This document shows, piece after piece, positions 1 through 64,000 of a DNA stretch of 64,000 bases. The position numbers and the translations under genes were made by a program. The DNA is from a virus. The notes beneath the pieces were generated by a model. The model had not been told where the DNA came from. It ran no database searches and saw only the letters and a list, made by a program, of their open reading frames with translations. The stretch's first letter is position 1; every line of letters starts with the position of its first letter. The DNA lies in the IMG/VR virus record IMGVR_UViG_3300018080_000001, positions 106,100 to 170,099 of that record. One strand, 5' to 3'.

Positions 1-1476
1 ACCATCCTGCGTCCCGACACCATTAGTTTCACATTCTACTTCAATTTCTCCATATGTACACTGAGAAGGCGTAGCATTTTGACCAAAAAATCTAATGTGG
101 CATATATCACCTACACCATGAGCACTACCATTAGTCACAAATAAATAAGCATCCCCAGAACCATTATATACTGTAGTTGTAGGAGCAGATAATGAACCAT
201 TATAACCAATAGAAAAACCTAACACAGAATTACAAGAAATACCTAAATAATCATTAAATATTCTGTATAAACCTAATCCCGTATCATCAAAGAATTTTAT
301 CGCAGGATCACTCTCAGTGCCGGGCGGTGCATAGTAATAACCGTCAGTATCTATATACGCCACATTAGCTTCATCAGAATCCCGCCAGACCTGAATATTA
401 GTTGAACCGTCATTAGTAGATCCTTTTACAATTAATTTACCAATCGCCGGTGTCCCGTCAAAATCTGTAGTTCCTATACCAACATTTTCTCCTGATATAG
501 ACATCCGTGTAGCAAGAGATCCACCAGAACTAGTCTTAAAATCTAGTCTACTTTCTTCACTGGCCGCTGTATGATTAATACAATAATTAGAGATACCTGA
601 ATATACATAAGAAGTCGGTGTACTATTCATTCCGATAAAAGCTATACTAGAAATATCTGTCGCAGAACCATGTGCATTTGTTGTTAATAAATTTAAATAA
701 GCTTGACCGCTAGCATTATATACATTCGTCACAGGAGAACTCGTACCTGTATCATAATTAACAACTAAACCAGTAACTTGATTAACCGTAACTCCTACAG
801 CATCTCCAAACGTGGTAGCGTTATATAACCCATTATTAGAATCACTCTCCCAGGCTATCGATGGTGCAGCAGAGTTACCGTCCGCGTATTTACCTATTCC
901 TTTTACTAAAGTATCACCACTGCTATCAATAATTAACTTATCAACTGCATTCTGTTTTATACTCAATGCTGTATCAGAGTTATCATCCTTATCGTACTCT
1001 AAAACTAAATTAGTAGCAGTACCTCCATTTTCTAATGTAATACCTTCAGCCTCAACAAGCATAGTTGTCAAAGCTTCAATATTCATAGACGTAGTAGACT
1101 GTATTTCAATTGTTGTCGTCGCTTTAAGTTCAGCCGTAGCAGTAGATTTTAAACTTAAAGCAGCTCCAGTTCCCGTTGATTTGAGGGTAAGTGCTGCACC
1201 ATCGACACTCCCCACAACACCGGCATCGTCCCCATTACCAGAAGTATTAGAAATAAGAAGATTTCCGTTCGTTCCATTTACCCAAAAATCATTGCCACCC
1301 ATCGCAAAATTAACATCCGTGGCAGGACTTATATTAATATCCCCGGAAGAAACTGTAGAAATATCTAAATCTCCACTTGCAGAAGGAGAAATATTCCCCG
1401 CATATAGAGTATTTGCATCAGCAACACGTGTATACTTTCCACTATTTAAAGTAATAGGATGTCCACTCGCTGACAT
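1..1476 (-). CDS. Tail fibre-like virion protein, 3' end outside the window
   Basis: An open frame of 492 codons starts at an ATG at 1476 and runs off the left edge with no stop. Its first 20 residues (MSASGHPITLNSGKYTRVAD) nearly match those of the next gene, so the two are paralogous at the N-terminus. The rest is Gly/Ser/Thr/Asn-rich and low in cysteine, with repeated blocks around 'GLYNATTFGDAVG' and 'GLGLYRIFNDYLGIS', a texture typical of phage fibre and baseplate-decorating proteins. I infer a virion surface role; no enzymatic motif is visible. The N-terminal match suggests that both proteins attach to the same site on the particle. Confidence 0.7.
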   Translation of the reverse strand, partial: MSASGHPITLNSGKYTRVADANTLYAGNISPSASGDLDISTVSSGDINISPATDVNFAMGGNDFWVNGTNGNLLISNTSGNGDDAGVVGSVDGAALTLKSTGTGAALSLKSTATAELKATTTIEIQSTTSMNIEALTTMLVEAEGITLENGGTATNLVLEYDKDDNSDTALSIKQNAVDKLIIDSSGDTLVKGIGKYADGNSAAPSIAWESDSNNGLYNATTFGDAVGVTVNQVTGLVVNYDTGTSSPVTNVYNASGQAYLNLLTTNAHGSATDISSIAFIGMNSTPTSYVYSGISNYCINHTAASEESRLDFKTSSGGSLATRMSISGENVGIGTTDFDGTPAIGKLIVKGSTNDGSTNIQVWRDSDEANVAYIDTDGYYYAPPGTESDPAIKFFDDTGLGLYRIFNDYLGISCNSVLGFSIGYNGSLSAPTTTVYNGSGDAYLFVTNGSAHGVGDICHIRFFGQNATPSQCTYGEIEVECETNGVGTQDG

Positions 1477-1488
1477 ATTAAATCCTTC

Positions 1489-2928
1489 CTACAAACTAAC
1501 AGGTTCACCTAAAACAATTACGATTGTACGACTAGAACCTGATCCTGTATCCAACGAATATCCTACTCTCTGGGATTCCCCCGACGTAGGAGCTGTACTC
1601 GTAACTTCACCATCTGTACCAGACATATAAACAACTTGTCCGACAGTCCAAGCTCCAACATCCGACGTAAGAACAGTGGATTTACCAGAACTTTTAATAC
1701 TTACAGAAGCACCGCCAGCTACTCCAGTTTGAGCTACGCCAACAACAAAATTCTGATTTGCCGTGTCTTTATTAGCCTTAACAATTTTTCCGGTGGCTGA
1801 TCCATCATCGGCAGACACAATATCGTATTGGGTAATAGCTTCATCCGCTGTATCCGACCACACGCCAACATCAGTTATCTCGCCCTTAAGCTCGTTAAGA
1901 CCACCTATAATAGAAGTCGCAGTAAAACCACTTAAAGAAGTGTCCCCCGCTTCATTCAACGTTATAGTAGCCGCACGAGCACCTAAAGTAAGATCAGCAG
2001 CCGCTCCAGAAACAGTAAAATTGGACGCACTGGTAGCGTCCAAAGCAATGTCAATTCCGTCAACATCAACAGAATTAGCATTACCATTAATTGTTACCCC
2101 GCCAACACCATTCAAAGTAATTACACCTGCTAATGTAGCGGTTAAAGTTAAATTCGTATTCACCGTAGTCCACGTAGAAGCAGCAGCCGCATTCAAAGCA
2201 ATACCCGCTGATGTATCTAAATTAATAGTAGAAGCATCAATATCAACAGAAAGATCATTTGCGCCACCTCTCAAAAATTTAGCATGATCTGTACCATTCA
2301 GCACCTGAAAACCGTCTGCTCCCGTACCGGGAATAGCAGATAAATCAACTGTAAAAGAGTAATCACCAGTAAGATTCCAAATAGTATCATAAGCATCTAC
2401 AGTAATCGTAGCCCCGTTATTATAACCGTCGTCCAAATCCCAGGTAGATGCCGCCGCAGTAGACCAAGAAGCCCCATTCCACCATTGCAAATCATTAGAT
2501 CCATCTATTCTTATGGCTCCAGTTTCACCCACAGAACTACTAGGAAGAACCAGCACACCCGTACCAGTTACCCTTTCAAAACGCACATCAATTGCAACCA
2601 ACACAGATAGATCACACTTTAAAGAGGCAGAATCGCTACTACCGCCACCAATAGATATAGAGTCTCCAGAATTATCACCAAGAGTGACATTACCATTAAA
2701 AGTAGCACCACCCGTAACAGTTTCCGCACCGTCAACAGCTAAATCGCCTAAAACTCTAGTTATTCTTCCTACAGTACCTAACTTTAGCTCTCCGGTACCA
2801 TTGGCAAGAACCAATAAATCTAAATCCGTGGTATTAGGTTGAACAACACCAACATATAAAGTGTCTGTTTCAGCAACCCTAGTATACTTTCCACTATTTA
2901 ACGTAATTGGATTTCCACTTGCAGACAT
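1489..2928 (-). CDS. Fibre-like virion protein (479 aa), paralogue of its neighbour
   Basis: The N-terminus (MSASGNPITLNSGKYTRVAE) repeats that of the adjacent gene. The middle is rich in Asn, Thr, Gly and Ala with beta-type repeats such as 'INLDTSAGIALNAAAAST'. The last ~110 residues form a compact domain ('YDIVSADDGSATGKIVKAN' to 'GYSLDTGSG') that recurs in looser form at the C-termini of the genes at 3268 and 8317: a value-wrapping domain of the kind found at the ends of phage fibre and decoration proteins. A GGGGGG ribosome site lies at the end of the preceding gene. Virion role inferred from composition and neighbours. Confidence 0.7.
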   Translation of the reverse strand: MSASGNPITLNSGKYTRVAETDTLYVGVVQPNTTDLDLLVLANGTGELKLGTVGRITRVLGDLAVDGAETVTGGATFNGNVTLGDNSGDSISIGGGSSDSASLKCDLSVLVAIDVRFERVTGTGVLVLPSSSVGETGAIRIDGSNDLQWWNGASWSTAAASTWDLDDGYNNGATITVDAYDTIWNLTGDYSFTVDLSAIPGTGADGFQVLNGTDHAKFLRGGANDLSVDIDASTINLDTSAGIALNAAAASTWTTVNTNLTLTATLAGVITLNGVGGVTINGNANSVDVDGIDIALDATSASNFTVSGAAADLTLGARAATITLNEAGDTSLSGFTATSIIGGLNELKGEITDVGVWSDTADEAITQYDIVSADDGSATGKIVKANKDTANQNFVVGVAQTGVAGGASVSIKSSGKSTVLTSDVGAWTVGQVVYMSGTDGEVTSTAPTSGESQRVGYSLDTGSGSSRTIVIVLGEPVSL

Positions 2929-3258
2929 TTAAACCCCCCTAACTTTTTTATCTAGATTTTTTATATTTTTCTTTTTGCCTAAAATTCTGCCTTTAACACG
3001 AGAAGACTTTTCTTCCATAAATAATTTATTCCTAGCAACCCAAGGTTCCCCATTAATAAAAATAGGAGGTGGCACATAGTTTTCTAAAGCTTTTTTCATT
3101 CTTAGATCTTCAACCTCTAAAATCTCTCCCGGCTCTATAATAAATTCTTCTTTTTTTCCGTCTTCCGTAGGCAATCTAATCTTTATCTTAGAACCTGTAC
3201 CATCCCAGTCTTTAGCAAATACCGACATTTTATCAGAGACTTTAAACTTCGTACCCAT
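2929..3258 (-). CDS. Hypothetical 109-aa protein in the virion gene block
   Basis: The stop lies directly against the next gene's start, so the two are probably co-translated. The N-terminal 60 residues are mixed beta-type with an acidic stretch ('EDGKKEEFIIEPGEILEVED'), and the C-terminus is strongly basic ('KGRILGKKKNIKNLDKKVRG'). No recognised domain. Its place between fibre genes suggests a structural or assembly role, as an inference only. Confidence 0.6.
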   Translation of the reverse strand: MGTKFKVSDKMSVFAKDWDGTGSKIKIRLPTEDGKKEEFIIEPGEILEVEDLRMKKALENYVPPPIFINGEPWVARNKLFMEEKSSRVKGRILGKKKNIKNLDKKVRGV

Positions 3259-3267
3259 TGATAAACC

Positions 3268-3936
3268 TCAATTAAATAAAGGTTCTCCGAAAGAGAACGC
3301 AAAAGTTGTGGCATTCTTTACATATCCAACAGATTGAGATATAGTTCCCGCCGCTGTAACGGGTGTTGCAGTTATTGCACCGTCAACACCTAAAAAATAT
3401 TGCGTTCCTGGGGTTAAAGCTGCAAAACCGCCAATTATAACATCCTTGGAAATATAACAAGTAGTGCCCGTAGGTTTATTATATACTACAGATAAAGCAG
3501 GTCCAAAATTAGCCCCCGCAGCATTAGATGCAAATTTAACAGTATCTGCAACAGTATCTATCTGAACCACATCACCGACAGCAACACCCAACGGACAATT
3601 ATATAAGCCCATGCCACTGCCAACAAGAAGATTATAACTCACTCCAGTATCATCAGTATACCACAAAGAAAAACCCGGACCTCCTGTGTTGTCTACCCAT
3701 ACCGTAGGATCTCCTGGAGTACCCGGATTAGCGGCTTTACCCAATGGATCAAAAGACACACCACCAAGACCAATACAAGGATCGTTGTCTATACCAAGTT
3801 TTGCCTCAATGTTTTCGATTGCTTCATATCCACTGTTTTGGTGATCTACGATCACCTCATCAACGCCATCAAGAAGACGAGGAAGAAAACTATCTAAAGA
3901 AGTAGGATAAACACTGCCGCCATAAACTGTAGTCAT
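3268..3936 (-). CDS. Fibre/decoration-like virion protein (222 aa)
   Basis: I place the start at the ATG at 3936 (MTTVYGGSVYP), preceded by GGTGAG, rather than at an upstream in-frame TTG at 3966. The first half contains a coiled or linker segment ('DEVIVDHQNSGYEAIENIEA'). The second half ('PLGVAVGDVVQIDTVADT' to 'SVGYVKNATTFAFSFGEPL') matches in style the C-terminal domains of the genes at 1489 and 8317. This end domain may be a shared capping or receptor-facing module. A virion role is likely, details unknown. Confidence 0.65.
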   Translation of the reverse strand: MTTVYGGSVYPTSLDSFLPRLLDGVDEVIVDHQNSGYEAIENIEAKLGIDNDPCIGLGGVSFDPLGKAANPGTPGDPTVWVDNTGGPGFSLWYTDDTGVSYNLLVGSGMGLYNCPLGVAVGDVVQIDTVADTVKFASNAAGANFGPALSVVYNKPTGTTCYISKDVIIGGFAALTPGTQYFLGVDGAITATPVTAAGTISQSVGYVKNATTFAFSFGEPLFN

Positions 3937-4103
3937 ATTCTCACCATTCCATACATAGGCATACAAGTACCTAGTAGAATTCTAATTTAAGTCTAACATG
4001 TAATCTCGTAGGGAATTTTAAATATAGTACTATATAGTAAGGAATATAAGCTCAGTACGGCATTAACTATAACATAAAAAAATAAAAAATATATCTCAGT
4101 ATA

Positions 4104-4131
4104 TTGACAGCTTAAAAAAGTGTATTATATT
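4104..4131 (+). promoter_or_regulatory. Sigma70-like promoter, shared type
   Basis: TTGACA at 4104-4109, 16-bp spacer, TATATT at 4126-4131, about 24 bp upstream of the next gene's start. The upstream block ATATCTCAGTATATTGACAG is repeated almost exactly 250 bp downstream before the next plus-strand gene. Confidence 0.75.
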
Positions 4132-4154
4132 TTATATAACACAAGGAGAAAACA

Positions 4155-4337
4155 ATGAAAATCAGAAAAACAGAAACATTGAAAAAAGAAAAATACACCT
4201 TCAAAATATATAGAGAAGGCCAATACTGGTATGCAGATATTCACAGAAAAAACGAAGAAACCTGCACTAGAAAATGGGGATGTACCACAACAAAAAAGAA
4301 AATTTTAGAGTATATTAATCACTTTTGCAAAAAATAA
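4155..4337 (+). CDS. Small basic protein (60 aa)
   Basis: One of only two convincing plus-strand genes. ATG follows AAGGAG at good spacing and sits just behind a strong promoter. The product is Lys/Arg-rich with aromatic residues ('FKIYREGQYWYADIHRKN') and two cysteines, compatible with a small nucleic-acid-binding protein, but nothing is recognised. It runs against all its neighbours, with its own promoter, so it is probably transcribed at a different time from the virion genes. Confidence 0.6.
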   Translation: MKIRKTETLKKEKYTFKIYREGQYWYADIHRKNEETCTRKWGCTTTKKKILEYINHFCKK

Positions 4338-4355
4338 AAAACATATCTCAGTATA

Positions 4356-4384
4356 TTGACAGCTTAAAAATTAAGTACTATGTT
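4356..4384 (+). promoter_or_regulatory. Sigma70-like promoter, second copy
   Basis: TTGACA at 4356-4361, 17-bp spacer, TATGTT at 4379-4384. Its upstream sequence duplicates that of the promoter at 4104. Confidence 0.75.
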
Positions 4385-4407
4385 TTATTTAACAAAGGAG
4401 AAAAACA

Positions 4408-4734
4408 ATGAAAAAAATAACCAGCATAGATGAAGTCCGCATCGCAAACCAAGACGTGGCAAACGCTGTTCTTATTAGAATCACAACAAAACGAGGATCT
4501 GTTCCAGGAATGCCTTGGTTTGGATCTAGACTACATACTATTACTACGCTTGGAGATTGTCATACTAGAGTAATAGAAGGTTTTCTTCTGGAAGCTGTAG
4601 CTGATTTGGTTAGTGAAAATAAGATCAAAGATGTTTCTGCCACTGCATTTATAGAAAACTACAAATTTAATTGGGAACTATCTTGGGTAGACTGCACTGA
4701 TGGTCAAAAACACCTCTTAGTATCGCCAGAATAA
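4408..4734 (+). CDS. Hypothetical 108-aa protein, weak baseplate gp25/GP46-like motif
   Basis: ATG follows AAAGGAG and lies behind its own promoter. Residues ~30-46 read 'RGSVPGMPWFGSRLHTI', which resembles the conserved segment of phage baseplate proteins of the gp25/GP46 type, but the length and context (an isolated plus-strand gene) do not prove it. The end converges on the minus-strand gene at 4741, with only 6 bp between their stops. Function uncertain. Confidence 0.55.
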   Translation: MKKITSIDEVRIANQDVANAVLIRITTKRGSVPGMPWFGSRLHTITTLGDCHTRVIEGFLLEAVADLVSENKIKDVSATAFIENYKFNWELSWVDCTDGQKHLLVSPE

Positions 4735-4740
4735 AAAGCG

Positions 4741-5118
4741 CTACTCCAACCTCTCGTACTCATACCTATCTCGTAAATTAGTCCATATAAATTGACCTTT
4801 AGACGGTGCAGCAAAAAACTGATCAAACACTTCGGGCTCAACATTATAATAACCGTATAAAGATTCTGGCCTGTTTCCTTTGGCTAAAAATCTTACATAC
4901 AAAATTTGGTTATCATCGTCATACCCAAATTCTTTTACATTAGAACTTTCAACAGGATACATCGTTGGAAACTGATCACCAGTTTCCTCCTCTACAACCT
5001 GCTCCGCATCCTCTACAAACTGCTCTTCTTCATACAAAGGTGTTTCATATTCCTGTTGAGCCATTTTATAACCTACTGTTGAAGCAATACGCTCCAATGC
5101 TGAATCAGATAAACTCAT
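4741..5118 (-). CDS. KTSC-domain protein (125 aa)
   Basis: Residues ~55-122 fit the KTSC domain: 'SSNVKEFGYDDDNQILYVRF', then 'YGYYNVEPEVFDQF' and 'SKGQFIWTNLRDRYEYERL'. The family is widespread in bacteria and phages and of unclear biochemical role; it has been found fused to lysyl-tRNA synthetase, hence the name. The first 50 residues are acidic and probably disordered. The gene starts 1 bp before the end of the upstream 464-aa gene, so they form one transcription unit. Confidence 0.75.
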   Translation of the reverse strand: MSLSDSALERIASTVGYKMAQQEYETPLYEEEQFVEDAEQVVEEETGDQFPTMYPVESSNVKEFGYDDDNQILYVRFLAKGNRPESLYGYYNVEPEVFDQFFAAPSKGQFIWTNLRDRYEYERLE

Positions 5119-5119
5119 G

Positions 5120-6514
5120 TTATTGCTGTATAATAGCCTCTACAAAACCTTTTATACCCTCACATACTAAAGCCTTAATCTTTTCTTGATTAAAAGACTC
5201 TACATTATCCCACTCCGTTTCATGCGGAGGAACTCCAGTAGAAGGATCACCCTCTACTTTTTTATAAACGATACTATATGCATTAACATCATTGCCCCCA
5301 ACAACAGTTAATTCTACTTCAGCTTCATACGCTTCTTCCTCCACCATGATAGCATCAATAACATCCTCAAAATGCATAGAAGATAGCCTATCACCTTCTA
5401 TAGCCTCGGAAATAAACTCCATATAAACTTCAGACGTTGTATTACCTGCTGGGGGAATCGCTTCCAAAGCCATATCCACACAGTTTCTAATAAAACCGTC
5501 TCCCACCTCCACCTCTATTTTACCCACGAACTCCGCGCCTTCCGGCATTTCATCGGGCATAGCGTACTGCGCCTTTCTCCCCGCCGCTATTGCACCCCCC
5601 AAACTCTCCGTTACCTTATTAAACTTATCAGGATCTGATTCTTTCAAATCCATTAATTTGTCAAGAACCTCTACAATTTGTAAAGACTCCTCATACTTTA
5701 TTCTTTGGTCTTCAGAATACTGAGCTAAATTATTTTTCAAAAGATCTGCTGAACTTTGCACAGCATTCCAGTCCCCGTCATAAACCGCACTCTGAATTTG
5801 CTCCAAGCCCCTAGCAATTTCTTGTATTTCTTGAGACCTTGACTGCGGACTATATTTAAATTTTTCAATCTCGTCTAAAGTAAATTCCATGTCAGCAACA
5901 GTAGAATCAAGCCTAGAAATATAATCAAGAAGTTGATTAACACGATCTTGCTCCTTATCCACAGAACTCATAGACCTGTCAAAAAAAGAAAAAGCAGTCT
6001 CCAGATCCATAGGAGACATACGACCTTGTTCCGTATATAAACCGGGAATATTAGATTTATAAAATATAACTTTTCCATCTTTATCTAAAGCAACACCAAC
6101 GGACTCTAAAACTTCTTTCAATCTTTCAATATCCTCTAATTCATCATACTCCTCTAAAGTCCACGCTTCCTCTATATCTTCATCCCCCAACGGTATGATC
6201 TCTTCTTCAGCTTCGAAATCAGGATATTCTTCTTCCGACTCGGCATATTCTTCAGGAACAAAAAGTCCGCCGTCCTCTTTCTGAACAAAACGTTGTGCGG
6301 CTTTACTCAATTTACTGGAAATATTAGATTCTTCTGCACTTTTTACTTTTCCCGTCCTAACACCTATACCTCTTTCAGCAAGAGCCACAGTAAAAGGATA
6401 AACGTCCTCTTCATCTAAACTTTTTACCAGCATATTATATGAATCTTGACGAAGAATTCCTTCTTCTTCCATCATCAATTCCGCACGTCCTATAGCATCT
6501 TGTAATGTAATCAT
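5120..6514 (-). CDS. Acidic, largely helical 464-aa protein of unknown function
   Basis: Highly acidic (for example 'EEYPDFEAEEEIIPLGDEDI' near residue 95) with long helical stretches around residues 180-300. No catalytic motif recognised. The start ATG overlaps the stop of the upstream gene by 4 bp (ATGA), and the downstream KTSC gene follows immediately. An acidic, helical protein in a virion block could be a scaffold or internal head protein, which is inference. Confidence 0.6.
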   Translation of the reverse strand: MITLQDAIGRAELMMEEEGILRQDSYNMLVKSLDEEDVYPFTVALAERGIGVRTGKVKSAEESNISSKLSKAAQRFVQKEDGGLFVPEEYAESEEEYPDFEAEEEIIPLGDEDIEEAWTLEEYDELEDIERLKEVLESVGVALDKDGKVIFYKSNIPGLYTEQGRMSPMDLETAFSFFDRSMSSVDKEQDRVNQLLDYISRLDSTVADMEFTLDEIEKFKYSPQSRSQEIQEIARGLEQIQSAVYDGDWNAVQSSADLLKNNLAQYSEDQRIKYEESLQIVEVLDKLMDLKESDPDKFNKVTESLGGAIAAGRKAQYAMPDEMPEGAEFVGKIEVEVGDGFIRNCVDMALEAIPPAGNTTSEVYMEFISEAIEGDRLSSMHFEDVIDAIMVEEEAYEAEVELTVVGGNDVNAYSIVYKKVEGDPSTGVPPHETEWDNVESFNQEKIKALVCEGIKGFVEAIIQQ

Positions 6515-7083
6515 CGATTTCTCCGTCCAACCCTAGTATTAGAAGCACTAGCCTTCATTGCAGATTTTATAGTATCTTCTATAGCTTTAAGCTGTTTTTT
6601 ATTCTTTTTTTCTTCTTCTACTTTTACACCTTCAAAAGCCACACGTAAAGATTCTTGAGAATTTTCTAATTTCTTAACAGAAACTTGTACTTCTTCTACC
6701 TTCTCCGTAGTCCCCTCTACAGTACCTGTTAGACTATAATACTGTTTAAACGCAGCACCGATAACACCAATTATAGCTATGATAACTACTATTTTTATTG
6801 TTTTCCAACCATCTAAAGTTTTTCTAATACCTTCAATATTTGCACTCTGAATTTCAATATCCTTAGTTATTTTATCCAAAGAACTTTCTTTTACACACAT
6901 ATGCTCCCCCGCTTTCTTACGAGCGCTCAAAGCTATTTTTTTAGTCTCATCTAAACCTTTTTGCAAAGAATCTATTTTTACATCGACATACTTTTCATTA
7001 GCCTTAGTATCCAATTCATTCTTTACCCAGCTCCAACTTGGGGGTGGAGGGGCAGAAGATGTATCCCTTGATTTCGCTGCCAT
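6511..7083 (-). CDS. Coiled-coil protein with one membrane segment (190 aa)
   Basis: GAGGTG precedes the ATG. A Pro-rich start is followed by charged helices, one hydrophobic segment at about residues 95-115 ('IKIVVIIAIIGVIGAAF') and a long Lys/Glu coiled coil to the end. This resembles phage membrane-anchored coiled-coil proteins of unknown role, sometimes linked to lysis or superinfection exclusion; neither can be assigned here. Confidence 0.6.
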   Translation of the reverse strand: MAAKSRDTSSAPPPPSWSWVKNELDTKANEKYVDVKIDSLQKGLDETKKIALSARKKAGEHMCVKESSLDKITKDIEIQSANIEGIRKTLDGWKTIKIVVIIAIIGVIGAAFKQYYSLTGTVEGTTEKVEEVQVSVKKLENSQESLRVAFEGVKVEEEKKNKKQLKAIEDTIKSAMKASASNTRVGRRNR

Positions 7084-7114
7084 AGTTCACCTCGCATCTT
7101 CCCCCGTCCTTTCT

Positions 7115-7759
7115 TCATGACGATACAGAATATATATCTTCAAGAGAAATCCCATTAATTTCATCTATATTTGCATTAGGTACAGCATTTATATCGTCTT
7201 TAAATATTAAGTCATAATTAATCTCTAATTCAGGTCTATAAGAAGCTGTTGAATAATTAGCGTTATAACAATCCTTGTACTCATCACTGGCAGAATCACC
7301 ACCATCCACAATTAAACCAATGTAATCAGAAGAACTGTACCCGCCACGATCAAACCAATCCTTAACAGCTAACTTCATATCAGGAGATGTATACTCAGTA
7401 CCCACAACCCAATTTGTTGATATAGACCAATTTTGGGAATTACCAATATCTGTGTAACCAAAAGCTAAATTTGTAGTAGACAAATTCGGAGCAGACCCAT
7501 CATGCACATGAACACCGCTTGTATAAGCGCCAGAACCTTGTGCTGCACAAGTTAATCTTATATAAGAAGAATTAACCGTTATATTATGCCGTGAAATATC
7601 AATATTTGGTTGCCACCTACAAGCTAAACGAAAATCTCGATCTATTGTATCTATCTTAGGATACCCAAAAGTCAAAGGTTGCGCCGTACTTCTATTACCA
7701 CTATCATACATATCGTGACCCTGGTCCAGGGTAGTGGTATTCTGCTTATACTGGTCCAT
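7115..7759 (-). CDS. Probable virion protein with carbohydrate-binding-like beta fold (214 aa)
   Basis: The pattern of alternating hydrophobic strands with Asn/Ser/Tyr-rich loops and a C-terminal 'SASYRPELEINY' is typical of DNRLRE/jelly-roll-like modules found in phage fibres and surface proteins. It begins with a short polar helix and overlaps the start of the downstream-listed nucleotidyltransferase gene's 3' end by 14 bp. Receptor or glycan contact is an inference. Confidence 0.55.
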   Translation of the reverse strand: MDQYKQNTTTLDQGHDMYDSGNRSTAQPLTFGYPKIDTIDRDFRLACRWQPNIDISRHNITVNSSYIRLTCAAQGSGAYTSGVHVHDGSAPNLSTTNLAFGYTDIGNSQNWSISTNWVVGTEYTSPDMKLAVKDWFDRGGYSSSDYIGLIVDGGDSASDEYKDCYNANYSTASYRPELEINYDLIFKDDINAVPNANIDEINGISLEDIYSVSS

Positions 7760-8315
7760 TTATTTTTTCCTGTTTTCTTAACTTACTAGAACATATAGGG
7801 ATTTTACCTGTACATACAGGCTTTACTATATAAATAGCGGGTTCCGATTTATTTACACTGGCTATTCTCCGCGCCACCTTTGAATACTCTTTTTGCCAAC
7901 AGCGGCCTTTGTCTTTTTCGCACAACACGATAACATCATAATCCACATTATGTGCGTCTTCTAAAGCATCGGCAATAGTGTCATATGTTAAATATGTAAC
8001 CCGATTTTCTGCATTTAGATCATTATTTATATAAGTTTCTACAATTTGCTTTCTAAAATTTATATCCTGAATACCCCAGGTCTCTCCCTGTGGCGACGAA
8101 TAAAATGCGGACTTAGTAAAAGCAACAACCATATTTTCACATAAATTAAATGCCTGCTCTAAAATATATTCATGACCACAATGAAATCTGTCCCAATTAC
8201 CGAATATCGCACCTGTATCGTATTTATACATATTTCTCCGTTTTCCTAGCTCCCCCCGAACTATCTTTACTTCATCTTTAACAACTTTTTTATCTTTTTT
8301 ATCTTTTTTAACCAT
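7746..8315 (-). CDS. Phosphopantetheine adenylyltransferase-like nucleotidyltransferase
   Basis: 'GAIFGNWDRFHCGHEYIL' carries the HxGH signature of the cytidylyltransferase/PPAT superfamily, and near the C-terminus 'ICSSKLRKQE' matches the (S/T)SxxIR motif that closes the nucleotide site. PPAT transfers AMP from ATP to 4'-phosphopantetheine in CoA synthesis; the archaeal/eukaryotic type or a related NMN/FMN adenylyltransferase is possible. The ATG at 8315 gives a Lys-rich extension with a poor ribosome site. An ATG at 8231 (MYKYDTG) lies just behind GGAG and starts right before the catalytic motif, so the shorter form may be real. It is unusual inside a fibre block. Confidence 0.65.
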   Translation of the reverse strand: MVKKDKKDKKVVKDEVKIVRGELGKRRNMYKYDTGAIFGNWDRFHCGHEYILEQAFNLCENMVVAFTKSAFYSSPQGETWGIQDINFRKQIVETYINNDLNAENRVTYLTYDTIADALEDAHNVDYDVIVLCEKDKGRCWQKEYSKVARRIASVNKSEPAIYIVKPVCTGKIPICSSKLRKQEKINGPV

Positions 8316-8316
8316 A

Positions 8317-11300
8317 TTAATTTATTTTTATCTCCGTCCAAGATGCGGGATCAAAATAAATAGCGTTCGACGCAGTCGCCCAGCCTACACGCTGAGAATA
8401 ATCCCCTGTTGTTGTAGGATTAGTCTGCGTTAATTGACCGGCTGTAGTACTCACATATATTATACCTCCGGGTGTCCAGCTCCAAGTGTCATTCCTAATA
8501 GTACCACTTAATAAAACAGGTTTAGATCCTGTACCTGTAGCAAGAGCTAATGCTATACACGGCATAAAGGCATCCACATTGGCATCTGCCATATCAAAAT
8601 TTCCGTCACTGGCAATCGACAAAGGAGCACCAACACCTGCTGTATTTGTATCCACTGTAGCCGTAACCCAATCCCCCGTATAATCCAAATTAGAAGCAGG
8701 CACCAAAACTAATTGTCTTTTATTAGTACTACGCCACGTAAGATTGCCCGCCAAAAAATGCTCTGAATTATTATCCCCCTTGGGACAAAGTCCGTGAGCG
8801 CTTATAGTAGCATTTAAATCAGTATTATCTTGAGGATCATCAAAATCGTCTAATCTAACAGCATCCGACCCACCTTTTCGGTGTGAAGAACCGTGTACTG
8901 TGGGAGTTCTAGTATCACTGGAATCGTCCAGTGTAGCATCCGATATTTTGGCATTAAGATTAGCCAAAGTATCTGCACTATGCGCAGCGCCGCCCATAGC
9001 ATGTGCTGTGGGCGTTCTAGACGCTGAAGAATCATCCAACGTGGCATCAGAAATCTTAGCGTTCAGATTGGCTAGAGTGTCCGCAGAATGAAGAGCACCC
9101 GCTAAACCGTGCGCTGTAGGAGTACGGGATGCAGAAGAATCATCCAACGTGGCGTCCGACACCTTGGCATTCAGATTAGCAAGGGTGTCAGCACTATGCT
9201 CCACACCCGCTAAATTGTGTGTAAAATCGGATATTGTATTTTTTAGTTGTGTACCCGTATGATTAGCCCGTGCTCTATCCGTTGCATGATAGTGTAAAGC
9301 CGTATCACCGGTATCAGTTAAATCTGTATGCTGAGCATTAGTAAAATGATAATAATCATTTAAAGCCCCACCCTGGATACCAGTCAACGTGTTATGACCG
9401 CCAAAAGGTGATGTAGAAACTGATAGATATGGATCAAACGGAGATTGTATGTCTGTAAAACTAACCCCATTATACTGTACTATAATCTTGAATATAAGAG
9501 TACCCACGGAAACATTATCAAATTCCGGAGGTAATGTTGTGGGCAATTTAGCTATCTGAGCATCCGATAAATTCGAATAAACCGCTTGTCCATATAAAAC
9601 AGACAAAAACGGCGTGGTATCAAAAACTAAAAAACCCCAGTGAACACCATAATTTCCAGCGCCTACAGCTGTCAACACCCCACTGTTATCATAGTTTTGA
9701 TTATCTATCTGTGTCTGACTACTGACCCGATTCCACCCACCAGCGCCATTTTGGTATACATAGGTAAAAGTATCCGCGCCTGAAGTATCAAAAGACGGAT
9801 GAGAAATTCTTCGAGAACCATAGAAAAAAAACCCAGCAGTAACACTTAAATTACGAGTTCCGGTTTCTGTGGTCTTTGTCCCAGTTTTTACATGTTCATA
9901 GCCTTTTGTAGTAACAGATTTCTCATAATAGTTATGCTGCATGTCTACAGCTTGATTCCTGAAATCTCTTATGTATAAAGTATTTCCATTTCGTACAATA
10001 ATATAAATGAATATCTCAGAAAATCCATTAACTGGAGTTGTGGAATTTGTTATAATAGGATTTCCCGAATTCTCATCTATATACACATAATTTATAACAT
10101 TACCCGGAGTTGCTTCAGTAAGAGCAATAGAAGCCGCTGCGGGTACAGCATAAACCTTAAGCTCAGAAGACTCGGTAGCACCAACCCGTAACATAGCTTC
10201 ACCCGCAGCTACACCCACAGTCCCATCACCATTATCAGTAATCGCAAACCCATTTACTGTAGTTGAGCACCAATCAGCATTAAATAAACACGCCAAATCA
10301 GTACACGTAATAACCCCAGCATTCCCTTTTGTTATATAAGTCGCAGTAAAAGGATGATCAGGATCAGCAAGACCAGAAAGATTTCCATGATCTTGGACAC
10401 TACCCTCAACAGGATTTGCCCGACTAACACGCCAATCAACAAAGTCCTCACCCGTACCCGTAGATACAAATCTGGTTTTCACAGCATTAGTATAGGCGCT
10501 GCTAGTTTCACTGATAATAGAAGCGATAGCCAAAAATTCCTCAAAGGGTAAACCTGTTAAAATAAGTGAAGAAATTTCAGTATTAGCACCCGTACGAGCG
10601 GACGCTACATCCGCGTATTCAACCTGTCCAACCACCGCAATAAAAGGCTGATTAGGATCATTAGTACCAAATACATGTATTAGAATAAATTTTCCCTCAC
10701 CACCTTCTGTTAACTGCCAATTACCGCCAGTAAACTGATTCCAAGCCATCCTACCCGTACCCGTTGTAGTCAAAGGAAAAGCAGTTTGCGGATCTATACG
10801 ACGCCAAACACCAGAACCTGATCGATAAAAAACCGGCCAATTTGCAGTAGAAACACGCGCGGATAACGTGTGTATAATATCCTCGTCTATTATTTGACCG
10901 CGTGTCAAACCCAACTGCGCGTGAGCATCTAAACTGCCATCACCGTCCACAACCATAGAAATAGGAGCTAGACCAAAATGATATACGGTACCAATAGCTG
11001 TATGCCATAAAAACTGATCGGCACCGTCCATTTTAGGACCATGCCTTTCTTCAGCAAAATACAAAGCCTTTTTATTATCCGCATCCCAATAAATAATAGA
11101 AACTATTGCATTTTGTAAATAAGTAGAAAAAGAAAGAGACGCTTCCTCTTTCAACGTGTAGTCCTCATAATATAAAAAATGTGATCCTTCGATATCCGAG
11201 ATAATAAGAGTGTCCGTATAATCTATATTACGTTTCTGCCCAGATGTATAGTAGGAAAAAGAAGATCCCGTAGGTTGAATAGTAAAGGCGCGAGTACCGT

Positions 11301-11595
11301 CGTCAAAAGCTATAGATGAATCCGTAGTATTAATAAAACCATTGGGCTCCGTACTGTCTACAAATTGATCTATTATAAGAACAGGAATGCTTTTTATTTC
11401 ACTACCATTTTCATCGGTAATAGTTATATACTCATTATCCACAGCATTTTGAATAGACGAAGATGCGGCCACTTCCTCTGCGGTAAATTCCACTAATAAA
11501 TCGTAATTAACAGTAGGGTGCGTAAAAGTTCTTGCACCCAAGTCATCCAAAACAACTGGACTCTGTAATCCGGTAGTTGTCAAATATATAGGCAT
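8317..11595 (-). CDS. Large tail fibre protein (1092 aa)
   Basis: AAGGAGATAGGATA precedes the ATG. It is Ser/Thr/Gly/Asn-rich throughout. Around residue 740 'GHNTLTGIQGGALNDYYHFT' matches a motif common in tail fibres. At about residues 800-920 a unit of ~33 residues containing 'HSADTLANLNAKISDATLDD' is repeated in tandem (three clear copies plus a partial; DNA 8890-9210), probably forming a trimeric shaft. The C-terminal ~110 residues resemble the end domains of the genes at 1489 and 3268. Host recognition is the likely role. Confidence 0.85.
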   Translation of the reverse strand: MPIYLTTTGLQSPVVLDDLGARTFTHPTVNYDLLVEFTAEEVAASSSIQNAVDNEYITITDENGSEIKSIPVLIIDQFVDSTEPNGFINTTDSSIAFDDGTRAFTIQPTGSSFSYYTSGQKRNIDYTDTLIISDIEGSHFLYYEDYTLKEEASLSFSTYLQNAIVSIIYWDADNKKALYFAEERHGPKMDGADQFLWHTAIGTVYHFGLAPISMVVDGDGSLDAHAQLGLTRGQIIDEDIIHTLSARVSTANWPVFYRSGSGVWRRIDPQTAFPLTTTGTGRMAWNQFTGGNWQLTEGGEGKFILIHVFGTNDPNQPFIAVVGQVEYADVASARTGANTEISSLILTGLPFEEFLAIASIISETSSAYTNAVKTRFVSTGTGEDFVDWRVSRANPVEGSVQDHGNLSGLADPDHPFTATYITKGNAGVITCTDLACLFNADWCSTTVNGFAITDNGDGTVGVAAGEAMLRVGATESSELKVYAVPAAASIALTEATPGNVINYVYIDENSGNPIITNSTTPVNGFSEIFIYIIVRNGNTLYIRDFRNQAVDMQHNYYEKSVTTKGYEHVKTGTKTTETGTRNLSVTAGFFFYGSRRISHPSFDTSGADTFTYVYQNGAGGWNRVSSQTQIDNQNYDNSGVLTAVGAGNYGVHWGFLVFDTTPFLSVLYGQAVYSNLSDAQIAKLPTTLPPEFDNVSVGTLIFKIIVQYNGVSFTDIQSPFDPYLSVSTSPFGGHNTLTGIQGGALNDYYHFTNAQHTDLTDTGDTALHYHATDRARANHTGTQLKNTISDFTHNLAGVEHSADTLANLNAKVSDATLDDSSASRTPTAHGLAGALHSADTLANLNAKISDATLDDSSASRTPTAHAMGGAAHSADTLANLNAKISDATLDDSSDTRTPTVHGSSHRKGGSDAVRLDDFDDPQDNTDLNATISAHGLCPKGDNNSEHFLAGNLTWRSTNKRQLVLVPASNLDYTGDWVTATVDTNTAGVGAPLSIASDGNFDMADANVDAFMPCIALALATGTGSKPVLLSGTIRNDTWSWTPGGIIYVSTTAGQLTQTNPTTTGDYSQRVGWATASNAIYFDPASWTEIKIN

Positions 11596-11599
11596 TATC

Positions 11600-12208
11600 C
11601 TATCTCCTTACCACTAGTACATTAATAATCGGACGATCTATTAATGTGCCATTACAATACATTTGAATCTCATCACCCGCATCAATATTTACTGACGGCG
11701 CAACATAACCCTGATCAGCGTTCACAATTGACAAAGAAACTATAGGTGTTAAAACACCGTTTTTACGCACTTCAGCCACCCATGTTTCGTTTCCACTAGT
11801 AGACACAGTAACAAAACCTATAGTAAGCGCAACAGGTACATAATAACCAGATATATTAGTAGGCACATTCCCAGGACCTCTTAAGTACGAATTAGTTACA
11901 AGACTATCTCTACCCGCAGAAATAAGAGCACTACCATAAGCCGAACTACCCACAGCAGCTATGTACTTCAAATCCATTACACCATCACGACTTAAGAGTA
12001 TTCCGTCCAAATAAACATCGATATCGGAGCTATCTATTAAACCAAGCAAAGAATTTACAAATAAATCATCCAATTGGATATATTTCATATCCAAAGTCTC
12101 GCTACCTTTAGGTGCTACGGTAACACTGGCAAATCCAGTTTTACCTATAACGGAAATAGACTTATTATCATCCTTATTAGTAATCGTAATAAATCGGGCA
12201 TCAGGCAT
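11600..12208 (-). CDS. Hypothetical virion-associated protein (202 aa)
   Basis: I choose the ATG at 12208 (MPDARFITI), placed 6 bp after AGGGGGTG; the frame extends upstream without a good site. Composition is beta-rich ('GSETLDMKYIQLDDLFVNSL', 'TSGNETWVAEVRKNGVLTP') and fits a small fibre, head-fibre or decoration protein. It stops 4 bp before the large fibre gene's start, in the same unit. Confidence 0.6.
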   Translation of the reverse strand: MPDARFITITNKDDNKSISVIGKTGFASVTVAPKGSETLDMKYIQLDDLFVNSLLGLIDSSDIDVYLDGILLSRDGVMDLKYIAAVGSSAYGSALISAGRDSLVTNSYLRGPGNVPTNISGYYVPVALTIGFVTVSTSGNETWVAEVRKNGVLTPIVSLSIVNADQGYVAPSVNIDAGDEIQMYCNGTLIDRPIINVLVVRR

Positions 12209-12309
12209 TTCACACCCCCTGACAAAATTATTAGAAGTGAAGATCTCCCCCACATCATAACAAAATATATTATCACTATAATGTAGAGAATTCTTAAAGA
12301 CTTTAAATA

Positions 12310-12480
12310 TTATTTATTATAATTATCGGAATAAAGTTTACATTTAGAATAGTATTCACCGCACACTTCTTTATCACAAGTACTGTCGTGCTCACCAAAA
12401 CAGGAAGGCTTACTCGATACTTTTTTATCCGACAACTTAGTAAAAACTATTTTCTCTATCTTTTTCCTACGCTTAGCCAT
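12310..12480 (-). CDS. Small Cys-rich protein (56 aa)
   Basis: ATG at 12480 directly follows the region of the terminase stop (12481), so it is the next gene after terminase. The N-terminus is basic ('MAKRRKKIEKIVFTKL') and the C-terminal half has four cysteines (CFGEHDSTCDKEVCGEYYSKC), which could form a metal site or disulfides. No family recognised. Confidence 0.55.
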   Translation of the reverse strand: MAKRRKKIEKIVFTKLSDKKVSSKPSCFGEHDSTCDKEVCGEYYSKCKLYSDNYNK

Positions 12481-14664
12481 TTACCAAGGTCTCTTACCGG
12501 GCAATAACCTACCTGTATAAGATCCAGCCTGAGAAACTTGTCGCTTTCTCATCTCGCGCAGCTTCATAGTATCCGACGTTCTATCTACTACAGAATCTTG
12601 TACCAGTTTATTAGCGCCCACTACACAATGTGCAGTGTCATCGGAATCAATACCGCGCTTCTTACCTTTATTTGGGTTAAAAACTTTCTTCAAGTCCGGA
12701 GATCTGTTCAAACGCATAAGCTCCACAACCGCCACACCCGCTCCACTCATTTCAACTTGTGTCTTCCCAAACATTAAATTTCCATGTGCATCTATATCAA
12801 GATTGTCTTTTTCATCGGGTGGCAGCATCACAACACGACCGTTATAAGCTAAACGTACAAAAGACACAAAATCCTCGACCTTCAAACTCTCTTTATGAGA
12901 CATAATACCTAAATCTCTTATCTGTTGTATGGAACTATCAGAACTCCAACGATCAAAACAGACTGAAGCAATATTAATACGATCTTTTAAATTTTGGATA
13001 ATATCTATAATACATTGAAACCAAATATCGCGCTCAACAGTGGGTACAATGCGCATAGCGAAATCCACCACCGTCGTTAACATCTCTCCAGGGTGTATTC
13101 TTGAGACAATAGGCTTAACCGGCTGATTTACAAAACGCTTCCCCATTCCTCTAGCTGAAGGACTATCGGGATGAACACCGTACCTATCCTGTATATGCAT
13201 CATGCCGCCTGATGGCTCTATACGCCCTCTGGCTGGCTCCGCAATCGCCGCATTGCCCTCTTCATATATCTCAGCATCAACCCACTCAGGATGAGCACAG
13301 ACAAGCGCAAAACTATCCCAAGAGACACCCGCATCACCAAACAAATAATGAGGGGTCTTAGGCACTAAATCGCAAAATTCTAAGGCAGAAGCCACATACA
13401 ACTTTTCCGTTTTATCACTACGGTATTCTTCAACAAACGTAGCAATCGGCCTACGATTAAAATCAATTGAAGACCAAAATCTTAAGGGATCATCAATCAA
13501 CGGTGTTTCTGCATTTGGAGGATTAGCCCCAAAATCTCTCTCCGCACCTATTGGATCTTCCGCGTATTTATCATCAAAAGCAGACCTTGGCTGCTCTGGA
13601 TTAAACTCCCATGTAGGGCAGTGCACCCAATAAGTTTTCTTCAACTCCCTGGCCTGTGCTCTTTTGCAATGAAGCATCGCAGGATCTTCTTGAGATAGGG
13701 GGGAAGTAACATTAAACATCATACCAAAAGGTAACGTTGTAATATCATGAACCAGATTATAGTTTCTTACCGTCATCAAAGAGTTGTCCAAAACTCGATA
13801 TAACTCTTTAGCAGATCGTGCGCTTTCCGTATCCTGTAAACGAGACCACTCATCAATAGAAGAAAATATCCTAGTTTTACCCGCTACACCACTACTATCG
13901 GAAGCAATCCTATTGTAACGAACTTGTAAATAACCATCACTTATAATATGATCTAACTGACGGTACTTCCAAGGATCTACGCTGCCTGTCTGCTTTCTTT
14001 CCTTTTTCTTAACCCAATTTATATACTTTTTTATCCAAGGGCTGTTCTTGCGCATCTCTCTATATTTTGCGTATATAGTATCTTGCGCCTGAGTTGCAGT
14101 AGATGCGGCAAAAGTCACTTCAAACCATTCTGATCTCTCCTGACCTAGAAATGTTTGGAGAGCTCCTTTGTTTCTTATACCCTGGGTTATAGCTAAATGC
14201 TCTATATAACCCCCAACATGACCGCCTGAATACGATTTTCCCGCACGCATTCCTATAATCCAAATACCGTCATTTACATAACGAATAACCCCGTCTTTAA
14301 GAAATTCCCGCATCGTATTGCCGCACTTAGGACAAACAAAATCTTTATAATCGGTATTCCAAACTAATAATGTCTCGGACTCTAATTCTAATCTAGATTT
14401 ACCCCAACAACTTATATCTTCAGGATCTTGAGAATTACATAACTTGCATCTCAAATTAAACATATCTCGAAGATGCTGGTATTGCCCCCAAAACTTATAA
14501 GTAGACGGAACATTCCAGTACTCCGTACGAGTAATCCATTCAATTATGTTTGGAGCCGGTTGACTAAGATATTCTAAATCTTTATCGACAGAAGCTGACC
14601 CAGAAGAAACGCAGCTATCTATTTTATCGTCTAAATCAGATAAAAAATCATCCAAGTCTTTCAT
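12481..14664 (-). CDS. terL: Terminase large subunit (727 aa)
   Basis: This is the ATP-driven packaging motor and nuclease. An N-terminal zinc-finger-like pair (CKLC at ~73-76, CPKC at ~111-114) precedes the Walker A-type loop 'GMRAGKS' (~138-144). 'TRIFSSIDEW' (~265-273) is Walker B with the catalytic acid. The nuclease half has the spaced acidic residues expected of the RNase H-like fold: 'YLFGDAGVSWD', 'ASVCFDRWSSD' and 'DSDDTAHC' near residue 686. It is long for the family because of the N-terminal insert. The small genes upstream end at its start without a gap. Confidence 0.9.
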   Translation of the reverse strand: MKDLDDFLSDLDDKIDSCVSSGSASVDKDLEYLSQPAPNIIEWITRTEYWNVPSTYKFWGQYQHLRDMFNLRCKLCNSQDPEDISCWGKSRLELESETLLVWNTDYKDFVCPKCGNTMREFLKDGVIRYVNDGIWIIGMRAGKSYSGGHVGGYIEHLAITQGIRNKGALQTFLGQERSEWFEVTFAASTATQAQDTIYAKYREMRKNSPWIKKYINWVKKKERKQTGSVDPWKYRQLDHIISDGYLQVRYNRIASDSSGVAGKTRIFSSIDEWSRLQDTESARSAKELYRVLDNSLMTVRNYNLVHDITTLPFGMMFNVTSPLSQEDPAMLHCKRAQARELKKTYWVHCPTWEFNPEQPRSAFDDKYAEDPIGAERDFGANPPNAETPLIDDPLRFWSSIDFNRRPIATFVEEYRSDKTEKLYVASALEFCDLVPKTPHYLFGDAGVSWDSFALVCAHPEWVDAEIYEEGNAAIAEPARGRIEPSGGMMHIQDRYGVHPDSPSARGMGKRFVNQPVKPIVSRIHPGEMLTTVVDFAMRIVPTVERDIWFQCIIDIIQNLKDRINIASVCFDRWSSDSSIQQIRDLGIMSHKESLKVEDFVSFVRLAYNGRVVMLPPDEKDNLDIDAHGNLMFGKTQVEMSGAGVAVVELMRLNRSPDLKKVFNPNKGKKRGIDSDDTAHCVVGANKLVQDSVVDRTSDTMKLREMRKRQVSQAGSYTGRLLPGKRPW

Positions 14665-14915
14665 TAACTTTTCTTTAAAGACCTAGAACTAGTACTTAAA
14701 CCACAATCATATAGACATTTCAAGAATTCTTTGAAAGTCATATTAATATTATAGGATCTACCACATTTTAAATGAACTACACAAAAAGGTTCTCCCGAAA
14801 TAGATAGCTTGGTATGGTCTTCAACAGACGATATATCCTCCGGTTCTATTAGAACTTGTTCATACGTGTCTACAGAACCAGAATGTAAATAAAGCAATGA
14901 AATTTTACTTTTCAT
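14664..14915 (-). CDS. Hypothetical 83-aa protein
   Basis: Overlaps the terminase start by 1 bp (TAATG-type junction), so translation is probably coupled. Mixed alpha/beta character with 'PEDISSVEDHTKLSISG' and 'NMTFKEFLKCLYDCGLS'; three cysteines. The layout (a short beta domain checked against a threshold) is not diagnostic. Confidence 0.5.
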   Translation of the reverse strand: MKSKISLLYLHSGSVDTYEQVLIEPEDISSVEDHTKLSISGEPFCVVHLKCGRSYNINMTFKEFLKCLYDCGLSTSSRSLKKS

Positions 14916-14916
14916 A

Positions 14917-15201
14917 TTATAACAATCTTTCCAAATAAAAATTATTTACTAAAATTTTATTTATTGTATTTGTTATCTTAAGATCAGGAATATTTTCCGG
15001 AATTTTATATTTATCTCCATCAATATATAGTACTAAACCTTTAGGGCGAAGATTAAAAACTTTCGGAATTTCTACTACTGCAACTTTTATATTCTCACCT
15101 TCAACATAATCAGAATCAACCATTACAACACGAGCAATAGGTTTTCCAATCTCATCACGAGCCATATGATCTTTAGAAAAATATTTTGGTTTATCTACCA
15201 C
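14917..15201 (-). CDS. Hypothetical 94-aa protein
   Basis: Beta-rich with 'VVMVDSDYVEGENIKVAVVE' and 'LVLYIDGDKYKIPENIPDLK'. It abuts its neighbours on both sides (1-bp gap and 1-bp overlap). No family recognised. Confidence 0.5.
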   Translation of the reverse strand: MVDKPKYFSKDHMARDEIGKPIARVVMVDSDYVEGENIKVAVVEIPKVFNLRPKGLVLYIDGDKYKIPENIPDLKITNTINKILVNNFYLERLL

Positions 15202-15395
15202 TAAATCCAGCCCTTCTTTTCAGCAAACCAACTGGATGCTATTAAATCACCTTCAGTTCCTTCCTTATATACTTCAGAATCATCATCAATTTGGGATAAA
15301 GGAATCCATAGAGCCTCATCAAATTCATCGCACTCAACTAAAATGGCTTTATCTGTTTCTCTGACACAGACACATTTTTCTATTGTGTGTTTCAT
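15201..15395 (-). CDS. Hypothetical acidic 64-aa protein
   Basis: Begins 'MKHTIEKCVCVRETDKAILV' and continues 'ALWIPLSQIDDDSEVYKEG', a short beta-hairpin-type protein of a kind common in phages ('decides whether to modify' annotations do not apply). Overlaps both neighbours by 1-4 bp. Confidence 0.5.
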   Translation of the reverse strand: MKHTIEKCVCVRETDKAILVECDEFDEALWIPLSQIDDDSEVYKEGTEGDLIASSWFAEKKGWI

Positions 15396-15661
15396 CTTTC
15401 TTTATTCTCGCCTATAACAACAGGACCCACAGGTTCAAATAAAATTGACGTTTCTCCAATATAAGCACATTTAAAAGTATAATCATTTATGACATACTTT
15501 TCACCCACGGTAAAAATACTCCAATGTTTCGGTACAGGAGATCCATCAGGTCTTAATAAAACATTTTTAACAAAGGTATCGGGATTATATTCATTTATTT
15601 TATCAGCAATTTTCTTCGTGTCTGAAGATAGTACTTCAAATTTATTTGTTTCGGGATTCAT
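15392..15661 (-). CDS. Hypothetical 89-aa protein
   Basis: 'PKHWSIFTVGEKYVINDYTF' followed by 'CAYIGETSILFEPVGP' suggests a small beta-barrel-like domain. It ends in an ATGA overlap with the next gene. Function unknown. Confidence 0.5.
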   Translation of the reverse strand: MNPETNKFEVLSSDTKKIADKINEYNPDTFVKNVLLRPDGSPVPKHWSIFTVGEKYVINDYTFKCAYIGETSILFEPVGPVVIGENKER

Positions 15662-15673
15662 TTTTTATCCTAT

Positions 15674-15904
15674 CTAGTTGCCTCGCGTGCGTTTATATAA
15701 TCCTCGCGGAAACGGAATCTGTTCACAACAAGTCTTAGGTCTTAAATCTCTAGAACGAAAATTACCAGTTTTTTCGTTTTCGTTTTTAGATAATTCAAAT
15801 TCAAAACCCTTTTCATAACACGGAGCATTAAAACACTTGTAATTACCTTTTTTATTAATAGTTTCCTCTGCTGTCATTTTTCCACACAATGGACATTTCT
15901 TCAT
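15674..15904 (-). CDS. Zinc-ribbon protein (76 aa), paralogue of the DUF5662 gene's N-terminus
   Basis: Starts 'MKKCPLCGKMTAEETINKKG' with a second pair in 'CFNAPCYEKG', a CxxC...CxxxxC zinc-ribbon. The same pattern, with the distinctive 'NAPCYE', opens the gene at 57520-58158, so the ribbon has been used twice in this genome. Here it is followed by a basic tail. Probably binds metal; partner unknown. Confidence 0.6.
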   Translation of the reverse strand: MKKCPLCGKMTAEETINKKGNYKCFNAPCYEKGFEFELSKNENEKTGNFRSRDLRPKTCCEQIPFPRGLYKRTRGN

Positions 15905-15905
15905 T

Positions 15906-16700
15906 TTATTTTATCCCAAAATCCTTTATTATACTATTTATAATATCGCGCACAGCAGATTTCATATTGGTCTTAACCTTCGACCTTATTAAAGAAATTA
16001 CCTCGTCTGGAACAGATGAATTAGCCGGTAATATCTGCCTAAGCATTGTGTTTGCCTCTTCAGTGGCATCAATTAAACTATTTAAAAAAGACATTGTTGT
16101 ATGCTCAACCGCGCTTTTAATTGCGGATTCAGTTATTTTACTACTATTTTTTAATTTTAATAAATCTTGTCTAGTAGATATAGCGGATTGAGCTAAATCA
16201 AATGCCAATTTCATTTCTTGTATGCTCGGTTTTTTATTAGGATTTTTTTCCAACTCCTTTTTGGTTCGATCATTATATTCCATAAGACGCTGCTCTAAAT
16301 CACGAATCATGTCTCGAAGTTGATTAAATTTATCTAACTCTGTTATATAACCATCTGTTACAACGGCATCTGCCATAGCCTGCGTTGTTTCATCAAACGC
16401 GGCAGAACCACGCTCAACAGAAGTTGTTATACTGCGAGAAACCTCTAGCATCATTAAGTCCACTGTAGGAATATGTTGTTTAAAATGATTAGATAAATTT
16501 TGATGATTAAATTTCGGAAGCTGTTTTTCTCTAATAACTCCATTATTATAAACTTCTATCGAGTTATTTAACCAAGCCAAAACTTTAGTTTGAGACATTT
16601 TATCTTTTAATACTTTATTATGTACTTGTACCCAAAGATCTTTGTCTCGCTTAATTAATTTGCATAACTTGCATTTGTAATGTAACTTTGCTTTAGTCAT
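15906..16700 (-). CDS. Helical protein, possible terminase small subunit (264 aa)
   Basis: Starts with 'KLHYKCKLCKLIKRDKDLW', a CxxC-containing basic segment suited to DNA binding, then an HTH-like region ('SQTKVLAWLNNSIEVY') and long coiled helices to the C-terminus. Size, helical content and position a few genes upstream of the large terminase are compatible with a small terminase subunit, which recognises the packaging site; there is no decisive motif. Confidence 0.5.
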   Translation of the reverse strand: MTKAKLHYKCKLCKLIKRDKDLWVQVHNKVLKDKMSQTKVLAWLNNSIEVYNNGVIREKQLPKFNHQNLSNHFKQHIPTVDLMMLEVSRSITTSVERGSAAFDETTQAMADAVVTDGYITELDKFNQLRDMIRDLEQRLMEYNDRTKKELEKNPNKKPSIQEMKLAFDLAQSAISTRQDLLKLKNSSKITESAIKSAVEHTTMSFLNSLIDATEEANTMLRQILPANSSVPDEVISLIRSKVKTNMKSAVRDIINSIIKDFGIK

Positions 16701-16748
16701 TATTCAGCACAACAAAAAGATATAATATTGTAATTCTCCAAAATCACG

Positions 16749-17156
16749 CTACCCTCCGGCTACTGTATCATACCCATAAATCTCACAACTCGTAGGATCT
16801 TCTTCCCCGCAATCGGGTAAATTCTTAACACGATTTAATTGCTCTTCGGAAATTTCCTCGCGGTGCATCGCCAAATAATGTATGCACAAAAAATTTGTTA
16901 TTTCCCCACCGGGAAGTAGATAATCAACATTTGAACTAGCCGCGCCACAAGAACAAGTATGAAAGCCTCTTGTAGAAAGCCCAGCAATAAATTTACCTGT
17001 ATTTACTCCAACACGGCCTATGCCACTATCCGCGCAACCTTCGCACACAGCAGATCTAAAACAAGCAGTCATTTTTTTAGTAAGATTATCTATCACGGGC
17101 TTCTTACCCGGTTTATTTTTAGGCTCAATAAAAAGTAAAAATCTGTTATCGATCAT
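16749..17156 (-). CDS. Cys-rich hypothetical protein (135 aa)
   Basis: About nine cysteines, including 'CFRSAVCEGCADSG' and 'HTCSCGAASSN', then 'FLCIHYLAMHREEI', suggesting one or two metal centres. The pattern resembles uncharacterised phage/plasmid proteins with a loop of conserved Cys and His. It starts 4 bp from the end of the membrane protease-like gene upstream. Confidence 0.55.
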   Translation of the reverse strand: MIDNRFLLFIEPKNKPGKKPVIDNLTKKMTACFRSAVCEGCADSGIGRVGVNTGKFIAGLSTRGFHTCSCGAASSNVDYLLPGGEITNFLCIHYLAMHREEISEEQLNRVKNLPDCGEEDPTSCEIYGYDTVAGG

Positions 17157-17160
17157 CCCA

Positions 17161-17571
17161 TCACCCTATATTATATTTGAATCGTTGCCCGTCACTCTCA
17201 GGACTACCACAAAAATAAGTGTACCAGAAAAAACCTGCGTCAATTAGACCCACTAGCGGAAATATAATAAAAAATATTTTCCACTCAGTTGGAACTAAGT
17301 AAACTACAAGTGACATAAGAAAGAACCAAAATAAACCAGCAAAAAATGGTGCTATGTGTCTTGGCTTTGGGGAAGCAAACTCAGAAGCCTCTCCAGAAAT
17401 GTAACGAGAAAAATAAAATCTAGAACGATACCGGTGCGGGTAGGGGTAAACACCCAAAGGTTTTCTTCCCTCAACGATCCAACCAACCAAAAGGTGGCTT
17501 AACTCATGCATAAGATTTTGCATAAACCAGGCTACGGGGATAGTCAAGAAAACATACCAAGAAAATTCCAT
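17161..17571 (-). CDS. Membrane protein with HExxH zinc-protease motif (136 aa)
   Basis: The start is taken at 17571 (MEFSWYVFL) behind GAGGAG; the frame extends upstream without a better site. 'NLMHELSHLLVGWI' is an HExxH motif within a hydrophobic helix, followed by two further membrane segments (~residues 85-125). This looks like a minimal M50/DUF3267-type intramembrane metalloprotease or an inactive relative; the usual downstream NPDG/DG motif is not evident. It is the last gene before the hairpin-rich intergenic region. Confidence 0.6.
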   Translation of the reverse strand: MEFSWYVFLTIPVAWFMQNLMHELSHLLVGWIVEGRKPLGVYPYPHRYRSRFYFSRYISGEASEFASPKPRHIAPFFAGLFWFFLMSLVVYLVPTEWKIFFIIFPLVGLIDAGFFWYTYFCGSPESDGQRFKYNIG

Positions 17572-17983
17572 TTCGCAGCTCCTCACAAAATAAGATACTT
17601 TTACAAAAAATAAGATTTTGATAATCGATAGCAATAAGCGGATTAAAAATTTATTTTCAAATTTTTAAATATAAAAACTATATTTTTAGTTATAAACTAT
17701 AATAGACCCTTCCCCTCTTTCCTTCCTTCTCCCCCATACCCCCTCTTCTATCCTATTACCCTAACCCTTTAGAACTTAGAAATACATGTTTGTATTTCTA
17801 AGTTCATATTGTTATTAGACTACTTGTCACCTATGGTGACATGTACTCCAAGTTCTATGTTCAATCTCTGCTACTATATTTATATTATAACTATGTTCAA
17901 ATGGACGTATAGCTATAATATAAATATAGATAGCAAGATTTTCCCTACGGTAAAATCTACTATTCAGCGCACGCGCGCGTGAT
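17572..17983. other. Non-coding region with polypyrimidine tract and four hairpins
   Basis: No gene is visible. 17706-17770 is almost purely C/T on the plus strand. Inverted repeats follow: 17772-17805 (perfect 15-bp stem, TGTT loop), 17825-17841 (7-bp stem TGTCACC), 17874-17894 with 17909-17929 (21 bp, one mismatch) and 17937-17957 (9 pairs with one mismatch). The flanks are very AT-rich. The set could be a replication origin, a terminator cluster or a recombination/packaging site. Confidence 0.55.
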
Positions 17984-18280
17984 CTAATCTAAAAGAGAAT
18001 TTCCAGATAGAAAAATACTTCTGAGATTTCCTAATTCAAAAATTATAGCTTCAAGTTTATTGTATGCTTGGTTTCTACATTTACCAGCTAAAATTATTTC
18101 CATAGTTTCATAAGATAATCTTTCTAGCTTATCTATAGACTTAAGCTCTACACTTTCCTGGATTTCTTCTAAATGTTTTTTTAACTTTACATCGTGTTTT
18201 ATACTTATTAATGGTGTTTTTTCTACATTTTCCATGTTATTATTTTCTATTAATTCTATTTTTTTATCTACGTTTTTCAT
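17984..18280 (-). CDS. Hypothetical helical 98-aa protein
   Basis: I start it at 18280 (MKNVDKKIELIEN) behind AGAGGA; this leaves 5 bp to the stop of the gene before it. The protein is helical and charged throughout ('LKKHLEEIQESVELKSIDKL'). It is the last gene of the histidine-kinase cassette. Confidence 0.5.
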   Translation of the reverse strand: MKNVDKKIELIENNNMENVEKTPLISIKHDVKLKKHLEEIQESVELKSIDKLERLSYETMEIILAGKCRNQAYNKLEAIIFELGNLRSIFLSGNSLLD

Positions 18281-18285
18281 AGAAT

Positions 18286-18489
18286 CTAATCCTCTTGATC
18301 TACTATTTTTTCCAGTAATTTTATTAAATCTTCGCACGCTTCTTTCTTGAAATGAACAACTACAATGCCTCCATTTACATTATTTTTTGTACAATAATTA
18401 TACTGAATTTTTAATTTTTCTAAAATTAAAAACAAGTCTAAATTATCTACTTTTGATAAACCTAATTTTATAGGTTTTATATTACTCAT
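18286..18489 (-). CDS. Hypothetical 67-aa protein in the kinase cassette
   Basis: 'KLGLSKVDNLDLFLILEKLK' then 'GIVVVHFKKEACEDLIKLLE' suggests a small alpha/beta fold. The start overlaps the stop of the 62-aa zinc-finger gene by 4 bp, tying it to the same operon. Confidence 0.5.
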   Translation of the reverse strand: MSNIKPIKLGLSKVDNLDLFLILEKLKIQYNYCTKNNVNGGIVVVHFKKEACEDLIKLLEKIVDQED

Positions 18490-18674
18490 GGCGCTTCTTC
18501 CGTCATAAATTGCATGGAACTCTTGGTTAAAACCAGATCAGAAATTTTTAGTCTTTCATCAGGATTCAAGCACGTAGCACACGTAAGTTTTTTTCTAAAC
18601 TTTATAACTATATCAACTTTTCCGCAATGCTTACACACACCCTTTTTACCCAGACTTCTACTGTTATTTGTCAT
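18486..18674 (-). CDS. Small zinc-finger protein (62 aa) coupled to the histidine kinase
   Basis: Two CxxC pairs, 'CKHCGK' and 'CATCLN', about 16 residues apart form a zinc ribbon with basic surroundings. The ATG overlaps the kinase stop (TAATG), so it is translated with the kinase. It may bind nucleic acid or act as an effector in place of a classical response regulator, which is missing here. Confidence 0.55.
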   Translation of the reverse strand: MTNNSRSLGKKGVCKHCGKVDIVIKFRKKLTCATCLNPDERLKISDLVLTKSSMQFMTEEAP

Positions 18675-19975
18675 TATTCATTACCCGCTGTTTTCAGTAT
18701 TGGTAGAGTTATATAAAAAGTAGTTCCTTTATCATCTGTTTTATATAATTCTAATTTTCCGCCCAATGCTTTTATTTTATTTTTAGCTAAAAATAAACCA
18801 AGCCCACTACTTCCTTGCTTTTCTTCATCTGTATTAAATTTTGTAAAAAGTTTATTCTTTATTTCCTCCTTTATACCCGGTCCATCATCTTCAATAGCAA
18901 TTGTTATAGATCCTCCACCATTTACTACCATTAATATTATTTCAACTTTTGAAGATCCGGCCTCAAAAGCATTATTAATTAAATTATCTATCGATATTCT
19001 TAAATTTTCCATTTTACCTTTTATATAAACATTAGGTAATTGTTTTATTATAATATTCTTATTTATATCGTTAGAATACAACTCGTCTATAAGATCTTTA
19101 ATACAAAATTTATCATCACCATCTTTTATATTACATAAATAATCTTCCGCTATTTTAGATATTTTATCTACATCTATTATAGTATCATTCAGCGCATCAG
19201 ATGCATCTATACTGTTGATTTCACTACTTTCTTTTATAAATTGAAGATTAAAATTAACCGGTAATATTAAATTTTTTATTTCATGCAGTAAAGTACCTAC
19301 TGCAATAACACTGGAATCAACTTTATCCTCTTTTAATAATATATCTACTTGATCAAGAGCATCTTCCGTCTTTTCTTGTTTAACTTCTAGTGTTCTATAT
19401 GAACGAGTTAATCTTGCTTGATGTAAATAAAAAACAAAATTAAATACAAATAAGAAAAACTGAATTACAGTAATATCTAGTATTAAAGAAAATATAAAAG
19501 GTATTAATATAATTTTAATAACACTTATAATAGAAATACCTATAAATCTAGCCCATTGATTACACATTATTATATAAAGAACCATCAAACTACACGAAAC
19601 TGTCGGTACAGACGACAGTGATGCCATTATAGTAACCGACGAAGCATAAAGAGGTATATCTATTAATTGCGATATTACTGCTACGTGCTTATTTTTATGT
19701 TTCCAATAATAATGATAACCTGTAGAAGAGATTAAACCCGCGATACTAGAGAATATAAGAGGAAACCAACAAATAAAATAATAATAATTTTCATATAAAT
19801 TTATACCAATATTGGTAAAAGAAAATAAAAACACAACGGGTATAACATAAGCCGGACCACATTGAAGCATAGAACCTTCTAAATTAATTGAATTATAATA
19901 TGAGAACCAGAGCTTTTTTATCCCTTGAACAAACTTACTAAATTTTGACAATATTCTATTGCTATTGAACCGCAT
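18674..19975 (-). CDS. Membrane sensor histidine kinase
   Basis: Residues ~40-185 contain about six hydrophobic segments and no obvious extracellular domain. The phosphoacceptor box is 'LLHEIKNLILPVNF' (His ~231). The ATPase domain follows: N box 'LRISIDNLINNAFEAG' (~325-340), G1 'EDDGPGIKEEI' (~362), F box 'LFTKFNT' and G2 'GSSGLGLFLAKNK' (~388-400). All catalytic elements are present. The frame overlaps the upstream isoprenoid synthase by 58 bp; an alternative ATG at 19870 (MLQCGPAY) has AGAAGG in front and avoids the overlap. No response regulator gene is nearby, so its output is unknown. Rare in phages. Confidence 0.85.
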   Translation of the reverse strand: MRFNSNRILSKFSKFVQGIKKLWFSYYNSINLEGSMLQCGPAYVIPVVFLFSFTNIGINLYENYYYFICWFPLIFSSIAGLISSTGYHYYWKHKNKHVAVISQLIDIPLYASSVTIMASLSSVPTVSCSLMVLYIIMCNQWARFIGISIISVIKIILIPFIFSLILDITVIQFFLFVFNFVFYLHQARLTRSYRTLEVKQEKTEDALDQVDILLKEDKVDSSVIAVGTLLHEIKNLILPVNFNLQFIKESSEINSIDASDALNDTIIDVDKISKIAEDYLCNIKDGDDKFCIKDLIDELYSNDINKNIIIKQLPNVYIKGKMENLRISIDNLINNAFEAGSSKVEIILMVVNGGGSITIAIEDDGPGIKEEIKNKLFTKFNTDEEKQGSSGLGLFLAKNKIKALGGKLELYKTDDKGTTFYITLPILKTAGNE

Positions 19976-20670
19976 ATTTCTGCCTTACATTCTAAATCGT
20001 CTAACGCTCTATTAAATAAATTACTTTTATCTTTATTACTTAAACTTATATAACGTTCGTCTAGCGAATTTTTATCATGTATGATTTGTAAAATGATTCC
20101 ATAAGTCATACCTAAATTATACCAATTTTCTAAATTATCAGATCCTCCGGATATAGCAGCTAAATTAAAATATAGAGCGAACTGCTCTCCCGCAACTCTT
20201 TTAGCCACTTCATAATAAGTATCATAATCCCATAAAGTTGTAACTAATTCTAATCTTTGACCCACAAACATTTTGGATAACGAAGTAAACATTATGTTCG
20301 CAATTTTATCTGAGATAGAGTAAGATCTCATTACAGCCAGACTAAACATATGCGATTGAGTATTGATTTGCAAAGACATTGGTATATCCATATAAGATGA
20401 ATCACCATCCTGCATATCGTCGGTCAAGTTTACAGCGGCAAAGAACAACTCAGCCAAAGAACCCGCGACAAGGGCTTGGCTTTCTAAAGCTCCAATCTTC
20501 TTACTCACATCATATACTAACCCCCCGGGGTGTGCCTGTACAGAAGAACGGTCAAGAGCCTTCTGTATGTTCTCCCGAGAAGGCGCGTCAATAACAGGGA
20601 ATTGTTCTTGCGAGAGCTTGTAGAGCCATCTACGAGTCTCCCAGCTTATATAAGGGTTGGAAGCAGACAT
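19918..20670 (-). CDS. Isoprenoid (polyprenyl) synthase-like protein, ComQ-like candidate
   Basis: 250 residues, all-helical. 'NLTDDMQDGD' (~81-90) is the first aspartate-rich DDxxD motif, which binds diphosphate through Mg2+ in trans-prenyltransferases. 'GQRLELV' (~137) matches the conserved GQ of helix F. The second Asp-rich motif is weak ('HDKNSLDE', ~198-205), as in prenyltransferases that modify peptides. Sitting beside a membrane histidine kinase it recalls ComQ, which prenylates the ComX pheromone sensed by ComP. Family assignment is by motif reading; the substrate is unknown. Confidence 0.65.
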   Translation of the reverse strand: MSASNPYISWETRRWLYKLSQEQFPVIDAPSRENIQKALDRSSVQAHPGGLVYDVSKKIGALESQALVAGSLAELFFAAVNLTDDMQDGDSSYMDIPMSLQINTQSHMFSLAVMRSYSISDKIANIMFTSLSKMFVGQRLELVTTLWDYDTYYEVAKRVAGEQFALYFNLAAISGGSDNLENWYNLGMTYGIILQIIHDKNSLDERYISLSNKDKSNLFNRALDDLECKAEICGSIAIEYCQNLVSLFKG

Positions 20671-20687
20671 GATTTATAAAATCAAAA

Positions 20688-20951
20688 CTAGGGAAAGTAT
20701 ACAGCTGCGCCAGACACATTACTATTTAGGACGTTAGTATCGTCCATAAATTTCTTTACCGCGTCTTTCACAGTTTTTGCTTTGGCGGGGTCTCCAGCGG
20801 CCAGATCATCAATAGCTTCTTCCAGCTTCTTCTCAAATGCCGGATTAAAACTTTGTGCTCCTGGGTTTCCGGTAATAGCTCCGATCTCATACAATGCTTC
20901 TAGCATTGCAGGGAAAGAGCTAGCCATGTTAATAAGTACGGGGGTTGCCAT
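20688..20951 (-). CDS. Small Ala-rich protein (87 aa) heading the kinase cassette
   Basis: Preceded by AAGGAGAAGAG, a strong ribosome site, and more GC-rich than its surroundings. Begins 'MATPVLINMASSFPAMLEAL', then a charged helix, ending 'NVSGAAVYFP'. It occupies the place of a peptide precursor 17 bp upstream of the isoprenoid synthase, but it has neither the Trp used for ComX prenylation nor any Cys. A hairpin (ATGCATTC/GAATGTAT) lies between the probable promoter and the start. Candidate signal or small virion protein. Confidence 0.6.
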   Translation of the reverse strand: MATPVLINMASSFPAMLEALYEIGAITGNPGAQSFNPAFEKKLEEAIDDLAAGDPAKAKTVKDAVKKFMDDTNVLNSNVSGAAVYFP

Positions 20952-21044
20952 TTTCTCTTCTCCTTGTTATTCATACATTCACTGCGAATGCATACAACAG
21001 TCTCTAATATACTATAGGATCTTTGGAAAATATAAAAAATCTAT

Positions 21045-21407
21045 TTATAACGGCGTAATTGTACTGGCTGTGGAAGGAACCACTCCATTATTATAGTCAT
21101 CCAATAACTGATTATAATTTTCAATTATTTCATTTATTTTTGTTTTTAACGCAGGAATTGTAGGAACTTCGTTATCATCCAACCAATTAGCCAAGCCTTC
21201 TATTATTATACGTGTAAATTTATCTGCCAACCATTCTTGACCAGGCGTTACCGTATCACCTGGTTCTGGCGGTGTTGGCGGGGTTCCGATATCTGGAGGA
21301 TACTCAATTTTTAACCCTGTAGGATCTCCTAAAGCAAGTTTTATATCTTCTTTACTGGCATCTGCAACATCTTGTATTGCACTGCTTAAATCTCCGTAGG
21401 TAGTCAT
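21045..21407 (-). CDS. Hypothetical acidic 120-aa protein
   Basis: Helical ends around a Pro-rich hinge ('DIGTPPTPPEPGDTVTPG', ~55-72), with 'FTRIIIEGLANWLDDNEVP' after it. The C-terminus is Thr/Ser-rich. Low cysteine and hinge structure would suit a minor virion protein. Separated by ~90 bp from the cassette below it. Confidence 0.55.
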   Translation of the reverse strand: MTTYGDLSSAIQDVADASKEDIKLALGDPTGLKIEYPPDIGTPPTPPEPGDTVTPGQEWLADKFTRIIIEGLANWLDDNEVPTIPALKTKINEIIENYNQLLDDYNNGVVPSTASTITPL

Positions 21408-21418
21408 ATGAATGTCTC

Positions 21419-21667
21419 CTAATTCATATTTTTATTAGTTAGTTTTACCACTGATCCGTTATAAATATCGTTATATATCTTATTAATTTTTTTATTACGT
21501 GCTGTTATTTCTTTATTTAACTTTTTTACTTCTTCATTTAATATTACTAATTGATCTGTAAATACAGTTATATCTTTTTTTATTTTGTTGAATTGATCTT
21601 GCACAATGGCCTTAACAATTTCCGTAACAAACTTTCTTACAATATTTTTAGTTAACATTTTCCACAA
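21419..21667 (-). CDS. Coiled-coil protein (82 aa)
   Basis: Residues 1-28 are amphipathic; the remainder forms a heptad coiled coil ('DQLVILNEEVKKLNKEITAR'). Overlaps the next small gene by 20 bp. Could be a spanin-like or structural coil. Confidence 0.5.
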   Translation of the reverse strand: MWKMLTKNIVRKFVTEIVKAIVQDQFNKIKKDITVFTDQLVILNEEVKKLNKEITARNKKINKIYNDIYNGSVVKLTNKNMN

Positions 21668-21842
21668 TACCTTGTAACTCGTGAGCCATCTTTTTTATTT
21701 TATCATCGTTATTAAGATTATTGCGCGTATAAATATCTAGGGCTTTTTTTATTCTTAGTTCTAAATGATTTACACGGCCAGATAAACTTACATTGGATTT
21801 CTTCAAATTATTTAGTTCCAATTCTTTATAAAAGTCACTCAT
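21648..21842 (-). CDS. Coiled-coil protein (64 aa)
   Basis: Helical and charged ('LNNLKKSNVSLSGRVNHLEL'). Its start overlaps the stop of the 41-aa membrane protein by an ATGA, so the three short genes at 21419-21964 form one coupled set resembling holin/spanin-type clusters; inference only. Confidence 0.5.
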   Translation of the reverse strand: MSDFYKELELNNLKKSNVSLSGRVNHLELRIKKALDIYTRNNLNNDDKIKKMAHELQGIVENVN

Positions 21843-21964
21843 TCGTTAGACCTCTTTCTTTTCTTTCCCATAAATTCTCTATACTCTGTTTTTACACTAG
21901 AACCATAAATAGCTCCGACAATAAAAAATAAAATAGGAATTACCCAATCCGATAATTCTTCCAT
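21839..21964 (-). CDS. Small single-pass membrane protein (41 aa)
   Basis: ATG at 21964, stop TGA overlapping the next ATG. Residues ~7-23 ('WVIPILFFIVGAIYGSS') are hydrophobic and the C-terminus is strongly basic (GKKRKRSNE). A short one-TM protein with a positive tail, coupled to two coiled-coil genes, is compatible with a small holin or inner-membrane lysis protein. Confidence 0.55.
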   Translation of the reverse strand: MEELSDWVIPILFFIVGAIYGSSVKTEYREFMGKKRKRSNE

Positions 21965-21985
21965 TCATGCCCCCTTTTGTTTATA

Positions 21986-22174
21986 CTATCTATTCTTTTT
22001 CCACTCATCTAGAGACATCTGTCTAAGCTCTCTTTCTATCAGTCTTTTCCATCTAGTATTATCATATTTTTCTTTTAGCTGTTCTAAAGTCAATTCCTCT
22101 AAACACATTATTTTCCTGTTGGCATTAATACGATTTAATGCATGTGCTTCTGCTTCTTCTTTGGTTGCAGACAT
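21986..22174 (-). CDS. Hypothetical helical 62-aa protein
   Basis: Charged helices ('MCLEELTLEQLKEKYDNTRW', then 'IERELRQMSLDEWKKN'). AGGAGATAC precedes the ATG. Nothing recognised. Confidence 0.5.
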   Translation of the reverse strand: MSATKEEAEAHALNRINANRKIMCLEELTLEQLKEKYDNTRWKRLIERELRQMSLDEWKKNR

Positions 22175-22188
22175 AAAAGTATCTCCTT

Positions 22189-22560
22189 CTACCGTTCAAG
22201 TATTTTCTCGTCTTCAATTATAAAACCGACCTTTTCAAAAAATTCTTTGAATTTATCAAAATTTGGTTTTTTTATCCAACTGAAATAATCCAAATATATA
22301 ATATTATTTTTCGGTTCTGTATGCATTATAACATGATTTTCTCCGGTAATAATTGCAACACTAAAACCTACACTTTCGGGAAAAAATTCATGTTTAACAA
22401 CAGCAAATATAGAACATTCTGCATAGTGACAAGAACTTAGTAAAAGGTTATATAGTGCATTATTATCAAATAATGATATCCGATTAAAATATATTCCCGC
22501 ATTTTCTGTGAATATATTAGTATCTTTACTTAATTTAAGCATTAAATGTTTATGGCTCAT
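22189..22560 (-). CDS. Hypothetical 123-aa protein, S-adenosylmethionine decarboxylase-like in outline
   Basis: 'FSVAIITGENHVIMHTEPKN' followed by 'IIYLDYFSWIKKPNFDKFKE' recalls the short S-adenosylmethionine decarboxylase proenzyme fold (HxxxHTxP-type segment), but the Ser that generates the pyruvoyl group cannot be identified with certainty. Overlaps the next gene by 4 bp. Treat as unknown with a weak SpeD-like resemblance. Confidence 0.5.
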   Translation of the reverse strand: MSHKHLMLKLSKDTNIFTENAGIYFNRISLFDNNALYNLLLSSCHYAECSIFAVVKHEFFPESVGFSVAIITGENHVIMHTEPKNNIIYLDYFSWIKKPNFDKFKEFFEKVGFIIEDEKILER

Positions 22561-22874
22561 AACTTTATACCCTTGCTAATAATTTGTGTACAATTTTCTT
22601 CAAAATCTTCCCCCATCAAATCAGATTGATTGGGTTCATAACCACTTTCCAATAAAATACTAATAGCTCTGTCCAAATCCTCGCCACGTTTTTGTTGATC
22701 CTCATTCATCTTACTAAAAACTAAGGACTCTTCTTTAGTCATACCACTGGTTATCCATTCCTCATCACATTTTTTTCTATAATTAAGAAGTATCCTTAAA
22801 GCATAGCCCAAAGGAGTTGCATCTATAAACCATTCTCTACTATCTACTGCATTTCTTACTGGGGGAAAGCTCAT
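22557..22874 (-). CDS. Hypothetical 105-aa protein
   Basis: Helical, with 'PLGYALRILLNYRKKCDEEW' and 'GEDLDRAISILLESGYEPNQ'. ATGA overlaps on both sides place it in a continuous operon from 24049 to 22189. Confidence 0.5.
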   Translation of the reverse strand: MSFPPVRNAVDSREWFIDATPLGYALRILLNYRKKCDEEWITSGMTKEESLVFSKMNEDQQKRGEDLDRAISILLESGYEPNQSDLMGEDFEENCTQIISKGIKL

Positions 22875-23182
22875 CGTACCACCTTTTCCGGATCATCAAT
22901 AGTCATTGTATACCCACAACATTTCGGCCAGCCTTCATTAAAACATGTTTCATAATTTACTTTAATACTCTGACCGCATTCCCTGCACCAGACTTTATCC
23001 GCTTTATTTACTTTTAGAGCATCCTTTATAATGGAATTTGTTTCTTTATTCACGTATTTGTCTGGATTTACATAGTTTTCTGGTATCCTATAAGCATCTA
23101 GCAGCTTATTTGTCATTTCTTTAATAGCTTTAATAATTTCTTTTGCCGATTGTCCAGCATGTTGATCTTTTATATCGGACAT
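22871..23182 (-). CDS. Zinc-binding-like hypothetical protein (103 aa)
   Basis: N-terminal helix followed by a four-Cys element 'WCRECGQSIKVNYETCF' and 'PKCCGYTMTI', a probable zinc ribbon. The N-terminal 'AKEIIKAIKEMTNKLLDAYR' resembles phage head-proximal helical proteins. Function unknown. Confidence 0.55.
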   Translation of the reverse strand: MSDIKDQHAGQSAKEIIKAIKEMTNKLLDAYRIPENYVNPDKYVNKETNSIIKDALKVNKADKVWCRECGQSIKVNYETCFNEGWPKCCGYTMTIDDPEKVVR

Positions 23183-23760
23183 TTTTCATTTCTCCTATTA
23201 TTTAATATACCGTTGATAACTTTTACAGTGTCTTGTGCATCCCTAAACTCACTAGATTCTAATTCATTTCTCAAAATTTCTACAATTTTTTCCGCATTAT
23301 TTGCACGCTCTCTTTCCTTAATGATAGTGGAACTTAGGTTTTCTTTCATTTCTAAAATAGCTTGAGCTGCCAAATTCCATCGTGGATCGGATAAAGAAAC
23401 AGGTACTTTTTCCGGAGAGCCGGAAATAGCTTGCATAATAATTCTCATATGCAATTCGAATCTTCTTACTTTTGCTTCTAAAAAATTATATCTTTCTCGC
23501 CAAATCTCTAGTAAACCCTCTTCATCCATATACTTATTTTTTCTTGTTACTATATAAGGAGCATACGTGCTAATTAATTTTTTAAGTTCATCTAACTTAA
23601 CGCAATTATTACATTTTTCTTCTTCTGTGTTAATTGATGCCAAGACATCTTTATAAGATGCTTTTAATTTTTCAAAAGAATCAACTATTTCCTCGGTCAC
23701 AGATTCTCTACTATATAAAAACCTTTGAACTGTTATAACATCATTATCAGCGTTCTTCAT
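23170..23760 (-). CDS. Coiled-coil protein (196 aa)
   Basis: Mostly helical with a CxxC pair ('EEKCNNCVKLDELKKL') and a long coil at ~105-180. Overlaps its neighbours by 13-14 bp. Nothing recognised. Confidence 0.5.
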   Translation of the reverse strand: MKNADNDVITVQRFLYSRESVTEEIVDSFEKLKASYKDVLASINTEEEKCNNCVKLDELKKLISTYAPYIVTRKNKYMDEEGLLEIWRERYNFLEAKVRRFELHMRIIMQAISGSPEKVPVSLSDPRWNLAAQAILEMKENLSSTIIKERERANNAEKIVEILRNELESSEFRDAQDTVKVINGILNNRRNEKCPI

Positions 23761-24049
23761 ACAAAATTCCTTTTATATCCGTACCATAGAAGTACATTCT
23801 TTTTAATTTTTTATCCAAAAAACCTACGGGTTTAGACTTATCATTTGCAACAAATATATCATTATCTATTACTTTTATTAATTTTACATTGTCTCTATTT
23901 TCTATAATATTTAACAAAATGTTTATTACGCCCCAATCTTCTGACACGTCTTTCCAGATATTGGATAACTTTCTAAGTGTTTTAAACCACTCTTCCGACA
24001 AACTTCCTTCAAAAAGACCATCTTCTACGATACTTTTATCAATACCCAT
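23747..24049 (-). CDS. Hypothetical 100-aa protein
   Basis: Mixed fold: 'WFKTLRKLSNIWKDVSEDWG' then beta-rich 'NVKLIKVIDNDIFVANDKSK'. First gene of the small-gene operon below the tailspike block; GGAGGAAA precedes the ATG. Confidence 0.5.
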   Translation of the reverse strand: MGIDKSIVEDGLFEGSLSEEWFKTLRKLSNIWKDVSEDWGVINILLNIIENRDNVKLIKVIDNDIFVANDKSKPVGFLDKKLKRMYFYGTDIKGILYEER

Positions 24050-24149
24050 TATTTTCCTCCCACATCTTATAAAATTGCCCCGAATGTCTGATTATAAAAT
24101 ACGGAAGAGAAAAATTATATATTTATATCGTATTAAGTTATTATTTTAT

Positions 24150-25733
24150 TTATTCTGCTAATATCCAAGAATCTTCGCTGTCATTTACATTATTTCCCGC
24201 AGAGGGTAAAGAATGTGTCGCAGCGCTTCTATTAAAATATATATCTGCGGTAGTACCCGAAATACTTGTGCTACCAGCATTAAAAATAAGACGACACGAT
24301 CCGTTTAAATAAAGAGCATAACGTGTTGCAGAAGATAATTCGTCAATAGTTTCTATTATAGCTCTAGAAAAATCTTCTAATTTCAAAATATCTCTGGGTG
24401 CCGTGTCTATGAATATATTAGACCCTTCAAATAAACCCCCATCATCGATAGCAATACAATCTATAGTACTATATGTAGGTTCAACATCAAATCTACAATA
24501 ACTAGCTGAACATTGAGCCCTATGATCAATAACAAGATGATCCATGGCAGCGAGAAGCAATGTAGATCTCTCGGTAACTACTGTTACACCGGTTCTCGTA
24601 CAAAAACAATTTAGATTAATTCCAGAATTAATAGAGTGTTTTCCGGGCTCTATGTATATATCCGTATCGGGAGCAGCGGGTGCACCGATCAAACTATTAC
24701 ACATTTGAAGGGACGATATATAACCAATGCTATACGCAGTATCATCAAAACCATCACTGTCTAAAAGAGGAACTGAATTAACACTTCCGCCACTTTGTAT
24801 CCAAATATTGTCATCAGTTGGAACCTTAAAACGACAAAGTGTTAAGATCGACATGGCATCACCCTTCCAAATAAAAGGTTTTGCTTCTGTAGAAGTAAAT
24901 ACGGTGTTTGCAATACCAAATTGTGAATTTGACCAATAAATGCTACCATCTACATCAAATGTTATAGACTGATTAATATTTATATTAGCAGCAGGATCAA
25001 TAATATTAAAAGAATCTGTTGCAGCTATACCCGCGAAATTATAAGGTATTTTAATAGCATTAGAAGAATTTTTGTAAATAGGAAAAGTATATCCACTCCC
25101 CGCACCACTAGTCATCTTAATAAATCTCCCAAACCATTGGTCATTAGTCCAAGACGCACCACTAACTGTAATATCTAATCCTGCTAATACACCACGATTA
25201 GTTAGAGTACCAATGGTATGAGGCCCGGAAAGAACTACGGGATCTCCAGTACATTCAAACGTTAATTGTCCATTTCTGTCAAGTTTTTTGTTAACATAAT
25301 TAGGAAAAGAAGTATATGTACCGGCCGTGTAACGAATATGTACACGATGTTTTATTAAATAAGGTATATCATTATATGCTTTATCTATAGTTACATACGG
25401 AATACTTTCACTACCATCTCCTGATACATCGCTACCGTTAGATCCATCAACATAAATATCCATATTTGCAGTTGTCTCATCCTTACCTATAAGACCATCA
25501 TTATCCACATCTCTATACTTTAAAGTTAGTACTTTTTCCGAAGAAAGAACTTCAGAATCTAAAGAACAAGAAACTTTTCCGGCATTTATATAATCTGCTA
25601 CAACATCTAATACTGCGGTGTCAAATTGAATTTCATGTAAGTCTACGCTCTTTTGTCCGTGTGCGATTATATTGAAATTCGGAAAAGACAAAAAACTAGA
25701 TGTGCTATTGATTAATGTTATTGTTTTAGACAT
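24150..25733 (-). CDS. Beta-helix tailspike-like protein, copy 1 of 5 (527 aa)
   Basis: N-terminal ~85 residues are the adapter shared by all five copies ('TSSFLSFPNFNIIAHGQKSV', 'LHEIQFDTAVLDVVADYIN'), then 'LKYRDVDNDGLIGKDE' and the pectin-lyase-like entry 'DIYVDGSNGSDVSGDGS'. The rest has short repeating strands with Asn/Ser/Cys ladders typical of a right-handed beta-helix that recognises or degrades surface polysaccharide. Catalytic residues cannot be assigned. The body is diverged from the other copies. Confidence 0.8.
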   Translation of the reverse strand: MSKTITLINSTSSFLSFPNFNIIAHGQKSVDLHEIQFDTAVLDVVADYINAGKVSCSLDSEVLSSEKVLTLKYRDVDNDGLIGKDETTANMDIYVDGSNGSDVSGDGSESIPYVTIDKAYNDIPYLIKHRVHIRYTAGTYTSFPNYVNKKLDRNGQLTFECTGDPVVLSGPHTIGTLTNRGVLAGLDITVSGASWTNDQWFGRFIKMTSGAGSGYTFPIYKNSSNAIKIPYNFAGIAATDSFNIIDPAANININQSITFDVDGSIYWSNSQFGIANTVFTSTEAKPFIWKGDAMSILTLCRFKVPTDDNIWIQSGGSVNSVPLLDSDGFDDTAYSIGYISSLQMCNSLIGAPAAPDTDIYIEPGKHSINSGINLNCFCTRTGVTVVTERSTLLLAAMDHLVIDHRAQCSASYCRFDVEPTYSTIDCIAIDDGGLFEGSNIFIDTAPRDILKLEDFSRAIIETIDELSSATRYALYLNGSCRLIFNAGSTSISGTTADIYFNRSAATHSLPSAGNNVNDSEDSWILAE

Positions 25734-25744
25734 GTTTCTTTATT

Positions 25745-27361
25745 CTATTTCATTGCAATAATGTCCCCACCTGTAGTAGTATAGCTATTACCGCTTGCAG
25801 GCCATGTCGCTTGTGTAGATCCGTCCCATGTAAATTGAATAGCTCCCGTCGCCCCTAAGATATTTACTACAACAGGACCTCCTTTTGCATAAAATATACA
25901 AGCTTCTTCGGCTTTAATAGCATATGCACCCGCTGTATTATTTCCCATCAAATAAGATACTGTTAATCTTCCTCTAGCCTGTATAGCTTGATTACATGCC
26001 GCAAAATAACAGGAATAAATTTTTGTGTGACCGGCAGCTAAAAATCCAATAGTAGAAAATCCAATCTGTTCTATTAATGTAGCAGATATAGCATTCATAG
26101 CATTCGAATATTCAAATGTAAGCCCACCGCAAATAGAGAAAGTTACTGCGTTATCATAAGATTTTATACCTTCAATACGACCTCGTACTACAACACCTGA
26201 TATTTCAGAATTATGCATAACAACATTAGTATTATCAGAAGTAGGAACCGCTCCATTGGAAGGTAAAATATTAGTACATACAGATCCAATATCATCTATT
26301 TGTGGATTGTCAAAAGTGGGTTCGTACAGTACCGATTGCCAATTTAACTGACTATTAAAAAGTTCTAAAAATACATATTTATCACTGTCAACTATACTAC
26401 AAAAAGGTAAATGCGCAGAAATACTTTTAAATGTAAATGATCTATCTCCACCAGTTGCTGAAGTCGCCACAAATTTAATAGCTCCTGCAAAAAATTCTAA
26501 ACCCCAAGGGGTTTCATGCGTATTCATATACAATTCGTCGTCTAATATACTGTCTCCTTCTACAATTACACGATAAGAACATGTGATTGTAACAGGACAG
26601 TCAACAATATTAAAAGTATCTCCAGGAGCATAACCATAATATTCTGTAAATGTTCTAATAGTATCAGAGTCGTTTTTCCAAACAGGTTGAACTTTCCCCG
26701 CCCAATTTCCGGTTAGCACATGAATGAACTTTCCATAATATTGATCGGAACTCCATCCAGGAGTACCCGTAACTTGTAAATCTTTTCCGAAATAAGAACC
26801 AAATAGATCAGGAGTAGAAGCTACATTCGTAGCGGTCCCTATAGCAAAAGGGCCTGCTACTATGGGATAACTTAATCCTGTAGCATCGAAAATTATTTTT
26901 CCATCTTCTATATATCTATGTTTAAAAAATGCTGGAAAACCTGTATAATTTCCTGCTACTTTGAATCTAACATGTATTTTATATTTTATAGTGAAAGGTA
27001 AACTTTCAAGAAATGCTAGTGTTTTATATGGATCGCTACTACTACCATTACCCGCATAATCGTCTCCATTATCACAATCAACATAAATATTAGATGCTGC
27101 TGCGGTTTCATCTTTACCAAAAGAGGCAGAAGAATCTGTTTCTCTATATTTCAGAGATAAAACTTCGGTATAAGTTAATTTTTGGTTATCTAAATAACAA
27201 TCAACTTTTCCTGAATAAATATAATTAGAAATTACTGTTAAGATACCTTCATCAAATTGTATCTCTTTCAGGTCTATATTGTAAGAACTATATTTTTCTA
27301 TATAAAAATTAGGAAAGGATAATGTATTGCTAGATTTGTTTGTTAATGTTACAGTTTTCAT
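25745..27361 (-). CDS. Beta-helix tailspike-like protein, copy 2 of 5 (538 aa)
   Basis: Same layout as its siblings. Its first ~30 residues ('MKTVTLTNKSSNTLSFPNFY') and the leader upstream are virtually identical to those of the copy at 31843-33402, while the beta-helix body is different. The stop is 11 bp from copy 1's start. Predicted receptor-binding/depolymerase role on the tail. Confidence 0.8.
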   Translation of the reverse strand: MKTVTLTNKSSNTLSFPNFYIEKYSSYNIDLKEIQFDEGILTVISNYIYSGKVDCYLDNQKLTYTEVLSLKYRETDSSASFGKDETAAASNIYVDCDNGDDYAGNGSSSDPYKTLAFLESLPFTIKYKIHVRFKVAGNYTGFPAFFKHRYIEDGKIIFDATGLSYPIVAGPFAIGTATNVASTPDLFGSYFGKDLQVTGTPGWSSDQYYGKFIHVLTGNWAGKVQPVWKNDSDTIRTFTEYYGYAPGDTFNIVDCPVTITCSYRVIVEGDSILDDELYMNTHETPWGLEFFAGAIKFVATSATGGDRSFTFKSISAHLPFCSIVDSDKYVFLELFNSQLNWQSVLYEPTFDNPQIDDIGSVCTNILPSNGAVPTSDNTNVVMHNSEISGVVVRGRIEGIKSYDNAVTFSICGGLTFEYSNAMNAISATLIEQIGFSTIGFLAAGHTKIYSCYFAACNQAIQARGRLTVSYLMGNNTAGAYAIKAEEACIFYAKGGPVVVNILGATGAIQFTWDGSTQATWPASGNSYTTTGGDIIAMK

Positions 27362-27443
27362 ATAGTATACCCCTTTCTTTTTCCCTTTTACAGGAGAATA
27401 CTATAAAGGTTATACTAGTATATTCTGTATAGAAATTTTTAAA

Positions 27444-27818
27444 TTATTTCTCTATACGTTTAGTTTTATATTTATTATTATAGTTTTCTAGAGCTTTAAA
27501 CATTTTTTTATTACCTGGAGATTCTTTATATAAGTCTCCACCACTCTTTCTAAAAATTAAGGTTTCGCTTTCATTATTAATAGATATAATATATAATATA
27601 TCTTTTATTATTTTATATCTAAGTACTAACTGAGTTATGAATCCAATAGTGCAAATTGCAAAAACATAAACACAAGAAACTATAGAAATACTTAACTGAA
27701 TAGAATCTATATCTTTTCCAAAATATAGGACTAAAACTAATATAGTTGTTACTAATAATCCGGGAATTATCCATCCAAGATATGACCACTTCCATAGTGA
27801 TAAATAAGAATATTTCAT
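27444..27818 (-). CDS. Small two-TM protein with chimeric sequence (124 aa)
   Basis: Residues 1-~92 (two membrane segments, 'YLGWIIPGLLVTTILVLVL' and 'VFAICTIGFITQLVLRYKII') are nearly identical to the N-terminus of the gene at 29400. The last ~32 residues ('GGDLYKESPGNKKMFKALEN') match the C-terminus of the gene at 33486. It therefore looks like a recombination product of the two, formed during duplication of the tailspike units. Confidence 0.65.
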   Translation of the reverse strand: MKYSYLSLWKWSYLGWIIPGLLVTTILVLVLYFGKDIDSIQLSISIVSCVYVFAICTIGFITQLVLRYKIIKDILYIISINNESETLIFRKSGGDLYKESPGNKKMFKALENYNNKYKTKRIEK

Positions 27819-27826
27819 TTCTTATC

Positions 27827-29407
27827 CTATGTATTTACTACAAATGAACCTGCGCTATCTGTAGCAGAAAGACCTGCTGCTGGATATGCAACAGTAGTTC
27901 CTCCTGTGACAAATCGAATATCTCCAAGAGTACCGCTTAGTGCTGATGCGTTGATTCTAATAATAGATAAAGCATCTATTTCTAGACCATACTTAGTAAT
28001 ATTTGCAGTTTCTCCATCAATATTTACACAATCAAAATTAGCACGTCTAACAAAAAAAGCACTATCTACAGTATCTCTAAAGTATACATAAGTGAAATGC
28101 CCGCAACCACCAATTGAATATATTCCACTAGAGAAACATCTACCAACATATGTATTATTTATAGTCACACTGGAATTATCATATATTTCTATTCCAGAAC
28201 AAGTTACTCCGTAAGTTTCCATATTTGAGTTATAGCCTGTAAATATAGTTCCTAGAACAGTAACATCAGCAAGATTACACTTACCGTAGTATATATCAAA
28301 AGCTCTCTTGTAAGATCCTGGAGCACCATCTGTATCAGTAATAATCGTACCAGGAAAATAATCCGTATTGGGTAATCTAAAATCTACATTCTTAATTTCA
28401 CTTGGAAATGATAAAGCTGCACCCCCAATAAATACATTTCCTTCAACCGTAGTCTTAGCAGCTTTTAATTTTACTCCATTAGTATGAAGGAAATTGTCAT
28501 TTCCAGAGATCTTTAGTCTATTATCTGATCCTGTTACTTCAAGATAAATACCGGTTACACCGAATCTGACTCCATTTGTATACAATGTACCTATGTCAAA
28601 CCTATTCTCTACATGTAAATCTATCCCGTGATTGACAGAAATTTTTACAGGTAAATCTACAATTTCAAATGTTTCAGACGTACTTGGTATAGAAAGCGAT
28701 TCTCCTATAGTAATTCTGTCTGCATCATTTGAATGAATAGCATAGCATTTACCAGAATTAGATCCAGAAGTCGCTCTAAGAAATTTTCCTACAAATTGAT
28801 CTGTTGTCCATCCTGCTCCAGCTACAGTTATATCATGAGCTACAGGAACACCCGCAGCAGTAATATTAGTAGTTCCTGTAATCGTGAAAGGTCCTGCAAC
28901 TGTAGTAGTATCTCCTTGTCCTTGAATTGTTAATTGACCAATTCCATGTATTTCATGAGTAATATCATAAGGAAACTCAGTATAAGTACCTTCGGTAAGT
29001 AGAACATTTATCTTATGTCCTATTTTCCTTGGTATTTTGGAAAGAGCATACGTAATAGTTTCATAAGGTTTACTGTCTGATCCGTCTCCTGCATAATTAT
29101 TTCCTGTAATTTGATTAACATAAATATCCAAATCTGTATCAGTAGTATCTTTCCCAATAGATCCATCTGATACTACATCTCTATATTTTAAACTAGTTAC
29201 ATCATCCGCAGATAATTGTACAGAATCCAAATAACAATAAGCTTTACTTGTAGAAACATAAGTAGATAAAATATCCAATATAGTACTATTAAATTGAATT
29301 TCGTTCAAATCTATTGTTTTTTGTTCCCCAACAGATAAAGTAAGATTAGCTTGTGGAAAAGACAATACATTTTGTGATATATTTGTTACAGTAATTATTT
29401 TAGACAT
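27827..29407 (-). CDS. Beta-helix tailspike-like protein, copy 3 of 5 (526 aa)
   Basis: Closely related to copy 4 (30056) over the first ~230 residues, including 'LKYRDVVSDGSIGKDTTDTD' and 'HKINVLLTEGTYTEFPYDIT', and again at the very end ('TVAYPAAGLSATDSAGSFVV'), with a diverged middle. That is the pattern expected if the receptor-contacting rungs diversify while attachment and end domains are kept. It ends 9 bp before the chimeric membrane gene. Confidence 0.8.
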   Translation of the reverse strand: MSKIITVTNISQNVLSFPQANLTLSVGEQKTIDLNEIQFNSTILDILSTYVSTSKAYCYLDSVQLSADDVTSLKYRDVVSDGSIGKDTTDTDLDIYVNQITGNNYAGDGSDSKPYETITYALSKIPRKIGHKINVLLTEGTYTEFPYDITHEIHGIGQLTIQGQGDTTTVAGPFTITGTTNITAAGVPVAHDITVAGAGWTTDQFVGKFLRATSGSNSGKCYAIHSNDADRITIGESLSIPSTSETFEIVDLPVKISVNHGIDLHVENRFDIGTLYTNGVRFGVTGIYLEVTGSDNRLKISGNDNFLHTNGVKLKAAKTTVEGNVFIGGAALSFPSEIKNVDFRLPNTDYFPGTIITDTDGAPGSYKRAFDIYYGKCNLADVTVLGTIFTGYNSNMETYGVTCSGIEIYDNSSVTINNTYVGRCFSSGIYSIGGCGHFTYVYFRDTVDSAFFVRRANFDCVNIDGETANITKYGLEIDALSIIRINASALSGTLGDIRFVTGGTTVAYPAAGLSATDSAGSFVVNT

Positions 29408-30047
29408 TTTTTTCCCTTTCCTTCATTATTCGATGCTGTTTCTCAACATCCCACTTAGGATATGCGAAACTTAAAACAGCATGTTCCAATTCATGAAGTA
29501 ATAAGTTAAGCGTTTTATCTATATTTCCACCCCACTCTACTTCGCACCATCTTCCTTTTTGTATTCCGTAATGTCTAAATACTTTCCCAAATCTTTCAGT
29601 TTTTATTGTACCTGGTTTTTTGAACGTAACAAAAACGTGGGGTGAAAAATATTTTGTATTAGCTCTTGGAGCAACTTTTTTAAGTTTTTCAATATTATTA
29701 TTGATATTAGTTTTTATTCCTGGTACAGGGATCATAACTTTCCACAATCTTTCTAGATCCTCTATACCTTTACTCTTTCTAAAAATTAAGATTTCGCTTT
29801 CATTATTAATAGATATAGTATATAATATATCTTTTATTATTTTATATCTAAGTACTAATTGAGTTATGAATCCAATAGTGCAAATTGCAAAAATAGAACT
29901 ACAAGAAACTGTAGAAATAATTAACTGCGTAGCATCCAGATTTTTTCCAAAGCATAGGACTAAAACTAATATAGTTGTTACTAATAATCCTGGAATTATC
30001 CAACCAAGATATGCCCACTTCCACAAAGGAAAACAAGGATATTTCAT
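29400..30047 (-). CDS. Membrane-anchored HExxH protein (215 aa)
   Basis: Two N-terminal membrane segments (residues ~10-70, shared with the gene at 27444), a linker, then a soluble domain ending in 'LNLLLHELEHAVLSFAYPKW'. HELEH is a zincin-type HExxH motif in a helix, so a membrane-tethered metallopeptidase is plausible. Overlaps the start of tailspike copy 3 by 8 bp. The substrate is unknown. Confidence 0.6.
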   Translation of the reverse strand: MKYPCFPLWKWAYLGWIIPGLLVTTILVLVLCFGKNLDATQLIISTVSCSSIFAICTIGFITQLVLRYKIIKDILYTISINNESEILIFRKSKGIEDLERLWKVMIPVPGIKTNINNNIEKLKKVAPRANTKYFSPHVFVTFKKPGTIKTERFGKVFRHYGIQKGRWCEVEWGGNIDKTLNLLLHELEHAVLSFAYPKWDVEKQHRIMKEREKNV

Positions 30048-30055
30048 TTCTTCTC

Positions 30056-31636
30056 CTACTTATTTACTACAAAAGAACCTGCACTATCTGTAACAGAAAG
30101 ACCTGCTGCGGGGTATGCAACAGTAGTTCCAGAAATATCCCAATGTATATCTCCTAAAAGACCACCTAATGTTGTATCTCTTATTTGTACACTACTTATT
30201 ACTCCTATATGCATACCATATTTCGTTATATTAGCTGCTATACCCCCAATATCTGAAAAACGACATTTGCTTCTTATAGCATAAAAAGCACTTTTAACAG
30301 CATCTTGAATAAAAATATTTTGACAATGAAGAGAAGTACTTTTTACATAAATTACATCATCAAAACATCTTCCAAAATAACTTTCTGACAAATCTACGTT
30401 AGAATTATAACTTTCTAACCCTGAAGCTGTACAATGATATACATTTAGATATGATCCATTCAATGCACAAAAGCCTCCTATAACTGAAACATAATCTATC
30501 TCACAAGAACCTCGTGAAACTTCAAATGATCGTTTCCATGAACCAGGGGCCAAATCTGTTTCGGTGAAAATGGTACTTGTTATATAATTTACATATATCA
30601 TATTAGTTACTCTCATATCTGTATTTTTTATTTCATTTGGATATATTAAATTTCCTATATTTATTGTAGCTGTCCCTTCAACTGCATTCCAAACAGAATT
30701 AAATTTTACAGCGTTAAAATAGGAATTATTTTGATTTCCTGAAAATTTAAAACCATAGTAAGTAGATCCATCAATTTTAAAATAAATCCCAGTGACTCCA
30801 AAGCTTAAACCGTAAAAGGAAGGAAAACTTTCATCTCCTCTCGTTTCTACGTGGAAATCAACTCCATGATTTAATTCTAGTTTAACAGGAAGATCAACTA
30901 TTTCAAATGTATCTGTAGGCGCAAGAGGCATAGAAGTTAATCCAAGAGTTATTTTATCTGCATCATTAGATTGAATTGAATAATAACGACCAGAATTAGC
31001 TCCAGAAGTTGGTCTTAAGAAATAACCAACAAATTGATCTGTTGTCCAACTAGCTCCCGCTACATTAATATTATGAGCTACTGTAGTACCATCAGCTACA
31101 ATATTTGTCCAAGAAGTTGTTGTATAAGGGCCATATATAACCGTAGGGTCGCCTTGTCCTTGAATAGTTAACTGACCTCCTTTATGAATCTCATGAGTAA
31201 GATCATAAGGAAATTCAGAATATGTTCCTGCTGCGATTAAAACATTTACTTTATGCTCTATCTTTTTAGGAACTCTTGAAAAAGCATAAGTTATTGTTGC
31301 ATATGGACTATCTGCCGATCCATCTCCTGAATAATTATCTCCAGTAGTAGGATTAACATAAATATCCAAATCTTCTATTGTAGTATCTTTTCCAATAGAT
31401 CCGTCTGATACTACATCCCTGTATTTCAAACTCTCCACATCATCTGCGGATAATTGCTGAGAATCCAAATAACAAGATGCTTTTCCTTCTTCAACATAAT
31501 TGGATATTACAGTTAATAAAATTTCTTCAAACTGTATTTCATTTAATTCTAGACTATAGGAATCACGATGGGATATATTAAATCCAGGAAAAGAAAGAAT
31601 TGAATTTGTATTGTTTGTTATTATAATACTCTTCAT
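30056..31636 (-). CDS. Beta-helix tailspike-like protein, copy 4 of 5 (526 aa)
   Basis: Adapter 'SIIITNNTNSILSFPGFNI', then 'LKYRDVVSDGSIGKDTTIED' and a beta-helix entry ('HKVNVLIAAGTYSEFPYDLT'). Nearly the same length as copy 3, with strong similarity at both ends and a distinct central region. The stop is 8 bp from the membrane HExxH gene. Confidence 0.8.
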   Translation of the reverse strand: MKSIIITNNTNSILSFPGFNISHRDSYSLELNEIQFEEILLTVISNYVEEGKASCYLDSQQLSADDVESLKYRDVVSDGSIGKDTTIEDLDIYVNPTTGDNYSGDGSADSPYATITYAFSRVPKKIEHKVNVLIAAGTYSEFPYDLTHEIHKGGQLTIQGQGDPTVIYGPYTTTSWTNIVADGTTVAHNINVAGASWTTDQFVGYFLRPTSGANSGRYYSIQSNDADKITLGLTSMPLAPTDTFEIVDLPVKLELNHGVDFHVETRGDESFPSFYGLSFGVTGIYFKIDGSTYYGFKFSGNQNNSYFNAVKFNSVWNAVEGTATINIGNLIYPNEIKNTDMRVTNMIYVNYITSTIFTETDLAPGSWKRSFEVSRGSCEIDYVSVIGGFCALNGSYLNVYHCTASGLESYNSNVDLSESYFGRCFDDVIYVKSTSLHCQNIFIQDAVKSAFYAIRSKCRFSDIGGIAANITKYGMHIGVISSVQIRDTTLGGLLGDIHWDISGTTVAYPAAGLSVTDSAGSFVVNK

Positions 31637-31667
31637 TATTTATAACTCCTTATTTTTTTCTATTTAA

Positions 31668-31829
31668 TTAATCTAATTCTAATTTATCTATGCGCTCTTC
31701 CATTTCTTTTAACGTCTTCTTATCTATTTTTTCGTCTAAAGCCAAACCATAAAAATGTAATCCGTATTTCTGTATAAGAATTTTTTCATTTACTTTCAAA
31801 AATTCTTTCATTTTTTTTGAAATAGCCAT
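31668..31829 (-). CDS. Small helical protein (53 aa)
   Basis: ATG at 31829 behind AAGGAG. Sequence 'MAISKKMKEFLKVNEKILIQ' to 'LKEMEERIDKLELD' forms a helix with a short coil at the end. It fills the gap between tailspike copies 4 and 5. Confidence 0.5.
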   Translation of the reverse strand: MAISKKMKEFLKVNEKILIQKYGLHFYGLALDEKIDKKTLKEMEERIDKLELD

Positions 31830-31842
31830 AAAAATCTCCTTT

Positions 31843-33402
31843 TTAGTATCCGACTATTTGAGAACCGAGTGTATCGTTTACTTCGGCGTTGGCCGCTGGA
31901 TACGCTGTGTCTATTGCGCCACCGCTTAGCCATTTTATCGCCGTTGCCGCACCTCCAGCACCCACAAGAGTGCATGAGGAATTCTCGATAACCGCCCTGC
32001 TTCCCTGGCCCATCGCAATTGCATTCGTCACGTTAGCCGCAGTACCTTCCAGACCTTTAATCGTGACGCCACAAACACCAGGCCACAATTTAACACCGTA
32101 CTGTGCACTTTCTACAAACACAGCATCAACATTGGCGGAACCTACCATCGGCAATCTAACCGCTTGATTGTTGGTTTTTGCCTCAATATAAATTCCCGCT
32201 ACTCGTACACAACCAACAGACGCGTACGCATCAACACCATAGCCATTAGTCGCGTTAGCAATTGCACAATAACCAACCAGGCAATTCGAATACGCAACAT
32301 CAATACCTTTGTCGAACACAAAAAGTCTTGTAATGTCGCTGCTTCCGTAAACTGTTAGATAATCAGTGCCCGTCCCCTTTTTCATAATACAATTAGTATT
32401 ATAGTTACTAACAAGACCTGAATCATCTACAACATCCGTCGGTGAAGGATAATAGTACAACCCCATATCTGTAGTAGTGTCATGAAATTGTACAGTACCT
32501 GAAATAATAGATCCTGTCATATTAATACAACAATCCTGCACAACCAAGCGTTTACTAGAAAAATCTATATCCAGCCCGAACAATCCGTGGTTAGCAAAAT
32601 AAGTATTGCCTCCACCGCCAATTAAATTTTTAAATTGATCGGAAACAATGGTCACACCAGGCTCTACAACCTTAAAAGTTTCTCCCGCAGAAAGAGCGAT
32701 ATACGTATACTCAATTCTTAAAGAGGTAGTTGTATTCGAAACAATCGCGGCGACTTCACCTACTCTTGCACCACTCGTAAATTTAACATATTTTCCACGA
32801 TAGGCATTAGAAGTCAAACCACCACCAACAACAGGAATATCAGCCACGTTATTAGTCTGTATTACTGTTGGTCCTGCTACATCAATTGTCATTTCAGTGG
32901 ATGCATCGACTAAAGCGAGCGAACCATCAAAAGAGAGGAACCCAGCATCAATAAAAGAATGATCTATATTGGATGGCCATGCACTGTAAGTACCAGCGGC
33001 AATATGAATATGTACAACGTGTTTAATTTTAGTAGGAACATCCGCATATGCTCTGGTAATCGTACTATAAGGAGAACTGGAACTACCATCGCCTAAAACA
33101 TCAGCTCCCGTAGTAGCGTTAACATATATATCCATATCCGCAACAGTTTCATCTTTACCAATAGATCCGTCATTATATACATCTCTGTATTTTAACGTTA
33201 ATATTTCACTGGGAGAAAGCTCTACAGAATCTAAGTAACAAGATAGTTTAACATCAGTAACATAACCATAAATTATATTTAATAATTCCTCATCAAATTG
33301 AATTTCATTTAATTCTATATTGTAAGAACTATATTTTTCTATATAAAAATTAGGAAAGGATAATGTATTGCTAGATTTGTTTGTTAATGTTACAGTTTTC
33401 AT
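31843..33402 (-). CDS. Beta-helix tailspike-like protein, copy 5 of 5 (519 aa)
   Basis: The N-terminus is virtually identical to copy 2. 'LKYRDVYNDGSIGKDETVAD' and 'DIYVNATTGADVLGDGSSSS' follow. The C-terminal half is clearly more GC-rich than the other copies and its own adapter (plus-strand 31889-32330 is full of GCC/CGC), which suggests a body acquired from another source and joined to the resident adapter. Ends 'GAIDTAYPAANAEVNDTLGS', matching the end motif of copies 3 and 4. Confidence 0.8.
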   Translation of the reverse strand: MKTVTLTNKSSNTLSFPNFYIEKYSSYNIELNEIQFDEELLNIIYGYVTDVKLSCYLDSVELSPSEILTLKYRDVYNDGSIGKDETVADMDIYVNATTGADVLGDGSSSSPYSTITRAYADVPTKIKHVVHIHIAAGTYSAWPSNIDHSFIDAGFLSFDGSLALVDASTEMTIDVAGPTVIQTNNVADIPVVGGGLTSNAYRGKYVKFTSGARVGEVAAIVSNTTTSLRIEYTYIALSAGETFKVVEPGVTIVSDQFKNLIGGGGNTYFANHGLFGLDIDFSSKRLVVQDCCINMTGSIISGTVQFHDTTTDMGLYYYPSPTDVVDDSGLVSNYNTNCIMKKGTGTDYLTVYGSSDITRLFVFDKGIDVAYSNCLVGYCAIANATNGYGVDAYASVGCVRVAGIYIEAKTNNQAVRLPMVGSANVDAVFVESAQYGVKLWPGVCGVTIKGLEGTAANVTNAIAMGQGSRAVIENSSCTLVGAGGAATAIKWLSGGAIDTAYPAANAEVNDTLGSQIVGY

Positions 33403-33485
33403 ATAGTATACCCCTTTCTTTTTCCCTTTTTAAGGGAAAGTCTCTAAAAGAGTATACTATTATATTCTGTATAGATATTTTTAAA

Positions 33486-33734
33486 TTATTTTTTTATATG
33501 TTTAGTTTTATATTTATTATTATATTTTTTTAAGGCTTTAAACATTTTTTCATTGCCCGGGGATTCTTTATACAAGTCTCCGCATCTTTTATGTAGAAAA
33601 ATTGTATAGGGCTTATCCCCAGTTTCCGCGCATCCATAGAGTCTCCAGCAAATAGATTTTGGATCTATCGTAAACATACAAGAAGAGCACTTTTTTGGTG
33701 TGCGAGCTTTAATAATTTTAGCAGATATTAACAA
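33486..33734 (-). CDS. Cys-rich 82-aa protein, donor of a shuffled C-terminus
   Basis: The frame opens at a TTG (33734) because there is no earlier ATG. Cysteines at 'KKCSSCMF', 'SICWRLYGC' and 'HKRCGD' suggest a zinc site (PARP-like/C4 small fingers look similar). The last ~32 residues ('GDLYKESPGNEKMFKALKKY') are repeated in the chimeric gene at 27444. The sequence downstream of its stop (33403-33470) duplicates 27362-27430. Confidence 0.5.
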   Translation of the reverse strand: MLISAKIIKARTPKKCSSCMFTIDPKSICWRLYGCAETGDKPYTIFLHKRCGDLYKESPGNEKMFKALKKYNNKYKTKHIKK

Positions 33735-33736
33735 AA

Positions 33737-33997
33737 TTAATCCAAAATAAACTTTAGCATAGTTAACGAAGATATATCATTTTCCGATATTAGAGATTCC
33801 TCTACGATAATTCTACAATCCCTAAGCTCCTGTACGGCCCCACAAGCTGTTTTCATTACTTCAGGTACTCTGTCCTCAACATAAGCTTCCATCAGCTCTG
33901 GCGTGTCGCACACTCGTTGACAAGCATTAACAGTATCAAAGTAACCTTGAGCAAACATAGCAGCCCAAACCATTTTTTCTCCATCAGTCATTTTCAT
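33737..33997 (-). CDS. Hypothetical 86-aa protein
   Basis: Helical ('GEKMVWAAMFAQGYFDTVNA'), two cysteines, similar in style to short phage proteins that begin 'MTDGEKM.WAA.FA' and are of unknown function. Stop and start are 1-2 bp from the neighbours. Confidence 0.55.
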   Translation of the reverse strand: MKMTDGEKMVWAAMFAQGYFDTVNACQRVCDTPELMEAYVEDRVPEVMKTACGAVQELRDCRIIVEESLISENDISSLTMLKFILD

Positions 33998-33998
33998 T

Positions 33999-34247
33999 TT
34001 ATACCTCGTTTAATTCTTTTTTCGATATTAAAGATTTAACAACAAGATCTTCTATACTTCCGTCTTCTACGAAGAGAACTCCGTATATATAGTTTTTTGA
34101 ATTATTTATATTTATATGATATAAATCTACCAATTCCTTTTTTAAAATCTCTTTAGTGCCATAAGACGCTAATATAATTATATTAGTACTACTTATATTT
34201 TGCTGCTGAATTTCTTCTATAGCTTCTCTAATTTTTTTATAAATCAT
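33999..34247 (-). CDS. Hypothetical 82-aa protein
   Basis: I place the start at ATG 34247 (MIYKKIREAIEEIQ); an in-frame TTG at 34268 is possible. Helix followed by 'NIIILASYGTKEILKKELVD' and 'KNYIYGVLFVEDGSIEDLVV'. Overlaps the upstream gene by 11 bp. Confidence 0.5.
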   Translation of the reverse strand: MIYKKIREAIEEIQQQNISSTNIIILASYGTKEILKKELVDLYHININNSKNYIYGVLFVEDGSIEDLVVKSLISKKELNEV

Positions 34248-34491
34248 TTTCTGTTTTAGCGCAGTCAAAAGTTCTTTCTACATTTTCCTTAACCCAGAAT
34301 AGAGCATCACAATGCTCACAATAAACTTCTTGTGGTCCGTCTTCTCCCCAATAAGTTACCAAGTTATTTAATTCAAAATCAGAATAATGATTATGCGGAT
34401 CATAATTTAATTTATTGCAATGTGGACAGCGAATACTTTGGTCTTCCCTGCGTTTTTTTCCTATATCATCCAAATATTTGTCAATATCCAT
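34237..34491 (-). CDS. Zinc-finger-like hypothetical protein (84 aa)
   Basis: Start at 34491 behind TTGGAG (MDIDKYLDDIG). Two CxxC pairs, 'CPHCNK' and 'CEHCDA', flank an acidic segment. The pattern is a zinc ribbon of the kind seen in small phage proteins. Confidence 0.6.
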   Translation of the reverse strand: MDIDKYLDDIGKKRREDQSIRCPHCNKLNYDPHNHYSDFELNNLVTYWGEDGPQEVYCEHCDALFWVKENVERTFDCAKTENDL

Positions 34492-34492
34492 A

Positions 34493-34870
34493 TTATTCTC
34501 CAAACAATCTGTAGTACTCTTTTTTATATGTTCCATATACCAAATCATATATAGAATCTTCAACATCTTCAGCTTCATCCCATCTAGCATATAGAGATTC
34601 GGTTAAATCACATTGTTTATCTAATATAGTAATAGGACAAAATGTACCTAGTCTATTACAACTAGGGGAGTACAAACCACATAAACCGCAACTACTCCCA
34701 AATCCACGTTTAGTATCTCTTAACACATGCCATTTTGCTGCGGACAACAACGAAGCTATTAATAACTTATAAGTATCTGGTACTTTGTCTAAAAAATCTT
34801 GGACTTGACCAAGATTTTTTAAATTTTCAGCAATAGCAATCCAAGCTCTCCAACTATTCGTATTCTTCAT
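34493..34870 (-). CDS. Cys-rich hypothetical protein (125 aa)
   Basis: 'SSCGLCGLYSPSCNRLGTFC' contains four Cys in a compact block preceded by a helical domain. This arrangement (helix, then 'CGLC...C') is frequent in uncharacterised phage proteins. Ends 1 bp before the next gene. Confidence 0.55.
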   Translation of the reverse strand: MKNTNSWRAWIAIAENLKNLGQVQDFLDKVPDTYKLLIASLLSAAKWHVLRDTKRGFGSSCGLCGLYSPSCNRLGTFCPITILDKQCDLTESLYARWDEAEDVEDSIYDLVYGTYKKEYYRLFGE

Positions 34871-34878
34871 CTCTCCCT

Positions 34879-35094
34879 CTATATATCAGTTTTTAATTCT
34901 TCTATTTCTAGCACATCCGATAAATCAGAAAAATTTTCTATATCAGGATCATAAATACAAAGAAAACCACCTATATAACAACACAGCATTTCTATTTCTT
35001 CAGATAAATTACTATTTCCGGCATTATACTTTTGAATCAGAGAATTTAATTCTCTGACCATACCTCTGCGCATATTATCAAAATTAATTTTCAT
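34879..35094 (-). CDS. Hypothetical 71-aa protein
   Basis: The second of two adjacent ATGs (35094) is better spaced from GAGG. Helical, with 'RRGMVRELNSLIQKYNAGNS' and an acidic end. First gene after the structured RNA/tRNA block. Confidence 0.5.
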   Translation of the reverse strand: MKINFDNMRRGMVRELNSLIQKYNAGNSNLSEEIEMLCCYIGGFLCIYDPDIENFSDLSDVLEIEELKTDI

Positions 35095-35128
35095 CATATC
35101 CTCACCCTATACGTGTTAAATAAAATAT

Positions 35129-35318
35129 GGTGCTGGCTGGTCCTGCTCCAGCTAAATAAAATGTGTCCTCCTAGTGCGGTGTTCTCCTACCACCACACAG
35201 GGCCAAGAGACGGGCCGCTGAGGAGAAGTCAAGCGGCGTTTGAGGTCTAGTAAACCTCACGATCTCAGACCGTTTCTAGGACGCTTAGCAGTGTATCTAA
35301 GCTCCACATCGCAGCACC
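35129..35318 (-). ncRNA. Putative structured RNA downstream of tRNA-Leu
   Basis: About 190 nt of clearly higher GC than the flanks, no reading frame. Its ends pair: GGTGCTG (RNA 5' end, plus coordinates 35312-35318) with CAGCACC (35129-35135). Just inside the 3' end is a hairpin GCTGG-AGCAGGA-CCAGC, so the 3' side has the geometry of a tRNA T-arm plus 7-bp acceptor. Further hairpins: GCTTAG/CTAAGC, GAGGTTT/AGACCTC, CCGCT/AGCGG. It begins 3 nt after the tRNA and is probably co-transcribed. The T-loop consensus TTC is absent. Unidentified. Confidence 0.6.
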
Positions 35319-35320
35319 CG

Positions 35321-35403
35321 TGCGAGAAGTGGGATTCGAACCCACAAGGGATTTCTCCCGTTGGATTTTAAGTCCAATCCGTAGACCGTTCCGGCATTCT
35401 CGC
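35321..35403 (-). tRNA. tRNA-Leu(UAA)
   Basis: Complete class II cloverleaf: acceptor GCGAGAA/TTCTCGC, D stem CCG/CGG, anticodon arm TTGGA-CTTAAAA-TCCAA with anticodon TAA, long variable arm GGGA/TCCC, T arm GTGGG-TTCGAAT-CCCAC, discriminator A. CCA is not encoded. UUA-type Leu codons are frequent in this AT-rich genome, a usual reason for phages to carry this tRNA. Confidence 0.93.
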
Positions 35404-35417
35404 CTTATTGCACAAAT

Positions 35418-36113
35418 TTATTTTAAAATACTTTTCCATCCAACAATTGGCATTCTTTTATCAATAGAAACTTTATTATTATAAAATAAAAAAATTTTAC
35501 CAATTTTATTTGGTAAACCTCGCAAATCATTTATTTTATTATTATGGCAGTATAAACTTCCATGAATTTCTTCGTCAAAAAAATTAAGTTTCTCTATTTT
35601 ATTATTATTACAATATATACTCCATCCGATATATGTAGGTCTTCCATTAAGTGACGTCAAATTATTATAAGAACAATCCAAACATCCCGACAAATATGAA
35701 GTAATGCCTTTTAATGACTCTAAATTGTTATTAGAACAGAAAAAACTAACTCCAACACGTTTCGGACTATTTTTTAAAGAAACCAAATTATTGTTAGAAC
35801 AATTAAAACTAGTACCTACTGTTTCTGGTGAATATCGTAATGATTGGATGTTATTAAAATTACATTTAAAACTACCGCCCACGTATATAGGAGATCCATA
35901 CAAACTGATTAATTTGTTCCGAGAACAATCAAAATCACCTTCTACGCGATAAAATAGAGGAAGATTTGAAAAATTAAAGTTTTTTAAATTAACAGAACCT
36001 TTAATTATCCAACCTTTTTCCGACCAAATTACTTCATTATTTTTAAGCAAACCCTCAAAAAACTTTATTACTTTTTCCTCATTAGGAGATTTCCCGTATT
36101 TATTTAAATTCAT
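35418..36113 (-). CDS. Leucine-rich-repeat-like protein (231 aa)
   Basis: From residue ~45 a unit of ~20-22 residues repeats about eight times, with the form 'SFNCSNNNLVSLKNSPKRVG': Cys-Ser-Asn-Asn-x-Leu-x-Ser-Leu then Pro and Val-Gly. This is a leucine-rich-repeat solenoid of the type often found in large phages. Probable protein-binding role. A broken relative lies at 37199-37534. A short N-terminal cap ('SEKGWIIKGSVNLKNFNF') is shared with it. Confidence 0.7.
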   Translation of the reverse strand: MNLNKYGKSPNEEKVIKFFEGLLKNNEVIWSEKGWIIKGSVNLKNFNFSNLPLFYRVEGDFDCSRNKLISLYGSPIYVGGSFKCNFNNIQSLRYSPETVGTSFNCSNNNLVSLKNSPKRVGVSFFCSNNNLESLKGITSYLSGCLDCSYNNLTSLNGRPTYIGWSIYCNNNKIEKLNFFDEEIHGSLYCHNNKINDLRGLPNKIGKIFLFYNNKVSIDKRMPIVGWKSILK

Positions 36114-36145
36114 CGTATAACCCTTTTTTACAATATCTAAATTTC

Positions 36146-36718
36146 TTATTTTATCTCAATATAAAAAGCTACAATATCATCCGGCAATTTTCTCAGATCA
36201 ATACCGTAGGCTCCTGACTCATATTTTACAAGGCATTCATTCGAAATTAGCACTTCTTGCTTTACTTCCGGTATTGATTCAGGGTCTCTACCCACAAAAA
36301 ACTCTTTCACTGCCCAAGGAACATCTACATCCGCTTCCTTACAAGCCTTGTGCACAGCTCGCATTTTTTCCCATTCTTCGTCTGTTTTTCTGTAAGCAAC
36401 TATAGAAATATTACTTTTCTTCTTTTCTTTATCAATTTCACGAAGTTCAGATTTCATCGCAACACGCAACTGAAGATCCGTAGACATATCAATCTTAACA
36501 TTTTTGTAGTATCTATTGACCATGTGTATGAACTTATCCGTTTTCATTACCTTTCTAGTATCATCTTTGTATTTAATTATTACATGGTCTTTATTAGATT
36601 TGTTAGAATAAGGACCCCATACTTTATGAATAGGTCTTAGATTTACAGTTTTCTTTGCAAATTTCTTCTTTGACACTTTCTTTTTCATGATTTTCTTTTT
36701 CATTATTTTCTTTTTCAT
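36146..36718 (-). CDS. Basic hypothetical protein (190 aa)
   Basis: A repetitive Lys-rich start (MKKKIMKKKIMKKKV), encoded by a tandem 15-bp unit, precedes a folded alpha/beta domain with 'HVIIKYKDDTRKVMKTDKF' and a C-terminal beta region. The Lys tail could bind nucleic acid. Several in-frame ATGs at the start are possible initiation sites. Confidence 0.55.
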   Translation of the reverse strand: MKKKIMKKKIMKKKVSKKKFAKKTVNLRPIHKVWGPYSNKSNKDHVIIKYKDDTRKVMKTDKFIHMVNRYYKNVKIDMSTDLQLRVAMKSELREIDKEKKKSNISIVAYRKTDEEWEKMRAVHKACKEADVDVPWAVKEFFVGRDPESIPEVKQEVLISNECLVKYESGAYGIDLRKLPDDIVAFYIEIK

Positions 36719-36755
36719 TACTAAATTCTCCTTTTAAATTTATATACAAATTACT

Positions 36756-37202
36756 TTAAGAAAAAATACTATCTAAACGTATTTCAAAATTTATAGGTTT
36801 AATTTTATTTCCAATTAATGTTACTACGTTTGGAGGAAGATAAATTTCCAAATTAGAAGAAAAAGTATCCTTTTCTCCATAAAAATCACTACAATGTTTA
36901 ATAGCTTTAAAAGTATCCCATATTTCGCGGTGTTTATTTTCTGGATCTGCATAATATACGGATAGCAAATATTCATAGGGTTCAAAATACAAATCCAAAA
37001 TTAAATTATTTAATTCAACGGACAAAGATTCAAAATCAGAATATGGTGCAGAAATATTAAAATTAATACAATCTTCTGACATTTCTACAAAAACTTCTTC
37101 AAAAGAAAACTTTCGTTTAACGGCCGTACAAACTAATTCATCAAATTTATATGGCCATTTAAAACCGTTTATTCCAGTAAACCCTATAATATTCTTTGTC
37201 AT
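36756..37202 (-). CDS. Hypothetical 148-aa protein
   Basis: Alpha/beta, with 'SEDCINFNISAPYSDFESLS' and 'LEIYLPPNVVTLIGNKIKPI'. Its ATG overlaps the stop of the decayed repeat gene (ATGA), so it was co-translated with that gene. Nothing recognised. Confidence 0.5.
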   Translation of the reverse strand: MTKNIIGFTGINGFKWPYKFDELVCTAVKRKFSFEEVFVEMSEDCINFNISAPYSDFESLSVELNNLILDLYFEPYEYLLSVYYADPENKHREIWDTFKAIKHCSDFYGEKDTFSSNLEIYLPPNVVTLIGNKIKPINFEIRLDSIFS

Positions 37203-37534
37203 ATATTATTTCCTTTCACTTCTTTCGGAGATCCTCCGAGAGAATCTAACTGGTTATAAGAACAATCAAAATAAGAATTTATATTTTCTGGCGCTCCTTC
37301 AAGAAATACAAGTTGATTATGATCACATCTATAACTTCCGCCTACTTTTTTTGGACCATTTTCTAACAATTACAATTTGTTTATATGACAATAAAAATTA
37401 CCCCCAACTTCTTTAAGTTTAGGAAGATCTGTTAAACCCATATCTATCAAATATAAATTTTCCTTAATCACCCAACCTTCTTTTGTCCAAATAGCATTTG
37501 CTTTCTCTAATGCTTTTTCAATATTTTTATTCAT
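37199..37534 (-). pseudogene. Leucine-rich-repeat-like gene with in-frame stop
   Basis: Frame from ATG 37534 encodes 54 residues ('IWTKEGWVIKENLYLIDMG', '...GGNFYCHINKL'), meets TAA at 37370-37372, then continues in the same frame with intact repeats ('GPKKVGGSYRCDHNQL', 'SYFDCSYNQLDSLGG') to a TGA that overlaps the next gene's ATG. Relative of the gene at 35418. One base change explains the break; sequencing error cannot be excluded. Confidence 0.75.
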
Positions 37535-37547
37535 TTTAAAAATCCTT

Positions 37548-37763
37548 TCATCTTTTCATTGCTTCAAGTGCTTTTTTAGCAATACATACATTACATAATA
37601 AACCGTCCTTTCTATCTTCACAGTACACCATACATTTGGAACTTGCTATTTTGCGCAAAGCATCTGTAGCCATTTTCATGTTTGTAGTTTCTTCTAATTC
37701 TTTTTCTTCACGTATTGCACAACAATCAACACAACAACAACTTGTTTTATCGTGTTTAGACAT
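37548..37763 (-). CDS. Cys-rich small protein (71 aa)
   Basis: 'KTSCCCVDCCAI' near the N-terminus and 'CMVYCEDRKDGLLCNVC' near the C-terminus give nine cysteines around a helical core ('MKMATDALRKIASS'). Probably metal-binding. Function unknown. Confidence 0.55.
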   Translation of the reverse strand: MSKHDKTSCCCVDCCAIREEKELEETTNMKMATDALRKIASSKCMVYCEDRKDGLLCNVCIAKKALEAMKR

Positions 37764-37786
37764 TTACTACCTCATAATTTCACAGC

Positions 37787-38311
37787 CTAAAAGCTTCTTT
37801 CATTCAATTCTTTGGCCAACGCTTCTCTAGCTCGGGCCAAATCCTTTTCCGTGTGAATACTTCCACCGGTATTCATATCCAAATACCACTGAATAACATC
37901 TGATCTCTTCTCCAAATCATTTACATGGAAACTAAAACGAGCAGTTAGGATATCTAAGCTGCCTGTAAAATCTTTGTATAAACAATCAAAAGCCGGAACT
38001 TCATTATGTAAAAACCCTAAAGCCGCTGATAATCTTTGTTTACCATCCACAATTTCGATAGGAGTATCAAAACCTTTAAACCAAGAAGAACAGTTCCAAA
38101 ATATTTCTCTTCCTGACATGCCATTTTTTAATATATACTCTACATAAGCACTTTTCTGTTCTGTTGTCCAAACATAGTTCCGCTGATAATCAGGATCTAT
38201 GTCCAACCCAAGCTCTTCAGCTTGGTCCTTTAACCAGGTTTCTAAATGAACCCATGACATATCAATACGATATTTACTGCGCGTAAATGATCTAATTTCT
38301 TGAAAATTCAT
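37787..38311 (-). CDS. DUF262-family protein (174 aa)
   Basis: 'DPDYQRNYVWTTEQKSAYVE' (~38-57) and 'IEIVDGKQRLSAALGFL' (~85-101) are the hallmark motifs of DUF262, a ParB/sulfiredoxin-like fold with a DGQQR-type nucleotide-binding loop. DUF262 is found in GmrS of the type IV GmrSD restriction enzyme and in other defence proteins. Here only this domain is present (no DUF1524 HNH nuclease), as is common in phage stand-alone forms, perhaps acting as a DNA-interacting NTP-hydrolysing or decoy protein. Confidence 0.8.
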   Translation of the reverse strand: MNFQEIRSFTRSKYRIDMSWVHLETWLKDQAEELGLDIDPDYQRNYVWTTEQKSAYVEYILKNGMSGREIFWNCSSWFKGFDTPIEIVDGKQRLSAALGFLHNEVPAFDCLYKDFTGSLDILTARFSFHVNDLEKRSDVIQWYLDMNTGGSIHTEKDLARAREALAKELNERSF

Positions 38312-38349
38312 AATATAATCGCCTAATCTTAAAATTCTTTCATTTTTTT

Positions 38350-38452
38350 TGGTTACAATCTAATTTTTTCACAATATACATATATGACATGCGCTGGAAT
38401 CTTGGTTACAACATAATTTTTTCACAACATCCATATCTGACATGCGCTGAAA
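38350..38452. repeat. Imperfect 50-bp tandem duplication at a gene 3' end
   Basis: 38350-38399 and 38403-38452 are ~80% identical ('ggttacaatctaattttttc' against 'ggttacaacataattttttc', both reaching 'tgacatgcgctg'). The second copy encodes the C-terminus of the DUF4304 gene; the first lies at and beyond its stop, so the gene end was duplicated and then drifted. Confidence 0.7.
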
Positions 38453-38845
38453 CCAAGGAAGACCATATTCTTTCACTGCATCACGTTGTTCCACTGCTAT
38501 ATGAGAATCAACAGCTCCTTTAATTTTCCACCAAAGATCACAAGGAACTGGCAATAAAAGTCCAATACGGGTTCTTACCGTGCAATCGTATTCTTTCGGA
38601 AGTCCTTTAAATTTAGGGGTATCTAAAAACTCACTGGTCCCAGGATAATATACTCCCAGATTTATAGTGATACGACCTTCGTCTCCTTCATTCCATCTAC
38701 TAGATTGAACATTTACTACTTCTATTCGTTCCTCGAATTCTCGATAAAAAGTTCTAGCCTTCTTCTTGAACCCTTGTTCCTTAAGAAAAGGGACGAGTCC
38801 TTCTCGTATAGTCTCATCAATTATTTTTGAAATAGTGCCCATCAC
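38369..38845 (-). CDS. DUF4304-family protein (158 aa)
   Basis: 'LVPFLKEQGFKKKARTFYRE' followed by 'EVVNVQSSRWNEGDEGRITI', 'NLGVYYP' and 'DLWWKI' matches the DUF4304 pattern, a bacterial family of unknown function sometimes linked to toxin-immunity neighbourhoods. The C-terminus 'CCNQDSSACHICIL' arises from the tandem duplication at 38350-38452. Confidence 0.7.
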   Translation of the reverse strand: MMGTISKIIDETIREGLVPFLKEQGFKKKARTFYREFEERIEVVNVQSSRWNEGDEGRITINLGVYYPGTSEFLDTPKFKGLPKEYDCTVRTRIGLLLPVPCDLWWKIKGAVDSHIAVEQRDAVKEYGLPWFQRMSDMDVVKKLCCNQDSSACHICIL

Positions 38846-38868
38846 AATACCTTTCTTTCTCCATTTCT

Positions 38869-38910
38869 TTAATTAACGCAATTCATTTTTCTAATTTCTT
38901 GAAAATTCAT
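38869..38910 (-). repeat. Fragment duplicating the start of the DUF262 gene
   Basis: ATG at 38910 opens a 13-codon frame (MNFQEIRKMNCVN). Its first seven codons copy the beginning of the gene at 37787 (MNFQEIR), and 20 bp (ctaatttcttgaaaattcat) are identical. It looks like a remnant of duplication or recombination, not a gene. Confidence 0.6.
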
Positions 38911-38919
38911 TAGTACACC

Positions 38920-39090
38920 TCATTGATACAAAAAATAAATTACAATGGCTCCAGTACACAATGCTGCAATAATTTTAAGTAGTAAAGGGTATTCAAGTCT
39001 CGGACGAATGAGTTTAATAAAAAATTCTGGAAATACAAATCCCACAAAACCCATACAACCTAGAACAAAAATTATTTCCACGAATGTCAT
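38920..39090 (-). CDS. Two-TM membrane protein (56 aa)
   Basis: Start at 39090 (MTFVEIIFVLGCM), behind AAAGGAG. Two hydrophobic segments, ~2-22 and ~36-55, separated by a short basic loop ('IRPRLEYP'). Small membrane proteins like this can be holins or exclusion factors; not assignable. Confidence 0.55.
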   Translation of the reverse strand: MTFVEIIFVLGCMGFVGFVFPEFFIKLIRPRLEYPLLLKIIAALCTGAIVIYFLYQ

Positions 39091-39092
39091 TG

Positions 39093-39290
39093 TTATTCTA
39101 CTCCTTTTATATGACCTTGTTCCTGAAATTTCGGACCACATATACTAACACCTGCCATGACTTTTATTTTGTGGGCTTTACAATAACACCACGAACTGTG
39201 CAGATCATATTCGCATTCGGGACAGTCCGTACCTCCACAATAAGGCTTACTATCATTTTGTTTATAAAAAGGTTTTATTTTAGAACACAT
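39093..39290 (-). CDS. Zinc-binding-like protein (65 aa)
   Basis: Start set at 39290 (MCSKIKPFYKQN) after GAAGAG. 'YCGGTDCPECEYDLHSSWC' and 'CKAHKIK' with a late Cys form a probable zinc site. The 3' end touches the next gene's ribosome site. Confidence 0.55.
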   Translation of the reverse strand: MCSKIKPFYKQNDSKPYCGGTDCPECEYDLHSSWCYCKAHKIKVMAGVSICGPKFQEQGHIKGVE

Positions 39291-39294
39291 TTTA

Positions 39295-39651
39295 TTACTC
39301 TTCACCATGTTCAATAGGATTCAACCAATCCAAAATAAACTCTGCTGCTTTATATACATCTTCTTCATTAAATGAAATTTTTTTCTTATATGTTTCTTCA
39401 TCAATACCATCCATACAAGAATTTTCCATTTTATAAACTACAATACCATCTGCATTTTTACAATTCGAGAAATAAGCTACGCGACCTTTAGCGCATGGTT
39501 GGACACTAGAAGAATAGAGTTGTACGCAGAATCCGTTTTCTCTCCCATTGTGATAAGTAACAACACAACCATTCAATGCGTAGTCGTTAAACTTCATTTC
39601 CAAAATACACAGAACAGCTTCTGCTTGCTTCCAAGTTCTGATGAGACCCAT
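39295..39651 (-). CDS. Hypothetical 118-aa protein directly downstream of the structured RNA
   Basis: 'TWKQAEAVLCILEMKFNDYA' and 'NGFCVQLYSSSVQPC' suggest a small alpha/beta protein. Its ATG lies 25 nt after the closing stem of the RNA at 39676-40001, with AAAGGGG between, so it may be expressed by read-through from the RNA's promoter. Confidence 0.5.
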   Translation of the reverse strand: MGLIRTWKQAEAVLCILEMKFNDYALNGCVVTYHNGRENGFCVQLYSSSVQPCAKGRVAYFSNCKNADGIVVYKMENSCMDGIDEETYKKKISFNEEDVYKAAEFILDWLNPIEHGEE

Positions 39652-39675
39652 GATATTACCCCTTTCTGTTCATAT

Positions 39676-40001
39676 AAAACTAAACACTACATGGTGGATG
39701 ACATCGCTGTACCTTCCCAGGCGCTTTGGTGTGACCCGTTGTCGGCTACACTGGCTTTTCCACCTTTCGGTTTCGTCCTCCTAGAACTTAACGTTCATCA
39801 TCGGAGTAACACCATACCGCTTCCGAGTCCTGTAAATCTTGCCCTTTTGGATACCTTACTGGACTTATTAGCTTACGCTTTGGCCAACCCTACTCAATTC
39901 GGGATGCTCGGTATCGAAGGCTCAACAGTCATCGCGTCCACTTTCCCACGTTTTCGGCAGACGTTCTTCAGCCTGTCATCCACCATGTAGTATTTAGTTT
40001 T
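39676..40001 (-). ncRNA. Putative large structured non-coding RNA (~326 nt)
   Basis: A GC-rich island in an AT-rich genome. The two ends are inverted repeats of 28 bp (39676-39703 and 39974-40001) with a single difference that still allows a G-U pair, so the transcript would close on one long stem. A promoter of the shared type reads into it from 40057. Internal tetraloop-like hairpins such as GCGTAAGC, CCGAAAGG and TCGGAAG...CTCCGA are visible. The long frame on the opposite strand has no promoter or ribosome site. I do not recognise it as RNase P, tmRNA, a self-splicing intron, ROOL or GOLLD. Confidence 0.75.
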
Positions 40002-40029
40002 CAAAGAACTTTATTAATTTCTAATATAT

Positions 40030-40057
40030 AATATAGTCTTTAAAACTTATCTGTCAA
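40030..40057 (-). promoter_or_regulatory. Promoter for the structured RNA
   Basis: On the minus strand TTGACA (40052-40057), 16-bp spacer, TATATT (40030-40035); transcription would begin about 20 nt before the closing stem of the RNA. Shares the ATATATTGACAG core. Confidence 0.7.
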
Positions 40058-40071
40058 TATATCTAACTAAA

Positions 40072-40329
40072 TTATTCTTCTTTTTCTTCTAGATAAAACC
40101 ATCTGGCAACAAAACAAGAATACAATTCCAAATAGGGACTTTTAAGACAGTACAAAATTCTAGTAACTTCTTCCCATTCGTCAACACCAAGAAAATCTAC
40201 TAAGCCAACTTGAGCTTCAAGTTTTATTAGTTCATCAATAGTAGATACCTCGACTATCATTTCTCTAATAATAATTAAGTCCTCGTTAAATTCAGTTGGA
40301 GTTTTCTCTGCATCGATTAACTTGATCAT
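40072..40329 (-). CDS. Acidic hypothetical protein (85 aa)
   Basis: Helical and acidic ('MIVEVSTIDELIKLEAQVGL'), expressed from its own shared-type promoter with the ribosome site GGAGGGAAATATC. The promoter suggests early or abundant expression. Nothing recognised. Confidence 0.6.
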   Translation of the reverse strand: MIKLIDAEKTPTEFNEDLIIIREMIVEVSTIDELIKLEAQVGLVDFLGVDEWEEVTRILYCLKSPYLELYSCFVARWFYLEEKEE

Positions 40330-40355
40330 TGATATTTCCCTCCGTGCTTAAGGAA

Positions 40356-40384
40356 AACATAACACGCCAATTTTATGCTGTCAA
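40356..40384 (-). promoter_or_regulatory. Shared-type promoter
   Basis: TTGACA (40379-40384), 17 bp, TATGTT (40356-40361) on the minus strand. The stretch from -35 upstream (TTCAATATATTGACAGC) and the leader 'TATGTTTTCCTTAA...GAGG' are shared with the promoter at 47435-47463. Confidence 0.8.
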
Positions 40385-40412
40385 TATATTGAAGTAACTT
40401 TTTAGAATTTTT

Positions 40413-40640
40413 TTATGAAATACTACAATACACAGAACATACATCATCGCAATGCGAACAATAATTACAGTCATCAACTTTTTCGTATCTTGATTTAAAC
40501 TCTGGGCAGCTTTTATTTATAGAATGTGTTTCAAATTTACTTAAGATACATAGACCTACAAAAACATTATACGGGTTAGACGAAAAATAAAAACAATCAT
40601 AACAAGTTTCTTCAGAATATTTTACCTTATTATTTTCCAT
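40413..40640 (-). CDS. Cys-rich hypothetical protein (75 aa)
   Basis: Nine cysteines including 'EETCYDCFYFSS', 'GLCILSKFETHSINKSC' and 'CNYCSHCDDVC'. The first half looks like the short zinc- or Fe-S-type 'YDCFYF...CxL' proteins known from many phages. Function unknown. Confidence 0.55.
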   Translation of the reverse strand: MENNKVKYSEETCYDCFYFSSNPYNVFVGLCILSKFETHSINKSCPEFKSRYEKVDDCNYCSHCDDVCSVYCSIS

Positions 40641-40878
40641 TGTTATAGTACTTATATTTTCTTGCCCTAACTTCTAATATATCTGAGATACCCAAACCGG
40701 CCGGAAAAAAGGATGGTACACAGTACCATACTGATCCATATTGACTAAAAAATTTCTCTACCGATGCTTCAATACCAAGTAAATTACCAAGCCATGTCGG
40801 TTCGTAATATACAACGGCATGAAATTTCTCATGTTTCTCTTCAGAACTAATATCGATTTTAACTATCTTTTTTAGCAT
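40630..40878 (-). CDS. Hypothetical 82-aa protein
   Basis: Start set at ATG 40878 (MLKKIVKIDISSEE), 20 bp inside the upstream gene's end. Beta-rich with Trp/Pro-rich 'YYEPTWLGNLLGIEASVEKF' and 'VWYCVPSFFPAGLGISDILE'. Nothing recognised. Confidence 0.5.
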   Translation of the reverse strand: MLKKIVKIDISSEEKHEKFHAVVYYEPTWLGNLLGIEASVEKFFSQYGSVWYCVPSFFPAGLGISDILEVRARKYKYYNNGK

Positions 40879-41338
40879 CGGTATCCCATGCCACTTGAAC
40901 ATCTTCCAACGGTTTTTCCATTTTATACCGCATGTGCTTATCCTGTGGATATAAGCCTAAGGCATAACCATGTTTGCACACCCAACATTCACAGGTTTTC
41001 ATATCCCAGTGTTGCGACATAATTTGTTCTACAATGTCTTCCGGTACCTCTATTACAGGATTCATGCCCTCTCGTTTTTCTTTTTCTTCTTCTGTAAGCT
41101 TAACCAAAGCTTTTCTAACAATAAGTTGTACATATTCAAGATCTCTATTATCGAATTGTATTACAGATACCAATTGCAATATTTTATCTAGAGTTGAGTT
41201 AAGTTCAGTTATCCTCTGTCTGTATTCTTCTCCTTTTTCTAGGGCTTCATTCCTACGTTGTCTCAGATGATATAATTCTTCTCTCATTTTTTGATAAGAG
41301 CATACAAATTCTTCAACATCCAAATTAAGCCCTGTCAT
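40859..41338 (-). CDS. Coiled-coil protein with C-terminal CxxC element (159 aa)
   Basis: Residues ~10-100 are a charged coiled coil ('HLRQRRNEALEKGEEYRQRI'), then 'EDIVEQIMSQHWDMKTCECW' and 'CKHGYALGLYP' provide a possible metal site. Overlaps both neighbours. Confidence 0.55.
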   Translation of the reverse strand: MTGLNLDVEEFVCSYQKMREELYHLRQRRNEALEKGEEYRQRITELNSTLDKILQLVSVIQFDNRDLEYVQLIVRKALVKLTEEEKEKREGMNPVIEVPEDIVEQIMSQHWDMKTCECWVCKHGYALGLYPQDKHMRYKMEKPLEDVQVAWDTDAKKDS

Positions 41339-41531
41339 CTGATTCTTCTTTCTTTAGTGCATTAGGAATAGGAATTCCTTGATATTTAAATTCACAATAC
41401 TCTTTAATAATCCTTTTAACAGTTTGATCATCGGACTCGTGACCTTCTCTCACATGGCACATTAAATTTTGTACTAGTTTTGCTAATTTTAGGTCTTTTA
41501 AAATTACTTCTAAATCATTTATGAAATCCAT
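41325..41531 (-). CDS. Hypothetical 68-aa protein
   Basis: Helical with 'LVQNLMCHVREGHESDDQTV' and an acidic end. The 3' end overlaps the next gene by 14 bp. Nothing recognised. Confidence 0.5.
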   Translation of the reverse strand: MDFINDLEVILKDLKLAKLVQNLMCHVREGHESDDQTVKRIIKEYCEFKYQGIPIPNALKKEESDDRA

Positions 41532-41536
41532 AATAG

Positions 41537-41740
41537 CTAACTCCCCGCATCCTCGTCTTCTCCTATGACTTTAGCATCCACAATTTGACCGTCTTCTATC
41601 TTTGCTAATATCCTTGGAGGCTTTGACAATTTAACCGCGAGTTCTGCTATCTTACTAGATAATTCAAAACACTGTTTTTTCCAATGATTTGCTAGTTCTT
41701 TATTCATTTCACAATGTGGGCACGATTTATAATCAGACAT
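41537..41740 (-). CDS. Hypothetical 67-aa protein with CxxC motif
   Basis: 'MSDYKSCPHCEMNKELANHW' opens with a CxxC pair followed by a helix; the tail is acidic. Immediately downstream of the HTH regulator gene (3 bp), so probably in its operon. Confidence 0.5.
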   Translation of the reverse strand: MSDYKSCPHCEMNKELANHWKKQCFELSSKIAELAVKLSKPPRILAKIEDGQIVDAKVIGEDEDAGS

Positions 41741-41743
41741 ATT

Positions 41744-42427
41744 TTATATCTCCAAATTAAGAATATCTTTTAACAAATTTTGTTTCTTTTCGTTACTTAA
41801 AAAATTATCTAAAAAACACTTAATAAATTTTGACTTTTTAGCAGACAAGCCCGCATTATCTTCACCAAACTTAAAAATATCCCGTAAATACTGAATAACT
41901 TCTAACGCATCTTTTTCATCTATAATAGTTTCTGTTTTAGATTCTTTATCAAAAGAAATTTCAGAAAAATCATTATAGTATAAAGAATCAAATAATAATT
42001 GTTTATCCAGATTAAAATGCCTGGACAGCCTATCAATTATATAAGGAGCTGGATTTTTTACTTTTCCATTTTCCAATTGACTTAGATATGGATTGGAAAT
42101 ATTTAGTTTTTTAGCCGCTGCTCTCAGCGTAAGATTCGCTTCTTTTCTAGCTTTCTTTATTATATCTGAAAAAGATGACTCACTTTTATTTTTATTTGAC
42201 ATAGTATTTAATCTCCTTAAATAATACAAAACTGCTTCTTCCGGTTTTCTTATAGAACTTGGAATTATTGTCCAATTATTTTTATTTTCTTTTCCATTGT
42301 GTTTCTGTATCCCTAAATTTTTTGCGTTACCAGGACATGTGTATATTACACGATAATGTTGACCCTTATAATAAGCATCACACCCGAGCTTATTATTCCA
42401 TTCGTTTGTTATTATGCTAATTGTCAT
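41744..42427 (-). CDS. XRE-family HTH transcription regulator (227 aa)
   Basis: Residues ~85-140 contain a Cro/CI-type helix-turn-helix: 'KARKEANLTLRAAAKKLNIS' and 'NPYLSQLENGKVKNPAP'. The N-terminal ~75 residues form a beta-rich domain with 'GCDAYYKGQHYRVIYTCPGN', and the C-terminal third is helical, possibly for dimerisation. A phage repressor or late regulator is plausible; the targets are unknown. Confidence 0.8.
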   Translation of the reverse strand: MTISIITNEWNNKLGCDAYYKGQHYRVIYTCPGNAKNLGIQKHNGKENKNNWTIIPSSIRKPEEAVLYYLRRLNTMSNKNKSESSFSDIIKKARKEANLTLRAAAKKLNISNPYLSQLENGKVKNPAPYIIDRLSRHFNLDKQLLFDSLYYNDFSEISFDKESKTETIIDEKDALEVIQYLRDIFKFGEDNAGLSAKKSKFIKCFLDNFLSNEKKQNLLKDILNLEI

Positions 42428-42431
42428 GTCT

Positions 42432-42800
42432 TTAAATTACTTTATGCAGTATTTCATTACAAACAAGATAAAATTCGGGACTCTGAATATATTTATTTAG
42501 TATTGGAGTTATTTTATTACCTATTTCATCCAACATCTTTTCTTCAGTTTCCTCAGAGATATCAGGCCAATCCTTGGCAGCTTCACCGACTTCCGCACAA
42601 GCACGGATACTGAGCATATCGGTAATATCTGGCAAAATACTTCGTGCAAAGTATTCTGTTGTAAATGTAGTAACAATCCTAGCTGTTTTTATAATAATAT
42701 CTTCGCCATAACGTTCTCGTGCCTCTTTGATTGCATCTTCACGAGTAGGACAGTTACCCGTATACGTTCCATCATTCTTTCGACAATAGCAGTATGCCAT
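42432..42800 (-). CDS. Hypothetical 122-aa protein
   Basis: 'MAYCYCRKNDGTYTGNCPTR' at the start recalls short proteins that open with a two-strand sheet, followed by helices ('EDAIKEARERYGEDIIIKTA'). It ends 4 bp from the HTH gene. Confidence 0.5.
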   Translation of the reverse strand: MAYCYCRKNDGTYTGNCPTREDAIKEARERYGEDIIIKTARIVTTFTTEYFARSILPDITDMLSIRACAEVGEAAKDWPDISEETEEKMLDEIGNKITPILNKYIQSPEFYLVCNEILHKVI

Positions 42801-42803
42801 GCT

Positions 42804-43760
42804 TCACCTCCAATCATAAAAAAGTTTGTTTATCCGCGTTGACCATTTTATGGAGTTGGTTCCTTTATCTGCAAGATATTGTAATTCTTCTTTCATTTCA
42901 TTTTCTAACTCTTCTGTCTCTCTCCAACGATCTACATCTCCATAATCTTCTAATAAATTTTCCACCCAAGAATCCAGTACAGAGACTAATGTCCTTGGTT
43001 CTAAAGCATCAAGCTCCCATGATACGGGTCCATGTTCCTTTATATATTTGGCAGCCCTACTATCAGACTCTTTAGCAGGATTTGGTGGTGGATTAAAACT
43101 TTCTATTTGATCTTTTGTCAAAGCTAATCTGTGGAATAAAATATCGGTATTCTGTTCCGACCTATCACGCCCAAACATAGATAATCTATTTTGTACGTCT
43201 TCATCCATATTCAATCCGCTAGGATCATGGTCCCCAAAATAGAAAATATGGTAATCCCGTCCAGAACTTTTTATCTCTCTAATTTGTTTCCCTGTAATAT
43301 ATAGTTGTGATTGAGAAGAATATCCTTTATTCGAGGTAAAAGGTATATGCCATTTAGAACATGCAGGCTCCAGAACACCCTCTAAAGCTTGCTTTTCGCA
43401 CATAACATCCAAGTGTATGGGTTGGCTTTGCCATCGGTCTATGCGGAACTGTTGGGCTGCTGATTCTATGATCTCATCCGGTGCACTCCAGTGTGGTTCT
43501 ACTATAGTTTTTCTCCCCCTGTCCACTATCATGTCCCAATCAATAAAACCAACAAGTCTAGCGTCATTAATAATATTTTTAATCCTGGTATAACTTTTAA
43601 CAGTGTTTTCTATTAGGTCAGAAGCCACTAGTTGATAATATAATTGACGAACTGTTAAGTCATAACCTTCCTGTGCATAATCTTCTAGAATAGAAATACA
43701 GTGATCAATTATTTCTAATGATTCCCTACGAAACTTTTTTGATATAAACTTTTCTTTCAT
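42804..43760 (-). CDS. TopoVI-A/Spo11-like Toprim protein (Mini-A candidate, 318 aa)
   Basis: Start at 43760 (MKEKFISKKF) behind AGAGGT. 'LTVRQLYYQLVASDLI' (~35-50) matches the RxxYY motif in the winged helix of TopoVI-A/Spo11, whose Tyr cuts DNA. 'CEKQALEGVLEPACSKW' (~121-137) supplies the Toprim Glu, and 'YFGDHDPSGLNM' (~174-185) the DxD motif. Both halves of the active site are therefore present. No B-subunit ATPase gene is in the window. Phages and other mobile elements are known to carry such A-only proteins (Mini-A), whose role is undefined. Confidence 0.75.
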   Translation of the reverse strand: MKEKFISKKFRRESLEIIDHCISILEDYAQEGYDLTVRQLYYQLVASDLIENTVKSYTRIKNIINDARLVGFIDWDMIVDRGRKTIVEPHWSAPDEIIESAAQQFRIDRWQSQPIHLDVMCEKQALEGVLEPACSKWHIPFTSNKGYSSQSQLYITGKQIREIKSSGRDYHIFYFGDHDPSGLNMDEDVQNRLSMFGRDRSEQNTDILFHRLALTKDQIESFNPPPNPAKESDSRAAKYIKEHGPVSWELDALEPRTLVSVLDSWVENLLEDYGDVDRWRETEELENEMKEELQYLADKGTNSIKWSTRINKLFYDWR

Positions 43761-43771
43761 TTTATTTACCT

Positions 43772-44044
43772 CTAATATACTGTGCACTTATTTTTTTGTT
43801 CCCATTCATTATATTTAAGATGTAATTCAAATGATAAATCTTTAGGACTAATAAAGATAGTGTTCCAGTGGTCAGTCCAAGTATCAATCCACAAAGAGCT
43901 TAAATTTTGTTCTTCTTTTAAAAATGTTATAATACATTTCTCTTCCTTATCCTTTTTTGACATAATTGCTAGAACATCGGTCATTAAAATTATGACGAAT
44001 GCTGATATTAATAGCAAACTAACAATAAATAGTATTTTCTTCAT
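43772..44044 (-). CDS. Secreted or membrane-anchored small protein (90 aa)
   Basis: Residues 1-28 ('MKKILFIVSLLLISAFVIIL') are a signal anchor with a basic start. The remainder is soluble and Trp-rich ('LWIDTWTDHWNTIFISP'). Might act at the cell envelope. Confidence 0.6.
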   Translation of the reverse strand: MKKILFIVSLLLISAFVIILMTDVLAIMSKKDKEEKCIITFLKEEQNLSSLWIDTWTDHWNTIFISPKDLSFELHLKYNEWEQKNKCTVY

Positions 44045-44059
44045 TTATATATCTCTTTC

Positions 44060-44248
44060 TCACTTTTCTTTATCTTGTTTAAGATCTTCTAAGGATTTCC
44101 ATATAAAACAATTCTCGTCTTTGCACTGCACTAAACCAAGATTTTTAGGCAGGTTATCTACTTCTTGTATAATTTTTTTACAACAACTGTATACTTTGTA
44201 TTTGCAGTTATCAGATAATATATTAAATGTTACCAATTTGTAAAACAT
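44060..44248 (-). CDS. Hypothetical 62-aa protein
   Basis: 'YKLVTFNILSDNCKYKVYSC' with five Cys and an acidic tail. Nothing recognised. Confidence 0.5.
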   Translation of the reverse strand: MFYKLVTFNILSDNCKYKVYSCCKKIIQEVDNLPKNLGLVQCKDENCFIWKSLEDLKQDKEK

Positions 44249-44264
44249 TATTAAAACCTCGCAA

Positions 44265-44489
44265 TTATTTTATATCTCTAATTTTATCAGCCATTTCCTT
44301 CAAAGCATCCGCCAATGAATCGCACCCAACAGGAGATGTGGCAAGTATCTTTTGATCAGTAGAATCATACCATTCACCCTTTATCTTATCTACAAGGTAT
44401 ATAGATCTACCAAGCTCTGTATTCCTACAAATCAAATATCGGTCCTCAGTTATTGGTATTGTTATTTCTGTTTTTTCTTTGATGCTCAT
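44265..44489 (-). CDS. Hypothetical 74-aa protein
   Basis: Beta-hairpin-rich start ('TEITIPITEDRYLICRNTEL') then a helix ('SLADALKEMADKIRDI'). The stop is 2 bp from the next start. Confidence 0.5.
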   Translation of the reverse strand: MSIKEKTEITIPITEDRYLICRNTELGRSIYLVDKIKGEWYDSTDQKILATSPVGCDSLADALKEMADKIRDIK

Positions 44490-44491
44490 AC

Positions 44492-44950
44492 TTAGTCCTT
44501 ATTACTATGATATTCTAATGCAAAATGATCTGTGAAGATGTGGGAATACATACCGTCTCTAATATCTTTAGTATCTCTGTAAGACATAAATATATATTTT
44601 ATAAAACCCATGGTAACAACGCTTCCTTCTTTAAAAGCTAAAATACTTTTATGTTTTACTAAGTCTAAAAATTGTTTCTGTAACAGCTCACAATGTGGCC
44701 CATTAGCTCCTTGTATTAAAATTGGCTTGCCGTAAGATTCTTCACGCACGGATAAAGCTTCGAGTAACATAGTTTGTGTGATATTTGTTTTTACGAAACA
44801 ATCCTCAATAGCATCGTGTAGAGCATCGGTTATAAAACCATCAAGCAATACACGGTTAAAAAGTTTTCTTGCGCCGTCCGGCATTAGGTCGTAGTTGCTT
44901 TCAATTCTATTTATATAACTATCAATTGTTTCTTGTAAATCATCTTTCAT
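44492..44950 (-). CDS. Hypothetical 152-aa protein
   Basis: Helical, beginning 'LQETIDSYINRIESNYDLMP', with 'LIQGANGPHCELLQKQFLDL' in the middle and an end rich in His/Asp. No known family. ATGA overlap with the membrane gene upstream. Confidence 0.5.
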   Translation of the reverse strand: MKDDLQETIDSYINRIESNYDLMPDGARKLFNRVLLDGFITDALHDAIEDCFVKTNITQTMLLEALSVREESYGKPILIQGANGPHCELLQKQFLDLVKHKSILAFKEGSVVTMGFIKYIFMSYRDTKDIRDGMYSHIFTDHFALEYHSNKD

Positions 44951-45339
44951 TTTACAACGTCCTTTACTTTTTCTTCAACCTCATTAACAACGCCTTTAGG
45001 ATACCAAGAGTCAATATGAAGTCTAAGCTTATCCATAAGTAAATTAGCGTTATCAACCGCCTTTTCTGTAGTATCACTATTAATTGTTCTATAGACAATA
45101 ACATTTTTATAGATATCCCAGGCACTGCGAGGAACTGTAGAAATCAAAAGAACGGCAAAGCACAAGAACATAAGTTTTTTAAGCTTTTTAAATACTGAAA
45201 TTAAAAGAGGCTGTTCTTTTTCAGAATCATGAATAGCTATAAATAAAATAACTAGAGCGAAAAAAACAAATATAAGAGAAACCATAGATAAATTCCAAAT
45301 AGTACTCGCGATGGGTTCTAATATTAGTAAAAATTCCAT
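44947..45339 (-). CDS. Membrane protein (130 aa)
   Basis: Two to three hydrophobic segments: ~15-35 ('WNLSMVSLIFVFFALVILFI') and ~52-68 ('LMFLCFAVLLISTVPRS'), then a soluble helical C-terminus. AGGAGCACT precedes the ATG. Unknown role in the envelope. Confidence 0.55.
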   Translation of the reverse strand: MEFLLILEPIASTIWNLSMVSLIFVFFALVILFIAIHDSEKEQPLLISVFKKLKKLMFLCFAVLLISTVPRSAWDIYKNVIVYRTINSDTTEKAVDNANLLMDKLRLHIDSWYPKGVVNEVEEKVKDVVK

Positions 45340-45350
45340 TTTAGTGCTCC

Positions 45351-45644
45351 TTATTTAAATAGATCTTTTTTATCTTTTTCTCTTACACTGTCCAAAATCG
45401 AAAGCTCTTCTTTCACATATATTCTAGAAGTTTCATAACGAAACATACCTTCTTTATCGGTTTCCATTCTTCCCACGTCTCCATTATCAAGATGCCAAAA
45501 ACCATGAGCAAATCCATGTTCATCATTTATAGTCAGATCTGGATCTCTTATTTTATTATTGAATTCAAGCCTTTTCCTTTGGTCCTTTTTTCTACCTTCA
45601 TCGAGAATTTTACTCATATTTTCTAATGTCCAACCGTCTTTCAT
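45351..45644 (-). CDS. Hypothetical 97-aa protein
   Basis: Charged helix followed by a Gly/His-rich part ('DEHGFAHGFWHLDNGDVGRM') and a C-terminal helix. Nothing recognised. Confidence 0.5.
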   Translation of the reverse strand: MKDGWTLENMSKILDEGRKKDQRKRLEFNNKIRDPDLTINDEHGFAHGFWHLDNGDVGRMETDKEGMFRYETSRIYVKEELSILDSVREKDKKDLFK

Positions 45645-45673
45645 TGTACATCTCCCTATTTATAAATTACGTT

Positions 45674-46162
45674 TTATAACAAACCTCTGTCTTGAGCTTC
45701 TGACTGCATTACATAATAAATTTCCGGCAGATAATTTTCATTGGCATCAGGATTATCCATCAACGCTTGTAATTCGTTATCCATTTGCCAGGAAGCTTCG
45801 GAATCCGGATTAAGTACATTAGAAATACACAGACAAGCAGATACGTCGCTTCTCCTACGTTCTTCAGTTTTTCTTTCTAGGAACTTGATAGTATTAAGCA
45901 AATGCCTGTCTTCCATGTCATACACTGATATTTTTTCACCGTCTTTAGTAGACCACATAAAATTTTCGCACCACCAAGTAAAGTCGGGTTCTTGTACCCC
46001 AGTATCTTCGACTTCACCTACAACTCTACCCCAATGATTTTTTGCCGTAGCTATTATTTTTCTTTGATATAGTTTTCTTAGCTCAGATTCTAATTTATAG
46101 TATTCTCTAACTTTCATTATTGATTTACCACTTTTCGTTTTATAATATATTCGAGCTAACAT
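45674..46162 (-). CDS. Hypothetical 162-aa protein
   Basis: Start at ATG 46162 (MLARIYYKTKSG), overlapping the stop of the upstream gene (TAATG). Helical with a Trp-rich block ('EPDFTWWCENFMWSTKDG') and a Cys pair ('SACLCISNV'). Confidence 0.5.
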   Translation of the reverse strand: MLARIYYKTKSGKSIMKVREYYKLESELRKLYQRKIIATAKNHWGRVVGEVEDTGVQEPDFTWWCENFMWSTKDGEKISVYDMEDRHLLNTIKFLERKTEERRRSDVSACLCISNVLNPDSEASWQMDNELQALMDNPDANENYLPEIYYVMQSEAQDRGLL

Positions 46163-46470
46163 TACCAATCACCCCCGCCAACCCATACATCAATACCAAT
46201 AAGAGCTATTAATTCCTGTTGTGATTTTTCTTGCCTGTTATGCGAATCTCCCAAAAGCAAATCAAATCCATCACCACCACCGGTATAATAATTAGCATCA
46301 GGAAAATGTTCTTGTATATCTTTGAGCAACGTGCTCATTTGTTTGCATACTTTATCAAATCTTTTTTCTATTGATGGCATTCGTTCTAACAATATTTGTC
46401 GAGAATCGCAGTATTCTCCAGATTCTAACATTGCTAAAATATCTTCCTCGTATAAAGGTTTATTTTTCAT
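46162..46470 (-). CDS. Hypothetical 102-aa protein
   Basis: Start at ATG 46470 (MKNKPLYEEDILAML). Middle contains 'TLLKDIQEHFPDANYYTGGG' and ends 'LIALIGIDVWVGGGDW'. It resembles short phage proteins of unknown role containing a 'ANYYxxGGxxxLLLGxxH' segment. Confidence 0.5.
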   Translation of the reverse strand: MKNKPLYEEDILAMLESGEYCDSRQILLERMPSIEKRFDKVCKQMSTLLKDIQEHFPDANYYTGGGDGFDLLLGDSHNRQEKSQQELIALIGIDVWVGGGDW

Positions 46471-46482
46471 GTTAATCACCAA

Positions 46483-46616
46483 TTCTCTAAATCCTGTATA
46501 GAAATACCAAGTTTATCCAAATATATTTACTGTTTCCGTTTTACTTTTTCTCTTCATGCTAGCCATTACCGAATAATTTATTCATCAAATCATGCCATTT
46601 TTGAGGGGCTCATTAT
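46483..46616. other. Short non-coding gap with gene debris
   Basis: No frame with a ribosome site is present. On the minus strand, short stop-bounded fragments such as 'WHDLMNKLFGNG' and 'YLDKLGISIQDLENW' look like coding remnants in two frames, but the parent gene cannot be identified. Confidence 0.3.
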
Positions 46617-46802
46617 CTACTCAACTATTTCATATGTAATATCACCCCATTTGCCGGACTCAATCATTACATCATACATGCTGTCATTATTGGAATCCAA
46701 CTTAGCCATCTCTTCCAAAGTTTTGGCACCATCAAGATACCATTCCGTCTTTGGATCTTCAACCTCGTACGTTACAACAACTTTGTAAATTATCTTAGCC
46801 AT
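46617..46802 (-). CDS. Hypothetical 61-aa protein
   Basis: GAGGGAAATAAAC precedes the ATG. 'KIIYKVVVTYEVEDPKTEWY' is a beta-strand pair, then a helix. Nothing recognised. Confidence 0.55.
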   Translation of the reverse strand: MAKIIYKVVVTYEVEDPKTEWYLDGAKTLEEMAKLDSNNDSMYDVMIESGKWGDITYEIVE

Positions 46803-46828
46803 GTTTATTTCCCTCCTCTATTTATTTT

Positions 46829-47056
46829 CTACCGCCCCCTAAAATCTTTTTTATCCATCTTCCTTATAGCATCTTCCAATTTACAACACGGACATACGGC
46901 AAAAATTACTGTAGGACATGTATCTTCTTTCGATATTAATCGCTCTTTCCAATCAAACACGTGTCCCTCAACACTATAGAAATTACCGGTAGAAATATCA
47001 TCAGATTGAATCTCATTATAATCGCACACAGAACAATAGAAAGTTTGTTGTGCCAT
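46829..47056 (-). CDS. Zinc-ribbon-like protein (75 aa)
   Basis: 'FYCSVCDYNEIQSDD' and 'FAVCPCCKLEDAI' give the two Cys pairs of a zinc ribbon about 45 residues apart, with an intervening beta region. Function unknown. Confidence 0.55.
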   Translation of the reverse strand: MAQQTFYCSVCDYNEIQSDDISTGNFYSVEGHVFDWKERLISKEDTCPTVIFAVCPCCKLEDAIRKMDKKDFRGR

Positions 47057-47065
47057 AATTTTTCC

Positions 47066-47410
47066 TTACTTAAATACGTCCTCCGTATAATACTTACTCT
47101 TTTCACTTCCGATGCGTATCCAAAAATGACAATCCTCTTTTATACCCTTAATTTTGAAAAGATCCTTAGCATACACGCAACTATTAACTATATTCAAGTC
47201 CGTACTATCTAAAACACAAGAGTCTGGTGTCTCTCCATAATTCAAATCACAATGACAACCGAATTTTACATTTTTTTCTTTTTCCTCCAACCATTTGGAG
47301 ATCTTATCAAAAGCCGATATCCAACCTAGTTGAAAGTTACTAGGATCAGAACCAGGTTCATCTTGATTCTCTTTCAAATAATTTTTGATTTCTTCTACTG
47401 TGATTTTCAT
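47066..47410 (-). CDS. Hypothetical 114-aa protein behind a shared-type promoter
   Basis: The real start is the ATG at 47410 (MKITVEEIKNYLKEN), 6 bp after GGGAGGA. The longer frame to 47446 would begin inside the promoter's -10 box. 'GWISAFDKISKWLEEKEKNV' is helical; seven cysteines follow, with 'FGCHCDLNYG' and 'DSCVLDST'. The promoter marks it as the first gene of the left-running small-gene block. Confidence 0.65.
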   Translation of the reverse strand: MKITVEEIKNYLKENQDEPGSDPSNFQLGWISAFDKISKWLEEKEKNVKFGCHCDLNYGETPDSCVLDSTDLNIVNSCVYAKDLFKIKGIKEDCHFWIRIGSEKSKYYTEDVFK

Positions 47411-47434
47411 TGTTTTCCTCCCTGTGTTAAGGAA

Positions 47435-47463
47435 AACATAACTCATGTTTTTAGGGCTGTCAA
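47435..47463 (-). promoter_or_regulatory. Shared-type promoter
   Basis: TTGACA (47458-47463), 17 bp, TATGTT (47435-47440). Upstream sequence TTCAATATATTGACAGC is identical to the promoter at 40356-40384. Confidence 0.8.
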
Positions 47464-47523
47464 TATATTGAAGTAAGTTTTTTTAACTTTTTTAAATCAG
47501 TGTACGAAATAAGTTTATTTATG

Positions 47524-47709
47524 CTATTCATAATACACAGGTCCCTTTATATCTCGAACAGAAAAATAAACATTACGTTTTATAGCAGCTAAACCAACAC
47601 GCATATTAGGGTCTAAGCATAAAACTATATCATATCCAGTAATATTCGAAGCAACATGTAAATTATAATCAAATATACTATCATCCGTTTTTTTACCCAA
47701 AATCTTCAT
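47524..47709 (-). CDS. MKxLGK-family small protein (61 aa), first member
   Basis: Start at 47709 (MKILGKKTDDSIF); the frame upstream runs through the tRNA-like gene and is not coding. It carries the six-residue leader common to ~40 genes in this region, then a beta-rich body ('LHVASNITGYDIVLCLDPNM'). It marks the far end of the family array. Confidence 0.6.
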   Translation of the reverse strand: MKILGKKTDDSIFDYNLHVASNITGYDIVLCLDPNMRVGLAAIKRNVYFSVRDIKGPVYYE

Positions 47710-47716
47710 GTTTACT

Positions 47717-47796
47717 TGGGGGAGATGGCAGGATTCGAACCTGCATGTTCCCCTTTGGGTGAGTTTTCCACGGTGGCCACCTACTCTACATCTCCC
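47717..47796 (-). tRNA. tRNA-like gene, non-canonical centre, identity unresolved
   Basis: The 3' half is textbook: T arm GCAGG-TTCGAAT-CCTGC, acceptor GGAGATG/CATCTCC, then C and an encoded CCA. A G before position 1 could pair with that C, as in tRNA-His. Between U8-A9 and the T arm, however, the 42 nt do not fold into normal D and anticodon arms; they contain the palindrome GGTGGCCACC and a small hairpin ACCC-AAA-GGGG. A Ser(GGA)-like loop can be read but is unpaired. Either a highly divergent tRNA or a tRNA-like RNA. Confidence 0.6.
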
Positions 47797-47998
47797 ATAA
47801 ATTATGAACAAAGCTTATTTTATCATATACTTCTTTCTGTACTTTAAAAATAGCCTTGAACTGAATAAAAAGTCCTAATCTATTAGCAATACCTCTATCT
47901 ACTTTATTTCTATCCGTTATAGAAATACGATAATTAGGATTATTAGCATAAAGATTAGGACTTTCCAGATATTTACAGTACTTCCCTAACTTCCGCAT
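47786..47998 (-). CDS. MKxLGK-family small protein (70 aa)
   Basis: Start at 47998 (MRKLGKYCKYLESPN). The last ~11 nt overlap the 5' end of the tRNA-like gene. Body rich in Arg/Asn/Ile ('RISITDRNKVDRGIANRLGL'). Leader variant Met-Arg-Lys-Leu-Gly-Lys. Confidence 0.55.
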   Translation of the reverse strand: MRKLGKYCKYLESPNLYANNPNYRISITDRNKVDRGIANRLGLFIQFKAIFKVQKEVYDKISFVHNLWEM

Positions 47999-48000
47999 TA

Positions 48001-48312
48001 TTAGTCGGCAACTTGTTGCCAACCACGGGGGAGAAACTCTTGCTGCCGTACAACCTTGTAGTTTCCCACGGGAAGGTCAATAGGCGCGTGCTCATCGTGC
48101 AGCAGCTTAGACTGCTTAAGGCACTCAATATACATCGAAGCTCCCGCCATCATGATAGCGGCCTGTGCACCCGCAGAAAGCCTATGCGTATGACCAGTGA
48201 CTTCACCCCTGGCAACGATGTTGGTAGTCTGCTTTTGAGCATCCTCCGGAATGTCTGCAATCTCCATGATAAGAATGTCGCCCTGCCTACGTTGAATCAG
48301 ATTCTTTTCCAT
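48001..48312 (-). CDS. Conserved-type hypothetical protein (103 aa), GC-rich
   Basis: 'RRQGDILIMEIADIPEDAQK', 'GEVTGHTHRL' and 'IDLPVGNYKVVRQQEFLP' form a compact beta domain that I recall as a recurrent small protein in bacterial genomes, often beside DUF6745-type genes like the one at 51861. The gene is distinctly more GC-rich than its neighbours, consistent with recent transfer. The His in TGHTHR might bind metal. Function unknown. Confidence 0.65.
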   Translation of the reverse strand: MEKNLIQRRQGDILIMEIADIPEDAQKQTTNIVARGEVTGHTHRLSAGAQAAIMMAGASMYIECLKQSKLLHDEHAPIDLPVGNYKVVRQQEFLPRGWQQVAD

Positions 48313-48356
48313 TTTGCATTTCTCCTTTTTTGTTTTTTGTAAATGCCAATTATAAA

Positions 48357-48590
48357 TTACTTTACATACTTTTTCAATTTTCTTGCATCTTGAGCCACGA
48401 AAAAAGTTACTGCGCCAATAGTTATATAAGCTTCGTTAATAGTTTCTATTTTATAACGCAACTTAAGTATTTTATACGAAGAAACTGGTAACTCAATCTG
48501 AGAATATGAATAAATAGTATCTCCCAATATTAATAGATTACTATCACAAACTATGAAATCTTTCGATATTTTTTTTCCTAAATACTTCAT
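48357..48590 (-). CDS. MKxLGK-family small protein (77 aa)
   Basis: Leader MKYLGK, then 'KISKDFIVCDSNLLILGDTI' and 'SQIELPVSSYKILKLRYKIE', a beta-rich body ending in a basic helix. Not repeat-type. Confidence 0.6.
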   Translation of the reverse strand: MKYLGKKISKDFIVCDSNLLILGDTIYSYSQIELPVSSYKILKLRYKIETINEAYITIGAVTFFVAQDARKLKKYVK

Positions 48591-48639
48591 ACCTTATAAT
48601 TTATACCTAGTATATAAAAAATATTTCATTAAATTAGTA

Positions 48640-48803
48640 TTATATGGAACGCTTGATAACTTCATGAACAGGTCTTCTAACAAAAATACGAACTGCTATT
48701 TATACTCTTTGATATACGCGCATTCTAAGCTCATATATACATAGATAGACGAACGTTGTATAATATCATAACTAAAATCTTGTTGTTTTCCTATGAGTTT
48801 CAT
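48640..48803 (-). pseudogene. Frameshifted MKxLGK-family member
   Basis: ATG at 48803 directly follows the upstream stop. MKLIGKQQDFSYDIIQRSSI... stops at 48696-48698 after 35 codons; shifting frame restores an ending 'AVRIFVRRPVHEVIKRSI' to 48640, which resembles other family C-termini. A 1-2 base indel would explain it. The 35-residue product might still be made. Confidence 0.55.
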
Positions 48804-48983
48804 TCACAGCCCCTTAATTGAATGCCAAATCAAAATTCTAATAGTATTATTTACCAAGGTAACAACTGAAGTATTGATCATATCCGATACTGAATAACTA
48901 ATGGGACTACAAACTGAGTACCAGTCTAAGTCCCAAGCAAGCTCTCTAACTGAATATTCGACCGATCTTCCTAATGTTTTCAT
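48804..48983 (-). CDS. MKxLGK-family small protein with degenerate SV repeats (59 aa)
   Basis: Leader MKTLGR, then spaced Ser-Val units ('SVEYSVRELAWDLDWYSV') that have drifted from the tetrapeptide pattern. The ATG overlaps the upstream stop (ATGA). Confidence 0.6.
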   Translation of the reverse strand: MKTLGRSVEYSVRELAWDLDWYSVCSPISYSVSDMINTSVVTLVNNTIRILIWHSIKGL

Positions 48984-49153
48984 TTTATAGCATCTACGAT
49001 TACACGTAAAAATAAATTAGAAACAAGATTTCTAACTAAATCTCTAATAAAGTACCAAACTAAATTGTCAACTGAATTCCAAACTGAATTGTTAGTTAAG
49101 TCCCAAACTAAATACCAAACTAACTTTTTAACAGGTTTTCCCAATGTTTTCAT
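48980..49153 (-). CDS. MKxLGK-family tetrapeptide-repeat protein (57 aa)
   Basis: MKTLGKPV followed by Leu/Ser-Val units at 4-residue spacing ('KKLVWYLVWDLTNNSVWNSV'), ending 'VIVDAIK'. Overlaps both neighbours (TAATG and ATGA). Confidence 0.65.
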   Translation of the reverse strand: MKTLGKPVKKLVWYLVWDLTNNSVWNSVDNLVWYFIRDLVRNLVSNLFLRVIVDAIK

Positions 49154-49380
49154 TATAATAGATCTTCATATATAAAATTTTCAACAGACATCCGCATTTC
49201 TCCCGTTATATAAAATTCTAAGGAATGACCGAAAATACAAAACCTTTCTGCTATAAAAACCCATACACTATAAGTACTTATGATACTTAGTACTTTTTTG
49301 TATATAAGACCAGTTTCGGGGTGGACCCTATCATTTTCTTTCCCTAAATCAATACTGATAGTTTTTCCCAAAATCTTCAT
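49153..49380 (-). CDS. MKxLGK-family small protein (75 aa)
   Basis: Leader MKILGK; body 'IISTYSVWVFIAERFCIFGH' is hydrophobic and the end 'SVENFIYEDLL' shares 'FIYED' with the member at 61385, which defines a small subfamily. Confidence 0.6.
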   Translation of the reverse strand: MKILGKTISIDLGKENDRVHPETGLIYKKVLSIISTYSVWVFIAERFCIFGHSLEFYITGEMRMSVENFIYEDLL

Positions 49381-49388
49381 TATCTTAG

Positions 49389-49574
49389 TTACAATGTAAG
49401 AGCAATTCTAATATAGTGATCAAGAAAATCTCCGACCTTATAAAATGCGGCGTATTTAATAAAATACCACAAGTCGTTATCTATATTATTAAATAATTTA
49501 CTGTCAAAAAGATCTCGTCCATTATATAGATAATTTTCCAAAGTTTTAGTGCTGGATTTACCTAAATATTTCAT
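49389..49574 (-). CDS. MKxLGK-family small protein (61 aa)
   Basis: Leader MKYLGK, then 'SSTKTLENYLYNGRDLFDSK' and an aromatic-rich helix ('NDLWYFIKYAAFYKVGDFLD'). No repeat. Confidence 0.6.
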   Translation of the reverse strand: MKYLGKSSTKTLENYLYNGRDLFDSKLFNNIDNDLWYFIKYAAFYKVGDFLDHYIRIALTL

Positions 49575-49822
49575 TTCCTCACCTTATATTTATAAATAGG
49601 AATAGAGTTTTTTATATTTCTTTTTACTATTACTTTCAAAAAAGGGATGTCTATAGAACTTCTAATCAGCATACTCGGAGTAGTATCGTGTATAATTTTA
49701 TTAATCATAGTATTTAAATAATCAAAAATGTCGATATTCACAACTTTACTAACAGCATCTCTAGCCATTACACACCGGTTAAAACCAAACATAAAACTTA
49801 CATTTTTATCTATATTTTTCAT
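49571..49822 (-). CDS. MKxLGK-family small protein, IPIY-ending subfamily (83 aa)
   Basis: Leader variant MKNIDK. Ends 'SSIDIPFLKVIVKRNIKNSI' followed by PIYKYK, a C-terminal pattern (Ser-Ile/Val-x-x-Pro ... Arg-x-x-Ile ... Pro-Ile-Tyr-Glu/Lys) shared with the members at 49819, 56742 and 57265. ATGA overlaps on both sides. Confidence 0.6.
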   Translation of the reverse strand: MKNIDKNVSFMFGFNRCVMARDAVSKVVNIDIFDYLNTMINKIIHDTTPSMLIRSSIDIPFLKVIVKRNIKNSIPIYKYKVRK

Positions 49823-50076
49823 GATACAAACTCATAATAAGGAACCATGTGGATTATATTTCTCTGTACTACTTTTTTATAAATAGGAATCTCTATTGAA
49901 GGCACAATTATATGCCAAATAAAAGGATCTAACTTAACAGTGTGTATATAAATAGAAAGATTCTCTTCTATGAATACATAGAGCAAATAACTAACAATTT
50001 CTCGCATTTTTGTATTAACAAATGGAAAATTATAATCCTCAACCAATTCTTCTACCGGTTTACCTATTGAGTTCAT
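49819..50076 (-). CDS. MKxLGK-family small protein, IPIY-ending subfamily (85 aa)
   Basis: Leader MNSIGK. C-terminus 'PSIEIPIYKKVVQRNIIHMV' then PYYEF parallels the preceding gene closely, so the two are probably tandem duplicates that diverged. Confidence 0.6.
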   Translation of the reverse strand: MNSIGKPVEELVEDYNFPFVNTKMREIVSYLLYVFIEENLSIYIHTVKLDPFIWHIIVPSIEIPIYKKVVQRNIIHMVPYYEFVS

Positions 50077-50243
50077 TTTATAACCCTAACTAAAAACCTA
50101 ACTGAATCCCAAACTGAATCCCAAACTGAATCCCAAACTGAATCGATAACTGAATTCCTAACTGAATCAATAACTGAATCCCAAACTGAATTCCTAACTG
50201 AATTCCTAACTGAAGTACTAACTTGTTTTCCTATATTTTTCAT
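50073..50243 (-). CDS. MKxLGK-family tetrapeptide-repeat protein (56 aa)
   Basis: MKNIGK followed by eleven consecutive 4-residue units of the form Ser-Val-Trp/Arg/Ile-Asp/Asn ('SVRNSVRNSVWDSVIDSV'), ending VRVIK. ATG at 50243; the TGA overlaps the next ATG. Confidence 0.7.
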   Translation of the reverse strand: MKNIGKQVSTSVRNSVRNSVWDSVIDSVRNSVIDSVWDSVWDSVWDSVRFLVRVIK

Positions 50244-50244
50244 T

Positions 50245-50475
50245 TCATTTACATCCTGTTTTTATAATATCCCCACATATTACCCGGTTTAAAAATTTTG
50301 TATCGTGGTATGACTCAAGCATACTTGTAATAACACGCTCTAGCACTATATTAGAAACAAAATCATAAACAGTAATGTTGAAAAGATAGGGATAAGCAAG
50401 CGGACCTATTCTAAATGCTATGGCATCAAGACTTGCAAAATATTCTGTATGTTCTGGATTACCTAATATTTTCAT
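50245..50475 (-). CDS. MKxLGK-family small protein, HTxY subfamily (76 aa)
   Basis: MKILGN, then 'EHTEYFASLDAIAFRIGPLA' and 'YDFVSNIVLERV'. The member at 57035 has the same order ('GHTKYISSFDAVF', 'PDYVSNIITGKV'), so these are paralogues placed 7 kb apart. Confidence 0.65.
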   Translation of the reverse strand: MKILGNPEHTEYFASLDAIAFRIGPLAYPYLFNITVYDFVSNIVLERVITSMLESYHDTKFLNRVICGDIIKTGCK

Positions 50476-57519: not shown

Positions 57520-58158
57520 TTACTTGGCTGGAAAATAATCTTTTATAGTATTTTTCAAGATCTTATATAACTGATCTGATATATTAAATCGCTTTTTGTT
57601 ATATTCTAGGCTTTTGTCTATATCCCCGTCCTTCATTCTCTCTACAGCAGCTCGCCAATCACACAACATCTCCATCAAATCCACGAGATTCATTTCATCA
57701 ATTCCCGTAGTAAAATGTTCCGGATGATGTCTATTGCCGAGATAATGATGGACAAGGGCAACATTCATAAACTCTAAATTCTTATTATACTCTTCACCCC
57801 CGTACTCACTATTAGCCAGCTTCTTTGTGTACTCCGCGAATACAGATACTTCAGGTTGCGATAGTTTACTTTTATCGTGTCTAAGAGAACGGTGTAGTAT
57901 ATCGGTAATTAATATACTTAGTAAATTCTGTACACGATTTATATGTTCCCAAGTTTCTGCGTTTGTTGCTTTCTCTTCTATAGTTAGTTCCTTATCCGAT
58001 TCATCTTTAAATTCTTTTTTCTCTGCTTCATTCATATCGCTCTCCTCATAAATTTCGCCAAAGAAACCTTCGTAACACGGAGCATTATAACAAATAAGTT
58101 TCTTAGTGTATAAATCTTTTTCCGCTGTCATCTTTTTACATCGGGGACAATATTCCAT
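57520..58158 (-). CDS. Zinc ribbon fused to DUF5662 domain (212 aa)
   Basis: Residues 1-35 are a zinc ribbon ('MEYCPRCKKMTAEKDL', 'CYNAPCYEGF') like that of the gene at 15674. Residues ~65-205 fit DUF5662: 'HINRVQNLLSILITDILHRS', 'RHDKSKLSQPEVSVFAEYTK', 'LVHHYLGNRHHPEHF', 'LVDLMEMLCDWRAAVERM' and 'RFNISDQL'. The many conserved His/Asp suggest an HD-like metal-dependent hydrolase; the activity is not established. Common in large phages. Confidence 0.8.
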   Translation of the reverse strand: MEYCPRCKKMTAEKDLYTKKLICYNAPCYEGFFGEIYEESDMNEAEKKEFKDESDKELTIEEKATNAETWEHINRVQNLLSILITDILHRSLRHDKSKLSQPEVSVFAEYTKKLANSEYGGEEYNKNLEFMNVALVHHYLGNRHHPEHFTTGIDEMNLVDLMEMLCDWRAAVERMKDGDIDKSLEYNKKRFNISDQLYKILKNTIKDYFPAK

Positions 58159-58160
58159 TT

Positions 58161-58358
58161 TTATTCCTTTATACTTTTTAAAATTAAATTAGTGTGCATT
58201 TTAATTAAATGAACGTGCACGCCCATTGTTCTGGGTGATGCCTTTACACTAATTTTCAGCATACCGCTGTAATGTATATTATTATCCAAAAAATAAAAAT
58301 ATAATTTATGAAATTTATCTTTCATTTTCTCGTCTATATGTTTTCCCACGGGTATCAT
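58161..58358 (-). CDS. MKxLGK-family small protein (65 aa)
   Basis: Leader variant MIPVGK. Body 'KFHKLYFYFLDNNIHYSGML' then a His-rich strand ('MGVHVHLIKMHTNLILKSI'). Abuts the DUF5662 gene. Confidence 0.55.
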   Translation of the reverse strand: MIPVGKHIDEKMKDKFHKLYFYFLDNNIHYSGMLKISVKASPRTMGVHVHLIKMHTNLILKSIKE

Positions 58359-58380
58359 TTGATATAATTTCTAGTTTCTA

Positions 58381-58497
58381 TTAATTCACATACAAAATTA
58401 GACATTTCAAATATACGTAAAAATTATTTCTACTAATAAGCTCTCTATAAGACCACGCTGCACTAACAAGCTAAATTCTTTCACCCATCGGTTTCAT
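58381..58497 (-). pseudogene. MKxLGK-family member with early amber stop
   Basis: ATG at 58497 opens MKPMGERI, then TAG at 58471-58473, then an open in-frame remainder 'LVSAAWSYRELISRNNFYVY...' to TAA at 58381. A single base change inactivated it, unless an amber suppressor exists. It overlaps the 3' end of the next gene, as intact members do. Confidence 0.6.
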
Positions 58498-58690
58498 TAT
58501 TAATATTTCTCCGGACTACAGATTGAATAAGAATATCAAGCATAAAATCTAAGCTGTCAAAAGCTATACCATTGGGAGATTCTGTACAAAGTAAAAAAGA
58601 ATTAATCGTTTTCTTCAAATCCTGTCGCACGTGATAACTTGTAGGGTATAGAACCCTATCCCTGTATAATAATTTTCCTAAATATTTCAT
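58481..58690 (-). CDS. MKxLGK-family small protein, NET-ending subfamily (69 aa)
   Basis: MKYLGK; ends 'SLDFMLDILIQSVVRRNINN' then ETDG, parallel to the end of the gene at 58880. Confidence 0.6.
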   Translation of the reverse strand: MKYLGKLLYRDRVLYPTSYHVRQDLKKTINSFLLCTESPNGIAFDSLDFMLDILIQSVVRRNINNETDG

Positions 58691-58704
58691 CCTAAATAAC
58701 CAAT

Positions 58705-58896
58705 TTATAAAAAGTCAGATCTAATAAAGATTCTAATACTTTCGATATCATGTTTCATATATTCTATAGCCTTACGCACAGGATTCCATGCCCAATCATT
58801 AACAGTAAAAAGTAAATTATATTTAACAGAATTAGAAACATTTGCATAAGACATCATTTTTATATTGTCGTTAATATTTTTACCCTTGTGTTTCAT
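58705..58896 (-). CDS. MKxLGK-family small protein (63 aa)
   Basis: MKHKGK, then 'NINDNIKMMSYANVSNSVKY' and a C-terminus 'HDIESIRIFIRSDFL'. Overlaps the upstream gene by 17 bp. Confidence 0.6.
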   Translation of the reverse strand: MKHKGKNINDNIKMMSYANVSNSVKYNLLFTVNDWAWNPVRKAIEYMKHDIESIRIFIRSDFL

Positions 58897-59119
58897 TTCT
58901 TATACTCCGCAAAACAACAGTCCTAACCCATAAATCTAATATAGAATCTAACGAATTCATACTTGCACTCAAAACATAGTCATGATTTAAAATTCTTTGT
59001 GAAACATAAAGTCTTAATTTTTGATTAGCACACGAATTCACTACGTATGAAATCTTAATATTAAGATGGTCACTAGCACAAGTATTGTTGTTAATTATAT
59101 TTTTTCCGGAATTCTTCAT
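58880..59119 (-). CDS. MKxLGK-family small protein, NET-ending subfamily (79 aa)
   Basis: Start at 59119 (MKNSGKNIINN), overlapping the upstream stop (TAATG). 'SLDSILDLWVRTVVLRSIRN' then ETQG is the paralogue of the end of the gene at 58481. Confidence 0.6.
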   Translation of the reverse strand: MKNSGKNIINNNTCASDHLNIKISYVVNSCANQKLRLYVSQRILNHDYVLSASMNSLDSILDLWVRTVVLRSIRNETQG

Positions 59120-59316
59120 TATAAACCCGCGACTAAACATTCCTCCACAGAAGATATAACAATTTCTACAGGTAATTCAATAGAAAGTAACATTGCATGA
59201 TATACATAGTCACGAACAGAATAAATAGAAAACTTTACGTTAATACCTACGTTGGTCCATATAAAAGAGTTTTCTTCTTCTATTACATCAGATCTATAGT
59301 TTCCTAAGTACTTCAT
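59119..59316 (-). CDS. MKxLGK-family small protein (65 aa)
   Basis: MKYLGN; 'INVKFSIYSVRDYVYHAMLL' and 'SIELPVEIVISSVEECL'. The LP-(I/V)-E element recurs in the member at 61627. Confidence 0.6.
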   Translation of the reverse strand: MKYLGNYRSDVIEEENSFIWTNVGINVKFSIYSVRDYVYHAMLLSIELPVEIVISSVEECLVAGL

Positions 59317-59525
59317 TAAAATTTCCTCGTCTCTTGTGTATAGTTAGTTATTTGTTGTATAAAAAAAGAATAAACATTAGATATAAAAGTATTATTAGCA
59401 TTTAAAACTTCAAAAATATAAATACATAGGCGAGGATTACAAAAAGAATTATAGGCATGAACAAAAGACATGAGTTCAAAACTTTCTATCAGTTTAGATC
59501 TGACATTTTTACCCTGTAGTTTCAT
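59316..59525 (-). CDS. MKxLGK-family small protein (69 aa)
   Basis: MKLQGK; helical and aromatic body ('ESFELMSFVHAYNSFCNPRL'). 1-bp overlap with the next gene. Confidence 0.6.
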   Translation of the reverse strand: MKLQGKNVRSKLIESFELMSFVHAYNSFCNPRLCIYIFEVLNANNTFISNVYSFFIQQITNYTQETRKF

Positions 59526-59686
59526 GCTAGACCTGCTCTTAAATTAAGAAGTAACGGATTGCTAATATTGACATCAAAAGTATACTCAAGCCAAATCCAA
59601 CCCAGAGTAAGATACATGTTATTAAGTAAATCTACGTAATTCTGTTGTCTACAAAGTACTTCAATATTATTTCCTATGTATTTCAT
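59522..59686 (-). CDS. MKxLGK-family small protein (54 aa)
   Basis: ATG at 59686, TGA overlapping the next ATG. MKYIGNNIEVLCRQQNY, then an aromatic stretch ('LTLGWIWLEYTFDV'). Confidence 0.6.
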   Translation of the reverse strand: MKYIGNNIEVLCRQQNYVDLLNNMYLTLGWIWLEYTFDVNISNPLLLNLRAGLA

Positions 59687-60069
59687 TTAATACTGTGAAA
59701 AATATCTTCAACAGATTTTTTTGTGTTTTCTAATAACTCGTTCTTCTTTTTAAAATACGATGCAACATTATATCTGTTATTCCATAAGAATGCTTCATAT
59801 GTATAAAGACTATTACACATGCATCCAACTACATGATCCTCCGCAAAATGTATAACACCGACAGAACAGCTTCCAACATCTATACAAGCATCAGGATCAT
59901 CTTTGGCTCTTTTTTCAAGATCCTCTAATTCTCCGTCATCAAAATTAAATCCGCCATCTGACGAAAAATAAGTACGGCCACAAACACACGTCCAACGGCA
60001 TGATCCGTGACTACAAAACGCATCAACAAATTCATCACTGGGTTTTTTATCAGAATAGATAGGTAACAT
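59683..60069 (-). CDS. Cys-rich hypothetical protein (128 aa), not of the family
   Basis: 'FCSHGSCRWTCVCGRTYFSS' with six or more cysteines and an acidic middle ('NFDDGELEDLEKRAKDDPDA'), then 'GCMCNSLYTYEAFLWNNRYN'. Looks like an uncharacterised zinc protein recurrent in phages. No leader. Confidence 0.55.
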   Translation of the reverse strand: MLPIYSDKKPSDEFVDAFCSHGSCRWTCVCGRTYFSSDGGFNFDDGELEDLEKRAKDDPDACIDVGSCSVGVIHFAEDHVVGCMCNSLYTYEAFLWNNRYNVASYFKKKNELLENTKKSVEDIFHSIK

Positions 60070-60102
60070 CGTTTGACCTTTCTTTACACGTTATATACGC
60101 AT

Positions 60103-60285
60103 TTAATTTAGCATAGAATTTTTTATCACAAAATCTACATTAAAAAAATATACTTCGGTAATCAAGCAATCTACTTCACCCCAGACTTCAAATTCACACA
60201 GTACATCGTTATGAAATAGATTACTTACACGGCCTATATACTCATATGCCACTGCTTTTACTACGTTATTTCCCAGGGTTTTCAT
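60103..60285 (-). CDS. MKxLGK-family small protein (60 aa)
   Basis: MKTLGN; 'VVKAVAYEYIGRVSNLFHND' and 'VWGEVDCLITEVYFFNVDFV'. Stands alone between two non-family genes. Confidence 0.6.
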   Translation of the reverse strand: MKTLGNNVVKAVAYEYIGRVSNLFHNDVLCEFEVWGEVDCLITEVYFFNVDFVIKNSMLN

Positions 60286-60316
60286 CCTGATTTCATTATA
60301 TTCTTATCTATATTAT

Positions 60317-61036
60317 TTAATCTATCCGCAACAAACTTTCCAATTCATCAATTTCTTCTCGTGTCATACCTCCCGGATTTTCTTTACTCTTCTCTCCTTT
60401 TGCAGACTCTTTAAATAGTTCTAAAATCCTAATCCTATAATCATCACCCCTGTCCGTCCAATCATTAAATAATTTTATTGCCTCAGCCGGTCTCATAAAA
60501 TAACCTTTTCTCGTATACTTGCAACAGCGGAGAAGAGAACTAATAGGGCAATGTATATTCTTTAAACGTAAAATCTTTTTCCTTTCATCTGCTTCAAATT
60601 GCTCATCTACCAAAACTTCCGTAGAAGATATAATCGCAGCCCTAGCAATAGTAAAATCAAAATTATCTAGTATCTCTTCCACAGAACCAAGAGTAACTAC
60701 ACTCCCTTCAGTAACAGGTTTAATAATCTGAGGAATTGGAAGATAGTCTAACTGATCTTTTTTATCTTCTTTAGGTTGTAAGGTTATAGATACTTTATTT
60801 TCATGTCGTTTTTCAAAACCCATAGACGTTAAAGCTTTAAAAACTTTTTCTGAAGCTCCTTCAGTCCTGGGGAATATATCTACGTCACCAGCAAGGACTA
60901 GTCTTTGCATAGGAAGCGGAGATGCACAATATCTTGCGTAACCTCCACAAATAACAGCATTTGATTCCTGACAAATTTTGAAAAAATCTTTTATTTCGTA
61001 AAAACCTCTTTTTAATTCTATTGTTTTATAACTCAT
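60317..61036 (-). CDS. Nucleotidyltransferase (239 aa)
   Basis: Start at 61036 (MSYKTIELKRG) after AGGT. 'AVICGGYARYCAS' and 'LAGDVDIFPRT' are the GG and DxD motifs of the DNA polymerase beta-like nucleotidyltransferase fold, as in poly(A)/CCA-adding enzymes and related phage proteins. A C-terminal helical part includes 'CKYTRKGYFMRPAEAIKLFN'. It sits next to a tRNA-like element, so tRNA 3'-end addition is an attractive but unproven role. Confidence 0.7.
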   Translation of the reverse strand: MSYKTIELKRGFYEIKDFFKICQESNAVICGGYARYCASPLPMQRLVLAGDVDIFPRTEGASEKVFKALTSMGFEKRHENKVSITLQPKEDKKDQLDYLPIPQIIKPVTEGSVVTLGSVEEILDNFDFTIARAAIISSTEVLVDEQFEADERKKILRLKNIHCPISSLLRCCKYTRKGYFMRPAEAIKLFNDWTDRGDDYRIRILELFKESAKGEKSKENPGGMTREEIDELESLLRID

Positions 61037-61070
61037 TTTAATACCTATCTTTATTTGCTTAAACAAAATA

Positions 61071-61138
61071 GGGCTACCGGATTTATCGAAGATCCTACAC
61101 TGGTGATGAGGTGTATCAGCAAAATGCTGAGATAGCCC
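61071..61138 (-). ncRNA. tRNA-like cloverleaf, possibly a reduced tRNA
   Basis: On the minus strand GGGCTAT/GTAGCCC close a 7-bp stem (one G-U). Inside are a D-like arm CAGC-ATTTT-GCTG, a central arm TACAC-(10 nt including CTCATCA)-GTGTA, and a T-like arm GGATC-TTCGATA-AATCC. The total of 68 nt is short for a tRNA: the variable loop is missing and the central loop is 10 nt. Anticodon CAT is possible. CCA not encoded. Confidence 0.45.
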
Positions 61139-61384
61139 TTGTGATCGTGAATCCTACTCATACCCAATTGGAATAAAGATATTTGTTTTTATAGGATAGA
61201 ACTTCTAGAGACACTGAAGTTTTCACTGAACAAAAAACCCAATCACCAGGAATATAATGGTGAAATTTTAGACACGAGACAGTGCTAGACTGCCTGTTGT
61301 ATGGTATGTTGTTCATTCAGCACTCCAAAAATCCTAAGACACCATTGTCCCACAATCACATAGATAAATTACTTTTGGTTATTA
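61139..61384. other. Non-coding, hairpin-rich stretch
   Basis: No plausible gene. Inverted repeats include AACTTC...GAAGTT (near 61205), CACC...GGTG (near 61240) and TAGGAT/ATCCTA pairing ~61335 with ~61198, which would enclose the region on the minus strand. It may belong to one transcript with the tRNA-like element downstream. Confidence 0.35.
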
Positions 61385-61630
61385 TTAGGTTTTTGTTCTA
61401 AACGAAGAAATATCTTCATATATAAAATAGTATAGCATATTTAATGTATGATCCGGTATGATATTCATATCTATGAAGTTTTTAATAGACCAATATATTC
61501 TTGCTCCAATTCCCTCTTGAACCTGCGAATAAAAGACATCTTGATAGGCTAGCCAATCAGTATACTTACGCAAACACATCGGAGATTTATGATGCTTTTC
61601 AGCTCTAACTGATTTTCCTAATGTTTTCAT
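61385..61630 (-). CDS. MKxLGK-family small protein, FIYED subfamily (81 aa)
   Basis: Start at 61630 (MKTLGKSVRAEKHHK). 'RKYTDWLAYQDVFYSQVQEG' and the end 'LNMLYYFIYEDISSF', which shares FIYED with the gene at 49153. Confidence 0.6.
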   Translation of the reverse strand: MKTLGKSVRAEKHHKSPMCLRKYTDWLAYQDVFYSQVQEGIGARIYWSIKNFIDMNIIPDHTLNMLYYFIYEDISSFRTKT

Positions 61631-61857
61631 AATAAACTCCATCTTAACCAGACTTCAATTGGCAATTTCACATGCACATAAACAGCGCCTTTAACAGAAT
61701 TATCGTTTTCAATTCTAAAAGGTTGAAAAGTCATTTGTACATATACATAAAATTTAGGAACGGTTCCGACTTTATTAAAATTAGGTAAAGCCCAAGATTC
61801 CTTCAAACGTGCCTGAAATGCAAATATAGAAATAGCTTTGTTGCCTATGATTTTCAT
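61627..61857 (-). CDS. MKxLGK-family small protein (76 aa)
   Basis: MKIIGN; 'FQARLKESWALPNFNKVGTV' and 'GAVYVHVKLPIEVWLRWSL'. ATGA overlap on both sides. Confidence 0.6.
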   Translation of the reverse strand: MKIIGNKAISIFAFQARLKESWALPNFNKVGTVPKFYVYVQMTFQPFRIENDNSVKGAVYVHVKLPIEVWLRWSLL

Positions 61858-62069
61858 TCTAATTTTTCCTTTATTGAAACTCTAACTAGAACTCTAAGTA
61901 AATCCATAATTAAAAACCTGATTGAACCACTAACTGAACCCCAAAATGAGCCCCAAAGTGAAATTGAAGTACTAAGTGAATAACTAACTGAATAATTAAA
62001 TAGTCTCTCGACTAAATCTCCAACTAACTTTACAACTAAATTGCTAACTGGTTTTCCTAATGTTTTCAT
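61854..62069 (-). CDS. MKxLGK-family degenerate tetrapeptide-repeat protein (71 aa)
   Basis: MKTLGKPV, then 'SNLVVKLVGDLVERLFNYSV' and 'SLWGSFWGSVSGSIRFLI': the 4-residue rhythm is kept but Ser-Val is often replaced by Leu-Val, Phe or Ile, so it is an older copy. Confidence 0.65.
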   Translation of the reverse strand: MKTLGKPVSNLVVKLVGDLVERLFNYSVSYSLSTSISLWGSFWGSVSGSIRFLIMDLLRVLVRVSIKEKLE

Positions 62070-62308
62070 TTTATAGACCTAATTGAAATCCAAACTGAAG
62101 TTCTAACTGAATTCCTAACTGAATTACTAACTAAAACCCAAACTGAATTCCTAACTAAATTACTAACTAAATGCCTAATTGAATTACCAACTAAAGACCT
62201 AATTGAATTACCAACTAAAGACCTAATTGAAGTACTATCGGAAATAATAATGTAAGCATTAATAGAATCATCAACTAAACCCGCAACACTCTTACCTATA
62301 GCTTTCAT
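62066..62308 (-). CDS. MKxLGK-family tetrapeptide-repeat protein (80 aa)
   Basis: MKAIGKSV; a non-repeat start ('AGLVDDSINAYIIISDSTSI') then ~12 units with an 8-residue duplication ('RSLVGNSIRSLVGNSIR'). Confidence 0.65.
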   Translation of the reverse strand: MKAIGKSVAGLVDDSINAYIIISDSTSIRSLVGNSIRSLVGNSIRHLVSNLVRNSVWVLVSNSVRNSVRTSVWISIRSIK

Positions 62309-62469
62309 TGTTCTATACTTTCTTTAACTAAAGCCCAAACTGAATTCCTAACTAAATCAATAACTGAATAACTAACTGAATATCTAACTGAATATCTAAC
62401 TGAATATCTAACTGAATCCCAAACTGAATCACTAACTGAATATCCAACACTTTTACCTATAATTTTCAT
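62305..62469 (-). CDS. MKxLGK-family tetrapeptide-repeat protein (54 aa)
   Basis: MKIIGKSV followed by ~11 units ('YSVSDSVWDSVRYSVRYSVR') ending KESIEQ, a C-terminus shared with the genes at 62466 and 62651. ATG at 62469. Confidence 0.7.
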   Translation of the reverse strand: MKIIGKSVGYSVSDSVWDSVRYSVRYSVRYSVSYSVIDLVRNSVWALVKESIEQ

Positions 62470-62654
62470 TGTTCTGTAATTTCTTTAATTGAATGGATAA
62501 TTAAATTCCAAACTGCATTACTAAGTGAATTCCATACTGAACCTCTAACTGAATTACTACGTAAATACTCAACTGAAACCCCGACTGAATACCTAGCTGA
62601 AGCACTAACCGCGTACCCAACTAAAACCTTAACACTCGTACCTGTAGCTTTCAT
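62466..62654 (-). CDS. MKxLGK-family degenerate repeat protein (62 aa)
   Basis: MKATGTSV, then drifted units ('VSASARYSVGVSVEYLRSNS'), ending 'IKEITEQ'. Confidence 0.65.
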   Translation of the reverse strand: MKATGTSVKVLVGYAVSASARYSVGVSVEYLRSNSVRGSVWNSLSNAVWNLIIHSIKEITEQ

Positions 62655-62899
62655 TGTTCTATGCTTTCTTTAATTGAATTATAAAATAAAGCCCTAACTG
62701 AATTCCAAACTGAATTCCTAACTGAATTCCAAACTGAATTCCAAACTGAATACAAAACTGAATTATTAACTGAATTCCAAACTGAATCACTAACTAAAGG
62801 CCTAACTAAAGGCCTAACTGAATTCCTAACTGAATACAAAACTGAATCCCAAACTGGATTACTAACTGAAGCTTTAACAGATTCTCCTAATATTTTCAT
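62651..62899 (-). CDS. MKxLGK-family tetrapeptide-repeat protein (82 aa)
   Basis: MKILGESVKAS start identical over 20 residues to the gene at 51248. ~17 units ('NSVLYSVWNSVWNSVRNSVW'), ending KESIEQ. First gene transcribed in the whole array. Confidence 0.7.
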   Translation of the reverse strand: MKILGESVKASVSNPVWDSVLYSVRNSVRPLVRPLVSDSVWNSVNNSVLYSVWNSVWNSVRNSVWNSVRALFYNSIKESIEQ

Positions 62900-63022
62900 T
62901 TTATACTCCTAATATACGCAGTCTAATTTATAACACTTCAATAAACGAAGTATTTTATACTCTGTATACTCTCAGTCTAATTTACTGTATTGATTTTATA
63001 TAAAAGAAAGGACTAAAACTTA
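62900..63022 (-). promoter_or_regulatory. Leader of the repeat-protein array with duplicated sequence
   Basis: The block 'AAATTAGACTG...GTATA...GAGTATAAAAT' occurs twice in tandem before the first ATG; the second copy reads into ATG, the first has ATA at the same place. Either a duplicated promoter/leader or the stump of a lost first gene. No perfect -35/-10 pair is visible. Confidence 0.35.
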
Positions 63023-63583
63023 TTAGGTACCAGTTGGGAAAATCTCTCCGGTGATATGCGCGTCCATAAGATGTCCGGCACCAGCTGTAGTATCTGCCGT
63101 AGTGCATTTTACATACAAAGTAGAATCTGCACCAATCGGGTCTAGAAGACCCGTGACAGATACACCGAAAGTATCATTTAAGTCTTTCATGTTGGTTACG
63201 GTGGTAGCCGTGAGAATCTGTGTACCACCGGCTGAAGTTCCTACTGTAATTTGTGCATCGCCTGTAGCACCGGCACCGCCCACAGCCTCAAGGTGAAACT
63301 CAATATACGTGGGTTTAAACTGATTGCCAGAGCTACCGCCAATGGCCGTGGACTGCTCGTCATTCAGAGTGTCAATAGCCACGGCGGACACCAAAACAAT
63401 CTCCTCCTTGGCCAACTCTGCGGTAGCAGACGCCACATCTGCATGGTCTGAACCACTACCTGTTCTGTGTGTATCCCCCAGTACTACATTGGCGTGGTCT
63501 GTACCATCGCTAGACCTGTGTGTGGTAAGCGCTACGGCCTCCGTACTGTCCACTACTTTTGTTGGACTAAACCTGATTGCCAT
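63023..63583 (-). CDS. Probable virion protein (186 aa)
   Basis: AAGGAGAGAAC precedes the ATG. First half has two 'DHANVVLGDTHRTGSGSDHA'-type turns common in fibre proteins. From ~residue 65, 'SAVAIDTLNDEQSTAIGG' to 'DSTLYVKCTTADTTAGAGHL' is a beta-rich domain shared with the gene to the right. GC-rich like other structural genes here. Likely a particle decoration protein. Confidence 0.65.
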   Translation of the reverse strand: MAIRFSPTKVVDSTEAVALTTHRSSDGTDHANVVLGDTHRTGSGSDHADVASATAELAKEEIVLVSAVAIDTLNDEQSTAIGGSSGNQFKPTYIEFHLEAVGGAGATGDAQITVGTSAGGTQILTATTVTNMKDLNDTFGVSVTGLLDPIGADSTLYVKCTTADTTAGAGHLMDAHITGEIFPTGT

Positions 63584-63632
63584 TCTGTTCTCTCCTTGTT
63601 AAACCCTCTCCCCAGAGGTTTTTGTTCTTTTA

Positions 63633-64000
63633 CTAGGTACCTGACACCACAATCTCACCGACGATATAAAAATCGGCAAGATGTCCGGCACCCGCTGTGG
63701 TATCTGCCGTGGTGCATTTTACATACAAAGTGGAATCCGCTGTAATTTGATCAGTCAAACCGGAAATAACAATCTCAAAGTGATCATTGAGATCCTTAAA
63801 CCCTGTAAGAGGTGTAGCCGGAAGAATCTGTGTACCACCGGCAGATGTTCCTACTGTAATCTGCGCATCACCCGTTGCAGCAACTCCACCCACGGCTTCC
63901 AGATGTCCAACGATCTTGGACGGCACGTACTCATTTGCAGCACTTCCACCAATAGCTGTAGATTGCTCGTCATTCAGGGTATCGATAGCAACGGCAGCGA
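63633..64000 (-). CDS. Probable virion protein, 5' end outside the window
   Basis: The frame is open to the right edge and matches the preceding gene in register from 'AVAIDTLNDEQSTAIGGSA' through 'DAQITVGTSAGGTQIL' to 'STLYVKCTTADTTAGAGHLA', so the Met near 63926 is internal, not the start. Tandem paralogue of the gene at 63023. Confidence 0.7.
   Translation of the reverse strand, partial: AAVAIDTLNDEQSTAIGGSAANEYVPSKIVGHLEAVGGVAATGDAQITVGTSAGGTQILPATPLTGFKDLNDHFEIVISGLTDQITADSTLYVKCTTADTTAGAGHLADFYIVGEIVVSGT

Follow-up and report, generated by a model that had tools for sequence, protein, structure and literature searches.

In Escherichia coli, the rRNA antitermination complex is recruited by boxA, which is both necessary and sufficient for this purpose, and active 30S subunits depend critically on a leader-trailer helix of more than 17 bp (PMC10250234). 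The stalk of the 16S rRNA is a cleavage site of RNase III in Staphylococcus aureus (PMC3386247), and the transcription of untranslated CRISPR arrays is raised by boxA (PMC7862264). Phages also carry RNAs such as GOLLD and ROOL, which are of unknown function and are often located by tRNA islands (PMC12286853). The function and the biogenesis of these large phage RNAs are open questions.

The DNA analysed here, hereafter the window, comprises the last 64 kb of a virus record of 170,099 bases. A gap of 420 nt between two co-directed genes (40072-40329 and 39295-39651), belonging to a long cluster on the minus strand, contains in that strand's order the promoter-like sequence TTGACA-16-TATATT, the string GTTCTTTGAAAACT and a unit of 326 nt (39676-40001) closed by a long helix. 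GTTCTTTGAAAACT is identical to boxA, the antitermination signal in the rRNA operons of Firmicutes. The same string is present before or between the 16S and 23S rRNA in five operons (L044, L049, L051, L053 and L056). In L049 (16S and 23S) and L053 (23S), the complement of AAAACT and the next bases lies just past the rRNA, from which it follows that the rRNA leader-trailer helix starts inside boxA. The phage unit shows the same geometry as the rRNA operons, with promoter, boxA and helix in succession and a non-coding core.

Promoter, boxA and closing helix

The features of the locus are collected in Table 1. The promoter-like site had been noted ahead of the unit in the first-pass annotation and was recovered here by a consensus scan; the extended -35 that it was said to share with several phage genes fits an excess of ATATTGACAG-like sites in the window (15 observed against 6.6 expected). 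Transcription is predicted from the sequence to start near 40023, about 14 nt ahead of boxA. The exact boxA, which lies downstream of the promoter, had been overlooked, as had the missing terminator before the gene 39295-39651. A single copy of GTTCTTTGAAAAC is present in the 170-kb record, against 0.015 expected, and the chance expectation of an exact boxA within the leader is 2e-6. No NusB or RNase III gene was found in the 170-kb record and host factors are therefore assumed.

Table 1. Features of the RNA unit and its surroundings (positions in the window)
Feature	Positions	Strand	Basis or remark
Promoter-like site TTGACA-16-TATATT	40030..40057	-	consensus scan, 11/12
boxA GTTCTTTGAAAACT	39996..40009	-	exact 13-mer, single in record
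5' arm of closing (leader-trailer) helix, begins inside boxA	39974..40001	-	28 bp, one U-G
Non-coding core, 270 nt, 51% GC	39704..39973	-	codon log-odds, MFE, Rfam
3' arm (trailer) of closing helix	39676..39703	-	inverted repeat; imperfect boxA pairing on to 39668
AGAAAGGGG, Shine-Dalgarno-like, of the next gene	39659..39667	-	read from sequence; just outside 36-nt helix
Downstream gene, 118 aa, phrog_6319	39295..39651	-	no terminator between gene and RNA

The arms of the helix, 40001-39974 (AAAACTAAATACTACATGGTGGATGACA) and 39703-39676 (TGTCATCCACCATGTAGTGTTTAGTTTT), form 28 bp, 27 of them Watson-Crick and one U-G, in agreement with the earlier description of a 326-nt unit with 28-bp inverted repeats and a single G-U. 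The helix, longer than 17 bp, begins at offset 0 of AAAAC inside boxA (AAAACT...AGTTTT), and it is boxA that ties this stem to the leader-trailer design of rRNA. Arms extended to 36 nt are still 89% complementary and include all of boxA, which would therefore be covered in the finished helix. The closing-stem score of the unit is 27.5. Among 1500 random positions of the window, the 99th percentile of this score was 15 and the maximum 27.5, probably the stem itself, with 19 as the next value; chance boxA sites in the scans mostly reached 11.5 or less and a few 12-14.

Also on the minus strand and near the RNA, 37787-38311 and 38369-38845 encode small proteins in which a partial GmrSD_N domain and a DUF4304 domain were recognised; these may be host-takeover or counter-defence genes. 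Five consecutive large proteins of about 520-540 aa (24150-33402, minus strand) each have a short stretch matching the tail family phrog_4577.

Coding potential, fold and homologues of the core

Scored by phage codon usage, all six frames of the unit had negative log-odds (-0.49 to -0.84), the sample genes being above 0. The earlier annotation had noted that no coding frame has translation signals, and a protein-coding reading, including that of a 163-aa antisense frame (39499-39990), is rejected on codon usage. The stretch had further been described as a GC-rich island; the core is indeed richer in GC than the window (51% against 34%), but several other stretches of the window are equally GC-rich. 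A second GC-rich island (35110-35320, minus strand) lies directly 3' of a tRNA-Leu (35320-35403) and has a 7-bp closing stem (GGTGCTG/CAGCACC) and an MFE z of -2.98, with no shuffle as stable; it has no Rfam match and is possibly a second structured RNA.

The full 326-nt unit has an MFE of -117.9 kcal/mol (z -6.4 against shuffles); once the arms are removed, however, the core is no more stable than shuffled sequence (z 0.13), so that the excess stability comes entirely from the stem and the evidence for structure rests on the helix. The proposal of a structured RNA is accordingly upheld for its closing stem but not for an elaborate fold of the core, which has no homologue for covariation. The flat score is no argument against structure in the core, since the core of another viral RNA with compensatory changes (L036, see below) gave a z of -0.33 and a GOLLD domain one of -1.45.

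No Rfam family matched the unit at gathering or permissive thresholds. The SSU, LSU and 5S models did not match the core, and the conserved 3' domain of GOLLD (RF02032), ROOL, OLE, RNase P and group I and II introns were unmatched in the unit, in keeping with the first impression that the RNA does not resemble GOLLD or ROOL. Inspection of the core by eye raised the idea of a hammerhead, which was abandoned for want of the CUGANGA core residues. Elsewhere on the minus strand, a weak Rfam tRNA match (47720-47795, 35.7 bits) is not called by ARAGORN.

Searches of phages and plasmids, and boxA-framed searches of viral sequences and of genomes, turned up no homologue of the core, which is thus an orphan without covariation. 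In Blast comparisons with phages and plasmids, the unit matched AT-rich or boxA-like fragments only. Relatives sought through the neighbouring gene P0001, the terminase and the topoisomerase gave no match to the RNA; one contig has an identical terminase, but it stops about 2 kb upstream of that gene, and the RNA is unmatched in it. The nearest annotated phage by terminase, Rctr197k (36% identity), shares only one 15-mer. Similarity of the core to the GOLLD 5' domains, to the RNA of L036 and L040 and to the second GC-rich island was not above shuffles. The viral locus L016 locally shares GGACGAAACC-AAAGG with the unit, a likeness reached by 2 of 200 shuffles. About 300-420 nt past boxA, on the minus strand of L016, a stretch appears hammerhead-like by eye (GGACGAAACC...GGTC TTAGGT...ACCTAA CTGATGAGTCC); it has no Rfam match at E up to 1.

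boxA in other viral contigs

A scan of viral contigs for a promoter and boxA identified 15 loci. GOLLD RNA is located just downstream of these elements in four (L021:5209, L022:9158 and L025:951 on the plus strand, and L027 on the minus strand), tRNA arrays stand behind boxA in two (L019 and L026), and most of the remaining loci head small genes. The four GOLLD leaders carry an exact boxA preceded by a TTCGG...CCGAA hairpin; being interrelated, they represent perhaps two lineages, and the association of GOLLD with boxA is without a denominator since the loci were chosen by boxA. In L095, a phage record of 635 kb, the variant GTTCTTTGAAATATTG precedes the match to a GOLLD-like locus, more distantly related than these four, by about 60 nt. 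A literature search, with most subscription papers outside its scope, found no paper treating both GOLLD and boxA.

A second scan, for boxA and a trailer complement at the spacing of the window unit with 6 bp of pairing required, gave 16 viral loci. In two of these, L036 (13717-14057, plus strand) and L040 (minus strand, boxA at 2602-2590), a stem of 15 perfect base pairs that begins within boxA surrounds a non-coding RNA of 333-337 nt (about 335 nt), which is absent from Rfam. Compensatory changes between the two, C-G to U-A and A-U to G-C, were read from the alignment of a hairpin. Longer spans of the pattern in viral contigs yielded chance sites only (stem score 8.5 or less). Stems starting in boxA also enclose small open reading frames in L013 (stem score 22; minus strand, boxA at 1754 of the reverse complement), which came from a scan without the 6-bp pairing requirement, and in L062 (stem score 18; 1106, plus strand), and the boxA-stem cassette is therefore no proof of a non-coding product. 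The combination of promoter, boxA and trailer complement can serve as a search key, which has already given one unlisted RNA and the four GOLLD loci.

Probable role of the unit and comparison with known systems

On balance, the reading that we narrowly favour is that of an untranslated phage RNA of about 300 nt which is made and excised by the host's rRNA expression machinery and acts in trans. RNA polymerase would start about 14 nt ahead of boxA, and the nascent boxA would be bound by NusB-S10, allowing the polymerase to transcribe the untranslated region processively. Once it emerges, the trailer would anneal to the leader, so that the core is closed and boxA covered. Host RNase III would then cut the 28-bp helix and free the RNA of about 300 nt from the phrog_6319 mRNA, whose Shine-Dalgarno site would be left exposed. 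The loading of NusB-S10, the cut, the stability of the product and its action in trans are suggested by analogy with rRNA operons; the role in trans of the freed RNA is a guess, as the core has neither homologue nor covariation.

This reading is favoured by the exact, single-copy boxA between promoter and stem, hardly expected in a leader by chance, and by a helix that starts at the same point of AAAAC as do both helices of L049 (16S and 23S) and the one round the 23S rRNA in L053. It is also favoured by a stem score far from that of chance sites together with a non-coding core, and by the occurrence of boxA at the head of GOLLD and tRNA arrays and, with a helix, round a different RNA in L036 and L040. 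It is weakened by the orphan state of the core, its shuffle-like fold, the missing terminator and the reading frames enclosed in L013 and L062. The first-pass annotation had proposed an RNA with its own promoter; promoter, stem and non-coding nature stand, but the RNA may not stand alone, there being no terminator-like site ahead of the gene 39295-39651, and the unit is best read as placed in the leader of an operon of small genes.

The missing terminator likewise keeps alive a rather unlikely alternative, in which the unit would be a cis-acting 5' leader controlling the phrog_6319 gene and the operon behind it through antitermination, RNase III-dependent stability or a switch, with no function as a separate RNA. 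The start codon of that gene lies 25 nt past the end of the trailer and other viral boxA leaders head small genes, as such a leader would have it; however, a core of 270 nt and 51% GC is long for a leader with the Shine-Dalgarno site outside the helix, and boxA precedes large non-coding RNAs at the GOLLD loci and in L036 and L040. Quite improbable is a boxA decoy, an RNA that would bind NusB-S10 and so starve host rRNA transcription or divert antitermination to phage genes; the perfect match of a phage-borne string to the rRNA boxA agrees with it, but the completed helix covers boxA and would hide the decoy, which would also have no need of the 270-nt core. A small MITE-like mobile element, suggested by long, near-perfect terminal inverted repeats of 28 bp around a stretch of different base composition, is scarcely credible given its one copy in the record, the absence of matches in phage or plasmid records, flanks (GTTCATAT and CAAAGAAC) that form no target-site duplication, and a promoter and exact boxA at one end.

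Returning to the excised RNA made by host machinery, we tentatively consider a broader proposal, in which phages of several lineages would use a mini-rRNA-gene cassette (boxA and sometimes a helix starting in it) for structured RNAs, GOLLD included, so that the host's ribosome-biogenesis machinery transcribes and folds them and they mature like pre-rRNA. Through the boxA at their head, some phage RNAs at least are connected with antitermination by Nus factors, and the RNA of the window is connected with an rRNA-type processing helix as well. The point of interest is the occurrence of an rRNA-type cassette on phage RNAs, the core in the window being itself an orphan.

Among the known systems, boxA-led CRISPR arrays and the leaders of lambda-type nut/put sites resemble the unit in having boxA before untranslated or long transcripts (PMC7862264, PMC10250234). 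They differ in that the unit is without repeats and no phage N gene was identified, and, as judged by their descriptions, they are themselves without a closing trailer helix. GOLLD (RF02032) is likewise a phage non-coding RNA with promoter and boxA just upstream at four viral loci; unlike the unit, it is more than twice as long and has no helix starting in boxA. The RNA of L036 and L040 shares with the unit boxA, a helix from boxA, a similar span, a non-coding nature and absence from Rfam, the two cores being no more similar in sequence than shuffles. Compared with Firmicutes pre-16S and pre-23S rRNA, the phage unit is phage-borne, has a protein gene next to it and encloses a non-rRNA core of 270 nt instead of 1.5-2.9 kb, and it has in common with them the boxA string, a helix that begins inside boxA and the trailer complement after the RNA.

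Follow-up and report, generated by a model that had tools for sequence, protein, structure and literature searches.

What are the roughly forty small genes that share a short N-terminal leader in a 64,000-nucleotide stretch of viral DNA (positions 106,100 to 170,099 of IMG/VR record IMGVR_UViG_3300018080_000001, hereafter the window)? An earlier note had described them as an array of genes at 47524-62899, most of them joined head to tail by ATGA or TAATG overlaps and opening with variants of MKxLGK, with unrelated bodies that share only this leader.

The leader genes form a single locus

Both the leader and the overlaps were borne out. Leader mini-genes with variants of MK-x-L/I-G-K/N lie on the minus strand, 39 of them in the window and 60 over the full 170 kb of the record. 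Across the record, 39 minus-strand genes and no plus-strand gene fit the stricter MKx[LIVAT]G[KNER], against a chance level of 0.33 on average and 2 at most (30 Markov-2 resamplings). Among leader-gene neighbours at most 60 bp apart, 25 pairs overlap by 4 nt (ATGA) and four by 1 nt (TAATG). The span given earlier does hold leader genes, but the array continues beyond 62,899: the first 123 bp of the record recur at its end, indicating a circular record, and the 21 further leader genes at record positions 1,300-16,394, its other end, therefore form a single locus with those of the window. Other accessory genes (DNA methylase, SLOG, DUF5662) are scattered through the array, which is distant from the window's terminase and fibre-like genes. 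The gene directly upstream, 63023-63583, has no Pfam match and is probably, from its sequence, a virion or tail gene.

Leader and body are one tetrapeptide repeat

The members in the window are given here in window coordinates, all on the minus strand. The most regular are SV-tetrapeptide mini-genes, found at 62651-62899 (MKILGESV), 62466-62654 (MKATGTSV), 62305-62469 (MKIIGKSV), 62066-62308 (MKAIGKSV), 51439-51669 (MKILGKPV), 51248-51442 (MKILGESV), 50472-50630 (MKSLGKPV) and 50073-50243 (MKNIGKQV), and, all three opening with MKTLGKPV, at 51057-51251, 50830-51060 and 50627-50833. Decaying versions lie at 61854-62069 and 48980-49153 (both MKTLGKPV) and at 48804-48983 (MKTLGRSV). Tetrads are degenerate yet individually significant in the lag-4 test at 61385-61630 (MKTLGKSV, p 0.004), 59119-59316 (MKYLGNYR, p 0.018), 58705-58896 (MKHKGKNI, p 0.026), 58481-58690 (MKYLGKLL, p 0.034), 56240-56464 (MKYLGKSK, p 0.014), 50245-50475 (MKILGNPE, p 0.044) and 49389-49574 (MKYLGKSS, p 0.002), and are visible at 52841-53029 (MKTLGKNV, p 0.052), directly upstream of a DUF6745 gene.

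The other leader mini-genes are 61627-61857 (MKIIGNKA), 60103-60285 (MKTLGNNV), 59522-59686 (MKYIGNNI), 59316-59525 (MKLQGKNV), 58880-59119 (MKNSGKNI, paired with 58481-58690), 58161-58358 (MIPVGKHI), 57265-57510 (MKAVGKCT), 57035-57265 (MKSLGKTG, paired with 50245-50475), 56461-56745 (MKSLGYND), 54143-54427 (MKPTGYST), 49819-50076 (MNSIGKPV), 49153-49380 (MKILGKTI), 48357-48590 (MKYLGKKI), 47786-47998 (MRKLGKYC) and 47524-47709 (MKILGKKT), together with two short ones at 54051-54146 (MKDTGYNF, 31 aa) and 48696-48803 (MKLIGKQQ, 35 aa). Two members have weak leaders: 56742-57038 (MKSLVSSE), which ends in IPIYE, and 49571-49822 (MKNIDKNV), in which tetrads are seen by eye.

Grouping the bodies by BLAST gives a tetrapeptide group (n=20), one group of four, four pairs and singletons. 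In the 43 bodies that do not belong to the tetrapeptide group, V, I or L nevertheless recurs periodically, with z of 10.3, 7.1 and 5.1 at lags 4, 8 and 12, whereas z is near 0 for 168 other proteins of the phage; among 40 control draws from these other proteins, the top summed z was 4.0. Sixteen of the 43 bodies carry the four-residue register individually (p<0.05), and with these removed z is still 4.5, 3.8, 2.2 and 2.5 at lags 4, 8, 12 and 16. Some bodies, such as those of 59522-59686 and 48357-48590, have no periodicity of their own in this per-body test. Leader residues L4 and V/I8 fall into the register of the bodies. The whole is a degenerate xxSV tetrapeptide protein, and MKxL-GKxV makes up its opening two units. 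Since leader and body are one repeat, the view that the genes share only a six-residue leader on unrelated bodies is wrong, and the mini-genes very probably make up one family of stand-alone tetrapeptide-repeat mini-proteins. The leader's amino acids are conserved while its third codon positions vary, and we therefore rejected a mere DNA or Shine-Dalgarno element, despite a somewhat elevated use of A-ending codons.

Consecutive xxSV units are present in 18 genes, with x1 rich in W, R and G (codons TGG 28, AGT 18, AGG 13) and x2 rich in D and N (D 39, N 26, Y 18). At the DNA level the tracts are 12-bp repeats of homogeneous codons. Codons for S and V are near-fixed inside most individual phages but differ from one phage to another, and x1 and x2 carry the variation. 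As repeat units are not independent, pN/pS values are to be read with that limit; they are 2.4-4.8 in five arrays, whereas the window phage and one other (L043) reach only 1.0-1.1. Diversification of the two variable residues under selection in most arrays, with S and V fixed, is thus supported. Also supported is the origin of new members by duplication and end-swapping recombination: 62651-62899 is a chimera whose first 85 nt match 51248-51442 at 93% and whose last 53 nt match record positions 3958-4230 at 91%.

Arrays recur in other phages beside DUF6745

With 50627-50833 as query, we found head-to-tail mini-gene arrays in 13 other distinct phage contigs, each with leaders of its own, again in phase with the tetrads. 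Searching viral contigs with the terminase recovered no phage other than this one (99.998% over 61,770 bp, array not covered), and such mini-genes are absent from virus Rctr197k, the named relative closest in terminase. A DNA pattern combining the leader with three in-phase V codons matched at chance level only, and tblastn of phage records with a repeat-protein query gave no match, a result that the low-complexity filter makes uninformative.

Two DUF6745 genes stand near the window's array on the same strand, both without a tract: 51861-52793 (PF20530, E 3.1e-50) and 54502-55212 (E 3.1e-25), the latter with a shorter C part. Elsewhere, DUF6745 carries an internal SV/SL/QL tract with the same tetrad as in the window (SV, then W/R/G, then D/A/N). 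We collected 32 other distinct loci of such fused proteins in phages and bacteria; the tract is present in all of them by design, because the loci were fetched through it. The 51861-52793 product aligns with these relatives end to end, on both sides of a gap, and lacks only the SV tract. Compared with the fused proteins, the tract in array phages is detached, spread over 3 to about 60 genes and more varied, and in the window phage its copies are largely degenerate.

Tract-less DUF6745 lies near the array in 12 other array records, often adjoining it on the same strand. The arrays of unrelated phages thus pair repeatedly with tract-less DUF6745 and never with the fused form, and no stand-alone tract genes occur in the 20 fused-DUF6745 records searched whole. 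DUF6745 was not found in tract-gene records G005, G012, G013 and G015 and matched only weakly and partially in G011, all of which may be fragments. Microcystis phage LMM01 has DUF6745 without a tract and without a detectable array, so the domain is able to exist alone. The same tract also sits inside one further scaffold, which Pfam does not relate to DUF6745.

The mini-proteins have no curated family, searches of the PDB by sequence and by fold yielded no significant match, and DUF6745 matches no solved structure. AlphaFold2 models a canonical mini-protein as one helix with good confidence (pLDDT 86); we do not trust this as the fold, because the tract inside a fused protein is predicted at a pLDDT near 33.

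The repeat class has precedents

The earlier note knew of no described family of this kind. That holds for the array form, which we did not find in the open-access literature, but not for the repeat class, which is known from DUF6745 proteins and from mycobacteriophage Tweety gp54. Like the window genes, gp54 has tetrapeptides in which two residues are fixed and two vary (third G/W/Q, fourth S/Y), encoded by 12-bp repeats in which codon positions one and two vary (PMC2884959). It is reported to be a counter-defence protein tuned by repeat number, its tetrapeptide copy number deciding whether the Phrann gp29/gp30 defence is overcome (PMC9262239). Unlike the array, gp54 is a single gene with AA in place of SV and flanking domains that are not DUF6745; we found no Pfam family in it, DUF6745 included, nor, by that search, any homology in the flanking domains. 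Diversity-generating retroelements likewise represent phage-driven protein diversification; we rejected them here, as a reverse transcriptase (PF00078) was found in none of seven records (the window phage and six array records), with positive controls.

Alternative explanations

The leader had been compared with the capsid-targeting sequence found on internal proteins of T4, that is, a tag for the virion or a processing protease, and both systems do have a short, strongly conserved N-terminus on several small proteins. Unlike the T4 sequence, the leader here is part of the repeat and phage-specific, on related bodies: rather than being independent of what follows, it stands in register with hydrophobic positions that continue through the body, and other array phages have different leaders. 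No cleavage motif is common to the leaders, position 6 being mostly K or N; most have nothing acidic where cleavage might occur, and the genes sit among accessory genes. A tag is therefore very improbable. A selfish 12-bp minisatellite, expanding in frame with the leaders as conserved duplication and ribosome-binding edges and with functionless products, would explain the homogeneous codons and the constant 11- or 17-nt overlaps in two arrays (L036 and L099), where a single DNA word encodes trailer and leader. Against it, the SV + W/R/G + D/N pattern is written in different codons in different phages, nonsynonymous change exceeds synonymous change in most arrays, and the four-residue pattern persists in bodies where the DNA repeat is nearly gone (12-nt identity 0.33 versus 0.30 in the background), which makes this reading improbable.

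It is likewise improbable that the genes encode small repeat subunits of virion fibres or decoration. The putative virion or tail gene at their upstream edge would suit such a role; the location among accessory genes, at a distance from the terminase and the fibre-like genes, and the failure of DUF6745 to match a solved structure speak against it. The mini-proteins might also act alone, for example as small host-takeover proteins or self-assembling helical rods, with DUF6745 nearby through a shared accessory region and common tract ancestry. The predicted helix, the interleaved accessory genes and the solitary DUF6745 of LMM01 favour this, and so does the occurrence of the tract in another scaffold and, with AA for SV, in Tweety gp54, so that it can work elsewhere. 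That arrays in unrelated phages keep pairing with DUF6745 of the tract-less kind does not, and we regard independent action as possible but rather unlikely.

A proposed detached variable module

Our best explanation of the whole, which we hold with about even confidence, is that the variable module of a DUF6745 system has been split off, multiplied and diversified into this array, perhaps for counter-defence. Each mini-protein is a chain of about 10-20 four-residue units, canonically xxSV and with V, I or L as the fourth residue, corresponding to the variable tract carried inside DUF6745 elsewhere. Comparison indicates that this tract has left the DUF6745 gene and multiplied head to tail beside it, here and in about a dozen unrelated phages, with recombination probably supplying new members and selection varying x1 and x2. 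From gene content, it seems reasonably likely that the mini-proteins partner with DUF6745. The core may be the constant partner, and the mini-proteins interchangeable modules that attach to the core or stand in for its tract, recognising or blocking different targets, most likely defence proteins of the host or of rival prophages. Tweety gp54, tuned by copy number, is the model for this role; by that analogy counter-defence remains a tentative assignment. The earlier suggestion of small effectors against host defences is compatible with a diversified, DUF6745-linked repertoire in many phages.

It is conceivable, if short of an even chance, that many phage lineages have turned one variable-loop protein into two parts, an unchanging DUF6745 core and a genomic library of mini-proteins numbering in the dozens, an exchangeable combinatorial recognition repertoire built without a reverse transcriptase. 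The arrays give DUF6745, a widespread domain with no assigned function and no relative of solved structure, a testable partner. More generally, orphan-looking small phage genes can be worn-down repeats, revealed by register and not by sequence similarity. About 60 genes built on one four-residue repeat in a single phage, in an organisation that recurs beside DUF6745 in a dozen unrelated phages, suggest strong selection for diversity in an undescribed interaction.

The array spans the ends of a circular genome

The virus record is 170,099 bp long, the window being its positions 106,100-170,099, and its first 123 bp are repeated at its end; the genome is therefore circular, with a length of 169,976 bp. 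The window contains 39 small minus-strand genes that start with the leader MK-x-L/I-G-K/N, another 21 lie at record positions 1,300-16,394, and across the record join most of these genes form a single locus of about 24 kb. The array described in the earlier note is confirmed: the strict leader pattern is found 39 times on the minus strand and 0 times on the plus strand, compared with a mean of 0.33 in resampled sequence, and many adjacent leader genes do overlap by ATGA.

Accessory genes encoding an N6/N4 DNA methylase (window 53253-53987), a SLOG-family YAcAr protein (55884-56222) and a DUF5662 protein (57520-58158) are interleaved with the array. A possibly degenerate tRNA on the minus strand at window 47720-47795 (Rfam RF00005, 35.7 bits; missed by ARAGORN) sits tightly between two leader genes and shares 10 bp with the end of 47786-47998. 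Elsewhere in the window, the minus strand at 24150-33402 carries five tandem paralogues of the MSKTITLINSTSSFLSFPNF type, tail-fibre-like and about 520-540 aa long, interspersed with two copies of a small gene whose product resembles a membrane protein. Near position 61039 of record G000, outside the array, a plus-strand frame contains a long SLSV tetrapeptide-like repeat with a unit of about 12 nt.

Leader and bodies share a four-residue register

BLAST sorts the bodies into a group of 20, a group of 4, four pairs and a large number of singletons. The earlier note had taken them for at least five unrelated groups plus singletons, behind a leader that looked like a targeting or processing tag. 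Its observation of an array with a common leader largely stands, but neither part of this interpretation does. In the 43 bodies that do not belong to the tetrapeptide group, V/I/L residues recur at spacings of 4, 8 and 12 (z 10.3, 7.1 and 5.1 relative to shuffles), a periodicity absent from 168 other proteins of the phage. An ordinary amphipathic helix would be expected to raise lags 3 and 7, but here both are depleted. After removal of the 16 individually significant members, z remains 4.5, 3.8, 2.2 and 2.5 at lags 4, 8, 12 and 16, and draws from the phage's other proteins never came near these values. The register can be read from the canonical (xxSV) member at window 50627 (MKTL GKPV RNSV RNSV RNSV WGSV) and from the genes at window 52841 (MKTL GKNV LRRI QYDI SGEV RERI) and record 2662 (MKTS GNLI KYDI ESIR GHVF NTII). 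The leader's L4 and V/I8 keep to this same register, so the leader is itself the first two tetrapeptide units. Identity at 12 nt is 0.66 in canonical bodies and 0.33 in degenerate ones, near the background of 0.30, so the protein register outlasts the DNA repeat.

At G000 8415-9473 (locus L009), three successive proteins have another N-terminal block in common (MKAKGISDAGLKRVAKIIKGQE, MKARGISDEGLKRVANVVKAQE, MKLKGLSTEGIEKLAKIITAQG), and this block is a genuine N-terminal tag candidate.

Tetrapeptide genes recur in other phages and vary at two residues

Searches that used one canonical member, and another taken from the first hit, returned 15, 77 and 14 loci. The tetrapeptide mini-gene family recurs as arrays or small clusters of stand-alone genes on 13 distinct contigs, among them L040 (about 39 genes; leader M[KI]LGKSIKDKV, end SVPKIK), L043 (31 genes; MNLENVxxKI .. 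PIREERKRG), L037 (23 genes; .. RDYFEQK), L036 and L083 (about 20 genes; MTLKDSV .. IKSHDT, constant 11-nt overlap) and L099 (12 genes; 17-nt overlap). Leaders differ among these contigs, with [LI]GK[SP][VI] common to L039, L040 and the window, and in nearly all of them the hydrophobic residues keep the phase of the tetrad V. The window phage's terminase had no match in five array records tested, which may be incomplete.

Variation is concentrated in two residues of the unit. The S and V codons are nearly fixed within most phages and different between phages (in L037, TCT 216/217 and GTA 208/217), and the other two residues vary among W/R/G/S/E and D/N/Y/S. Estimates of pN/pS are 2.4-4.8 in five arrays but about 1 for L043 and the window phage; since the units are copies of one another, these values are only indicative. 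Members also exchange ends: the first 85 nt of window 62651-62899 match 51248-51442 and its last 53 nt match record 3958-4230. No reverse transcriptase was found in the window phage or six array records.

The same SV tract occurs in a second scaffold, HIxLLKEWA [SV tract] GAYIGSFF .. LWxxGLVPSFDGKxWRLHSG, with no Pfam family (L044, L048, L062, L069, L072-L075, L078-L082, L086, L092, L113, L136 and other loci; three tandem copies in L082).

DUF6745 occurs fused to the tract and, without it, often beside the array

Two window genes amid the array encode DUF6745 (PF20530; E 3.1e-50 and 3.1e-25). At 32 distinct phage and bacterial loci, retrieved by way of their tract, an SV tract lies between the N and C parts of this domain, with variation nearly confined to the first base of x1, the first variable residue (W/R/G), and to x2, the second (mostly D/A). 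None of the 20 fused-locus records searched whole has stand-alone tract genes. Conversely, DUF6745 in array records, where found, never carries the tract, and the window proteins align with their fused relatives over both flanks, the tract alone missing. A profile built from tract-less proteins found DUF6745 in twelve array records besides G000; four tract-gene records had none and one a weak partial match. The mini-genes are linked to tract-less DUF6745, which often adjoins the array on the same strand and in L040 and the window lies directly ahead of a series of canonical mini-genes. The Microcystis phage LMM01 has DUF6745 without the tract, and no array was found there. A fused-versus-split pattern of this kind is commonly read as pointing to functional association, and we infer that the mini-proteins work with DUF6745.

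AlphaFold2 models a canonical mini-protein as a single long helix (pLDDT 86, pTM 0.44); for a fused DUF6745 it yields confident N and C parts (pLDDT about 90), with the tract between them left without a confident fold (about 33). A comparison with the PDB gave nothing significant for the DUF6745 fold, and all its matches in a viral library are phage proteins that are DUF6745-like or uncharacterised.

A proposed split-module repeat protein

A search of an open-access library turned up no publication on either DUF6745 or mini-gene arrays like these. The sole experimental precedent found is gp54 of mycobacteriophage Tweety, likewise a tetrapeptide repeat protein although not DUF6745 by Pfam: the number of its repeats determines whether Tweety can defeat a prophage defence (PMC2884959; PMC9262239). 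The mini-proteins may serve to recognise or block a variety of targets, with defence proteins the likeliest. The locus is best seen as one case of a repeat protein split into modules, an organisation that recurs in phages and is of more interest than the reading first proposed for it.
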